From contig NC_045139.1 in assembly GCF_008831285.2 (NCBI RefSeq), positions 2,984,704-3,048,703 of the forward strand: DNA of 64,000 nt. Direction: 5' to 3'. The stretch's first letter is position 1, and each line of letters opens with the position of its first letter. Shown piece by piece: positions 1 to 64,000 of the stretch. The notes below the pieces were generated by a model. That model was not told the origin of the DNA. It made no database searches and saw only the letters and a list, made by a program, of their open reading frames with translations. The translations under genes and the position numbers were made by a program. The stretch comes from Nymphaea colorata (lineage: Eukaryota; Streptophyta; Magnoliopsida; Nymphaeales; Nymphaeaceae).

Positions 1-993
1 TCCTGCATTATATCTATAATTTGAGGTGACAAAGTAACTATACTACTCTTATATGTTGATGAAATTATAGTTATTGGGAATGACGTCGAGTACATACATA
101 TGATAAATAAGTATCTCAACAAAGAATTTGAGAACAAGGACCTCTGAACACTTCGATACTTTCTTGGAATTGAAGTTGTTCACTATGCCAAAGGTGTTTT
201 TATCTGCCAACAGAAATACATTATTGATGTCCTCAAAGAAATCAGATATCTACTTTCAAAAGCTCTAGAGATGCCTCTTGAGACTAATTGCAAACTGAAG
301 AAAGAAGAAGGCAGTATTGTCGAAAACGTAGAAAGTTCACAGAAACTCGTCGACAAATTTATATATCTGATAGTCACTCGGCTAGATATAACATATGCAG
401 TCAATTTAATAAGCCAATTTATGCATAAAGTAAAGTCTAGCCATGTCGAGGCAGCACATCGAACACTGCAATACTTAAAAAGAAGTCCAGGCAAAGGCAT
501 TTTAAAGAAACGAAGTCAATCTCTAGTTGTATCTGGGTACTGTGATGCGGATTGGGCTGAAGACCCTAACGACAGGACATCTACATTAGGTTATTGCACA
601 TTTATTGAAGAAAATCTTGTGACGTGAAAAAGCAAGAAACAAAGTGTTTCAAGTGTAGAAGCCGAATACACAGCTATGACTGTACGCACATGTGAACTAA
701 TATGGATCAAAGCTCTCCTCAAGGATATGGATTTGGATATAAGAGAAACAATGGAACTAAAGTGCGATAATATGACAGCTATTCATATTGGAGCAAATCT
801 GGTATTCCACGAGTGAACCAGACACATTGAAATCGACTATTACTTTGTTCGTGAAAAGATTCAGGATCGCACCATATGGGCCTCACATGTCAGGAGTGAG
901 AACTAATTGGCTGACATATTCACCAAGAGTCTTGAAAAAGAACAAGTTGAGTCAGATCGACATCTATCTACCAAACCCACCTGAGGGAGAGAT
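1..993 (+). pseudogene. Ty1/copia pol fragment (RT C-terminal part and RNase H)
   Basis: Translation gives the second half of a copia reverse transcriptase followed by RNase H. The RT catalytic box reads YVDE at 52-63, where the family has YVDD. Further on are the family blocks FLGIEV, an LDITYAV-like stretch near 400, and the RNase H signature CDADWAEDPNDR with STLGYC near 540-600. In-frame stops occur near 145 and at 625-627, the latter replacing the Trp normally found before SKKQ. Further stops follow, then a recognisable LADIFTK-like end near 915. A purine-rich tract (984-993) lies just before the LTR. The element is cut by the window start and cannot encode a working polymerase. Identification is by family motifs only. 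Confidence 0.9.
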
Positions 994-1309
994 TGTTAAA
1001 AAAATTATAGGGATTGCCTCCATTATCCCACTTTTAGGAATGATTACCTACAGCTGCCTAATCGAGATTCTCTCATAGTTTCCTTATCCATCATAAAAAA
1101 CTATTACCCTGTTTATTACTAGAATCCTCAGTGATTCTCTAAACCAAATTTGGTCTGGTATGTACTCTTTATTGAGAGTTCATCTTCTCTAAAATTGTAT
1201 CAAAGAATAAATAAAGGAGAGCTCCCTTTCCCGTGGACTTAGACATGAAAATGCCAAACCACGTATACGCTTGAGTATTATTCTGCTCATTATATTTGAT
1301 GTTCTAACT
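994..1309 (+). mobile_element. 3' LTR of the copia element
   Basis: The LTR starts with TGTTA directly after the polypurine tract and ends in TAACT, where a related copy at 16152 ends TAACA; this gives the short inverted termini TGTTA/TAACA. The length is about 316 bp. The part from about 1150 recurs at about 15986-16152. Boundaries were placed by eye. No target-site duplication can be tested because the 5' end lies outside the window. Confidence 0.65.
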
Positions 1310-1485
1310 GGGTCGGTAAGGGCCCAAAAAAAATTTAAAAATTGACATGGATTTTTTTAAAATGATCTTATATAAAAATTTTGAAAAATTATATTTTGAC
1401 CTTTGTCAAGATTTTTAAACTATAATTCAGCTCCTGTGATGCAAAATTTCTGGCTATGCCCCTCTATGTGTGGTGAAAGGGGAAG
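1310..1485. repeat. AT-rich repeat relic between LTR and methyltransferase exon
   Basis: This stretch starts GGGTCGG and ends near TGTGGTGAAAGG. It recurs after the second copia LTR (16153-16321) and resembles other relics in the window (29890-30088, 40155-40245) that carry A-runs and an AAAATTTC.GGCT..GCCCCT end. It may be a decayed hAT-type MITE or part of the intron of the following gene. Confidence 0.45.
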
Positions 1486-1846
1486 GTTAAGGAAGAAGAT
1501 CTAGACTCCTTCCAACTGCCAATTTATTCACCAACCATTGAAGAGTTCAAGGAGATCGTCAGCATGAACAACTCTTTCAACATCCCCGTGGCACAGATAA
1601 TCGATCTAAATCACGGAGACGACGATAGCAAAACCCATGAAAACCTGTGAGTCAGAACGGGCTAGAGACGTAAGCCTTGCAGCTCGAGCAGTGTTTGGGG
1701 GCATGGTCCGGAACAAGTTCGGCAGGGACACTGCAGACGAATTGTTCCAAAGGTTTTCAGAAGCAGCGTACCAGTACTTTGTGACCCACCCAACCACGCT
1801 TAGCTTGCCGTCCACTGCGTTTGTTGTTCTAAAGAAAGAGGACTAA
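1486..1846 (+). pseudogene. SABATH carboxyl methyltransferase, last exon, broken
   Basis: The frame from 1486 reads EEDLDSFQLPIYSPTIEEF and continues with a KEIV...NNSFNI block. This is the C-terminal region of plant SABATH S-adenosylmethionine-dependent methyltransferases, which methylate carboxyl groups of salicylate, jasmonate and similar acids or xanthine nitrogens. After THENL the frame hits stops. The rest of the family C-terminus (RAVFGGMVRNKFG, TADELFQRF, then LPSTAFVVLKKED and stop at 1844-1846) continues in another frame from about 1637, so there is at least one frameshift. No upstream exons with the SAM-binding or substrate residues are present. The stretch just upstream is a copia element and a repeat relic. 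It is a truncated pseudogene or the tail of a disrupted gene; its substrate cannot be inferred. Confidence 0.85.
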
Positions 1847-1945
1847 TTGCACCGACCTCTCAGAGCCCCTTATAAATGGAACTTGTGTTCGACAGTATGT
1901 CCACATCTTGGACCTGCTTGTATTCTTTTCTCCGCCCGAACTATT

Positions 1946-2285
1946 GATGTGTGCTGATGTAGAATTCTTTACTTCGTGGGAACAATTGATGTGTGCAGAT
2001 GTGCTATCAGGTTGTATCTTATAAATGTACAAGCTAGGACATTGCTTTTTTGAAGTGTGACTCCTGTCTGATAAATATTGCCTTGTAAGAAGCAGTGGTA
2101 GAGCTAAGATTTTTTGATGTGTGCTGATGTAGAATTCTTTACTTCGTGGGAACTATTGATGTGTGCAGATGTGCTATCAGGTTGTATCTTATAAATGTAC
2201 AAGCTAGGACATTGCTTTTTTGAAGTGTGACTCCTGTCTGATAAATATTGCCTTGTAAGAAGCAGTGGTAGAGCTAAGATTTTTT
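1946..2285. repeat. Tandem duplication, 2 x 170 bp
   Basis: Positions 1946-2115 and 2116-2285 are almost identical (one visible substitution, ACAATTG versus ACTATTG). Each copy starts GATGTGTGCTGATGTAG and ends in TAAGATTTTTT. They lie 100 bp after the methyltransferase stop, so they may be its old 3' untranslated region. Confidence 0.95.
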
Positions 2286-2660
2286 GGCGGAGGGACACTC
2301 AATCAGTAGTTTGTTTGATGTCTGCATCCTGTGTAATTTTGAATTTTTCTCATGAAATTTTTGAAAATTTTTTTTGTGGGAGAGGCAATCAATTCACTAA
2401 GCAAGCTGATGTGTGCATTCTGTATAATTTTGAATTTTTCCCATGAAATTTTTGAGGGACTGGTGTGGCTAGTGGTCCACACCTAGGGATGTCAATATAT
2501 CCGATTTGAATCGGATATCCGATCAATCCGATATGAAAAAATCGCATGTGGATAAAAATTTGATATCTGATTAGGAAATCAGATCAGATTCAGATTCTAC
2601 ATAAATATCCGATCGGATTCAGATACGGATTCGAATCAGATTCATTTTTAGACAAATATC
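2286..2660. repeat. Low-complexity repeat with ATCCGAT/GGATATCC motifs
   Basis: From about 2488 to 2650 the sequence is built of variants of ATCCGAT, CGGATATCC and CAGATTCAGATTC, a nested-palindrome pattern common in plant intergenic repeats. Positions 2336-2460 contain a twice-repeated TTTTGAATTTTTC.CATG block. No coding potential. Confidence 0.6.
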
Positions 2661-4682
2661 CTCTATCTAATGCTTGAAAATATAAAATAATGAAAGAAGA
2701 TACAGGCATACATATGTCACACCAAGTAATATAGTAGGAAATTAATCTCAACTTCCGTAAATTGTCCAATTAATATGAACTAACGGCTCACGCATAAAAT
2801 TCGTTTTTTTGGGCGGCTTTCAAGTTAATAATATGCATTAACTGAATAAACTAAGTACCATTGACTTGTTAAAACACTATTTCGTATGTGTTCATATATA
2901 AGTCGTTCAATCATGTTAAACGGACGACCCATTGTAGAATACTTTCAATGCTCATTTTTTCTTTATTTTCATATTTTACAAGCTTTATATATAGGTTTTA
3001 TCAAATGAAGATCACTGCACTAACCTGAAGGTCTTATTTGTAGAATGACTGCAAAGTCATCAACAAAAGCGAACATGATAAGTGTGTCGCTGTATCCGTA
3101 GCTAAAGTGAGTACTTCTTAGCTCGAAGCTGATCTAAACTACTTAGTTTTACTTAATTTAATTTTGTTCTAACTCAACTTTCATTTTTTATATTGTTTAT
3201 TAACATACAATGTTTTATTTATATCACTTTGATATATATACCATGTTCATAGGCCCTAGCTGTTGAGGACCAATGACCATTTCCCTCTTCCTTCATAGTC
3301 TATCTCCTCCTTGCTTTTAGGGCCTAGTAAGAAATTTTTTTATGAGGCATGCTTAATTATAGTTTCAAATTTTTGATAGTAGCCCAGACATTTATTTTTC
3401 TATATAGAATGAATAATTTTTTTTAATTATTTGATCTTTATAGCCAGCTGCGATCTGATGAGCTAGAAGAGATCGATTTGATTCGGAACTGTTGCCATAA
3501 GTGACTGAAAAATTACCAATAATTGCTCTTTGGAAGATCCTGGAGTGCATCCTTTCTTTTAAAAAGTAAAAGGACATGAAAGGGGGAGGAATGGAGACAG
3601 TAGGGAGAGTGTTTTCATTGTTTAAAAACAAGATGGTGCTTTCCGCGAATCGTCTGAAGCCCACGAAAGTAGAAAAGTGAGGATTTTTTAGTGTCATCAG
3701 AAAACGTTACTAACGTCCCTTAAAAATGGATAATTTTAGTGACACTTTTCAGAAAACATCACTGAAGACCTACTGAGGTAAAGAGTTCTAGTGGCGTTTT
3801 CAGAAGATTGAAGACAAGTGGAGAAAAGACTATTGGTGAAACACTCACACCCTTTATTTCTGACAAAGAATGCCTCTCACTACACTTTCCTCCATTTCCT
3901 TGCCCTAAACAGTGAGTTCTGGGGTACTAAATGTAAGTAGGATGGATTTCCACCTCGAAGAATAAAATCTGCAAATGTACAAAGCAATCGAAATAAGACT
4001 CCTCTTTCTTCAACAAGATGAATATGGCATATCTACAAAATATTTGTGGTGATCTGCTTCAAATGACTAGTTTATTCACTAAAATTGAATAAGTCCAAAC
4101 AAAAATATTCAATTTCTTTTGTTGCACCCAGCAAGGGACAATCATTCTAAATCAAAAGATCAAAGAAGACCAAGAAAGTTTTATGTGACTAGCTGTACCA
4201 ACTTCGTTTTTCCTTCAGTCAAGCTCTTCTCTGTTTACATACTCAAAAGGACTGCATCTTGACCAGGGAGTACAGACCTTCCTAAAGACACCATTCTCTG
4301 GCAGCGCTTGATGGTTTGTGGTTTGTACAGGTTTCAGAAGATATTGCTGATTTCTAATAACAAGCCTTGGCTTAGAAGTCTTCGGGCCAGGTTCGAAGGG
4401 CGTCGACTATTTCAGAGATAGCAAAACATCTATGGCAACTTCTTTCACAGAGTGCAAATTCTATAACAACCTACTTATGATATTTTGTCTATTGTAACCC
4501 AAGCTATGTAAATCTAGTTCTTTCAGCTTTTGGTTTCATCTTGGTTTGTTTCTTTCCTTGGTTCGTTCTAACTCCTAAGTTAAAGTGATGACCAATTTTT
4601 GCTATATATATTTTTTGCTATTGGAATAAAAGGTTAGGAGGTCTTTCACCTTGCAGTGTTGTTGCGGATGGAAGCTACTACA
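2661..4682. other. No recognisable gene
   Basis: This is AT-rich DNA with only short chance frames. A piece at about 3320-3440 (TATGAGGCATGCTTAATTA and the following T-rich text) recurs in variant form at 17415-17525 and in part near 22590, so it belongs to an ancient dispersed repeat. Positions 4555-4660 (TCCTAAGTTAAAGTGATGACC, then TATATA and a GGAATAAAAGGTTAGG end) resemble the 3' end of a plant non-LTR element, but this is weak. Confidence 0.5.
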
Positions 4683-4982
4683 AGATAGAAGAAACCAGGA
4701 CATCTGTGGTGGAAATGACGATAAGATAGAAGGAAATGCCCGGTGCCATACACCAACCTTTCAATGACATTGTCAAATTACAATGCATGAAAATGAATGC
4801 CTATATTTGGACCCCGCTCAGTCGAACGAAGAAATTAATTAGATTTAGTATAGGACAGAAGAGAAGAAACCAGTTCATCTATTGTGGAAATGAGGACACT
4901 AAGATCGATGGAGATGCCGGTGCCATACGCCATCCTATCAATGACATTTTCGAATTTCAATACATGAAAATGAATGCCTATG
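4683..4982. repeat. Diverged tandem duplication, period about 177 bp
   Basis: About 4683-4805 and 4860-4982 align with many substitutions. Shared anchors are CGGTGCCATA (4741 and 4918) and ATGAAAATGAATGCCTAT. A 95-residue open frame (4736-5023) runs through both copies, but it resembles no family I know and its repeat structure explains it. The following text (TTAAGATTTGACACAAAAATA near 5020) recurs near 5279. Confidence 0.75.
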
Positions 4983-5385
4983 TCCCCACCTGTCACAAGT
5001 TACGTAGATTTAGACTGTTTTAAGATTTGACACAAAAATACAAAGCAATTTTAAACAAACTTACATATCAAAATATTTTATTTGGTACAATAGTTGAATC
5101 ATTTTTGTGTGAAGAAATATAGCCTTCTCTTTTTCCCTTTGGTCAATTTTTTGAAGAACTATGGAGTTGACGGAATATTAAGGTATGGGTGGTGATGTTG
5201 AACATAAGGAGAAGATATAGTGCAGTCCCCAAAGGAAAAACACGCAATCATTAAATGAGGTAATTAGATCTAGACAGCTTTAAAATTTGACGGAAAAATA
5301 TAAAAGCAATGAGATATAATTAGGCAAGCTGCTTACGTATGGAAAAGTTGCATACAGTATTTATGTTTCTGGTTTTCCTTATTTT
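4983..5385. other. No recognisable gene
   Basis: AT-rich DNA. The only structure seen is a repeat of an AGACTGTTTTAAGATTTGAC-like block at about 5007 and 5270. Confidence 0.5.
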
Positions 5386-5545
5386 CATGAATATTTTTAT
5401 ACAAAAACATTATGCAATATATGTTTAAGTGATCATATGAAATGACATTGTAGCAGACTTGATAAGATAGTTCAATGCACATGCCCTCACAAAACTGGGA
5501 TTCTTTAGAAGGTTTTTTGTCTTCTTTTTAATAACAAACCCTCGC
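5386..5545. repeat. Dispersed direct repeat, copy 1
   Basis: It starts CATGAATATTTTTATAC and runs through GACTTGATAAGATA and AATGCACATGC to a T-rich end. It matches 6407-6565 in the same orientation with scattered changes and a short indel. Confidence 0.85.
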
Positions 5546-6406
5546 AATAATTTTAATTTGACCCACAGAAAATTTTGGAAAACATATTTAAACATTAAAG
5601 ATTTTAAAAAATACATTTGGCCCCTAAAAGTTTTAAAAAAGAATAGATCCATTTCCATGGGGTTGGTGCAATGAGATTAAGCAGCCCCGCAGGCAATCAG
5701 TTTATGCTTGGAATACCTAAGGCACCAACTTTTTGTGCTATAAACGAGAGGTCACCAACATGCAAGTTAAAACACGATGAAGGCAGAACATCAAGAAATT
5801 GAAAGCAGGCCCTAAAAGAATGAGGAATTACGTGAGGACTTTGGCTTTCTGCCAGATAGTGGAAACCCCGCTCACCTAAAACAAAAGAATTCATCTTTGT
5901 TATCGATTTACGTCTTGGCTCTGGTATTGTATATGGTATCTTATCTGCTTGCGTGATACTCCTTTCTTATCTGCTTCATATAGTATCTAATTTGCCCCAT
6001 CCATGTCACAATATTTACAGGCCTAATGGATTCGGGCCATAATATTGAACTTTCCAAACTTGTATGTAGCGTTTCACCACGAAAAACTGAAGTGTTTTTA
6101 AAGCCTTGAATGTTTCTTCATTTGACACGCCAAATCCTTGGAGTAGAAAACGAACGAACGAAAGGTAGCTAATATTTAACCATATTCTTCAGATATAGAT
6201 CGACAAATAAGTGAAAAACTTTTGGGTATTATAATTTTAAAGTGTGATAGTTTGTACGGAGGTTTTCAGTAACAGGACAAATTGTCATTTAAGACATGTA
6301 ACTGGGATTGTTTTTATTCGAAACAGATTAAGTAGACTGGAGGAACATGTGAGTGTTGCATAAATAAACCTCAATTCTACCTGCCAAACACTTTTAAGGG
6401 GCTGTT
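5546..6406. other. No recognisable gene
   Basis: Only short chance frames are present. The minus strand at 5697-5894 has a 65-codon frame with no family signature. Confidence 0.5.
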
Positions 6407-6565
6407 CATGAATATTTTTATACAAAAACATAATGCAATATATGTTTAAGATGAATGATCATATGAAGCGGTATTGTAACAGACTTGATAAGATACTCCA
6501 ATGCACATGCGGTTGCAAAACGGGGATTCTCTGGAAGGTTCGTTTTTTTTTAACAACAAATCTGT
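6407..6565. repeat. Dispersed direct repeat, copy 2
   Basis: Second copy of the 5386-5545 repeat, 1,021 bp downstream. The text that follows (GAGAGAAAAGTAAAATATAC near 6607) recurs at about 18760, just before a MITE insertion, and continues after it near 19910. Confidence 0.85.
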
Positions 6566-6689
6566 GCAAAAGGAAATAACAAAAAATGTAACGCTTAACT
6601 TCTTCTAGAGAGAAAAGTAAAATATACATTTGCATGTTTTGAGGGGAAACATTTAAAGGAGCACTCATCAAGTAGTCTCATGAATATAT

Positions 6690-7150
6690 ATATATATATA
6701 GTTGATATGCCTAAGTGCTTTTTAAATATATAATATGTGTGTATGTGTGTGAATGAGCAGGACGGATGTCGGTGGTAGCGCTCAACCCATATGAAGGGCT
6801 CTGCCACACGAATACATGGCTTTAGCCCACATACCTGTATCTGATACGCGTTCACATGTATCTTGATACAGGACACGGGTGGGACACGCCAAAAAATAAA
6901 CTATTAATTTACTGTTTTTTTTTATTTTATCACATTTTTGTGATGAATTCAATTATTTTCATGAACAATCCTTTTAAAAAATTCATACTTTTGTGACAAA
7001 ACAAACATTTTTATAAGAGTGGATTATTAATTTAATTTTTTTAATTTATTATTTTTTAGAATATAAAATTTACCGTGTCCGCATATCCAAAATTTTTAAA
7101 ATTACCGTATTCATACCCGTATCACAGTACCCATACCCATGTGGCATAGA
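6690..7150. repeat. Degenerate repeat: TA run and CGTATCC-type motifs
   Basis: A short TA run lies at 6685-6701. Around 6835-6890 and 7070-7140 the text consists of GATACGCGTTC, GATACAGGACACGG, CCGTGTCCGCATATCC and CATACCCGTATC variants, another plant intergenic repeat type. No gene. Confidence 0.5.
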
Positions 7151-7485
7151 TGAAAGGTAAAGAGGGTGAATAGGCACGAGGAAAGAAAAACAAGAGAAGA
7201 AATAAGATAAGAGTTGAGTTTTGAGACTGTCACATAGAAAGTTGGGCAAGGTCATCAATCAACGCATAAATTATTTATGGAAATGCTTCACGTAATGCTT
7301 CACGTTTTCCTTTCTTTATTAATACTCTCCGTATAAAGGCATGAACGATTGTATTGACACATATACCAAACGTCAGAATATTGGTCTCTCTTGCTCGCGG
7401 CTTTAGTTTATTAATAGTTGATCGGACGATGATCCAACGCTGAAATCAATCTGTGGCTTATAAGTTATAACCACTCATTACTCTC

Positions 7486-7624
<139 letters not shown>

Positions 7625-7890
7625 AACCAAATATTGAAACCAGATATAAGCGTTTATAATTCAATTGTCAATTACAAGAAGCCCAAATAAGAAAAAGACA
7701 TGGAATCCCAGTTTCATATCTTGAAGCCAGCGCCTGCATCATGGATCTCATGAGCAGTTTTATTCCACCGTACTCATCGACATAACACTAGTGTTCGAAG
7801 ACATAACAGAAAGAAACAAACTTATTTATGTTGTCAATATAGCCACAATATGCAATTTGTTATGCTTTGTAGGGCTGTACTTGGATGATC

Positions 7891-9607
7891 TCAGAACTCA
7901 GAGTCCTCGCGTTCCAAGAAATTGTGTCCAGAAGGACCACCAACAGGGAAGAGGGCAACACGCACTATGTTCTCGGCTCCTTCAGGGGCGGAGAGGTTGC
8001 CATTATACTCCGATAGATCAGTTCTCACGAGCCCAGGGTGCACACTGTTCACACAAGCTATGCCCTTCAATTTGCTGGCCAACAGCCTCGTGTATGCGTT
8101 CATGGCAGCCTTGGAAGTGGAGTAAGCTGGCAGCTGAAGAGGCCACTTCTCCATGCCCTTCTCAGACTTCAGGTCCTCCAGGAACAGGTTCAACACCCCT
8201 TCGATCTTCTGCTCTGTCAAGTCCTCTACCTCTGACAGTTGCTTCTTCAACTCTTCATCCCTTAGATACTGGTGAAAACAATTTCAATTTCAGGTCAGTG
8301 CACGGATGGAATCGTTCAACTCTAAAAACAAAACAGACAGTTTACTTTATCTGCAACTTTTTTTTCACTTTCACGTTTGAATTCATCTCTCAAAAGTATT
8401 ACGTGACTATCTCTACATGTTTTGATTATATTCCCTAGCAGAGCTACTATACCAATCAAAGAAAACCATACAACGGGCCATCCTTTTTGGGTTTTTTCTA
8501 GAATGAATATATCATGATAAAAAAGATGAACTCCAATCTTGAATGAAGACAAAAACTAGCTAAATCATGTTAGGGGTATTAAGACTCACGTATAGCAGTC
8601 CTGCAACTGAAGACACCATGATAATCCTGGCCTTGTAAGGAGTGGGGCGAAGCAGAGGGAGTAAGGCATTGGTCAGCGTCTTGGTTCCATGGTAGTTGGT
8701 ATGTATGCACTCCTTTGCCAATTCATGTGACTCTGAGGTCACACGTCCACAGTCGGGCGTCCCCTGCAACGCCAAGTTCAGTACAGTAAGCAGGACCTTG
8801 TCATCCAGCAATGAAGTAGGAAAAGATCCGTTTGATGCCATGAATCCTTAAAGAAGTATTCCAACAAAAGGATGTATTGTTTTTGTTCCTGAAAGTTAAA
8901 CTGCCATTGATTCCACAGAAGGAGAGCGAGAGTACCAGAAAGGTTATAACGTCAACATGGTTCTGTTTCAAGAACAGCCAATCAATCTCAGCAGTTTGAA
9001 TGGCGGCATTGTTTACCTACATCAACAAAATATTTTCTGCTTAATAATCCAGTAGTGGTACCTTCAATTATTATTTTTGAATTAATTTTATGGCAGAAAA
9101 GAGCCAAAGGATCAGGAAGATCTAAAGAGCAAAAAAGCTTGTAAGCGATATGATAGTAGCCGATAGTTTGCCACCAACTTTCTTTTCTCCTTACCAGAAT
9201 GTCGATATTCCCAACATGGAGTTTCAACCAGTCGACGAAATCCAGCACACTCTGCTCCTGAGCAATATCCAGAGTGTGGAAGATGACGTTCTTCCTCCCC
9301 AATTCTGCTGCATCCTGCAGGAACTGTTTAGCAGAGCTTGAGAGCTGCTCCTGCGGCTTACGAGCAGTCATGATGACGGTCAGCCCTTTGTCTGCGAGCT
9401 GCCTGCAGATCTCCAGCCCTATCCCTCTGTTCGCTCCCGTCACCACCGCCACCGTCTCCCCACTCCACCATTCTGATCCCTTTGCTTCCTGCAACGACAG
9501 AAAAGGAAATCATGCAACTCCCAAGATCAGAACCTTTGGAGTAGACATAAAAGAAATAAGTGGCAAAGTTCTCTTGAAGGTGATTCCGTGAAGATTTAGC
9601 TCACCAT
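7891..9607 (-). CDS. Short-chain dehydrogenase/reductase, gene A (salutaridine/neomenthol reductase type)
   Basis: Predicted NADPH-dependent cytosolic carbonyl reductase of the plant SDR group with salutaridine reductase and neomenthol dehydrogenase. Minus-strand exons: 9605-9607 (ATG only), 9195-9488, 8936-9016, 8590-8763, 7891-8268; all introns are GT-AG and phase 0; total 309 residues, the usual family length. Residues 18-25 are TGANRGIG (cofactor loop). Residues 101-104 are NNAA, where the family has NNAG. The predicted catalytic set is Asn149, Ser178, Tyr233 and Lys237 (YSTSK), followed by NSVHPGLVRTDL. The start is the ATG directly before GTGAGC; a codon that is ATG in gene B (25171-25173) is CTG here, so the tiny first exon supplies the only upstream start. 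No frameshift or stop is seen. Substrate unknown. A TATA box lies about 195 bp upstream of the ATG. Confidence 0.9.
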
Positions 9608-9800
9608 TTTTCTGGGGTGTACTGGTCTGGGAACTCGAACGATCTGGAACAATCTATTAACCTTGTCTTGTGAAAACGGAAAAATTAATGGGAAACTGAG
9701 CAGGAATTGTGATTCAACGGAACAGGAAAATAAAGGGAAGAACTTGCGAAACAAAAATAGTCTCTTGGCATGAGTGTGTGAACAAGAAAAATGCTCTCAT

Positions 9801-9809
9801 CTATTTATA
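9801..9809 (-). promoter_or_regulatory. TATA box of SDR gene A
   Basis: Read on the minus strand the sequence is TATAAATAG, about 195 bp before the predicted ATG. The same box and its surroundings (ATGAGAGCATTTTTCTTG downstream) are preserved in gene B, which supports function. Confidence 0.7.
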
Positions 9810-10774
9810 GACTACTTGTGTGACCTTCGTGCTGAGTAAGTCTGTAGTCAGAAAGGGAGAAGCGACTTGAGACTGGAATTCTTCGTAGAAGTATGAGGAC
9901 TTTGTACCAGGACGTGCTGCAATGGGGTCCTCCTGAGTACTGTGGAACAGGACTTTCTGATCTGGACTAAAGCAGAAACGGGTACAAAATGCAATGCAAC
10001 CTTATGCATCTTTATGGTTTTCCCTTTGTGGTGACCTTTGCAACTAATAGGAAGGAGAATTCACTTGGTCGACAAATTGATTCAACTCAATTGTTTCTCG
10101 GGTTTCTTGCTAGTCTGTTGCTTCTGCAGCATATAGATAACTTTACCGAACACGTATATAACAATTCAAATCGCAGCCCTCAACAAGTGATGCATGGGTT
10201 TTAAAGAATGAAAGGCTGTAAGAGAGAAATGTGAGAGCACTGTCCATGTTGTAGACCCTAGATCAGGTTCCCACAGAGGCGGAGCTAATATGGGCTGGTG
10301 TGGGCATGCAGCCCTTCAAGGTTTCTTTATTTTCAAATTAATATCTAGCAATATTTGCTATGTTAGTCATATGAGTGTCCCTTTTTACATACAAAATCTA
10401 TGAAGAGTGCCCCCGCTAGACATTTGTTCAAGCTCCACACTTCTTCCTGGCCCAGCTATTTTGTGCCTAAATAATCTTTCCTTGGTAGTCTATCGATCTC
10501 ATCCGACTCCAATTGCTTTGGTTTGACAAAAAAGGATCAGTTTATGGATGTTTGTGAATCTAAAGCGAGCAGATATTCAATCTGGGCACAAATTCCAAAT
10601 CCCAACGAAATGTAATTGGTCAGTTTAGTAACTGGTTTTCTCCATTTGACTCTAAATTGCCTGCCCATCAAGTTGCCTGCGATGTAAATAAGAGCAGCAG
10701 GCATGAAAAGCTGGGATAGACTTAGGAAGGACATACTGTACATACAAAACGTGGATTCCTTTAGCCAACCGGAG

Positions 10775-10776
<2 letters not shown>
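9810..10776. other. Upstream region of gene A; repeat relics
   Basis: The first 350 bp resemble the region upstream of gene B (25488-25840) and probably hold the promoter. About 10270-10430 (GAGGCGGAGCTAATATGGG through GTGCCCCCGCTAGAC) looks like a decayed hAT-type element, judged from GGCGGAGC-type ends. No gene seen. Confidence 0.5.
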
Positions 10777-10830
<54 letters not shown>

Positions 10831-10848
10831 AGAGAGAGAGAGAGAGAG
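10777..10848. repeat. Compound microsatellite (TA)n and (GA)n
   Basis: About 48 bp of TA repeats are followed after CAGAAA by about 20 bp of GA repeats. The equivalent site in block B is the TA run at 25877-25952. Confidence 0.95.
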
Positions 10849-13644
10849 GAAATTTCATAATACAAGCTTTCCATCTGAATATATTATGGTCCCCTTTTTC
10901 TTGATATTTACTTAAAGAAAGCTGTCTTTAACGGAAAACACCCAAGTCCATGGTATATCTTTCAACTCAAGTGACATGATTGGTACTGTTTACAGTGTAA
11001 AAGAATGGCGCACCGAAACATAATATATAGCAGCAATGGAATTCAAACTACAAACCCCTTTGCCTGTGAACTACCTTAACCTTTGTTGTGGTAAGCCCCT
11101 TGAGGCACATGCTATTCCTTAAGATTGTTATTTATTTTTTTAATAATTATCTGATTCTTCAAGAGAACCTTTGGTTGCTAAACAGGGGCTGAGCTGGAAT
11201 TTTAAGGGGTGGGAACAAAAGTTTTGAAAGAAACTTCTGAAAATTTTTAATGACGGAAAAATGTATTTTTTAAGGAAATCCCTACGCTAATAAAGGAATT
11301 GACATCAGCTCAATTTTTTTATTAATAAAGGTTTGGGAGGCTTACCTCAAGGAAGTTTGCAGCGAAAGTTACCGACATCATACTCAAAAAATATAAAGTA
11401 TTGTTTGAAAGATGGAAGGATTGCACTATGAAACTGTGTGCCTTCCATTTTGAAATTCATAAATTTCGAGTCAGACAGCTCCGCTTGAGGCTTGACATTC
11501 TTGACACTTAGCTTAATCCTGGATAGTTTGTTGAAGTTATTGACCAAAGGTAGAGACTTCGTCAAATTAATCTTGAGGAAAAACTCAAAAAATATGACAT
11601 TTCAAGTATACATGTTCAATTTCATACTAAAATTCAAGTTCAAACGAGTAAAAATATTTCCAATTTTAGATACAAAGTGATTTGAGATTCTAACTAACCT
11701 TCGGTGAAGAGAAGGAGTACTTCATTCAAGCATCCAACAAGGCCAAAGTTCTCACTATTCATTTGTCCTGTCAAGGTACCAAGCTTGTGACGTTAATGGT
11801 TGAATTGAAACAGTGGTGGAGAAGCATATGTGAGCCTATTTAATTTTTTTTATATTGTTGAAGATTTTTTTCAACTATTTTGTTTTGATTAACTTTTTAT
11901 AATTTTTCATTTATATTTTAAAGAAAAAGCTTCCCTTTTTATTTTTAACAATTTAACTGATCCATTGCCGAATGGTTACATTCATATTCTGTTATACAAG
12001 CAATCGCGAAAACTTTACAAGAAGCAAAGATCACTTTCGGTGTACCTTATGACGAACTACTTAATATTTGAAAAAAAAAATACAATTCACTACCTATAAT
12101 TTATAGAAACTTGCACTTCGTGACAGAAGCCGTTGACATGTATTTTAAAAAAATCCGTTGACCTTAACATATACATACAAAACGAAATTCAATCTATATC
12201 TTTTACATTTTTATGCAGTCTGACTTTGTAGTGATGACGTTCTAATTAATTTGATGGGAACGTACATGGTATCATTTTTAGTAAGCGCCAAAAAATTTTA
12301 GTAATGTCCTTTTAACTATAAAAAAAATGAGGAGTTTCTATAAAATCAAAAGCTTTATTAATAGAAAAATCAATATTTTATCACAACACAACTTGCATTA
12401 AGCATGCTTTAATTAATTTATGTTTGTAAAGATGTTTGTTTGGCTTTTGTCCATGTGGCCTCGGATATGCTTTATTCTAGGCATCATTGTCCACACAATA
12501 TGGTTTTTACATGGATCTTAATTGTCTCAAAGTGGCAAGGCAGTTCACTTTAAAAGGGTTCGAAGTTTGAATCTCATAACAGTTGTCATGTTTCAATGTA
12601 TTATTCATATGGGCTGCAAATATTATTGACAAAAGTTGTAATTAGAGGCAAACGTGACATTCAAGTTGCGTGACATTCAAGTTGAAGGGTGCATCATAAG
12701 TACGACAAGACCGCAAACCAAACCAAAACCTTAAAAGCATAAGACTGTAGCATCATAAGACTGTAGCATCATGACTTTCATGTATATGTCTATAATTCTC
12801 CTTTCCAATTAATCATGAATTCTTCAATTAAAGTATTAGTGTTCCTTAGCGGATATTTTTTTACTCGGGCACTGTCCTTAGATCACATAGAAATACACTG
12901 AAAGTTGATATACCAATGTGTTCATACAACTTGGTCTAGAAAGTTCCGCCCTTTCAGATTACTTTCTCTATGGAGTATAAAGAAAGGAACCCTACTGGTT
13001 TTTATTTTTGCTTTTTCTTTGTATGATATGAACATTACAGAATCGTTCATTTTTGTTTCTCTCTTTTAAACTTTCTGGAGTTGTTTAGCACTTATGCACC
13101 TGAATGCTTTGTATCACCTAACTTACCCGATCGACCACTGGAAAATATCGTGAAAACGTGAATAAAACGGGGAAATGAGAATAAAATACATCTTTTCGTT
13201 TTCGACATTCTTTTAAATGCGTTTTTTTTTTATTTTATTCCGCTGACCAGTTTTTAAAGTTTTAACACATTTTTTTTAATAACATGCGTTGTTATGTGGC
13301 TATGGACTCATGGTCACAAATAGCGTCTTAGAGTTTTAAACGGTGAGGTTATTCTCGGGTATAATACAGTGAACTTTAAAAAAAACAAGAAAAATCCAGT
13401 AAATTTTTAAAAATTTTAAAAAACTGAAAATGAGAGAAAAATAAAATAAGAGAGAAACTAATAAGACAAACATCAAAAGATAAGTATATTGGTAACAAAT
13501 GAAAAATAAAAAAAACTGTTTGGCATTAAAAAAACTAAAAAAAAAAGTGAAAAAACATAAAAAAAAACGTGTTATTCATCTCCTCTTCTAACTTTCAATA
13601 CTGTTTGTCAAATTATTCAAAGAGAAGTATGTAGGCAGAGAGTT
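10849..13644. other. No gene; distal part of block A
   Basis: About 11050-11345 is absent from block B and contains a CAGGGGCTGAGCTGG stretch near 11183 and a LINE-like TAATAAAGGTTTGGGAGG at 11322, so it is probably inserted repeat DNA. About 11490-13110 pairs with 26040-28073. About 13111-13640 is A-rich and unique to this copy. Confidence 0.5.
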
Positions 13645-15970
13645 ATGAACTCATCCACCAAAGATGAAGGCGCAGGAGAAAATTCTAAAAATACAGTATA
13701 TATCTCTCGCATTCAAGAAGGACAAAGGAGCGAATCAAACAATGTAAGAACTCGCTGCAAATTGAAGTGTACTCACTGCAAAAAAATCGGTCACACTTGT
13801 AAACAATGTTGGGAGATCGTAGGAAGACCAGATAATGAGAAACCAACCACGTTTTCAAAGGATATCAACTTGGCAAATTTTGTTACAAAGGATGATCTGG
13901 AAAGTAATTTTCCAAAAGTTCTCCAAGACCAATCTCGTTTCCTCCCAACCTATTGATGAAAGCTCAGAAGTTGAGCCGTTACCCTTTTTTTTCTATGACA
14001 AAAAATAATACTTAGATTATTGACTTCGAAGCAACCGATCACATGACTAGTAATTCATCTACACTTTGTGAACTTATCAAACATTATATACAACCTATTT
14101 TCACTGCCGATGGTTCTTCCATAAATGTCAAGGGTGCTGGTACAATGACGTTCTTCGAAAATCGAAAATCTAAAATTCTTATTCCAAACTTGCAGCAAAT
14201 TTGATTTCTGTTAGTAAGATTACTCAATCTTACAATTGTTTGACAAATTTTTCTTCCAATGACGTGACGTTTCAGGAACTGAACTCGAAGAAAGTGATTG
14301 GTAAAGGTCATCTCCAAGGAAGATTATGTGTTCTAGATGATGATTGTGTTAGTCTTCTCACCATCAGCCGACAAAACTCTGAGTACCGAACATGGCATGC
14401 TAGATTGGGCACATTTCATATCAGAGTATCAAACAACTTATTCCTCACCTCACCACAGAAGATTAGGTGTGCGATGCTTATGAGTTTTTCAAATTCACAA
14501 GACTTCCATTTCAATCATCTGCAGAAAAATCTTTAAAATTTTTTTATCTTATATACTCTGATGTGTATGGGGGCTAGCTTATGAAATATCTCATACCTGT
14601 TATAGATACTATGTCACTTTCATTAATGATATGACTAGTATAACCTGAATTTATTTTCTCAAGAATAAAGGTGAGGTACCAAATATATTTGAAGAGTTCT
14701 ACAATCTCATCCATACTCAGTATGAGATCAAGATAAAGAAACTTCGTTTCGATAATGGTGGAGAGTTTGTTAACGATAATCTTAAAGAGTTTATGCAAAA
14801 AAAAGACATACAACCTCAATAGTCTTGTGCTGGAATCCCTCAGCAAAATGACGTCGCAGAAAGAAAAAATCGCTAACTCTTAAACATCGTTTGTGCTCTT
14901 ATGATACACATGAATGTGCCACAAAAATATTGAAATGAATCCATTGGTACTGCCTACTATATATCTAACGGGATCCCCAATTCCAGCATTGATGGAAATG
15001 TACCTCTTGAACTCCTCCTCAAACTGCCAATCTTCATTGAACATCTCAAGGTGTTTGGATGCAAGTGTTATGTCCATATGCAGAAAAATTCAGAAATAAA
15101 TTTCAGAAACGTGCAGTCAAGGGCATTTTCATGGGATATTTAAGCAAAAGACAAAGCTACCGGTGTCTTGATCTCATTACAAACAAGATGATGGTCTCAA
15201 GAGATGTAAAATTTTGTAAGACTGAAAATTACTTTGAAAATGCTCAAGAAGAAGAGTGTCGTTCTCATCCCACCAAGCAAATCAACAACATCCCTCGTCC
15301 CATGATCGACACCTTCAATCAAATCCCTCACCAGAAAAATGATAAAGTTAATCAGTATTCTCCAAATCAAGAAGTGGTTGGTGAAGGAGGAATATCAAAC
15401 TCTAGCCGTTGACGACACCAATCTTCCTCAAGTTAGACATTCCACACGACAATGTAGGTCACCAGTCAGGTTAAGTGATTATTATATATACCTATCCACT
15501 GACAATATTCATTCTATTGAAAAATATTTGTCATTTGATGAAATGTCCGATTCATATAAATCTTATGTTCATACGACTTACAAGCTTTAAAAACCAAGAA
15601 ATTTTGAGGAGGCAAGTAAAGATGTTAAATAGAAAGACAGGTGGGATTTTGTTTCTTGTCCTGAAAGAAGGAAACTTGTTGGATGCAAATGGATTTACAA
15701 AATCAAATTCAAAAGTAATGAAGAAGTAGAACAGTACGGCTTGTTGCAAAGGGTTTCACTTATATTGAAGGGATTGACTACACCGAGACTTTTACCCTGG
15801 TTGCAAAAATGAATATAGTAAGGGCCCTTCTTGTTGTTGCTTTCATAAAATGATGGGGTCTTTTGCAACTTGACGTTAAAAAAGTATTCATCCATGGTGA
15901 ATTAAGCAAATAGGTATTCATGGAAGTCCCACAAGGTGTCATGAGTAAACCAGGTCACATGTGCAGACTA
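13645..15970 (+). pseudogene. Ty1/copia gag-pol remnant
   Basis: Domains appear in order but in shifting frames. A gag zinc knuckle CX2CX4HX4C lies at about 13768-13809 (CTHCKKIGHTCKQC). The protease start reads IDFEATDHM near 14020-14046, where the family has IDSGATDHM. A pre-integrase block (TWHARLG) lies near 14388. An integrase stretch with NGGEFVNDN near 14755 and QQNDVAERKN near 14842 follows. Next come the conserved GIFMGYLSKRQSYRCLD region (about 15122) and an RT start (GCKWIYKIKFKS near 15679, QLDVKKVFIHGEL near 15868). Multiple stops and frameshifts exist. The RT is cut after the CRL block, and RNase H is missing before the LTR. The element is dead and internally deleted. Confidence 0.88.
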
Positions 15971-15984
15971 AGAATTTTGAAAAA

Positions 15985-16152
15985 TTCGGTTTGTTATGTA
16001 CTCTTTATTGAGAGTTCATCTTCTCTAAAATTGTATCAGAGAATAAACAAAGGAATGCTCCCTCTCCCATGGACGTAGGCATCAAAATGCCCGAACCACG
16101 TATATTCTTGAGTGTTACTCTGCTCCTTCTTATTATATTTCATGTTTTAACA
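15985..16152 (+). mobile_element. Partial copia LTR
   Basis: It matches about 1150-1309 (TGTACTCTTTATTGAGAG, then TATCAGAGAATAAACAAAGG) and ends in TTTTAACA. Its 5' part is missing: the match starts directly at the truncated RT. Confidence 0.7.
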
Positions 16153-16321
16153 GGGTCGGCATGGGCCTAAAAAAAAATTACATGGAAGTTTTTTTTTTTA
16201 AATTATCTTATATAAAAATTTTGAAAAATGATATTTCGGTCTTTGTCAAAATTTTTAAACTATATTTCAGCTCCTCTCATGAAAAATTTCAGGCTACACC
16301 CCTTTATGTGTGGTGAAAGGG
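16153..16321. repeat. Copy of the 1310-1480 repeat relic
   Basis: It is co-linear with 1310-1480 from GGGTCGG to TGTGGTGAAAGG. The match then stops, and no methyltransferase exon follows. LTR and flank therefore recur together, which argues for a duplicated DNA segment rather than two independent insertions. Confidence 0.75.
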
Positions 16322-17880
16322 TCGTCGATGTTTTGTTTGATTCCAACACCTTGTTGAATTTTAGCAATGATGATTGAATGAATCTCGGATCTGCAATTGA
16401 CAAACACCACCTAAGATTAATTTTTTGAGCAATATATAGTCATGAAAACGCCCTAAACGTCAATAATGCGTTTGATAGTGTCACATACCGTACTCAGGGA
16501 CCAACATCCCTGTAGACGCAGATCTGAACTGATTGGGGTCGGACCTCAGTCTATGCATGTGAGATTCGTGGTGAGCAGAAATTATCTCAGATCCACAATT
16601 AACAAACACCACTTGAGATTAATTTTTCCTGCTCAACGATTGTACAATAATGCATCCAACAAAAGGGCAGGCATGAGACAACGTAGTTGCATAAAATTGA
16701 TTTACATACTTTTAAAACTCTAACCGAGCCACAAGTGAGTTTGGGTGGCAGTTGTTCCCACGGTCCCACAAAATTTACTTATTTACATGTCCATACTTAC
16801 ATACGGGTGTTCCTCAATCATTTTACTTTACTAGGTAATTGAAGGATTTAATATTTTTTGAAGTATAATGGCCCTTCGGCCCAAAAATTCTAGCCCTAGC
16901 TCAAGAGTTATAATCCAATTTCAGACCAGTTTATGTGATAAACAAATAAATTCCACAAAGATATTTGAGAAGTAGAATAAAAAAAATCTCTTTGAAAAAA
17001 TCGTTCCTTGTTTGTAAAATCTCTAAATCAACTATTTTAAGAACACTTCTCTAAGTTTTTTTTAGAATGAAAAAGATGGTATTTAGTTGCACAAATTGTC
17101 CTGGATCTATGGACTGAGAACAAATCTTTCCCTTTCCCAATTAAATGATCTTGATCTATATTTTGGCTTTTAATGCTCCATCTCCTTTTCTCTAAAATAT
17201 TTTTTTTATAGAAATAACTTTTGGCAATTTCTTAGTTTCATTTACCTACAAAGTAGACCTTGTTAAAGCATTTCTTTAAAATCCAAACACCTAATCCTAT
17301 TCCATCCTATCTATCTTTACTTGCAGCATGCCACTATCTATACTTGTTTCTTTCTATTGATCCTATCAACATTTTTGACCACTATACCTCAGCGTTCACT
17401 TTAATAATTTTGAGGGAAATTAGAAATTTTTCATGAGGCATGCTACATTAGTTTCAAATTTTCTATAAGGGCCAAAGTATTTATTTTTCAAAAATTTATA
17501 TAGGATAAATAAAATTTTTTAAAATTTATATTTAAGTTTTTCAAATATTTTATTATGAGTGGGTCAAGCCCCTACTACTGGTTCATTCTTACCCTGTCTA
17601 CTTTTGAACCTCCAACCAATGATTACCAGCACCAGTGATTGATAGACAAACAAATTTTACATGTACGTGATCATCAGTTATAAAGAGGGAGAAATATGGC
17701 ATGTCCATAAATATGGGCGGTGGAGAAATAAAAAAAAAGTATGGTTATTTTTGTCATCTAACATTAGTTTTCTCTTGTTTTCTTTATATTTTTTTTTTAT
17801 ATTTTTCTCTTAATCATCCGTCTAAATCAAATAAGCAAACTTAATTAAATGATAAGTAACTTTAACAGTGAAAGTCGCTG
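16322..17880. other. No gene; short direct repeat at 16388 and 16592
   Basis: AACAAACACCACTTGAGATT-type blocks at 16388-16427 and 16592-16628 form a diverged direct repeat about 204 bp apart, both followed by AATTTTT. At 17415-17525 there is a copy of the dispersed repeat seen at 3320. The rest is AT-rich with no coding signal. Confidence 0.5.
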
Positions 17881-18169
17881 TTTAATATATATATATATAT
17901 ATATTTTCTTAAAACTAAATACGCCACAAAAGTTTAAAATTCAAGTGTCAATTACAAGAAACCCAAATAAGAAAAAGACGTCTAATCCCAGTTCATATCT
18001 TGAAGCCAGCACCTGTAACATGGATCTCATGAGCAGTTTTATTTCACCATACTGATTCGACAGAACACTAGTGTTCGAAGACATACAGAAAGAAACAAAT
18101 TTATTTCTGTAGTCAGTATAGTCACAATTTGGAATTTGTTATCCTTTGTAGGGCTCCACATGGATGATC

Positions 18170-18546
18170 TCAGAACTCAGAGTCCTCGCCTTTCAAGAAA
18201 TTGTATCCAGAAGGACCACCGACAGGGAAGAGGGCAACACGCAGTACGTTCTCGGCCCCTCCAGGAGGGGAGAGGTAGCCTGTATACTCCGTTATATCAG
18301 TTCTCACGACCCCAGGGTGCACACTGTTCACACAAGCTATGGCCTTCAATTTGCTGGCCAACAACCTCGTGTATGCGTTCATGGCAGCCTTGGAAGTGGA
18401 GTAAGCAGGAACTTCAGCGGCCACTTCTCCATTCCCTTCTCAGACTTCAGGTCCTCCAGGAACAGGTTCAACACCGCGTCGATCTTCTGCTCTGTCGAGT
18501 CCTCTACCTCTGACAGTTGCCTTCTCAACTCTTCATCCCTTAGATA
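18170..18546 (-). pseudogene. SDR pseudogene C: lone last exon
   Basis: This is a third copy of the SDR last exon, with its 3' flank (about 17930-18169) also matching genes A and B. It keeps the TATCTAAGGG exon start after CATCAG and the stop in EGEDSEF/KGEDSEF context. It is 377 bp against 378 bp in A and B. One base is lost at about 18410, just before the catalytic YSTSK block, which shifts the frame. Homology ends about 15 bp into the intron, and no upstream exon lies nearby. This is a truncated genomic duplicate, not a retrocopy, because intron and 3' flanking sequence are included. Confidence 0.9.
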
Positions 18547-18807
18547 CTGATGAAAACAACTTCAGGTCAGGAGGCCTCTCTCCCAAACGTTTTGCATCGC
18601 CAGGTCCATTGTAGAGGACCTTCAAACTCCATTGCTAAAAATGTTACGTCCAATTTTTTAAAATAATTTTCTAAGTGAATTTTGAAAGGGTGGATGTGAA
18701 TTGGAAACTTGTTTTTTCAATAAACATAAAGTGCATAAAAATGTACCTCTTCACTTCGAGAGAAAAGTAAAATATACATATGCACGTTTTATCTTAAGTT
18801 GCCCTTA

Positions 18808-19861
18808 GGCCCTGTTTGTTGGGTGACAAACGTACGGTGAAGGGAAATTTACTTTGGTGGTGTGTGCATCAAACGTTGTAAAACTTTACCCGCAAAATGT
18901 GTACGACGACGGTAAAATTAACTCGCAAAAAAGTTTGACCTCAATGGTCAGACTTTTTACCGCAGATTTTTTTGAGAGCCGTTAGGGCTCTCAAAAAATA
19001 TCGTTTTCTCTGTGTATGCATCAAACGTCGTAAAACTTTACCCGCAAAATGTGTACGACGACGGTAACTTTTTTTGAGAGCCGTTAGGGCGCTCAAAAAA
19101 ATATCGTTTCTCTCATCTTTTCCCTCCGTCACATCTTCCCCTCCCCTCTCTCGGTCTCTCGTTCCTCTCCTCTCTCAGTGCCTCTCCTCTCTCATTCTCT
19201 TGTTCCTCTTCTCTCTCGCTGCCTCTCTTCTCTCGCTCTCTCTTTCCTTCTCTAGCTGCCTCTTGGATTAATTGTTTTACAATAGGAAATTTGGCTTCTT
19301 CCTTTTGCTTTATTTGATACCTTTTTTACGGTTTGTGATGCATGTTCCATTGCTCGGATTAGTGTTTAAAATAGTTTTTCCCCTTTGTGAATGTATTAAG
19401 CATGTTTGTTGTTTCGATTTTTCCTGAGTTGGGTGCTCGTTTGTTTTTGTCTTTTTATTATGGTTTTTTTTCGATGAATTTGGAGAATATGGTCAAGTTG
19501 ATCTACTGTTGAAGTGGATATGTATTTTGTGTAAACCTCTGCAATTTGTTGTTTTAGAAGATCATTTTTCAATTTTTTCCCACGTGAAATTGGAGGAGAA
19601 CAAAAAAAAAACAACAACTACTAATAGTGCTAAAAAAAAGTCTCATACATTTTACCATGTGCACCAAACACAGTTAATTTTACCTTATAAAAGCCTACAT
19701 TGTGCATCAAACACAGTTAATTTCACCATGTTAAATTCTTCTCTGTCATCAAACAGAGCCTCAGATTGAAAGAGGAAAAAATTTTATCTTATATTTTTTT
19801 TTCAGCTTTTTTTTATGATAATTTTTCCACGTTAAATTCTTCCCTGCCATCAAAGAGAGCC
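18808..19861. mobile_element. PIF/Harbinger-type MITE (about 1.05 kb)
   Basis: The left end is GGCCCTGTTTG and the right end reads GGCTCTCTTTG on the other strand. Both are flanked by TTA (18805-18807 and 19862-19864), the target duplication of this superfamily. The flanks resemble a continuous text at 6605-6660, which suggests an empty site. Inside, a block of about 147 bp (ACTTTACCCGC, GTGTACGACGACGGTAA and a hairpin TTTTTTGAGAGCCG/AGGGCTCTCAAAAAA) is duplicated (from about 18863 and 19010). The right terminal 36 bp is also duplicated at 19727-19762. No transposase is present, so the element is non-autonomous. Confidence 0.75.
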
Positions 19862-19864
19862 TTA

Positions 19865-20533
19865 ACTACACTTGAACACTTGAGCTGATTTTTCATTTTT
19901 AAAGAAAAATATTAAAAGGGGCACTCAACTAAAAGTAGAGGGATACTCAAGTAGTCCCATGAAAAAAAATATATACATATTGATCGTTCTAAGTGTCTTC
20001 TCAGTTACGGAGTACAAAGAATATATCTTCTGCACCTGAAATGACTAAAAAAAGTGGAAAACATACTTTAAAAAAACAGTTGCTATAACAAATGCATTAG
20101 AGACATATAGTTTATAATGTTTTGATCAACAATTGATAGTGCTTGTAGAAATATATTTAAAATAGTCATCCAGCATCCATCATATTTGGAGTTCTCGTGT
20201 GTGTGTGTATATATATATAAAAGAAGCTTCCAATGGAAATTTTATATAGATTCGGAGCACAGGATGCATATGCATATTAAATTGAAAAAAAAAAAAACCA
20301 GTTACAGACTGAAATACCTTTAAACGAGGCAAGGTCTGCAAGGAGTCTCGATTACGGAAACTTATTTGTTTCCTCCCTGGAAGTTTGTTCCAATTTCTTG
20401 AAAATACAATCAGATTTTATTTTTATTTTTTTCAGTTGGATATCCACCATCTAATTCCTTTAAAATCAACCGTTCAAAAAATTCTAATCAAGTTTGCTAT
20501 ATGAGGATTGGATAGCTACTTATCATACACACA
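19865..20533. other. No recognisable gene
   Basis: The first 130 bp (GGGGCACTCAACT, CAAGTAGTCCCATGA) continue the homology with 6650-6690 interrupted by the MITE. The rest is AT-rich with no coding signal. Confidence 0.5.
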
Positions 20534-20631
20534 CATATTATATATATATATATATATATATATCTATATATATAGTAGCATGATCTGAGATTGCTTCTCA
20601 TTTTAAATGTAAGGCTTATATATGTAAAGGG

Positions 20632-20698
<67 letters not shown>

Positions 20699-20757
20699 GC
20701 ATGATCTGAGATTGCTTCTCATTTTAAATGTAAGGCTTATATATGTAAAGGGCACAT
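20534..20757. repeat. Duplicated 64-bp block separated by (TA)n
   Basis: The text TAGTAGCATGATCTGAGATT through GTAAAGGGCACAT occurs at about 20573-20636 and 20695-20757. TA runs precede each copy (20534-20572 and 20635-20694). The duplication probably arose by slippage or unequal exchange in the TA tract. Confidence 0.9.
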
Positions 20758-20799
20758 CTTATTCAAGTGTGACTTCCTAACAACTTTATAAACGAGTTC

Positions 20800-21250
20800 T
20801 CCCGTATGGTAGCTTTCAATGGTTCGGAGAACTTCTGACTATGTAAATGGTAATTCGAATTCTAGATGGTGGTAGAGTCACATGTGGTTTGGTGTGGGCG
20901 GTTACTTTCGTGGTCCAGAAAAACCTTCTATGTAAATGGTAATTCGAGTTCTAAACAGTGACAGAGTCTCATGTAGTCCCATAAAATAATGTGATTCTCT
21001 TCACGACGACTTGACCAATCTAGCAATCGAGGGAAGCGACTGCAGCATAAACAACATTATGCAATGTCCACCAAAATATCAATACTGGTTATAAGCACTG
21101 TTGCATGGCGATATAATGACCAGAATACCTTTGATTGGCATAAGCAAAATCATGCAATGTGCACCGTAGAATCTAATCTAGTTATAAATACTGTTTTATC
21201 GGGGTGTAAAGATCAGAATACCATTTTAAGCTAAAAGAAATATCAAAAGG
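20800..21250. repeat. Two pairs of diverged direct repeats
   Basis: TATGTAAATGGTAATTCGA recurs at about 20839 and 20931, with GTAGAGTC/CAGAGTC context following. ATGCAATGT.CACC...GTTATAA...CTGTT blocks recur at about 21059 and 21154, each ending in CAGAATACC. No gene. Confidence 0.6.
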
Positions 21251-21545
21251 TTAAAATATCAACCGTTTCTTTTTTAAAAATTTCAAAATAAATAAACTCT
21301 GTTACCTTTTTTCCTTTGTTTTTTGTTGCATGTCTGTACCTTGTGCACGCAACAAAATCTCAAATTAGCTAGTCGATGAGAGAGAAAGGTACGTGCATCG
21401 GGTGCACTGTGCGCAAAACCCAAAAAAAAAAGATAATTTTGTTAATTTATCAAAAAATGTCTTCTATAATCTTTTTATTTTTTTATTTTTAATTTTGTAT
21501 TTATAAAAAGTTTTTTTAATATAAAATAAAAGTATTTCAGCCGTA

Positions 21546-21582
21546 TTAATGATAAAATTCTGTACGAAGCATATAACCAAGT
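21546..21582. repeat. 37-bp direct repeat, left copy
   Basis: TTAATGATAAAATTCTGTAC and the next 17 bases are identical to 22539-22575. Together the two copies bracket the open frame at about 21988-22530. Confidence 0.95.
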
Positions 21583-21987
21583 CGTAGCAGAAGAGCGACG
21601 ACCAAGAGCCGTGCTTGATAAATTCACCACTTTCATAGCCAGCTAAACGTGGCTTGTCAGGATTATTTTATTCAACACTTCAATATCAGATCATAAGCTC
21701 TTATGGACAAAATTCTTAGTACAAGCATTTAATGTGGTTTGAACTTGAGAAAATTATTTTATACACTCAGTCACTCTCTCTGCTTTGGATTCAATGAAAG
21801 AGCATGCACAATGGTTCGACGTACTTCCGTCACATGATCGGAAAGCTTCTGCAAACATTCATGGCACACTCACTCACTCGACACGCATTTAACATGGCTT
21901 CTACATCCACTTGGACTATGACTCACTTCAAGATTGATTTTTAGTATATGTTGGTATTTTTTTTTAAGTTTTTCAAATTTACGAGTA

Positions 21988-22530
21988 TTATATTTCTTTT
22001 TTGATGCAAACCAGATGGTGGTTGTCCCCAAGTAGAAACAAATAGATCTGTACACCTTCTTCTGGAGAAAACAAAAGGAAACAGAATCGACAAGCAACAA
22101 AATTTACAGCCAACAGCGCAGCAGAGGGCAAGCCTCTATCAATCAATAATCTAATGACATCTGCAGAAAGATATTCATCACAAACTACTGGTTTATCCAA
22201 CACGAACTTGCTGTCAAACTGAGCATGATACCATCTGTCATCACCCATGAATCCATCTCTTCCACTAGAATTACTAGAACAGATCCTAGCCCATTTCTTG
22301 AGGGTAAGATATCTGCCCAACATTTCCAGCAGCAGTGTGTTCTTCAAGCCAAACTGATCTTCCATATCCCTGCATAAAAACCTATCTATGCAAGAGTCTT
22401 TCCACCACGCCATCCCTGCGCATTTCCAACCACCTTTGATGACCGAGGACGTAAATTCCATCATCCAGACTTCCTTAGGAGGTCTTAACCAGTAGGGACT
22501 AAAATCAACTTCATGCGCATTTCTTCTCCA
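21988..22530 (-). pseudogene. Unrecognised coding-like segment
   Basis: A minus-strand open frame runs from just after a stop near 22531 to about 21988. The rich, non-repetitive composition (RPPKEVWMMEF, GGWKCAGMAWW, GLKNTLLLEMLGRYLTLKKW, DDRWYHAQFDSKFVLDKP) looks like real protein: Trp-rich and hydrophilic, not low complexity. I do not recognise the family. The last 45 residues become hydrophobic and Cys/Phe-rich, suggesting intron read-through. There are no clear flanking exons. It is probably one exon of an unknown gene or a captured gene fragment; the 37-bp direct repeats on both sides favour insertion or duplication. Confidence 0.45.
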
Positions 22531-22538
22531 TCAACCCG

Positions 22539-22575
22539 TTAATGATAAAATTCTGTACGAAGCATATAACCAAGT
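22539..22575. repeat. 37-bp direct repeat, right copy
   Basis: Identical to 21546-21582, 993 bp away, same orientation. Confidence 0.95.
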
Positions 22576-22919
22576 TATAGGAGACAAGATATTTATTTTT
22601 CAAAATTTTTATATTTGATAAATAATTTCTTTAAATTATTTGATCTTTATTTTGAGGGGGCTTATATATATAGATTTTTAAATTTTCATTAGGTTTTTTT
22701 ACATTTATCATAAAAAAATTCTCACATTTAAAACGGTAAGTTTGTCAAATATATTAATACGGCTATGGTAAACTTTAAAAAATTGTAAAAAATCTTAAAA
22801 ATTAAGAATAAATAAAATAAATAAATAACTAATACCACAAATATCAAAAACAAGTAAATAAGCAAATGCTATGTAAGTAAATAACTAAGTAACTTTTAAT
22901 AGTCAAAAGTCACTGTTCA

Positions 22920-22962
<43 letters not shown>

Positions 22963-23088
22963 CAACCCATGTGAAGGGTAAAAAGGGTGAGTAGGCAGGA
23001 GGAAAAACCAAGTGCTTTCTCTCTTAATATATACCTATCAAACGATTAATAGTTGATCGGACGATGATCCACCCCTGATATATATATA

Positions 23089-23169
<81 letters not shown>

Positions 23170-23170
23170 A
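22576..23170. repeat. Repeat DNA with (TA)n and (GT)n
   Basis: 22583-22670 is part of the dispersed repeat also seen at 3390 and 17490. TA runs lie at 22924-22959 and 23081-23147, the second followed by about 22 bp of GT repeats. Homology with block A begins near 22960. Confidence 0.8.
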
Positions 23171-23404
23171 TGTTAAAACCAAATACTGAAACCAACCATA
23201 CGCGTTTATAATTCAATTGCCAATTACAAGAAGCCCAAACAGAAAAAAAGACATGCCTGCATCATGGATCCCATGAGCAGTTTTATTCCACCATACTGAT
23301 CGACATAACACAAGTGTTCATAGAAAGAAACAAACTTATTTCTGTTGTCAATATAGCCACAATATGCAATTTGTTATGCTTTGTAGCACTGCACTTGGAT
23401 GATT

Positions 23405-24432
23405 TCAGAACTCAGAGTCCTCGCCTTCTAAGAAATTGTGTCCCGAAGGACCACCAACAGGGAAGAGGGCAACACGCACTACGTTCTCGGCCCCTTCAGG
23501 AGCGGAGAGGTAGCCTGTGGACTCCGTTATATCAGTTCTCACGAACCCAGGGTGCACACTGTTCACACAAGCTATCGCCTTCAATTTGCTGGCCGACAAC
23601 CTCGTGTATGCGTTCAAGGCAGCCTTGGAAGTGGAGTAAGCAGGCAACTTGAGCGGCCACTTCTCCATGCCCTTCTCAGACTTCAGGTCCTCCAGGAACA
23701 GGTTCAACACCCCGTCGATCTTCTGCTCTGTCAAGTCCTCTACCTCTGACAGTTGCTTCCTCAACTCCTCATCTCTTAGATACTGATGAAAACAATTTCA
23801 GGTCAGTGCATGGATGGAATCCTTCACCATAAAAACAAAACAGGCAGTTTACTTTATCTGCAACTTTTTCTCACTTTCACGTTTGAAACTTCATCTCTCA
23901 AAAGTATTACGTGGCTATCTCAACATGTTTTGATTATATTCCATAGCAGAGCTACTATACCAACCAAAGAAAACCACACAACTGGCCATCCTTTTTGGGT
24001 TTTGTTTTTTAGAATGAATATATCATGATAAAAATGATGAACTCCAATCATGATTGAAGTCAGAAACTAGCTAAATCATGTTAGGGGTATTGAGACTCAC
24101 ATATAGCATTCCTGCAACTGAGGACACCATGACAATCCTGGCCTTGTAAGGAGAGGGACGAAGCAGTGGGAGTATGGCATTGGTCAGCATCTTGGTTCCA
24201 TAGTAGTTGTTGTTTATGCACTCCTTTGCCAATTCATGTGACTCTGAGGTCCCACTTCCACAGTTGGGCGTCCCCTGCAACACCAAGTTCAGTACAGTAA
24301 GCACGACCATGTCATCCAGCAAATGAAGTAGGAAAAGATTCGATTGATGCCAATGAATCCTTAAACAATTACTCCAACAAAAGGATGTATTTTTCTGGTT
24401 CCTGAAATTTAAACTGCCATTGATTCCACAGA

Positions 24433-24482
<50 letters not shown>

Positions 24483-25280
24483 CAGAAAGGTTCTAACGTC
24501 AATATTGTTCTGTTTCAAGAACCCCCAATCTACGTCAGCGGTTTGAATGCCAGCATTGTTTACCTACATCAACAAAATGTTTTCTGCTTAATCAACCAGT
24601 TACGTAGAAGCTTTAATTATTATTTTTTGAATTAATTTTATGGCGGAAAAGAGCCAAAGGATCAACAAGATCTAAAGAGCAAAAAAAATTGTAAGCGATA
24701 CTATAGTAGCCGATACGGGTTTAAATTCTTTTTGTTGCAATATTTGAAATAGAATTTTTTCATGTTGGTTTGATCACATATTAAAAATTGGACTTTGTTT
24801 AAAGTGCTTGAGACATCAGGAGAGGAACGAACTTATTCAAGAGCTACCAACTTTCTTTTCTCCTTACCAGAATGTCGATATTCCCGACATGGAGCTTCAA
24901 CCAGTCGACGAAATCCAGCACACTCTGCTCCTGACCAATATCCAGAGTGTGGAAGATGACGTTCTTCCTCCCCATTTCTGCTGCTTCCTGCAGGAACTGT
25001 TTAGCAGAGCTTGAGAGCTCCTCCTGTGGCTTACGAGCAGTCATGATGACGATCAGCCCTTTGTCTGCGAGCTGCCTGCAGATCTCCAGACCTATCCCTC
25101 TGTTAGCTCCCGTCACCACTGCCACCGTCTCCCCACTCCACCATTCTGATCCCTTTGCTTCCTGCAACGACATAAAAGGAAATCATGCAACTCCCAAGAT
25201 CAGAACCTTTGGAGAAGACACAAAAGAAATAAGTGCCAAAGTTCTGTTGAAGGTGATTTCGTGAAGATTTAGCTCACCAT
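23405..25280 (-). CDS. Short-chain dehydrogenase/reductase, gene B (salutaridine/neomenthol reductase type)
   Basis: Paralogue of gene A with the same five-exon structure on the minus strand: 25278-25280 (ATG), 24868-25161, 24483-24563, 24101-24274, 23405-23782, all GT-AG and phase 0; 309 residues. Residues 18-25 are TGANRGIG and 101-104 the canonical NNAG. The catalytic Asn, Ser and YSTSK are all present. A second in-frame ATG at 25171-25173 (MSLQEAKG) would give 312 residues if the first intron is retained or transcription starts downstream. Differences from A cluster in likely substrate-facing parts (TAEIDWLF against TADVDWGF; HTNYHG against NNNYYG). The gene is expected to reduce a small carbonyl with NADPH; the substrate cannot be read from sequence. 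It seems intact. Confidence 0.9.
24437..24479. repeat. (GA)n microsatellite in SDR gene B intron 3
   Basis: About 42 bp of GA repeats lie directly next to the minus-strand donor site (24481-24482). Gene A has only GGAGAGCGAGAG here. On the transcript this is a CT tract right after the 5' splice site. Confidence 0.95.
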
Positions 25281-25478
25281 TTTTCTGGGGTGTACTGGTC
25301 TGGGAGCTGAAACGATCTGAAACAATCTATTAACCTTGTCTTGTGAAAACAGAAAAATTAATGGGAAAAACAGAGCAGGAACGTGATTGATTCAACCTAA
25401 CATGAAAATAAGGGGAAGAACTTGCGGAACCAAAATGGTCTCTTGGCATGAGTGTGTGAACAAGAAAAATGCTCTCAT

Positions 25479-25487
25479 CTATTTATA
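25479..25487 (-). promoter_or_regulatory. TATA box of SDR gene B
   Basis: TATAAATAG on the minus strand, about 200 bp before the predicted ATG, at the same place as in gene A. Confidence 0.7.
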
Positions 25488-25874
25488 GACAACTTGTGTA
25501 ACCTTCGTGCCGACTGTAGCAGAAAGGGAGAAGCGAATTCAGATTGGAATTCTTGGTATAGGTATGAGGACTCTCTACCGGAACGTGCTGCACTGGGGTC
25601 CTCCTGAGTACTGTGGAACTGGACTTTATGATCTGGACTAGAGCAGAAACAGGAAAAGAAAAAAAAAATGCAACCTTGTGCATCATTATGGCTTCCCCTT
25701 TGTGGTGATCTTGGCAACTAAAAGGAAGGAGAATTCACTAGGTTGATAACTTGATTCAACTCAATCGTTTATGGGGTTTCTTGCTGGTCTCTTGCTTCTG
25801 CAGCATATAGATAACTTTAATATAGGCTTATATATATATTGTACATACCAAACGATTCTACATACCAAACGTGG

Positions 25875-25954
<80 letters not shown>

Positions 25955-26496
25955 CCTTCCATTGAGTATGCTATGGTTTCTTTTTTTTAAATGTTTACTT
26001 AGGGAATCTGCCTTGGAAAACAACCAAAATTCATAAATTGCCAGACAAATTCATAAATCCCGGATAGTCTGTTGGAGTTATTGACTGAAGGTAGAGACTT
26101 CGTAAAATTAATCTCGAGGAAATACTCAAAAAATATAACATTTCAAGTATACATTTTCAAGTTCATACTCAAATTCAAGTTCAAACGCGTAGAAATATAT
26201 CCAATTTGAGTCCTGCAGTAATAGGATTGAACCATACTAACTGATCTAAAGCCACATTCGATATTCCTCTTGAATTTTAGATACAAAGTGATCTGAGATT
26301 CTAACTAACCTTGGGTGAGCAGAAGGAACATTTCATTCAAACATCCAACAGCAAAGTTTTCACTCTTCAATTCATCTGTCCTGTCAAGCTTCCAACCTTG
26401 TGACGTTAATAGTTTAATTGAAATAGTGGTGGAGAAACATACATGGGCCTATTTAAAAATTTTAATATTAAAATTTAATTGTTGAAGATCTTTTTG
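25488..26496. other. Upstream region of gene B; (TA)n at 25877-25952
   Basis: Co-linear with the region upstream of gene A up to about 25840. It then has a 76-bp TA run and a jump to the part matching 11490 onward. No gene seen. Confidence 0.6.
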
Positions 26497-26857
26497 AGAT
26501 CCGCTGTCGGACCATCCCCTCTCTCAAAATCTGATTTTTTTTACATTAAACTGTGGTTTGAAATCCACGATTTGATATAATTGTGAATTTCAGCCATCAT
26601 AAATTTAAGATTCTCTTCAGGTCTGAGGGAATCAAACTCAATCTTATTTCTCATAAAATCCACGGTCTGAAAAATAAGACGAAGTTAATTTGGTAAATTT
26701 TTTTTTGCTTTATCTTTTAAATTTGTCTTATAGCTTAGCTAACTGCAAACTCACTGTGTTTGAATCGGTCCAATTCAATATCTGAGTTGCAGCTAACCGA
26801 TTCAGTTTGACGGCCGATTGATTCAAAAGTGCCATGCGTCAGTTTTAATATATTTTT
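26497..26857. mobile_element. Inserted repeat, present in B and absent in A
   Basis: Block A reads GTTGAAGATTTTTTTCAACT without interruption (from about 11859), while block B has about 360 bp in the middle. Most of it (26509-26838, starting GACCATCCCCTCTCTC) recurs at about 39820-40150, 50555-50885 and 61535-61865 in the array. No clear terminal inverted repeats or coding frame are visible, so the class is unknown (SINE-like or Helitron-like). Confidence 0.7.
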
Positions 26858-26987
26858 CAAATTATTTTGTTTTCATTAACTTTTTATAATTTTTCATTTA
26901 TTTTTTTAAGAAAAGGCTTTCCTTTTTATTTTTACCAATTGATGCGGCAACCTGCCGAAGCACCCGCATCAACGCGTATCGCACTGA

Positions 26988-27017
26988 CACCCGCACCCGC
27001 ACCCGCACCCGCACCCC
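26988..27017. repeat. CACCCG minisatellite
   Basis: About five CACCCG units within an 80-bp stretch missing from block A. The neighbouring text (CGAAGCACCCGCATC) has the same theme. Confidence 0.9.
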
Positions 27018-28073
27018 GCATTTTAGTGACATAGACTTTAAGTGATCCACTGTCGAACGGTTACCTTCATATTCTCTTATACAAGCAATGGTGAAAACTT
27101 TACAAGAAGCGAAGATCACTTTCGGTGTACCTTATAACGAACTATTTAATATTTGAAAAAAAATACAATTCACTACCTACAATTTATAGAATCATCATGC
27201 ATTTCGTGACAAATGACATTGACATGTATATTAAAAATTTCCGTTGTCCTTAACATATATATTTGTAGTCATGACGTTCTAATTAACGTGATGGGAACGC
27301 ACATGGCCTCAATCATTTTTAATATTGTCCTTTCAGCCAAAAAAAATTGAGGAGTTCCTATCAAATCAAAATTTTATTAATAAAAAAATCAATATTTTAG
27401 CATAACACAACTTGCATTTAGCATGCTTTAATTAATTTATGTTTGTAAAGAGGTTGGTGTGGATTTTGTCCATGTGGCCTCCGATGCCCTTTCTTCTACG
27501 CATCATTTTCCATGCAATAAGGTTTTAATATATGTTAATGGGCTCAAACTCTCAAGACAGTTCAAGTTAAAGGGGTTTGAAGTTTGAATCTCATAACAGT
27601 CTCATGTTCTGTTGTATTATTCATGTGAGCTGCAAATGATACTTGCAGAGACTGCAATTAATGATAAGCGTGACATTAAAGTTGAAAGACATATCATAAG
27701 TACTGCAAAACTCCAAACCAAGTCAGGACCTTAAAAGCATAAGACTGTAGCATCATAGCTTTCATGTACATGTCTATAATTCTCCTTCCAGGTTAATCAA
27801 GAATTCTTTTAGATAGTAGTCGAGATACATGTGGGTTGGTGTGAGCTTATTTATGTATTAGTACTAAAAGTTTCTTTCAAAGTATTAGAGCACCTTAGCT
27901 GAAAATTTTTACGGCCAATGTCTGAAAGTTGGTACACCAATGTCTCCATACAACTTGGCCTTGAAAGTTCCTCCCCAGATTACTTTCTCAATGGAGTATA
28001 AAGAAAGGTACCCCACTGGTTTTTATTTTTCTTTTTCTTTTTAGAGTTGTTTAACACTTGTGCACCTGAAAGG

Positions 28074-28441
28074 TTAACACTGAGTCAATAAAGTATGTCA
28101 CGTCAAACCCACATGAATCTCAAATCAGTCGTCATCAAAAGCCCCCAAAGTGTCTTTACAATGTGCAACGCTCAAAGGGCTTTCTTATATTTTAAATTTA
28201 AAAACAATTATGTAACTTATAAATATATGTCATAAGAAAATATTTTTTTCATCAGACTCTCTTTTTCCCACTCCTCAGCTTGATGTCAATCCACCACCTC
28301 GTGTATATATATATATACTGGGTTTTTAGTCTCTCACAGCATTCCATGTGACATATTGTATTCCCCAATGTGTTTAATCATGTTTATCCAACCTATTGCA
28401 TTAGGTCGTTGTGATTGGGTGAAGCTCAAGATAACGAGAAG

Positions 28442-28478
<37 letters not shown>

Positions 28479-29889
28479 GATTTGAAATATTGAGAGACGA
28501 TTGGAAATGACATGCATTATACAGCTGAATTTTTTGTTCAATAAAGGTTAGGAAAGCCTCCCACTAACAGGATTTGCATCCGAATTAAAAATAATGGGAA
28601 AAGCCAACAATTCAAATTTCATTCAATTGGACCTCATCCCTAACAATAAACATATACAATTTCTTAACGGAAGAAGCAAGATATAACCCAATGAGATTAA
28701 CAAATGTAAAGATCATTACCGAAGAACAAAAAAATTGAATTCTAATCGGATCCAAAGGGCGGAAGCCACGTGTCAATTGAGGAGAGCTCTGCTTCAGGAA
28801 GCGATGCTATTGATTTAGGAGGGATGGGACGAGAGCCGGTGGAGTAATCTCGTCATGCACGTATCAAATACACGATTTATTCTTGTTCGTCGATATTTGG
28901 TATCCAACGGTCGGCGTTTCGAAGCCGAGGAAGGAGGGAGAGAGTAGCGTATAAGAAGGGGAGCCGCTGTCTCTGGAGCAGGGGTCAGCTCAAGCGGTGG
29001 CAGTTGGATATGGATCCGGATCCAGTCAGCGCAGGCGGTGACCTGAAACTTCAAGTACATATGATTGCAGACACATGGAGCAGGTTTTTGGGAGTGAATG
29101 TGGGGCCCACGTGACAGTTGGATGTGGATCCGGATCCAGTCAATTCGGATCTCAAGTTGAATCCAACCCGACTCCGAGTACGACGCAACTTAGCTTTCGG
29201 TGATCCAATCTTGTTGGGTATTTTCCCGGGTCCAATCCATGCAATTCTTTATTAGGAGCTGTTTCCGACAACAACACAAAACTTTTCTCTCGCACTTTCA
29301 AGAGAGGGTTAGAAACAACAAGGAAGATGACAAATATTTACGTGGTTCGAAACAATAATCTCCTATGTTCACGGCCGCTCAAATTTTTTACTATTCACTC
29401 ACAGATAAACACAGACACTCTCAGAGAAGTAGACTTAATAAAATTGCAGTGCGACCCTCCTCTCAACATAAGGATTAGGGCGAAACCCGCATTTGTACAA
29501 AATAACATAAATGCCCTTATAAAAGAAAAATCTCATCGGAAGCTAACGTTTCCCGCAGTATTGCATATGAATGTTCAGTATGAATCAAGTTCTATACACC
29601 AACATCATCCTCCATTACCTTGGTCCGCCATAGACGAGTACCAATACACTGGATCTAGACCCACCAGGATTTGGTGCAAACCCAACACATTGAGGCACAT
29701 ATTTCGGAGCCAATACTAGTAGATGAACAGAATAATTGGGTTTGGTCCAGATCTAGACACATGTTCAACCGAATACAATAAGTTAGAGCTAATGGAAATA
29801 ACTAAGAATTTAACTCAACCCCTCTAAAAACCCACGTGTTGTCAAAACGAAAGATTTTGTAAGAGTTCTCCACTTACGCAGGGACATGC
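28074..29889. other. No clear gene; possible promoter-like and LTR-like DNA
   Basis: TA runs lie at 28304-28316 and 28446-28472. At 28940-29060 a TATA-like GCGTATAAGAAGG precedes ATGGATCCGGATCCAGTCAG, which opens a 34-codon frame; GGATCCGGATCCAGTC repeats at about 29129, so this may be a decayed first exon, but I cannot support a gene. About 29270-29720 (TTTACGTGGTTCG and GATAAACACAGACACTCTCA) resembles copia-like LTR leader text found in plants; weak. Confidence 0.4.
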
Positions 29890-30088
29890 TCAGGGGCAGA
29901 GCCAAGGGGCGGCTAACATAGGCCTAAGCCCCACCTCAATTTAAAAAAAAAAAGAATTACATGTAAATTTTTAAAAATTTCTCTTATTTAATATTAATTT
30001 TGAAAAATGATATTTCAACCACAGTTAAAATTTAGAAACTTTAATTTGGCTCTATTCATGAAAAATTTCTAGTTAAGCCCCTAGATAT
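29890..30088. mobile_element. hAT-type MITE relic at the array edge
   Basis: It begins CAGGGGCAGAGCCAAGGGG and ends AGTTAAGCCCCTAG, close to inverted CAGGGGC.GAGCC-type ends. Its right half (29998-30088) also begins units 2-4 of the array (40155, 50890, 61870), so the array junction falls inside this element. Confidence 0.6.
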
Positions 30089-30643
30089 TAAAATAAAGAA
30101 AAGTCTGCAAAACTTATAACAATAATGACAAAATTTCGGCAATCCAATAGATCTGAAAATGATATTCCTTATCAAATTCCTACAACTTTTGCAAATTCCA
30201 TTAATGTTTCTACATATCCTTCCAATAAGAAGATAAAAAGTTTTAGAATTAATGTAGAATAAGTTTAGGAGAGTCTCTCACTGCCTCCCCACCTTCCCTT
30301 TCCCCTCTCTGAGCTACGTTCGATTCACACACTCTCTCTCCTAAAAATCCAGAAAAGCAAAAACGTTTGGAAAATTTTTCTACTTTAATTTCTAAGATGA
30401 ATGCCTCGTTCCAAGAACAATATGAGAAATAATTTTTACACTTTTGATCAAGTTGCAAATAATTTTATGTATAAAAAGAAAAAAAAAATACTACCACATA
30501 GCGTAGCTAAATTAGCTTATGTTGAGAACATTTATTAGCGGAGGGACAAGCCTCCTGAATGGAGGCTATTTTTTAATGTTTTTTTTTTTTTTTGAATAGT
30601 TGAATACATTGATAGGGGTCTGCCTAAACCCAACTTGATATTA

Positions 30644-30743
<100 letters not shown>

Positions 30744-32016
30744 GCTATCTTAATTCGCTGATGAGGAAAAAGCAGCTTTCTAAAACAGTCACGATGAACT
30801 GTTGTAGAGACAGAAAGGAAAGTGTATAAATTAACACATAGTCAAGGATGCTTCGCCCGTTTGCCTTTTCTCTTAAACCTCTTAGCACTTAAACACCCGG
30901 ATCGAGTGCTGTTCAATTTTCACAAACTCAACCATATGAAAGGATGAAAAATGTTAAAAAAAATTGTAACAATAGAAAATTATAAAAATCAGATGTACAA
31001 ATTAGTTTTTATGTCATTGTAACATTGACAAACCTGGATTTCTCAACATCTAAAATTTGATATAGATATAAAGAAAATCATCTTTTTTTGTTATTATATT
31101 TTCAAACACTCCGCATTTGTCTGTATGGTTAGACAGATTCAAGTAACCAACTTAAAACATGCATTCTAATAAATAAAAAAATAATTATATATATATACGT
31201 TAAAAAAATAATAATAAATAATTAGAAAAAGCATGCTTTTCTTGAGATATTTTAATTTTTCGTTAATTTTATAAACGCATACCTAATACGAGTGTATTTT
31301 TTACCCTTGATAGCAGACCAATCAAACATCTCACTCTATTTGGTAGTTGGGAGATCGCTGGTTCATGCCAATTATTGACATAAGTAACTAAGAACATTAT
31401 ATGTAAGCGATATGTGGATATGCCTCCGCGGTATGCTTTATTGTTTTAAGTTGTCTTAAAACTCCCAACCTTTTATATAAATGTCTGAAAGCAGAATAAT
31501 AATAAAAATATAAAAATCTTATGTTTAGACTTTACATTTGGTCGACTTGTGAATCAACAAAGCCAACTTCATTCTCTCTTTTAAAACCATGAAAGATCGA
31601 TTCAAATTTATGCCTCTAATTTTCATGCTTGTGGGCGTATAAATTGAAACATCTGTATCAATCCGCATGATTCTATTTGTAAAAAACAATCTCACAATGC
31701 TGGAGATTAATGTTTTCACCGGACGGTGCAATTAAACCTAACATGTTATTTGAGGCCTACCTGCTCCCTACCTTCCCCTAATAGATTCCGGCCACATTTA
31801 TTCTACATGGTTATAATATTCCAGTTGTTGGCTCTCTCCAAAGGGGACAATAATTTCTTATTCTTCTATGAGTTGATTATTGAAATGCTAGGGTAACAAT
31901 ATGGGGCAGCTTACCTTGAAAAAAACAGTACAATGTGAATGTGGAGGAAAGATTTATTTCATTGGTTTTATCTCAGTCGTCTATTATGAGTGAACTGGGT
32001 GATGAATCTCCATTCA

Positions 32017-32018
<2 letters not shown>

Positions 32019-32079
<61 letters not shown>
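32019..32079. repeat. (TA)n microsatellite, unit 1
   Basis: About 60 bp of TA. Units 2 and 3 have (CT)n then (TA)n here (42747-42814 and 53487-53566), while unit 1 has unique text in place of the CT tract. Confidence 0.95.
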
Positions 32080-32083
<4 letters not shown>

Positions 32084-32289
32084 GAATACCGTGTAAGCTT
32101 TGGTTACATAAACGCATATATAGGGACCACATTGCTTTCTCTTTTCCATTAACGTCCCTCCCGCTCGCACTCATGGACACCCACACCGACCACAGAGAGA
32201 CAGAGGACAGCAACAAGTGAGTCCGATAAGAGAAAAGAGAGAGAGAGAGCGTTAGTTTTGTGGGTGGTGCAGAGGAGGGGGTAGGGCTG

Positions 32290-32400
32290 AACAAGAGCCG
32301 AGTAGAGCCCGAGCTCGGCCAGCTCGAACTCGGCTCGGCTCGCTCGACTCGGGCTCGAAAATAGCTCGACTACACTAGCTCGAACTCGACTCGATAGTCA
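32290..32400. repeat. CTCGAGCTCGGCTCG-type palindromic repeat, unit 1
   Basis: Degenerate iterations of GCTCGAACTCGGCTCG and its complement, a repeat type frequent in plant intergenic DNA. Units 2 and 3 (about 43028-43146 and 53780-53898) carry an extra GACTAAGTAAGAGTCGAGC that unit 1 lacks. Confidence 0.8.
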
Positions 32401-33370
32401 GTGAGGGGGTGGCGGGGAAGAGTACTTATAAGGACGGGAGGGGATACACAACCACATTTTTTTGCTGTTTAGTGAAAAGGAAGGGCGCTGATACAACGGC
32501 TTTATCTGCCGCTGCATCGCCATCGTGATCACAGAACTCAAAATGCATAGGTGGGTGCAAAATTAACTTATATAAAACGTGGCGACGCAGGCGCTACAAT
32601 TAACTTTAATTTTATATAAAATTAACACAAATGGCATCTCTCCCATCTCCACCTACAATGGCGGCCAATTTGACATCAGCCTGCTGGTCTGGAAGGTAAA
32701 CTTTCTTCTCTTTACTCTATATTTCCTTCTGCTCCCATGCATAGTAAGTGGTCACCTAAGATTCCAAACAATGATCTCCAATTTAACAACATAAACATTT
32801 TATAACCTTACCGACTCATTTCACTGGTCAACATAACTTGGAAGAAGCCCTAGCCAGCTGAGAAGGTTGTAGGTCCTTTGATAAAATTGGTGCATAAGTT
32901 GGCCACTTTGAAGCAACTAGAGGCCCAATTATAGATTGGGATATTAATTTGAGCTCATAATTTCAGTCAAAAGATGCAGTAGATGAATATTAATGATGTT
33001 CCAGTTAATTATATGAGGCAGATAAGCTCATATTTTATTTACTCTTGGTCATGAATGAACATACATGCATTCATGAATGTTTATGTCATAAAATGTCGTC
33101 TCCCAACAACTCACACCACATAATATAAGCTTATCGACTCATTTCACAGGTAAACATAACATGCATTCGTGTGGAGGAGAACGGACCTCACACCATATAA
33201 TTTTGAGCTTATTCACTCAATTATAGATTGGGTTCTAAAAGAACGCATTGAGCTTATTCACACCATCTACTGCATCTTTTGACTGAAATTATAATAAAAT
33301 ATGAGCTTATTCACACCATCTACTCTTCCTTCCAATGGGTAAGATAATTTGAAAGCTGAGAGAATGACAG

Positions 33371-35150
33371 AAAAGGTTTGCAAATAAGGACATTTGAGTA
33401 GATACTGCATGGTTACATTAGCTCTAATAGCAAATTGGTTGCCAGTTCCAGTATCTTTTGGAAACGCGGCTTCATCCACGCGGTTTTCCGTCAGCCTCGC
33501 GAGAGACAGGGGAAACGAAGAGGAGCGGCAGTTATATACCGGGAGGACCACGAGTCAGGGCACTATCATAATTTCTCAGGTCTTGGGAATTCTGCCAATG
33601 GGTTCGAGACAGCTGAACGCCGGGCCGGGCATCCAGCTGTGCTCGATGGCGACGACAGCTGTGGACCGCTCCAGACGTCTTGGCACATGCTCGTTGCTTG
33701 CCACCGAGTTAAAGATGCCTCCCCTGATTCCGGCCGCGACCCCGCCGGAATATTCCTCCGGGATACCAACACCCCACAGGGGAACAATCTCGGAATTCCA
33801 ATTTCAGTATGCCGGAGTGAGCCTGATAGGGAAACTGAATCTGACCCGATAGTTTATAGAAACAACTCATTCATGGTGAAGATCTCATCAGATCCTTTTT
33901 TTATAATTTGGGAACCTGCTCATGGCATGAAACCCATAAGATCATTCTCTTCGCTCCTACTTACTTTCTCGTCGTGCCTTAGAACTCACATCGGGTGAGT
34001 TGTTGGTTCGAGGTCTACATCCACTTGACTCGGACCATCTTTAGTAATGAACTGATGATCATTACTAAACTTTAGGTGCTTTTTAGAAATGCCTTCAATA
34101 GTATGCATACATTGTATTGAGCAGAGCTGGTCATACATTGTTCCTGATTATGAGATGTTGTTCCTGATTATGAGATGGGTTCTTCATTTGCACATTCAAA
34201 TTAATGACCAGCTCTGCTCAATACAATGTATGCATACTATTGAAGGCATTACTAAAAAGCACCTAAAGTTTTGAAAATAATGAATCACCGCTCTCTTTTC
34301 AAAGTTAACATACATGCATTCAATTTTTAAGAGAAATTCTCAAAGAACTGCCTCGTGAATCTGTTGAATCTTATCTTTCGTTGCTCAAACGAGTCTAAGG
34401 TTCCACGACAAATGGGCTCAAGGTGGACCATCAGTTCACTGCTAAAGATGGTCAGAGTCAAGTGAATGTAGACCTCGAACCAACAACTCACCTGATGTGC
34501 GTTCTAAGGCACAACGAGAAAGTAAGTAGGAGCGAAGAGAATGATCTTACGGGCTTCATGCCATGAGCAAGCTCCCAAATTATACAAAAAAGAAAAAGGA
34601 TCTGATCAGATCTTCACCATCAATGAGTTGTTTCTATAAACTATCGGGTCAGATTCAGTTTCCCTATCAGACTCACTATATCCCGGCCTCAAGCATACTG
34701 AAATTGGAATTCCGAGATTGTTCCCCTGTGGGGTGTTGGTATCCCGGAGGAAGAAGGAATATTCCGGCGAGGTCGCGGCCGGAATCAGGGGAGGCATCTT
34801 TAACTCGGTGGCAAGCAACGAGCACGTGCCAAGAGATCCGGAGGGGTCCACAGCTGCGGTCGCCATCGAGCACAGCTGGATGCCGGGCGTCCAGCTGTCT
34901 CGAACCCATTGGCAGAATTCCCAAGACCTGAGAAATTACGATAGTGCCCTGACTCGTGGTCCTCCCGGTATATAACTGCTGCTCCTCTTCGTTTCCCCTG
35001 TCTCTCGCCAGGCTGACGGAAAACTGCGTGGATGAAGCCGCGTTTCTAAAAGATAAGGTTTGCAAATAAGGACATTTGAGTAGACACCGCATGGTTTGAC
35101 TACAACGTCGCCATCGAGTGAATCCAACGCTCCTTATTTGCAAACCTTTT
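33371..35150. mobile_element. Foldback element with long inverted arms, unit 1
   Basis: The ends are perfect 20-bp inverted repeats (AAAAGGTTTGCAAATAAGGA at 33371 and its complement at 35131-35150). Inside, about 33450-34165 is repeated inverted at about 34200-35055 with high identity; the right arm has about 180 extra bp (34270-34450). A nearly perfect inner stem of about 70 bp (TTTAGGTGCTTTTTAG, then CAATAGTATGCATACATTG) closes on a loop of about 70 bp. The arms are GC-richer than the surroundings and hold overlapping open frames up to 187 codons in several frames, none of a recognised family; they could derive from a captured gene. No transposase or target duplication was found. Confidence 0.85.
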
Positions 35151-35189
35151 CTATCCTTGTTGCTAATATGAACAAGGTTGGTAACTCAG

Positions 35190-35192
<3 letters not shown>

Positions 35193-35217
<25 letters not shown>
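35193..35217. repeat. (CT)n microsatellite, unit 1
   Basis: About 25 bp of CT, also at 45927-45951 and about 56659-56682 in units 2 and 3. Confidence 0.95.
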
Positions 35218-35220
<3 letters not shown>

Positions 35221-35289
35221 AAAGAAAGACGGCCATCTGTTCTCCCTTCACAATCGCCTATCAACACTAGCAACGTTTCCAGTTCTCCA

Positions 35290-36053
35290 TCTCTCTCAAG
35301 TTCATTCTCAAATAGATTGAGAAGCTGGAACCAATCCACGGCCTCTTGAGTTAAAGCGATTGTTGTTTTGTGACCCTTGTTATTTTGATTTCGGGTCTGC
35401 TTGGTGGGAAATCCAACGTTAGCATTCAACTTGCTTTCACTTGCACTAAGGTCCTTCATGGTCTAATGATTTTGAAGTAATGAGACAAGGAATTGGTGGC
35501 ATAAAAACGGAGGTGGAGAAGGCTTCATAACCTACTCCTAAACCACTCGTCAACCAAGAAACTATATCGTCTTCATTGATGCGCTTGCTTATAGCAGCAA
35601 GTTCATCACAAATAAACTCGAATCCAGTTATGTATCAGTAATGGACTTATCTTGTTTTTGATAAGTCTGTAACTTCCTCTTCAATAAAAAATGTCTCTCT
35701 TTTGACTCACGTACAAATGTTGTTGTTAAGGTATTCCATACTTCTGCTGAAGTCTTGTGTCCAATGGCAAGACCCAACGCCTCTTCAGACAAAGATCTTG
35801 TAATCAAGCCATCTGATTTCTTCCAGGCATTGAAATAAGGATTAAGACAGTTGACAGGTTCACCAATTTTAGTGGTTTTAATGGTAGAACTTGGCATAGG
35901 AATAGTGCCAGTAATAAACCCAAGAACATCCTGGCTTTCTTTGAGTCCAAGGATCTGAGTTTGCCAAAGCAGAAAATTCTTATGTGTGAGCTTGATCGAG
36001 ACAAAATTTGCAACATTCACATTTGAAGGGAAGGAGAACTTAGCTGATGACAT
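35290..36053 (-). pseudogene. Ty1/copia gag-only fragment, unit 1
   Basis: Minus-strand frame from ATG 36053: NVANFVSIKLTHKNFLLWQT, then LFSLSEEALG-like text and AEVWNTLTTTFVRESKE, which is the N-terminal gag region of plant copia elements. After a stop at 35628-35630 the same protein continues in another frame (GFEFICDELAAISKRI, then VSWLTSGLGVGYEAFS). It ends in an NNNRFNSRGRG stretch near 35330. No zinc knuckle or pol follows. Units 1 and 2 lack 12 bp (four residues) present in unit 3 and a further 7 bp near 35489. Truncated and frameshifted. Confidence 0.85.
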
Positions 36054-36123
36054 TTTTGAGGGCGATGCCCTTGAAGTAGCAGGAAAAAAATCAGCAAGAG
36101 GAGGTCCTTAAAGAGCTTAACCT

Positions 36124-36136
36124 GGTTGTGATACCA
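36124..36136 (-). other. Copia primer-binding site, unit 1
   Basis: Minus strand reads TGGTATCACAACC directly after an LTR end TTTTTCA. This is the initiator-Met-tRNA type primer site (TGGTATCA...) of copia elements. It shows the gag fragment is the 5' end of an element; LTR sequence extends upward from 36137 but its outer end could not be fixed. Confidence 0.8.
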
Positions 36137-36407
36137 TGAAAAATGCTCAAGAAGAGAAATTTTAATGTGGTTCAGATATTGTCCTACATCCACAATACTC
36201 AGTCATCAAAACGATGATGAGTCTTCTTTCATTTCCCTAGATTTTATACAAGAGGTTGGTAGATTACAATAAGTTTTTTGAGTTTGCTTCAGCCTTATTT
36301 AGAGGATTTTGTTTCCATAATAATTTCTGCAAGCATTCATTGCGACAACCATGTACATGATTTGTAGCTTCTTGTGGTGTGATCATGCGTTGTCTTTTTT
36401 TCCAAGT

Positions 36408-36527
36408 TTATTATGCAATAGTTTCTTTCCAACCTGAGTTGCTATGGTTGTGGGCAGGTGTTATTTTTTTCCACAATCATAGCAACTCACAATGCTTAAA
36501 GGTTGGAAAGAAAATATTGCATGATAA
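36408..36527. repeat. 120-bp imperfect hairpin, unit 1
   Basis: TTATTATGCAATAGTTTC/TTTCCAACC pairs with GGTTGGAAAG/AAAATATTGCATGATAA at the other end. The inner GAGTTGCTATGGTTGTGG pairs with CCACAATCATAGCAACTC. The stem is about 50 bp with small bulges. Identical-looking copies lie at 47142-47261 and 57893-58012. It could be a small MITE or a miRNA-like precursor. Confidence 0.8.
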
Positions 36528-37604
36528 ATATAGATAGATAATCACAACTCTCCATGTATGAATTATGGAAAGAAGGATCTAACACCACACACAGCTATAA
36601 ATCAGGTACAAGATTGTGACAATAAATACATGCAGAAATACAGAAATTATTATTTTGGAAACAAAATCTTTTAAATAAGATTGACATTAAGCCTGAGCAT
36701 TGGGCCCGAACCCTAAAAAACTAAGTTGGACCAACCCTAGCCGATCTGGAGAAGTGTGTGTATAATGTCTTTCTATTAAAAGAAAATCAGAGGTGTCAGT
36801 ACTCCCGTCTAAAGAAGGACAAAGCCACCTTATACCGTGCGACTGCATGATACGCAGGATAGTTGAGGGTTGCTCAGCTGTCCACTTATTATTAGATCCA
36901 ATTATATTTTCTTATTGGATCACGCACAAAACATGGAGAGTGATTATTTGAATTTATACTAATTGGCCAAAGTATATCTACTTGGCTTCTTCTCCATTAA
37001 TGTCAGTAATGTATATGAGAGTCTCATCAATTATTGTAGAGGCTAATGAACTCAACGAGTATTATTAGTTTTGTTACTCAAATCATGAGATATTTTCAAA
37101 ATGGTGAAGAAGTATTCAAATAATTTAAAAGACAAAGACTATTTTTCACCAAGATGTGGGGTCGACGGGGTTCATAGAAAAAAAAGTGGTCAAGTTAGGA
37201 GGTTTTGTGCGTGCAGAATCAGACTTTTCCCACGTTATTTACAAAAAAAATAGGTTTTGTGTGTGTCAATAAAATACACAACCAGATTTCTGAGACTCAT
37301 TAAAAAAAAACTAATTTTTGGAAAATCAAGTTTTTACAAGACTGAATTTTAGAAAATCAAGTTTTTACAAAACTGAGTTAAAATAAGAGTGTTGTCCAAG
37401 TGCCCCAAGAAAGAATTTTGTAAGCCAATTGACCACCTATATATAGCTGTCTGCAGGCAGGGAGCGATGGTTCAATTTTTATGTTAGTCAAGCCCAATGT
37501 GATTAAGAAGAATTAATGGGTCAAAAAAATTGGGTTTGGGGCATGTCCATCAAACACAAAAATCAGGCTTCTAAAATTATTAACGGAATAAAATTTTCTT
37601 AAAA
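36528..37604. other. No recognisable gene, unit 1
   Basis: LTR or leader remains and AT-rich text. A short GAAAATCAAGTTTTTACA motif is repeated at about 37322 and 37357 and in variant form at 37598. The stretch near 37190 is where unit 3 carries about 245 bp more. Confidence 0.5.
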
Positions 37605-38310
37605 TCAAGTTTTTATAAAACAGATTTTCTCAAAACCAAATTTGCAATCAGGATTGGAATTCAAAATCAAAAATTTTACAGGCCTGGCACATCTGCCGTT
37701 AGGCAACAGATAATAACCCGCCTGCTTCAAATGAGGTCTCCACCTCATTGGTCCACCAATTACTCTCACTATCCCATGGCTTTGAGAGAAATTTCTGAAG
37801 TATCGCCTCCAGAAGCTCTGGTGCTTCCCATTTGAATCCCCCCAAGCATCGTACACTCCTGCAAATATACAGTCTTCAGGCCTTATTTCGAACAACAGCT
37901 ACAAATTTTGCCCATCTCTCCTCACCAGACAAGCTGTAGCCACGCCGCTTAAATGTCGACCACGAGTCAGGCCTAACAGAGAAACCCATCCATGCCTTTA
38001 GCTCTTTCTGTAAAGGGTGTTACAAAGAAAATCCTTCAATTCATTCCATAGACCAAACCGATCGAAGAAAGTCTTCTCCCCTTCAAAGTTGAGTATGAAG
38101 AACAAGATCTTTAATCCAAAAGGACTTCAAATTCCTTAACATAGGGCATCCATGCTGAATTGCTGCTTGCACCACCATACACCTAACTGTTCTCCTAACT
38201 AAATGTGAATCTTTTGAATTGGCCAAGAATTTTACAATACTTTTTCCCCAATCCTCAGCCCAAAATGTTGCATATTCATCCACCTCCCAGCGCAGCAGGT
38301 GTGCCACATC
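37605..38310 (-). pseudogene. Unrecognised coding-like remnant, unit 1
   Basis: Two open stretches on the minus strand read like real protein. The upstream one (38310-38083) has AHLLRWEVDEYATFWAEDWG and AAIQHGCPMLRNLKSFW. The downstream one (37895-37605) has GVYDAWGDSNGKHQSFWRRY and GGPMRWRPHLKQAGYYLLPN. Between them GFSVRPDSWSTFKRRGYSLS continues in another frame. TTTGCAG before GAGTGTACGATGC (near 37861) looks like an intron acceptor. I do not recognise the family. Frameshifts and missing ends argue for a gene fragment. Confidence 0.4.
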
Positions 38311-38519
38311 TTCCTAGCCCCTCCAAGCCCATGAACTACTATCAGGTACTTCACCAATCCACAAAGGAACACACTATCTCCAAGCCACCCAAGCAAAATA
38401 AAGACAATCATGTTGATTTTTTTTCAAATGTTCAAACCAATCAAGTATTGACATTGGAAAACGATGTTTTTGATCAACCAAATTTTGAAAACGCTGACAT
38501 AGATGGGGGTGGATTATGT

Positions 38520-38945
38520 AGGATAATTTAGGATGTTTTTGTTTACCTTGGATATGAGAGCCGAGATGATTTGAGATCACTATAGATCTCAAATCCAAGG
38601 ATTTGAGGTCAGATTGTCTCTCATCCTATCTCAAATATGATGTTTTGGCAATATAATGGTATCTTAAATCCTTTTTTTCTAACATAATGGTGGAAACCAA
38701 TGTTTGTTTACTTTGTAGGTCCCATATAAAAGGAATTTCAGATCAGCTTCATATCTCAAATATGAGTTGATCAAACACTCCTTAAAAGAAACAAAAAAGG
38801 GCATCATGTATAAAGTTGTTAACCCAGTAAAATTGGGCATCTCTATTTCATATGTGGTTTTGGCAATATATCAAATCAGCATCAGACCAGCATCAAATCT
38901 CAAATATGAGGCTATTAAACACTCTCTTAGAGAAACAAAACCAAA
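38520..38945. mobile_element. Possible MITE, unit 1
   Basis: It begins GGATGTTTTTGTTTACC. Inverted GTGTTTGATCAACTCATATT and GTGTTTAATAGCCTCATATT stretches lie near 38745-38783 and 38905-38935, with several ATCTCAAATATGAG palindromes between them. This is the pattern of a small DNA transposon with worn ends, possibly two nested copies. Confidence 0.4.
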
Positions 38946-39272
38946 CATCTTGTGTGAGGATTGTTAACCCAGTGTATTGAGAATCTCTATTTCAGCACAT
39001 GAAGTAGACTTAGCAACAATTTGAAATCTCTATATGTCCAAGCAAAGTACAGCTAATAAGAAACAAAGCAAACCACCCTTTCCATGAAAAGGAAAGGTGT
39101 TATTTTTATACAATTTGAAATCACCATATGTCCAATCAAAGGTTATCCAACAAAAAACAAAGCAAACCACCCTTTCCTTAATAAGGAATGGTATTACTTT
39201 TCGTCTCATTATTCATTGATGAACAGTACGTCATTGGCCTCTTTCCCATGACAAGGAAAGCTTTTGATGACA

Positions 39273-39820
39273 CTAGTAACTTTCAACATCATCATCAAGC
39301 ATCAACAATGTTGGTGTTGTGTCAAGTGCATCAAAGACCTTTACTTGCTTGGCTGGTATCCGGTTCAGTGCCTTTTCTCCAAATGAAGTGCTCGTGTTCT
39401 ATGGCAAATGCATTGTAAAAATGATAAGATCGAACTTAGAATCATTAACTTAACAAACGATTAATGTAAGTTAAAGAATAAAGAGAATTAGGAATGACAC
39501 CATCGGTTTGTTACCTTCTGACAGATGCTCACGTCAACATTGCAAATGGGATAATCATAAGGCCAGCAAGTGCGATCATCCTCGCAACATGTGGTGGACT
39601 GTGAACCCCATTGATAGCAATTGTCTTCTTCTTCATAGATGCAGCAGTAGGTGAAGCTCATAAGACATAAATTATATTCATCACAGAAAATCGTTGGTAT
39701 AAGCTTCGGGGTTTGGGTTCAATTTTGATCGGATATGAAGGCCAAATGGCAATACCACACATTCCATGCAAATTTCCACTGATATTCTTTTCCATTCTTA
39801 TGTATCCACCCTCACCTCCG
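39273..39820 (-). pseudogene. RD21-like cysteine protease 3' fragment, unit 1 (frameshifted)
   Basis: Minus-strand exons 39515-39820 and 39273-39398 (116-bp GT-AG intron, phase 0). They encode the end of a papain-family protease (GGYIRMEKN, MCGIAIWPSYPIK), a proline spacer, a granulin domain (from FCDEYNLC to VSICQK) and a tail with FGEKALNRIPAKQ that ends at 39273-39275. The catalytic Cys and His exons are absent; upstream the match is cut by an unrelated repeat at 39821. The granulin has lost the Cys pair expected after YQWG and one of the pair in CWPYDYP. A G-run at 39708-39711 has four bases against five in units 2 and 3, which breaks the frame here. Confidence 0.88.
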
Positions 39821-40154
39821 ACCATCCCCTCTCTCAAAATCTGATTTTAAATCCATGTTTTTTACATTAAAGTGTGGTTTGAAATCCACGATTTGATATA
39901 ACTGTGAATTTCAGCCATCATAAACTTAAGCTTCTCTCAAAACTGAAATCTATAGGGAATCAAACTCAACCTTATTTCTCATAAAATCCACGGTCTGAAA
40001 AATAAGACGAAGTTAATTTGGTAAAAATCCTTTTGCTTTGTGTTTAAAATTTGTCTTATAGCTAACTACAAACGCACTGTGTTTGAATCGGTCCATTCCA
40101 ATATCTGAGTTGTAGTGAACCGATTTAGTTTGACGGCCGATTTATTCAAACTAC
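39821..40154. mobile_element. Repeat abutting the protease fragment, unit 1
   Basis: Same element as 26509-26838, from GACCATCCCCTCTCTC to GACGGCCGAT. The unit ends with it, and the next unit begins directly after it. Copies: 50556-50889 and 61536-61869. Confidence 0.7.
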
Positions 40155-40245
40155 TTTTGAAAAATGATATTTCAACCACAGTTAAAATTTAGAAACTTCA
40201 ATTCGGACCTCCTCATAAAAAATTTCTAGCTCGGCCCCTGGATAT

Positions 40246-40909
40246 GCTGTCTGAGTCCAAAACGATATGATCAGCAAAAGACATGGAGAAATGAGATTTA
40301 ATACAAGGTTGATGCAGGCATCCTCTTCCCTTGGCCGATCCATCAAAAGAGAAGTGACTCAAGGCAGACAGAACCGGAGAACTCGAGGAAGCATCCACAG
40401 AAGCGAAGGGTGCCAACTACAAAGAGGATGGTCGTGATAGCTCAGTTGGAAGTTACAGTAGGCTACGGTCTTCTTCCATGTCAGGAGAAGGGCAGCGTCC
40501 TCATTGTTGGACCGGCTTTGTGGGTTTTTAATTGCAAATCTTGTGACCTTGAATCAACAGCTTTTGCAATTGAATAAGAATCCATCCAGCTGATTCATAT
40601 TCTCTCATTTTAGGTGATTTTTAGTATCATCTAAGGGATTCTCTTCCTCCCTTTTTTATTTACATTACAAATCTGTAAGTATTTTCAAAGGCCATTAGTG
40701 TGGGACTATATATATATATATATAAATTTTTTATCTCCTTAGAGCAGTATTTCAAGATCTTGAAAATACAACTACTTTTTTTCATATGATGGATCTTCTT
40801 AAAGTCATTGGTGGAGACAATTTCCATCATGTCTGACATATTAAGATTTGGTGGGCAACTGTTTAATATTATTGAAAAAGTGCTCCGCTTTGAGATGTTA
40901 CAAGTTAAG
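40246..40909. repeat. 664-bp segment found only in units 2-4
   Basis: Unit 1 joins GATAT to AAAATAAAG directly (30084-30100), while units 2, 3 and 4 have 664 bp between (51645 and 62625 mark the right edges in units 3 and 4). It includes a short TA run at 40710-40722 and small minus-strand frames of 67 and 114 codons with no family signature. No terminal repeats are visible. Confidence 0.85.
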
Positions 40910-41466
40910 AAAATAAAGAAAAGTCTGCAAAACTTATGACAATAATGACAAAATTTCGGCAATCCATTAGATCTGAAAATGATATTCCTTACAAATTCTT
41001 GCAACTTTTGTAAATTCCATTAATGTTTCTACATATCTTTCCAATGAGAAGATAAAATGTTTTAAAATTAATGTCAGAATACGTTTAGGAGAGCCTCTCA
41101 CTGCCTCCCCACCTTCCCTTTCCCCTCTCTCAGCGACAGTTCAAACAAGGGTTTGATTCACACACTCTCTCTCCTAAAAATCCAGAAAAGCAAAAAGGTG
41201 CGGAAAATTTTTCTACTTTAATTTCTATGATGAATACCTCGTTCCAAGAACAATATGAGAAATAATTTGTACAGTTTTCATCAAGTTGCAACTAATTTTA
41301 TGTATAAAAAGAAAAAAAAAATACTAGCACATAGCGTAGCTAAATTAGCTTATGTTGAGAACATTTATTAGCGGAGGGACAAGCCTCCTGAATGGAGGCC
41401 ATTTTTGAATGATATTTTTTTGAATAGTTGAATACATTGATACGGGATCTGCCTAAACCGAACTTG

Positions 41467-41470
<4 letters not shown>

Positions 41471-41509
<39 letters not shown>
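41471..41509. repeat. (TA)n microsatellite, unit 2
   Basis: Shortest of the four homologous TA tracts. Confidence 0.95.
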
Positions 41510-41513
<4 letters not shown>

Positions 41514-42746
41514 GCTATCTTATTTCGCTGATGAGGAAAAAGCAGTTTTCTAAAACAGTCACGATGAACTCTTGTAGAGACAGAACGGAAAGTGTATAAT
41601 TTAACACATAGTCAAGGATGCTTCGCCCGTTTGCCTTTTCTCTTAAACCTCTTAGCACTTAAACACCCGGATCGAGTGCTGTTCAATTTTCACAAACTCA
41701 AACATATGAAAGGATGAAAAATGTTAAAAAAAATTGTAACGATAGAAAATTATAAAAATCAGATGTACAAATTAGTTTTTATGTCATTGTAACATTGACA
41801 AACTTGGATTTCTCAACATCTAAAATTTGATATAGATGTAAAAAAAAAATCATCTTTTTTTATTATTATATTTTCAAACACTCCGCATTTGTCTGTATTG
41901 TTAGACAGATTCAAGTAACCAACTTAAAACATGCATTCTAATAAATAAAAAAATAATTATATATATATACGTTAAAAAATAATAATAAATAATTAGAAAA
42001 AGCATGCTTTTCTTGAGATATTTTAATTTTTCGTTAATTTTATAAACGGATACCAAATACTAGTGTATTTTTTATCCTTGATAGCAGACCAATCAAAAAT
42101 CTCACTCTATTTGGTAGTTGGGAGATCGCTGGTTGATGCCAATTATTGACATAAGTAACTAAGAACATTATATGTAAGCGATATGTGGATATGCCTCCAC
42201 GGTATGCTTTATTGTTTTAAGTTGTCTTAAAACTCCCAACCTTTTATATAAATGTCTGAAAGCAGAATAATAATAAAAATATAAAAATCTTATGTTTAGA
42301 CTTTAGATTTGGTCGACTTGTGAATCAACAAAGCCAACTTCATTCTCTCTTTTAAAACCTTGAAAGATCGATTCAAATTTATGCCTCTAATTTTCATGCT
42401 TGTGGGCGTATAAATTGAAACATCTGTATCAATCCGCATGATTCTATTTGTAAAAAACAATCTCACAATGCTGGAGATTAATGTTTTCACCGGACGGTGC
42501 AATTAAACCTAACATGTTATTTGAGGCCTACCTGCTCCCTACCTTCCCCTAATAGATTCCGGCCACATTTATTCTACATGGTTATAATATTCCAGTTGTT
42601 GGCTCTCTCCAAAGGGGACAATAATTTCTTATAATTCTATGAGTTGATTATTGAAATGCTAGGGTAACAATATGGGGCAACTTACCTTGAAAAAAACAGT
42701 ACAATGTGAATGTGGAGGAAAGATTTATTTCATTGGTTTTATCTCA

Positions 42747-42747
42747 G

Positions 42748-42814
<67 letters not shown>
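42747..42814. repeat. (CT)n(TA)n microsatellite, unit 2
   Basis: About 26 bp CT then about 42 bp TA. In unit 3 the TA part is about 55 bp. Confidence 0.95.
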
Positions 42815-42818
<4 letters not shown>

Positions 42819-44104
42819 GAATACCGTGTAAGCTTTGGTTACATAAACGCATATATATGGACCACATCGCTTTCTCTTTTCCATTAACGTCCCTCCCGCT
42901 CGCACTCATGGGCGCCCACACCGATCACAGAGAGACAGAGGACAGCAACAAGTGAGTCCGATAAGAGAAAAGAGAGAGAGTGTGTTAGTTTTGTGGGTGG
43001 TGGAGAGGAGGGGGTAGGGCTGAACACCAGCCGAGTCGAGCCCGAGCTCGGCCAGCTCGAACTCGGCTCGACTAAGTAAGAGTCGAGCTCGGCTTGACTC
43101 GAGCTCGAAAATAGCTCGACTACACTAGCTTGAACTCGACTCGATAGTCACTGAGGGGGTGACGGGGAATAGGAGGGGGTACACAACCGCATTTTTTGCT
43201 GTTTAGTGAAAAGGAAGGGTGCTGATACAACGGTTTTATCGGCCGCTGCATCGCCATCGTGATCACACAACTCAAAATGGATAGGTGGGTGCAAAATTAA
43301 CTTATATAAAAAGTGGCGATGCAGGCGCTAAAATTAACTTTAATTTTATATAAAATTAACACAAATGGCATCTCTCCCATCTCCACCTACAATGGCGGCC
43401 AATTTGACATCAGCCTGCTGGTCTGGAAGGTAAACTTTCTTCTCTTCACTCTATATTTCCTTCTGCTCCCATGCATAGTAAGTGGTCACCTAAGATTCCA
43501 AACAATGATCTCCAATTTAACAACATAAACATTTTATAACCTTACCGACTCATTTCACTGGTCAACATAACTTGGAAGAAGCCCTAGCCAGCTGAGAAGG
43601 TTGTAGGTCCTTTGATAAAATTGGTGCATAAGTTGGCCACTTTGAAGCAACTAGAGGCCCAATTATAGATTGGGATATTAATTTGAGCTCATAATTTCAG
43701 TCAAAAGATGCAGTAGATGAATATTAATGATGTTCCAGTTAATTATATGAGGCAGATAAGCTCATATTTTATTTACTCTTGGTCATGAATGAACATACAT
43801 GCATTCATGAATGTTTATGTCATAAAATGTCGTCTCCCAACAACTCACACCACATAATATAAGCTTATCGACTCATTTCACAGGTAAACATAACATGCAT
43901 TCGTGTGGAGGAGAACGGACCTCACACCATATAATTTTGAGCTTATTCACTCAATTATAGATTGGGTTCTAAAAGAACGCATTGAGCTTATTCACACCAT
44001 CTACTGCATCTTTTGACTGAAATTATAATAAAATATGAGCTTATTCACACCATCTACTCTTCCTTCCAATGGGTAAGATAATTTGAAAGCTGAGAGAATG
44101 ACAG

Positions 44105-45884
44105 AAAAGGTTTGCAAATAAGGACATTTGAGTAGATACTGCATGGTTACATTAGCTCTAATAGCAAATTGGTTGCCAGTTCCAGTATCTTTTGGAAACG
44201 CGGCTTCATCCACGCGGTTTTCCGTCAGCCTCGCGAGAGACAGGGGAAACGAAGAGGAGCGGCAGTTATATACCGGGAGGACCACGAGTCAGGGCACTAT
44301 CATAATTTCTCAGGTCTTGGGAATTCTGCCAATGGGTTCGAGACAGCTGAACGCCGGGCCGGGCATCCAGCTGTGCTCGATGGCGACGACAGCTGTGGAC
44401 CGATCCAGACGTCTTGGCACATGCTCGTTGCTTGCCACCGAGTTAAAGATGCCTCCCCTGATTCCGGCCGCGACCCCGCCGGAATATTCCTCCGGGATAC
44501 CAACACCCCACAGGGGAACAATCTCGGAATTCCAATTTCAGTATGCCGGAGTGAGCCTGATAGGGAAACTGAATCTGACCCGATAGTTTATAGAAACAAC
44601 TCATTCATGGTGAAGATCTCATCAGATCCTTTTTTTATAATTTGGGAACCTGCTCATGGCATGAAACCCATAAGATCATTCTCTTCGCTCCTACTTACTT
44701 TCTCGTCGTGCCTTAGAACTCACATCGGGTGAGTTGTTGGTTCGAGGTCTACATCCACTTGACTCGGACCATCTTTAGTAATGAACTGATGATCATTACT
44801 AAACTTTAGGTGCTTTTTAGAAATGCCTTCAATAGTATGCATACATTGTATTGAGCAGAGCTGGTCATACATTGTTCCTGATTATGAGATGTTGTTCCTG
44901 ATTATGAGATGGGTTCTTCATTTGCACATTCAAATTAATGACCAGCTCTGCTCAATACAATGTATGCATACTATTGAAGGCATTACTAAAAAGCACCTAA
45001 AGTTTTGAAAATAATGAATCACCGCTCTCTTTTCAAAGTTAACATACATGCATTCAATTTTTAAGAGAAATTCTCAAAGAACTGCCTCGTGAATCTGTTG
45101 AATCTTATCTTTCGTTGCTCAAACGAGTCTAAGGTTCCACGACAAATGGGCTCAAGGTGGACCATCAGTTCACTGCTAAAGATGGTCAGAGTCAAGTGAA
45201 TGTAGACCTCGAACCAACAACTCACCTGATGTGCGTTCTAAGGCACAACGAGAAAGTAAGTAGGAGCGAAGAGAATGATCTTACGGGCTTCATGCCATGA
45301 GCAAGCTCCCAAATTATACAAAAAAGAAAAAGGATCTGATCAGATCTTCACCATCAATGAGTTGTTTCTATAAACTATCGGGTCAGATTCAGTTTCCCTA
45401 TCAGACTCACTATATCCCGGCCTCAAGCATACTGAAATTGGAATTCCGAGATTGTTCCCCTGTGGGGTGTTGGTATCCCGGAGGAAGAAGGAATATTCCG
45501 GCGAGGTCGCGGCCGGAATCAGGGGAGGCATCTTTAACTCGGTGGCAAGCAACGAGCACGTGCCAAGAGATCCGGAGGGGTCCACAGCTGCGGTCGCCAT
45601 CGAGCACAGCTGGATGCCGGGCGTCCAGCTGTCTCGAACCCATTGGCAGAATTCCCAAGACCTGAGAAATTACGATAGTGCCCTGACTCGTGGTCCTCCC
45701 GGTATATAACTGCTGCTCCTCTTCGTTTCCCCTGTCTCTCGCCAGGCTGACGGAAAACTGCGTGGATGAAGCCGCGTTTCTAAAAGATAAGGTTTGCAAA
45801 TAAGGACATTTGAGTAGACACCGCATGGTTTGACTACAACGTCGCCATCGAGTGAATCCAACGCTCCTTATTTGCAAACCTTTT
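44105..45884. mobile_element. Foldback element, unit 2
   Basis: Same structure as 33371-35150. It has one private change seen (GACCGATCC at about 44400 against GACCGCTCC). The 20-bp loop duplication is present as in unit 1. Confidence 0.85.
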
Positions 45885-45923
45885 CTATCCTTGTTGCTAA
45901 TATGAACAAGGTTGGTAACTCAG

Positions 45924-45954
<31 letters not shown>

Positions 45955-46023
45955 AAAGAAAGACGGCCATCTGTTCTCCCTTCACAATCGCCTATCAACA
46001 CTAGCAACGTTTCCAGTTCTCCA

Positions 46024-46787
46024 TCTCTCTCAAGTTCATTCTCAAATAGATTGAGAAGCTGGAACCAATCCACGGCCTCTTGAGTTAAAGCGATTGTTGT
46101 TTTGTGACCCTTGTTATTTTGATTTCGGGTCTGCTTGGTGGGAAATCCAACGTTAGCATTCAACTTGCTTTCACTTGCACTAAGGTCCTTCATGGTCTAA
46201 TGATTTTGAAGTAATGAGACAAGGAATTGGTGGCATAAAAACGGAGGTGGAGAAGGCTTCATAACCTACTCCTAAACCACTCGTCAACCAAGAAACTATA
46301 TCGTCTTCATTGATGCGCTTGCTTATAGCAGCAAGTTCATCACAAATAAACTCGAATCCAGTTATGTATCAGTAATGGACTTATCTTGTTTTTGATAAGT
46401 CTGTAACTTCCTCTTCAATAAAAAATGTCTCTCTTTTGACTCACGTACAAATGTTGTTGTTAAGGTATTCCATACTTCTGCTGAAGTCTTGTGTCCAATG
46501 GCAAGACCCAACGCCTCTTCAGACAAAGATCTTGTAATCAAGCCATCTGATTTCTTCCAGGCATTGAAATAAGGATTAAGACAGTTGACAGGTTCACCAA
46601 TTTTAGTGGTTTTAATGGTAGAACTTGGCATAGGAATAGTGCCAGTAATAAACCCAAGAACATCCTGGCTTTCTTTGAGTCCAAGGATCTGAGTTTGCCA
46701 AAGCAGAAAATTCTTATGTGTGAGCTTGATCGAGACAAAATTTGCAACATTCACATTTGAAGGGAAGGAGAACTTAGCTGATGACAT
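46024..46787 (-). pseudogene. Ty1/copia gag-only fragment, unit 2
   Basis: Identical in all visible features to unit 1, including the four-residue deletion before LITRSLSEEALG and the stop ending the first frame at 46362. The primer-binding site is at 46858-46870. Confidence 0.85.
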
Positions 46788-47141
46788 TTTTGAGGGCGAT
46801 GCCCTTGAAGTAGCAGGAAAAAAATCAGCAAGAGGAGGTCCTTAAAGAGCTTAACCTGGTTGTGATACCATGAAAAATGCTCAAGAAGAGAAATTTTAAT
46901 GTGGTTCAGATATTGTCCTACATCCACAATACTCAGTCATCAAAACGATGATGAGTCTTCTTTCATTTCCCTAGATTTTATACAAGAGGTTGGTAGATTA
47001 CAATAAGTTTTTTGAGTTTGCTTCAGCCTTATTTAGAGGATTTTGTTTCCATAATAATTTCTGCAAGCATTCATTGCGACAACCATGTACATGATTTGTA
47101 GCTTCTTGTGGTGTGATCATGCGTTGTCTTTTTTTCCAAGT

Positions 47142-47261
47142 TTATTATGCAATAGTTTCTTTCCAACCTGAGTTGCTATGGTTGTGGGCAGGTGTTATTT
47201 TTTTCCACAATCATAGCAACTCACAATGCTTAAAGGTTGGAAAGAAAATATTGCATGATAA
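47142..47261. repeat. 120-bp imperfect hairpin, unit 2
   Basis: Copy of 36408-36527 without visible change. Confidence 0.8.
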
Positions 47262-48338
47262 ATATAGATAGATAATCACAACTCTCCATGTATGAATTAT
47301 GGAAAGAAGGATCTAACACCACACACAGCTATAAATCAGGTACAAGATTGTGACAATAAATACATGCAGAAATACAGAAATTATTATTTTGGAAACAAAA
47401 TCTTTTAAATAAGATTGACATTAAGCCTGAGCATTGGGCCCGAACCCTAAAAAACTAAGTTGGACCAACCCTAGCCGATCTGGAGAAGTGTGTGTATAAT
47501 GTCTTTCTATTAAAAGAAAATCAGAGGTGTCAGTACTCCCGTCTAAAGAAGGACAAAGCCACCTTATACCGTGCGACTGCATGATACGCAGGATAGTTGA
47601 GGGTTGCTCAGCTGTCCACTTATTATTAGATCCAATTATATTTTCTTATTGGATCACGCACAAAACATGGAGAGTGATTATTTGAATTTATACTAATTGG
47701 CCAAAGTATATCTACTTGGCTTCTTCTCCATTAATGTCAGTAATGTATATGAGAGTCTCATCAATTATTGTAGAGGCTAATGAACTCAACGAGTATTATT
47801 AGTTTTGTTACTCAAATCATGAGATATTTTCAAAATGGTGAAGAAGTATTCAAATAATTTAAAAGACAAAGACTATTTTTCACCAAGATGTGGGGTCGAC
47901 GGGGTTCATAGAAAAAAAAGTGGTCAAGTTAGGAGGTTTTGTGCGTGCAGAATCAGACTTTTCCCACGTTATTTACAAAAAAAATAGGTTTTGTGTGTGT
48001 CAATAAAATACACAACCAGATTTCTGAGACTCATTAAAAAAAAACTAATTTTTGGAAAATCAAGTTTTTACAAGACTGAATTTTAGAAAATCAAGTTTTT
48101 ACAAAACTGAGTTAAAATAAGAGTGTTGTCCAAGTGCCCCAAGAAAGAATTTTGTAAGCCAATTGACCACCTATATATAGCTGTCTGCAGGCAGGGAGCG
48201 ATGGTTCAATTTTTATGTTAGTCAAGCCCAATGTGATTAAGAAGAATTAATGGGTCAAAAAAATTGGGTTTGGGGCATGTCCATCAAACACAAAAATCAG
48301 GCTTCTAAAATTATTAACGGAATAAAATTTTCTTAAAA

Positions 48339-49044
48339 TCAAGTTTTTATAAAACAGATTTTCTCAAAACCAAATTTGCAATCAGGATTGGAATTCAAAA
48401 TCAAAAATTTTACAGGCCTGGCACATCTGCCGTTAGGCAACAGATAATAACCCGCCTGCTTCAAATGAGGTCTCCACCTCATTGGTCCACCAATTACTCT
48501 CACTATCCCATGGCTTTGAGAGAAATTTCTGAAGTATCGCCTCCAGAAGCTCTGGTGCTTCCCATTTGAATCCCCCCAAGCATCGTACACTCCTGCAAAT
48601 ATACAGTCTTCAGGCCTTATTTCGAACAACAGCTACAAATTTTGCCCATCTCTCCTCACCAGACAAGCTGTAGCCACGCCGCTTAAATGTCGACCACGAG
48701 TCAGGCCTAACAGAGAAACCCATCCATGCCTTTAGCTCTTTCTGTAAAGGGTGTTACAAAGAAAATCCTTCAATTCATTCCATAGACCAAACCGATCGAA
48801 GAAAGTCTTCTCCCCTTCAAAGTTGAGTATGAAGAACAAGATCTTTAATCCAAAAGGACTTCAAATTCCTTAACATAGGGCATCCATGCTGAATTGCTGC
48901 TTGCACCACCATACACCTAACTGTTCTCCTAACTAAATGTGAATCTTTTGAATTGGCCAAGAATTTTACAATACTTTTTCCCCAATCCTCAGCCCAAAAT
49001 GTTGCATATTCATCCACCTCCCAGCGCAGCAGGTGTGCCACATC
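48339..49044 (-). pseudogene. Unrecognised coding-like remnant, unit 2
   Basis: Same as 37605-38310; the readable frames are unchanged. Confidence 0.4.
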
Positions 49045-50006
49045 TTCCTAGCCCCTCCAAGCCCATGAACTACTATCAGGTACTTCACCAATCCACAAAG
49101 GAACACACTATCTCCAAGCCACCCAAGCAAAATAAAGACAATCATGTTGATTTTTTTTCAAATGTTCAAACCAATCAAGTATTGACATTGGAAAACGATG
49201 TTTTTGATCAACCAAATTTTGAAAACGCTGACATAGATGGGGGTGGATTATGTAGGATAATTTAGGATGTTTTTGTTTACCTTGGATATGAGAGCCGAGA
49301 TGATTTGAGATCACTATAGATCTCAAATCCAAGGATTTGAGGTCAGATTGTCTCTCATCCTATCTCAAATATGATGTTTTGGCAATATAATGGTATCTTA
49401 AATCCTTTTTTTCTAACATAATGGTGGAAACCAATGTTTGTTTACTTTGTAGGTCCCATATAAAAGGAATTTCAGATCAGCTTCATATCTCAAATATGAG
49501 TTGATCAAACACTCCTTAAAAGAAACAAAAAAGGGCATCATGTATAAAGTTGTTAACCCAGTAAAATTGGGCATCTCTATTTCATATGTGGTTTTGGCAA
49601 TATATCAAATCAGCATCAGACCAGCATCAAATCTCAAATATGAGGCTATTAAACACTCTCTTAGAGAAACAAAACCAAACATCTTGTGTGAGGATTGTTA
49701 ACCCAGTGTATTGAGAATCTCTATTTCAGCACATGAAGTAGACTTAGCAACAATTTGAAATCTCTATATGTCCAAGCAAAGTACAGCTAATAAGAAACAA
49801 AGCAAACCACCCTTTCCATGAAAAGGAAAGGTGTTATTTTTATACAATTTGAAATCACCATATGTCCAATCAAAGGTTATCCAACAAAAAACAAAGCAAA
49901 CCACCCTTTCCTTAATAAGGAATGGTATTACTTTTCGTCTCATTATTCATTGATGAACAGTACGTCATTGGCCTCTTTCCCATGACAAGGAAAGCTTTTG
50001 ATGACA

Positions 50007-50555
50007 CTAGTAACTTTCAACATCATCATCAAGCATCAACAATGTTGGTGTTGTGTCAAGTGCATCAAAGACCTTTACTTGCTTGGCTGGTATCCGGTTC
50101 AGTGCCTTTTCTCCAAATGAAGTGCTCGTGTTCTATGGCAAATGCATTGTAAAAATGATAAGATCGAACTTAGAATCATTAACTTAACAAACGATTAATG
50201 TAAGTTAAAGAATAAAGAGAATTAGGAATGACACCATCGGTTTGTTACCTTCTGACAGATGCTCACGTCAACATTGCAAATGGGATAATCATAAGGCCAG
50301 CAAGTGCGATCATCCTCGCAACATGTGGTGGACTGTGAACCCCATTGATAGCAATTGTCTTCTTCTTCATAGATGCAGCAGTAGGTGAAGCTCATAAGAC
50401 ATAAATTATATTCATCACAGAAAATCGTTGGTATAAGCTTCGGGGGTTTGGGTTCAATTTTGATCGGATATGAAGGCCAAATGGCAATACCACACATTCC
50501 ATGCAAATTTCCACTGATATTCTTTTCCATTCTTATGTATCCACCCTCACCTCCG
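50007..50555 (-). pseudogene. RD21-like cysteine protease 3' fragment, unit 2
   Basis: Exons 50249-50555 and 50007-50132. Unlike unit 1 the frame is open throughout (five G at 50442-50446), so the C-terminal protease strand, the spacer, the degenerate granulin and the tail read continuously across the intron. The protease core is still missing, so no active enzyme is expected. Confidence 0.88.
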
Positions 50556-52201
50556 ACCATCCCCTCTCTCAAAATCTGATTTTAAATCCATGTTTTTTAC
50601 ATTAAAGTGTGGTTTGAAATCCACGATTTGATATAACTGTGAATTTCAGCCATCATAAACTTAAGCTTCTCTCAAAACTGAAATCTATAGGGAATCAAAC
50701 TCAACCTTATTTCTCATAAAATCCACGGTCTGAAAAATAAGACGAAGTTAATTTGGTAAAAATCCTTTTGCTTTGTGTTTAAAATTTGTCTTATAGCTAA
50801 CTACAAACGCACTGTGTTTGAATCGGTCCATTCCAATATCTGAGTTGTAGTGAACCGATTTAGTTTGACGGCCGATTTATTCAAACTACTTTTGAAAAAT
50901 GATATTTCAACCACAGTTAAAATTTAGAAACTTCAATTCGGACCTCCTCATAAAAAATTTCTAGCTCGGCCCCTGGATATGCTGTCTGAGTCCAAAACGA
51001 TATGATCAGCAAAAGACATGGAGAAATGAGATTTAATACAAGGTTGATGCAGGCATCCTCTTCCCTTGGCCGATCCATCAAAAGAGAAGTGACTCAAGGC
51101 AGACAGAACCGGAGAACTCGAGGAAGCATCCACAGAAGCGAAGGGTGCCAACTACAAAGAGGATGGTCGTGATAGCTCAGTTGGAAGTTACAGTAGGCTA
51201 CGGTCTTCTTCCATGTCAGGAGAAGGGCAGCGTCCTCATTGTTGGACCGGCTTTGTGGGTTTTTAATTGCAAATCTTGTGACCTTGAATCAACAGCTTTT
51301 GCAATTGAATAAGAATCCATCCAGCTGATTCATATTCTCTCATTTTAGGTGATTTTTAGTATCATCTAAGGGATTCTCTTCCTCCCTTTTTTATTTACAT
51401 TACAAATCTGTAAGTATTTTCAAAGGCCATTAGTGTGGGACTATATATATATATATATAAATTTTTTATCTCCTTAGAGCAGTATTTCAAGATCTTGAAA
51501 ATACAACTACTTTTTTTCATATGATGGATCTTCTTAAAGTCATTGGTGGAGACAATTTCCATCATGTCTGACATATTAAGATTTGGTGGGCAACTGTTTA
51601 ATATTATTGAAAAAGTGCTCCGCTTTGAGATGTTACAAGTTAAGAAAATAAAGAAAAGTCTGCAAAACTTATGACAATAATGACAAAATTTCGGCAATCC
51701 ATTAGATCTGAAAATGATATTCCTTACAAATTCTTGCAACTTTTGTAAATTCCATTAATGTTTCTACATATCTTTCCAATGAGAAGATAAAATGTTTTAA
51801 AATTAATGTCAGAATACGTTTAGGAGAGCCTCTCACTGCCTCCCCACCTTCCCTTTCCCCTCTCTCAGCGACAGTTCAAACAAGGGTTTGATTCACACAC
51901 TCTCTCTCCTAAAAATCCAGAAAAGCAAAAAGGTGCGGAAAATTTTTCTACTTTAATTTCTATGATGAATACCTCGTTCCAAGAACAATATGAGAAATAA
52001 TTTGTACAGTTTTCATCAAGTTGCAACTAATTTTATGTATAAAAAGAAAAAAAAAATACTAGCACATAGCGTAGCTAAATTAGCTTATGTTGAGAACATT
52101 TATTAGCGGAGGGACAAGCCTCCTGAATGGAGGCCATTTTTGAATGATATTTTTTTGAATAGTTGAATACATTGATACGGGATCTGCCTAAACCGAACTT
52201 G

Positions 52202-52204
<3 letters not shown>

Positions 52205-52248
<44 letters not shown>
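52205..52248. repeat. (TA)n microsatellite, unit 3
   Basis: Homologous to 41471-41509, slightly longer. Confidence 0.95.
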
Positions 52249-52252
<4 letters not shown>

Positions 52253-53486
52253 GCTATCTTAATTCGCTGATGAGGAAAAAGCAGTTTTCTAAAACAGTCA
52301 CGATGAACTCTTGTAGAGACAGAACGGAAAGTGTATAATTTAACACATAGTCAAGGATGCTTCGCCCGTTTGCCTTTTCTCTTAAACCTCTTAGCACTTA
52401 AACACCCGGATCGAGTGCTGTTCAATTTTCACAAACTCAACCATATGAAAGGATGAAAAATGTTAAAAAAAATTGTAACGATAGAAAATTATAAAAATCA
52501 GATGTACAAATTAGTTTTTATGTCATTGTAACATTGACAAACTTGGATTTCTCAACATCTAAAATTTGATATAGATGTAAAAAAAAAATCATCTTTTTTT
52601 ATTATTATATTTTCAAACACTCCGCATTTGTCTGTATTGTTAGACAGATTCAAGTAACCAACTTAAAACATGCATTCTAATAAATAAAAAAATAATTATA
52701 TATATATACGTTAAAAAAATAATAATAAATAATTAGAAAAAGCATGCTTTTCTTGAGATATTTTAATTTTTCGTTAATTTTATAAACGGATACCAAATAC
52801 TAGTGTATTTTTTATCCTTGATAGCAGACCAATCAAACATCTCACTCTATTTGGTAGTTGGGAGATCGCTGGTTGATGCCAATTATTGACATAAGTAACT
52901 AAGAACATTATATGTAAGCGATATGTGGATATGCCTCCACGGTATGCTTTATTGTTTTAAGTTGTCTTAAAACTCCCAACCTTTTATATAAATGTCTGAA
53001 AGCAGAATAATAATAAAAATATAAAAATCTTATGTTTAGACTTTAGATTTGGTCCACTTGTGAATCAACAAAGCCAACTTCATTCTCTCTTTTAAAACCT
53101 TGAAAGATCGATTCAAATTTATGCCTCTAATTTTCATGCTTGTGGGCGTATAAATTGAAACATCTGTATCAATCCGCCTGATTCTATTTGTAAAAAACAA
53201 TCTCACAATGCTGGAGATTAATGTTTTCACCGGACGGTGCAATTAAACCTAACATGTTATTTGAGGCCTACCTGCTCCCTACCTTCCCCTAATAGATTCC
53301 GGCCACATTTATTCTACATGGTTATAATATTCCAGTTGTTGGCTCTCTCCAAAGGGGACAATAATTTCTTATAATTCTATGAGTTGATTATTGAAATGCT
53401 AGGGTAACAATATGGGGCAACTTACCTTGAAAAAAACAGTACAATGTGAATGTGGAGGAAAGATTTATTTCATTGGTTTTATCTCA

Positions 53487-53487
53487 G

Positions 53488-53566
<79 letters not shown>
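53487..53566. repeat. (CT)n(TA)n microsatellite, unit 3
   Basis: CT tract followed by TA tract at the place of 42747-42814. Confidence 0.95.
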
Positions 53567-53570
<4 letters not shown>

Positions 53571-54856
53571 GAGTACCGTGTAAGCTTTGGTTACATAAAC
53601 GCATATATATGGACCACATCGCTTTCTCTTTTCCATTAACGTCCCTCCCGCTCGCACTCATGGGCGCCCACACCGATCACAGAGAGACAGAGGACAGCAA
53701 CAAGTGAGTCCGATAAGAGAAAAGAGAGAGAGTGTGTTAGTTTTGTGGGTGGTGGAGAGGAGGGGGTAGGGCTGAACACCAGCCGAGTCGAGCCCGAGCT
53801 CGGCCAGCTCGAACTCGGCTCGACTAAGTAAGAGTCGAGCTCGGCTTGACTCGAGCTCGAAAATAGCTCGACTACACTAGCTTGAACTCGACTCGATAGT
53901 CACTGAGGGGGTGACGGGGAATAGGAGGGGGTACACAACCGCATTTTTTGCTGTTTAGTGAAAAGGAAGGGTGCTGATACAACGGTTTTATCGGCCGCTG
54001 CATCGCCATCGTGATCACACAACTCAAAATGGATAGGTGGGTGCAAAATTAACTTATATAAAAAGTGGCGATGCAGGCGCTAAAATTAACTTTAATTTTA
54101 TATAAAATTAACACAAATGGCATCTCTCCCATCTCCACCTACAATGGCGGCCAATTTGACATCAGCCTGCTGGTCTGGAAGGTAAACTTTCTTCTCTTCA
54201 CTCTATATTTCCTTCTGCTCCCATGCATAGTAAGTGGTCACCTAAGATTCCAAACAATGATCTCCAATTTAACAACATAAACATTTTATAACCTTACCGA
54301 CTCATTTCACTGGTCAACATAACTTGGAAGAAGCCCTAGCCAGCTGAGAAGGTTGTAGGTCCTTTGATAAAATTGGTGCATAAGTTGGCCACTTTGAAGC
54401 AACTAGAGGCCCAATTATAGATTGGGATATTAATTTGAGCTCATAATTTCAGTCAAAAGATGCAGTAGATGAATATTAATGATGTTCCAGTTAATTATAT
54501 GAGGCAGATAAGCTCATATTTTATTTACTCTTGGTCATGAATGAACATACATGCATTCATGAATGTTTATGTCATAAAATGTCGTCTCCCAACAACTCAC
54601 ACCACATAATATAAGCTTATCGACTCATTTCACAGGTAAACATAACATGCATTCGTGTGGAGGAGAACGGACCTCACACCATATAATTTTGAGCTTATTC
54701 ACTCAATTATAGATTGGGTTCTAAAAGAACGCATTGAGCTTATTCACACCATCTACTGCATCTTTTGACTGAAATTATAATAAAATATGAGCTTATTCAC
54801 ACCATCTACTCTTCCTTCCAATGGGTAAGATAATTTGAAAGCTGAGAGAATGACAG

Positions 54857-56616
54857 AAAAGGTTTGCAAATAAGGACATTTGAGTAGATACTGCATGGTT
54901 ACATTAGCTCTAATAGCAAATTGGTTGCCAGTTCCAGTATCTTTTGGAAACGCGGCTTCATCCACGCGGTTTTCCGTCAGCCTCGCGAGAGACAGGGGAA
55001 ACGAAGAGGAGCGGCAGTTATATACCGGGAGGACCACGAGTCAGGGCACTATCATAATTTCTCAGGTCTTGGGAATTCTGCCAATGGGTTCGAGACAGCT
55101 GAACGCCGGGCCGGGCATCCAGCTGTGCTCGATGGCGACGACAGCTGTGGACCGCTCCAGACGTCTTGGCACATGCTCGTTGCTTGCCACCGAGTTAAAG
55201 ATGCCTCCCCTGATTCCGGCCGCGACCCCGCCGGAATATTCCTCCGGGATACCAACACCCCACAGGGGAACAATCTCGGAATTCCAATTTCAGTATGCCG
55301 GAGTGAGCCTGATAGGGAAACTGAATCTGACCCGATAGTTTATAGAAACAACTCATTCATGGTGAAGATCTCATCAGATCCTTTTTTTATAATTTGGGAA
55401 CCTGCTCATGGCATGAAACCCATAAGATCATTCTCTTCGCTCCTACTTACTTTCTCGTCGTGCCTTAGAACTCACATCGGGTGAGTTGTTGGTTCGAGGT
55501 CTACATCCACTTGACTCGGACCATCTTTAGTAATGAACTGATGATCATTACTAAACTTTAGGTGCTTTTTAGAAATGCCTTCAATAGTATGCATACATTG
55601 TATTGAGCAGAGCTGGTCATACATTGTTCCTGATTATGAGATGGGTTCTTCATTTGCACATTCAAATTAATGACCAGCTCTGCTCAATACAATGTATGCA
55701 TACTATTGAAGGCATTACTAAAAAGCACCTAAAGTTTTGAAAATAATGAATCACCGCTCTCTTTTCAAAGTTAACATACATGCATTCAATTTTTAAGAGA
55801 AATTCTCAAAGAACTGCCTCGTGAATCTGTTGAATCTTATCTTTCGTTGCTCAAACGAGTCTAAGGTTCCACGACAAATGGACTCAAGATGGACCATCAG
55901 TTCACTGCTAAAGATGGTCAGAGTCAAGTGAATGTAGACCTCGAACCAACAACTCACCTGATGTGCGTTCTAAGGCACAACGAGAAAGTAAGTAGGAGCG
56001 AAGAGAATGATCTTACGGGCTTCATGCCATGAGCAAGCTCCCAAATTATACAAAAAAGAAAAAGGATCTGATCAGATCTTCACCATCAATGAGTTGTTTC
56101 TATAAACTATCGGGTCAGATTCAGTTTCCCTATCAGACTCACTATATCCCGGCCTCAAGCATACTGAAATTGGAATTCCGAGATTGTTCCCCTGTGGGGT
56201 GTTGGTATCCCGGAGGAAGAAGGAATATTCCGGCGAGGTCGCGGCCGGAATCAGGGGAGGCATCTTTAACTCGGTGGCAAGCAACGAGTACATGCCAAGA
56301 GATCCGGAGGGGTCCACAGCTGCCGTCGCCATCGAGCACAGCTGGATGCCGGGCGTCCAGCTGTCTCGAACCCATTGGCAGAATTCCCAAGACCTGAGAA
56401 ATTACGATAGTGCCCTGACTCGTGGTCCTCCCGGTATATAACTGCTGCTCCTCTTCGTTTCCCCTGTCTCTCGCCAGGCTGACGGAAAACTGCGTGGATG
56501 AAGCCGCGTTTCTAAAAGATAAGGTTTGCAAATAAGGACATTTGAGTAGACACCGCATGGTTTGACTACAACGTCGCCATCGAGTGAATCCAACGCTCCT
56601 TATTTGCAAACCTTTT
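54857..56616. mobile_element. Foldback element, unit 3
   Basis: Same element, but the loop carries one copy of the TTCCTGATTATGAGATG-type block instead of two (20 bp shorter). Right-arm changes include GAGTACATGCC for GAGCACGTGCC (about 56287) and GCTGCCGTCGCC for GCTGCGGTCGCC. Confidence 0.85.
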
Positions 56617-56655
56617 CTATCCTTGTTGCTAATATGAACAAGGTTGGTAACTCAG

Positions 56656-56686
<31 letters not shown>

Positions 56687-56755
56687 AAAGAAAGACGGCC
56701 ATCTGTTCTCCCTTCACAATCGCCTATCAACACTAGCAACGTTTCCAGTTCTCCA

Positions 56756-57538
56756 TCTCTCTCAAGTTCATTCTCTAATAGATTGAGAAGCTGGAACCAA
56801 TCCACGGCCTCTTGAGTTAAAGCGATTTTTGTTTTGTGACCCTCGTTATTTTGATTTCCGGTCTGCTTGGTGGGAAATCCAACGTTAGCATTCAACTTGC
56901 TTTCACTTGCGCTAAGGTCCTTCATGGTCTAATGATTTTGAAGTAATGAGACAACATCGGCGGAATTGGTGGCATAAAAACGAAGGTGGAGAAGGCTTCA
57001 TAACCTACTCCTAAACCACTCGTCAACCAAGAAACTATATCGTCTTCATTGATGCGCTTGCTTATAGCAGCAAGTTCATCACAAATAAACTTGAATCCAG
57101 TTATGTATCAGTAATGGACTTATCTTGTTTTTGATAAGTCTGTAACTTCCTCTTCAATAAAAAATGTCTCTCTTTTGACTCACGTACAAATGTTGTTGTT
57201 AAGGTATTCCATACTTCTGCTGAAGTCTTGTGTCCAATGGCAAGACCCAACGCCTCTTCAGACAAAGATCTTGTAATCAAGCCTCGAAGCAATCCATCTG
57301 ATTTCTTCCAGGCATTGAAATAAGGATTAAGACAGTTGACAGGTTCACCAATTTTAGTGGTTTTAATGGTAGAACTTGGCATAGGAATAGTGCCAGTAAT
57401 AAACCCAAGAACATCCTGGCTTTCTATGAGTCCAAGGATCTGAGTTTGCCAAAGCAGAAAATTCTTATGTGTGAGCTTGATCGAGACAAAATTTGCAACA
57501 TTCACATTTGAAGGGAAGGAGAACTTAGCTGATGACAT
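56756..57538 (-). pseudogene. Ty1/copia gag-only fragment, unit 3
   Basis: The first frame (57538-57101) gives 145 residues and includes the DGLLRGLITRSLSEEALG form typical of the family, so this is the least altered gag copy. Later parts are frameshifted as in the other units. The primer-binding site is at 57609-57621. Confidence 0.87.
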
Positions 57539-57892
57539 TTTTGAGGGGGATGCCCTTGAAGTAGCAGGAAAAAAATCAGCAAGAGGAGGTCCTTAAAGAG
57601 CTTAACCTGGTTGTGATACCATGAAAAATGCTCAAGAAGAGAAATTTTAATGTGGTTCAGATATTGTCCTACATCCACAATACTCAGTCATCAAAACGAT
57701 GATGAGTCTTCTTTCATTTCCCTAGATTTTATACAAGAGGTTGGTAGATTACAATAAGTTTTTTGAGTTTGCTTCAGCCTTATTTAGAGGATTTTGTTTC
57801 CATAATAATTTCTGCAAGCATTCATTGCGACAACCATGTACATGATTTGTAGCTTCTTGTGGTGTGATCATGCGTTGTCTTTTTTTCCAAGT

Positions 57893-58012
57893 TTATTATG
57901 CAATAGTTTCTTTCCAACCTGAGTTGCTATGGTTGTGGGCAGGTGTTATTTTTTTCCACAATCATAGCAACTCACAATGCTTAAAGGTTGGAAAGAAAAT
58001 ATTGCATGATAA
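57893..58012. repeat. 120-bp imperfect hairpin, unit 3
   Basis: Copy of 36408-36527 without visible change in the stem. Confidence 0.8.
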
Positions 58013-58689
58013 ATATAGATAGATAATCACAACTCTCCATGTATGAATTATGGAAAGAAGGATCTGACACCACACACAGCTATAAATCAGGTACAAGATT
58101 GTGACAATAAATACATGGAGAAATACAGAAATTATTATTTTGGAAACAAAATCTTTTAAATAAGATTGACATTAAGCCTGGGCATTGGGCCCAAACCCGA
58201 AAAAACTAAGTTGGACCAACCCTACCTGATCTGAAGAACTGTGTGTATAATGTCTTTCTATTAAAAAAAAATCAGAGGTGTCAGTACTCCCGTCTAAGGA
58301 AGGACGAAGCCACCTTATACCGGGCGACTGCATGATACACATGATAGTTGAGGGTTGCTCGGCTGTCCACTTATTATTAGATCCAATTATATTTTCTTAT
58401 TTGATCACGCACAAAACATGGAGAATGATTATATGAATTTATACTAATTGGCCAAAGTATATCTACTTGGCTTCTTCTCCATTAATGTCAGTAATGTATA
58501 TGAGAGTCTCATCAATTATTGTAGAGGCTAATGAACTCAACGAGTATTATTAGTTTTGTTACTCAAATCATGAGATATTTTCAAAATGGTGAAGAAGTAT
58601 TCAAATAATTTAAAAGACAAAGACTATTTTTCACCAAGATGTGGGGTCGACGGGGTTCATAGAAAAAAAAGTGGTCAAGTTAGGAGGTG

Positions 58690-58945
58690 TCTCGTCGTCG
58701 ACTTTTATGAAGGTCAGGCCAAATGTATTTAAGAAGCGACGTGTAATTAAAAACTTATTTAGGGACTGACTGCCCTTGCCATTGTGCTTTCACTAAAAAA
58801 AGAAAAGAAGTTGCTTTTGTTCAATTGAGCATGTGTGGCGTTCTTCAATGGCCTGATTGGCAGGGTTGGTTTGAATGGAATCGGACCTAACAGTGCATGA
58901 GAAGAACTTGTTTGACAATCTAGCTTTCCAAAAAGTGCGTGCAGC
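58690..58945. other. Unit 3-specific segment
   Basis: After GTTAGGAGGT unit 3 reads GTCTCGTCGTCGACTTTTAT and about 245 bp more before rejoining at GTGCGTGCAG. Units 1 and 2 have only a few bases here, plus AATCAGACTTTTCC that unit 3 lacks. A deletion in the ancestor of units 1 and 2 is the simplest reading. No gene inside. Confidence 0.8.
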
Positions 58946-59318
58946 ACGTTATTTACAAAAAAATAGGTTTTGTGTGTGTCAATAAAATACACAACCAGAT
59001 TTCTGAGACTCATTAAAAAAAAAACTAATTTTTGGAAAATCAAGTTTTTACAAGACTGAATTTTAGAAAATCAAGTTTTTACAAAACTGAGTTAAAATAA
59101 GAGTGTTGTCCAAGTGCCCCAAGAAAGGATTTTGTAAGCCAATTGACCACCTATATATAGCTGTCTGCAGGCAGGGAGCGATGGTTCAATTTTTATGTTA
59201 GTCAAGCCCAATGTGATTAAGAAGAATTAATGGGTCAAAAAAATTGGGTTTGGGGCATGTCCATCAAACACAAAAATCAGGCTTCTAAAATTATTAACGG
59301 AATAAAATTTTCTTAAAA

Positions 59319-60024
59319 TCAAGTTTTTATAAAACAGATTTTCTCAAAACCAAATTTGCAATCAGGATTGGAATTCAAAATCAAAAATTTTACAGGCCTG
59401 GCACATCTGCCGTTAGGCAACAGATAATAACCCGCCTGCTTCAAATGAGGTCTCCACCTCATTGGTCCACCAATTACTCTCACTATCCCATGGCTTTGAG
59501 AGAAATTTCTGAAGTATCGCCTCCAGAAGCTCTGGTGCTTCCCATTTGAATCCCCCCAAGCATCGTACACTCCTGCAAATATACAGTCTTCAGGCCTTAT
59601 TTCGAACAACAGCTACAAATTTTGCCCATCTCTCCTCACCAGACAAGCTGTAGCCACGCCGCTTAAATGTCGACCACGAGTCAGGCCTAACAGAGAAACC
59701 CATCCATGCCTTTAGCTCTTTCTGTAAAGGGTGTTACAAAGAAAATCCTTCAATTCATTCCATAGACCAAACCGATCGAAGAAAGTCTTCTCCCCTTCAA
59801 AGTTGAGTATGAAGAACAAGATCTTTAATCCAAAAGGACTTCAAATTCCTTAACATAGGGCATCCATGCTGAATTGCTGCTTGCACCACCATACACCTAA
59901 CTGTTCTCCTAACTAAATGTGAATCTTTTGAATTGGCCAAGAATTTTACAATACTTTTTCCCCAATCCTCAGCCCAAAATGTTGCATATTCATCCACCTC
60001 CCAGCGCAGCAGGTGTGCCACATC
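59319..60024 (-). pseudogene. Unrecognised coding-like remnant, unit 3
   Basis: Same as 37605-38310; the readable frames are unchanged. Confidence 0.4.
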
Positions 60025-60986
60025 TTCCTAGCCCCTCCAAGCCCATGAACTACTATCAGGTACTTCACCAATCCACAAAGGAACACACTATCTCCAAGCC
60101 ACCCAAGCAAAATAAAGACAATCATGTTGATTTTTTTTCAAATGTTCAAACCAATCAAGTATTGACATTGGAAAACGATGTTTTTGATCAACCAAATTTT
60201 GAAAACGCTGACATAGATGGGGGGGGATTATGTAGGATAATTTAGGATGTTTTTGTTTACCTTGGATATGAGAGCCGAGATGATTTGAGATCACTATAGA
60301 TCTCAAATCCAAGGATTTGAGGTCAGATTGTCTCTCATCCTATCTCAAATATGATGTTTTGGCAATATAATGGTATCTTAAATCCTTTTTTTCTAACATA
60401 ATGGTGGAAACCAATGTTTGTTTACTTTGTAGGTCCCATATAAAAGGAATTTCAGATCAGCTTCATATCTCAAATCTGAGTTGATCAAACACTCCTTGAA
60501 AGAAACAAAAAAGGGCATCATGTATAAAGTTGTTAACCCAGTAAAATTGGGCATCTCTATTTCATATGTGGTTTTGGCAATATATCAAATCAGCATCAGA
60601 CCAGCATCAAATCTCAAATATGAGGCTATTAAACACTCTCTTAGAGAAACAAAACCAAACATCTTGTGTGAGGATTGTTAACCCAGTGTATTGAGAATCT
60701 CTATTTCAGCACATGAAGTAGACTTAGCAACAATTTGAAATCTCTATATGTCCAAGCAAAGTACAGCTAATAAGAAACAAAGCAAACCACCCTTTCCATG
60801 AAAAGGAAAGGTGTTATTTTTATACAATTTGAAATCACCATATGTCCAATCAAAGGTTATCCAACAAAAAACAAAGCAAACCACCCTTTCCTTAATAAGG
60901 AATGGTATTACTTTTCGTCTCATTATTCATTGATGAACAGTATGTCATTGGCCTCTTTCCCATGACAAGGAAAGCTTTTGATGACA

Positions 60987-61535
60987 CTAGTAACTTTCAA
61001 CATCATCATCAAGCATCAACAATGTTGGTGTTGTGTCAAGTGCATCAAAGACCTTTACTTGCTTGGCTGGTATCCGGTTCAGTGCCTTTTCTCCAAATGA
61101 AGTGCTCGTGTTCTATGGCAAATGCATTGTAAAAATGATAAGATCGAACTTAGAATCATTAACTTAACAAACGATTAATGTAAGTTAAAGAATAAAGAGA
61201 ATTAGGAATGACACCATCGGTTTGTTACCTTCTGACAGATGCTCACGTCAACATTGCAAATGGGATAATCATAAGGCCAGCAAGTGCGATCATCCTCGCA
61301 ACATGTGGTGGACTGTGAACCCCATTGATAGCAATTGTCTTCTTCTTCATAGATGCAGCAGTAGGTGAAGCTCATAAGACATAAATTATATTCATCACAG
61401 AAAATCGTTGGTATAAGCTTCGGGGGTTTGGGTTCAATTTTGATCGGATATGAAGGCCAAATGGCAATACCACACATTCCATGCAAATTTCCACTGATAT
61501 TCTTTTCCATTCTTATGTATCCAGCCTCACCTCCG
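60987..61535 (-). pseudogene. RD21-like cysteine protease 3' fragment, unit 3
   Basis: Exons 61229-61535 and 60987-61112, open frame as in unit 2. One visible replacement at the truncated start gives EAGYIRM for EGGYIRM. Same missing protease core and same cysteine losses in the granulin part. Confidence 0.88.
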
Positions 61536-61869
61536 ACCATCCCCTCTCTCAAAATCTGATTTTAAATCCATGTTTTTTACATTAAAGTGTGGTTTGAAAT
61601 CCACGATTTGATATAACTGTGAATTTCAGCCATCATAAACTTAAGCTTCTCTCAAAACTGAAATCTATAGGGAATCAAACTCAACCTTATTTCTCATAAA
61701 ATCCACGGTCTGAAAAATAAGACGAAGTTAATTTGGTAAAAATCCTTTTGCTTTGTGTTTAAAATTTGTCTTATAGCTAACTACAAACGCACTGTGTTTG
61801 AATCGGTCCATTCCAATATCTGAGTTGTAGTGAACCGATTTAGTTTGACGGCCGATTTATTCAAACTAC

Positions 61870-63181
61870 TTTTGAAAAATGATATTTCAACCACAGTTAA
61901 AATTTAGAAACTTCAATTCGGACCTCCTCATAAAAAATTTCTAGCTCGGCCCCTGGATATGCTGTCTGAGTCCAAAACGATATGATCAGCAAAAGACATG
62001 GAGAAATGAGATTTAATACAAGGTTGATGCAGGCATCCTCTTCCCTTGGCCGATCCATCAAAAGAGAAGTGACTCAAGGCAGACAGAACCGGAGAACTCG
62101 AGGAAGCATCCACAGAAGCGAAGGGTGCCAACTACAAAGAGGATGGTCGTGATAGCTCAGTTGGAAGTTACAGTAGGCTACGGTCTTCTTCCATGTCAGG
62201 AGAAGGGCAGCGTCCTCATTGTTGGACCGGCTTTGTGGGTTTTTAATTGCAAATCTTGTGACCTTGAATCAACAGCTTTTGCAATTGAATAAGAATCCAT
62301 CCAGCTGATTCATATTCTCTCATTTTAGGTGATTTTTAGTATCATCTAAGGGATTCTCTTCCTCCCTTTTTTATTTACATTACAAATCTGTAAGTATTTT
62401 CAAAGGCCATTAGTGTGGGACTATATATATATATATATAAATTTTTTATCTCCTTAGAGCAGTATTTCAAGATCTTGAAAATACAACTACTTTTTTTCAT
62501 ATGATGGATCTTCTTAAAGTCATTGGTGGAGACAATTTCCATCATGTCTGACATATTAAGATTTGGTGGGCAACTGTTTAATATTATTGAAAAAGTGCTC
62601 CGCTTTGAGATGTTACAAGTTAAGAAAATAAAGAAAAGTCTGCAAAACTTATGACAATAATGACAAAATTTCGGCAATCCATTAGATCTGAAAATGATAT
62701 TCCTTACAAATTCTTGCAACTTTTGTAAATTCCATTAATGTTTCTACATATCTTTCCAATGAGAAGATAAAATGTTTTAAAATTAATGTCAGAATACGTT
62801 TAGGAGAGCCTCTCACTGCCTCCCCACCTTCCCTTTCCCCTCTCTCAGCGACAGTTCAAACAAGGGTTTGATTCACACACTCTCTCTCCTAAAAATCCAG
62901 AAAAGCAAAAAGGTGCGGAAAATTTTTCTACTTTAATTTCTATGATGAATACCTCGTTCCAAGAACAATATGAGAAATAATTTGTACAGTTTTCATCAAG
63001 TTGCAACTAATTTTATGTATAAAAAGAAAAAAAAAATACTAGCACATAGCGTAGCTAAATTAGCTTATGTTGAGAACATTTATTAGCGTAGGGACAAGCC
63101 TCCTGAATGGAGGCCATTTTTGAATGATATTTTTTTGAATAGTTGAATACATTGATACGGGATCTGCCTAAACCGAACTTG

Positions 63182-63268
<87 letters not shown>

Positions 63269-64000
63269 GCTATCTTAATTCGCTGATGAGGAAAAAGCAG
63301 TTTTCTAAAACAGTCACGATGAACTCTTGTAGAGACAGAACGGAAAGTGTATAATTTAACACATAGTCAAGGATGCTTCGCCCGTTTGCCTTTTCTCTTA
63401 AACCTCTTAGCACTTAAACACCCGGATCGAGTGCTGTTCAATTTTCACAAACTCAACCATATGAAAGGATGAAAAATGTTAAACAAAATTGTAAAGATAG
63501 AAAATTATAAAAATCAGATGTACAAATTAGTTTTTATGTTATTGTAACATTGACAAACTTGGATTTCTTAACATCTAAAATTTGATATAAATATAAAAAA
63601 TCATCTTTTTTTATTATTATATTTTCATACACTCTGCATTTGTCTGTATGGTTAGACAGATTCAAGTAACCAACTTAAAACATGCATTAAAGTAAATAAA
63701 AAAAAAGATTATATATATACATATATAAAATATTTAAATGGCCTCATTATTTGATCATGTCAACCGGATCAATTACTAATCAGCCATCGGATGACACAGA
63801 TTTAATGACAAACAAATTTGGAAAAGCATGCTTTTCTTGGGATATTTTAATTTGTCGTTAATTTTATAAACGGATACCAAATACTAGTGTATTTTTTATC
63901 CTTGATAGCAGACCAATCAAACATCTCACTCTATTTGGTAGTTGGGAGATCGCTGGTTGATGCCAATTATTGACATAAGTAACTAAGAACATTATATGTA
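61870..64000. repeat. Tandem array unit 4, cut by the window end
   Basis: Starts like units 2 and 3 (664-bp stretch present, TA tract of about 80 bp at 63185-63264). From about 63480 substitutions become more frequent, and about 63690-63816 carries text (TTTAAATGGCCTCATTATTTG, then CCATCGGATGACAC) absent from the other units. Homology then resumes at AAAGCATGCTTTTC. Confidence 0.9.

Follow-up and report, generated by a model that had tools for sequence, protein, structure and literature searches.

The middle unit of a tandem array in Nymphaea colorata is a probable product of unequal crossing-over between its two neighbours

Three direct repeat units lie in register, with a period of ~10.73 kb, in a 64,000-nucleotide stretch of Nymphaea colorata DNA (the window; contig NC_045139.1 of an assembly of 407.8 Mb in 783 contigs), and the middle unit changes once along its length from the states of its right neighbour to those of its left neighbour. 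We conclude that this middle unit probably arose when a non-allelic (unequal) crossover between two units, X (the present unit 1) and Y (the present unit 3), expanded the array. Self-comparison and a three-way alignment place unit 1 (X) at 30090-40909 and unit 3 (Y) at 51645-62624, with the recombinant unit 2 (Y-left/X-right) between them at 40910-51644, all on the forward strand and with borders set at the start of the unit 1 homology. The array extends beyond these three units. Downstream, the older, interrupted unit 4 starts on the same strand (62625-64000 in the window) and runs past the window to ~79849 in window-equivalent coordinates; upstream lies what is left of an older unit 0, a degenerate tail (26507-30089, no strand assigned) in two pieces ~3.16 kb apart, of which 26507-26827 is matched at 85.5% from unit 3 stretch 61532-61865 and 29984-30088 at 85.7% from 61857-61960. 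No match to the foldback and gag part of unit 3 (54778-59612) was found in unit 4. To the right of a shared tract described below (tract T), BLAST identity between units 3 and 4 is 96.3% (52202-52706) and 95.3% (52731-53217), and on this ground unit 3 was rejected as a recent copy of unit 4.

Units 1-3, aligned with MAFFT, differ in 179 events, of which 171 are informative about the neighbour from which unit 2 derives and 8 are private states of unit 2; these 8 include a 1-bp deletion at 41973 as well as SNPs at 41523, 41702, 42098 and 44403. The best single switch in unit 2 falls between 43447 and 44872. To its left (40910-43447, forward strand), 109 of 112 informative events carry the unit 3 state; to its right (44872-51644, forward strand), 58 of 59 carry the unit 1 state; and in the switch interval itself (43448-44871, forward strand) units 1 and 3 are identical at all 1,424 sites, the private SNP 44403 of unit 2 lying within it. 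Multiple switches along unit 2 were rejected, since one switch leaves just 4 misfits among the 171 informative events. Three of these misfits are each private to one unit: at 42315 and 42438 unit 3 stands alone, units 1 and 2 having the unit 4 state, and at a 1-bp indel (39707/50442) unit 1 stands alone, the unit 4 state being that of units 2 and 3; the fourth lies at 42821. When two microsatellite stretches and the surroundings of the large indel were masked, dropping 35 events (32 informative), the same best switch was obtained, with 91 of 94 unit 3 states on the left and 44 of 45 unit 1 states on the right. The events of the masked set form 10 runs, compared with a mean of 63 and a minimum of 42 when their order was shuffled 20,000 times.

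These results bear out an earlier note, made from the letters alone, that had proposed one switch between about 43450 and 44880 on the basis of a few diagnostic states, all of which reappear in the alignment. On the left, C at 43447 is shared with C at 54199 against T at 32713, the CTCG-repeat insertion noted near 43075 is a 17-bp insertion at 43074 common to units 2 and 3, and the CT tract placed at 42747 is a (TC)n tract at 42748, also common to units 2 and 3, with none reported in unit 1 by Tandem Repeats Finder. On the right, the 20-bp duplication is tandem in unit 2 (44872) and unit 1 (34138) and single-copy in unit 3, the gag region has its 7-bp indel at 46222 and its 12-bp indel at 46542, and the short form noted near 47930 lies at 47937, where unit 3 has 177+52 bp extra.

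Because, with three units, such sites might reflect changes private to unit 1 or to unit 3, SNPs were polarised on the assumption that unit 4 and dispersed copies are outgroups. With unit 4 as outgroup, six SNPs on the left are shared-derived in units 2 and 3 (41838, 41899, 43189, 43234, 43268 and 43447; the first, which adjoins a 2-bp indel, is the one of which we are least sure), while at the other unit-4-alignable sites unit 1 alone differs at 50, 30 of them in the part of tract T common to unit 4, and three states occur at 2. On the right, the five unit-4-alignable SNPs in tract T comprise two that are shared-derived in units 1 and 2 (49244 and 49963) and three private to unit 3. In a further segment, C, 33 SNPs set unit 3 apart from units 1 and 2. 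Judged by five dispersed outgroup copies, units 1 and 2 carry the derived state at 11 of these and unit 3 at 10; one is unclear, and for 11 the copies supply no letter. Nearly all the letters come from a pair of copies that lie near 14.36 Mb of C2, the window's own contig, which makes this approximately a single outgroup. Unit 2 therefore shares derived SNPs with unit 3 on the left (6) and with unit 1 on the right (13), and every polarised shared-derived SNP fits the one switch; none contradicts it.

The switch sits where units 1 and 3 are unusually alike. Comparing units 1 and 3 by SNPs only, in unit 2 coordinates, we found 30 differences in 545 sites at 40910-41469, 23 in 1,222 at 41516-42739 and 32 in 614 (5.2%) at 42817-43447, just left of the switch interval, then 0 in 1,424 within it, 33 in 3,043 (1.1%) at 44872-47934, to its right, and 6 in 3,676 at 47967-51644. 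Their longest identical run, measured from SNP to SNP (43447-45150), spans 1,682 compared sites, whereas the longest in 2,000 permutations was at most 1,286. Slow evolution was ruled out as the cause, since unit 4 differs from units 1 and 3 at 31 of 519 alignable sites in the same interval. The crossover would leave units 1 and 3 untouched, yet they are identical here; hence the interval appears to have been homogenised between X and Y by a separate exchange, most simply one that preceded the crossover. In length, the tract exceeds the 300-500 bp processing segment given in the excerpted account of PMC5101643 and is close to the 1-1.5 kb conversion tracts given in that of PMC2686159.

Tract T, of 4.3 kb, appears from the same kind of comparison to have been homogenised as well. 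Its copies, all on the forward strand, span the unit 1/2 junction (37231-41509, 99.77% identical to 58945-63224), span the unit 2/3 junction (47965-52248, 99.79% identical to 58945-63228) and occupy 58945-63228; the last adjoins the 177+52-bp indel on its left side and ends on the right in an (AT)n tract. Units 1 and 3 differ in tract T at 6 of 3,676 sites, compared with 129-130 of 2,267 to unit 4. Both are tracts of identity within otherwise diverged paralogues, in sequence that is not slow-evolving, as in concerted evolution by gene conversion, and at least two homogenising exchanges (switch tract and tract T) seem to be needed besides the crossover.

A foldback element overlaps the switch interval, and the earlier note had suggested that its inverted repeat promoted the exchange. 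The left arm in unit 2 (44186-44794, forward strand) is an inverted match, at 90.4%, to the right arm (45160-45789, reverse strand); it lies within the switch interval and covers 609 of its 1,424 bp (43%), while the right arm lies outside. A random interval of the same length would overlap the foldback with a probability of ~0.28, so the overlap lends the suggestion no support, and promotion by the inverted repeat is simply possible. Conversion between the arms was also considered: at the five differences between units 1 and 3 in the right arm, the left arm is matched by unit 3 alone at two (34858 and 34423) and by unit 1 alone at three, which gives no clear trend. We entertain, as a tentative and rather unlikely elaboration, a sequence in which conversion first made X and Y identical over ~1.4 kb, possibly through breaks at the foldback arm, and a crossover then occurred there and added a unit; if true, local homogenisation would itself set up growth in copy number.

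The crossover that we favour would have proceeded as follows. X on the left and Y on the right would have been neighbours within an older array; chromatids would have misaligned so that Y of one paired with X of the other; and the exchange would have fallen inside the tract where X and Y were already identical, giving the product X-(Y/X)-Y and a gain of one ~10.73-kb period. Unit 2 has the features of such a product: it is internal to the array, it has a single switch with its left part like the right neighbour and its right part like the left neighbour, the switch lies where the parental units are highly alike (0 of 1,424 sites differ), and its junction is in register, as homologous exchange needs. 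The earlier note had invoked unequal crossing-over in a two-unit array; the single switch, the X-(Y/X)-Y polarity and the 6 and 13 shared-derived SNPs uphold the crossover, but a bare two-unit array is not supported because unit 4 and the unit 0 tail flank the three units. A replicative tandem duplication in register, such as break-induced copying, would leave the identical final sequence and is indistinguishable from a reciprocal crossover in the present one. In-register arrays arise less commonly in this way than by non-allelic crossover, and we regard replicative duplication as scarcely probable here.

We caution against the interpretation, also made in the earlier note, that one event explains everything, because in addition to the identity of units 1 and 3 over 1,424 bp the two halves of unit 2 are unevenly diverged from their sources: on the left, unit 2 differs from unit 3 at 6 of 2,371 sites, whereas on the right it shows no difference from unit 1 in 6,719 (Fisher P 0.0003). 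Equal divergence of the two halves would be expected from one recent sister-chromatid event. The inequality counts against one simple event and not against a crossover, and later allelic exchange or conversion could have produced it. Six of the seven differences of the duplicated period fall within 1.3 kb (41516-42821), a clustering equalled in 6 of 4,000 permutations for a window whose length was picked from the data. The private states behind the six differences are divided between unit 2 (3) and unit 3 (3); the five checkable private SNPs (3 in unit 2, 2 in unit 3) match neither unit 4 nor unit 1, and conversion of the patch from either of those units was rejected on this ground. Any one of three things would account for the excess: an exchange between homologues whose Y alleles differed, subsequent allelic exchange, or a mixture of alleles in the assembly.

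Gene conversion without crossover would give unit 2 another origin, as an existing third unit whose right part was replaced by unit 1 sequence and whose left part was replaced by unit 3 sequence. Homogenising exchange is present in this array, with the switch tract and tract T near-identical in units 1 and 3, and the excess of differences between units 2 and 3 at 41516-42821 could be a remnant of the older unit 2. However, the right-hand tract would have to extend over at least 6.7 kb (0 of 6,719), compared with 1-1.5 kb in the excerpted account of PMC2686159; unit 2 has no strongly diverged sequence of its own anywhere; and the polarity seen would be only one of two equally likely outcomes. 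We therefore consider overwriting quite improbable.

The crossover presupposes, as we infer, that the assembly is correct. There is a small but real chance that it is not, and that the locus has two units, the assembler having looped twice, or having merged two haplotypes, in the identical tract of X and Y. A false loop through that tract likewise reads X-(Y/X)-Y, the switch sits in the longest identical stretch of units 1 and 3, units 1 and 2 have no SNP on the right (0 in 6,719) and units 2 and 3 differ on the left in the way that two alleles might, and misassembly and switch errors are known from tandem arrays, as the excerpt of PMC13032017 describes. Against this, the private SNPs and 1-bp deletion of unit 2 argue against a plain loop, though allelic differences could produce them; no N occurs across the 113 kb examined; and the identical tract, at 1.4-1.7 kb, is short relative to long reads. 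A search of the whole assembly with three unit stretches, in which the best candidates were scored, returned near-identical, near-full-length copies of these in this array only, and thus no second haplotype with which to compare it.

Unit 2 carries a copia-type gag fragment (46362-46841, reverse strand) with the same translation as the unit 1 copy; it contains the 12-bp indel, and the 7-bp indel lies just beyond it. The Pfam scan covered 15 ORFs, part of those listed for the units, and PF14223 alone passed the cut-off, in two of the 15, namely the gag copies of unit 1 (35628-36107, E 3.5e-07) and unit 3 (57101-57592, E 2.7e-09). No intact gene was seen among the 15 scanned ORFs, and neither ARAGORN nor Rfam at gathering thresholds returned anything in the 64-kb window. 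When compared with PDB sequences, one unit ORF showed similarity to the end of plant papain-like proteases, although Pfam gave nothing for it.

The array presents the parents and the product of a probable non-allelic exchange side by side, together with an outgroup unit, a combination that narrows the exchange to 1.4 kb and distinguishes it from the separate homogenising events. Its bearing is on how arrays grow; it points to no new mechanism and is a further clean example of an ordinary, well-known process. As far as the excerpted report goes (PMC2686159), maize P1-wr is alike in that two direct copies gave rise to a third by unequal crossover, followed by more crossovers and gene conversion, and in that its copies share polymorphisms over several kb. 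It differs in having eleven gene copies, heavily reshuffled, whereas here there are three young units with one clean switch, and its copies are genes, whereas no intact gene was seen among the scanned ORFs of the present units. Non-allelic homologous recombination at Arabidopsis MSH2/AT3G18530/AT3G18535, as described in the excerpt of PMC5101643, took place between direct 1,238-bp repeats of 99% identity and likewise left duplications whose switch interval can be mapped and which in some cases carry conversion tracts; that case is recurrent and was established by PCR and sequencing in several accessions, whereas ours comes from a single assembly. The cucumber Femaleness (F) locus has a phenotype and direct molecular tests, whereas the present array is known from assembled sequence; in the excerpted account (PMC7072070), the locus resembles ours as a tandem repeat, of 30.2 kb, whose copy number is held to change by unequal crossing over. 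To the extent that these excerpts describe them, P1-wr, the MSH2 region and cucumber F are documented cases of the process proposed for the array here.

One end of the homogenised tract of about 4.3 kb that recurs in the array coincides with an (AT)n microsatellite (63182-63264) and a large indel (58689-58944) adjoins the other end; the borders of the tract look as if they had been set by heterology limiting exchange. Between the second and third array units, six SNPs are clustered at 41516-42821, each private to one of these two units, and the duplicated period around them is otherwise near-identical.

A part of units 1-3 of about 4.9 kb, containing the foldback and the gag fragment, has no match in unit 4, the older, interrupted unit downstream (the place concerned is window-equivalent 75572-77536), and may therefore represent insertions common to units 1-3 or, alternatively, a loss in unit 4. 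Upstream, the two parts of the degenerate unit-0 tail are separated by a spacer of about 3.16 kb (26828-29983), while their counterparts are adjacent in unit 3, which is consistent with either an insertion in unit 0 or a loss in the other units. The two tail matches share a 9-bp overlap in unit 3, possibly a degenerate target-site duplication.

Also upstream of the array lie three clustered short-chain dehydrogenase copies on the minus strand (7891-9509, 18173-18561 and 23405-25182). The first contains two ORFs with matches to Pfam adh_short; the middle copy is probably broken, because its matches fall in two different frames. Past the third copy, the sequence at 26.5-26.8 kb is similar to the tails of the array units.

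Within the homogenised tract, a minus-strand, protease-like open frame (50225-50581) yielded no match in a Pfam scan and is probably a pseudogene fragment. Related DNA is present on two other contigs of the assembly, C3 and C7 (the best of it at 84-89%), and the initial portion of the frame is similar to the C-terminus of papain-like cysteine proteases from plants (E = 4.7e-06 to Triticain alpha).
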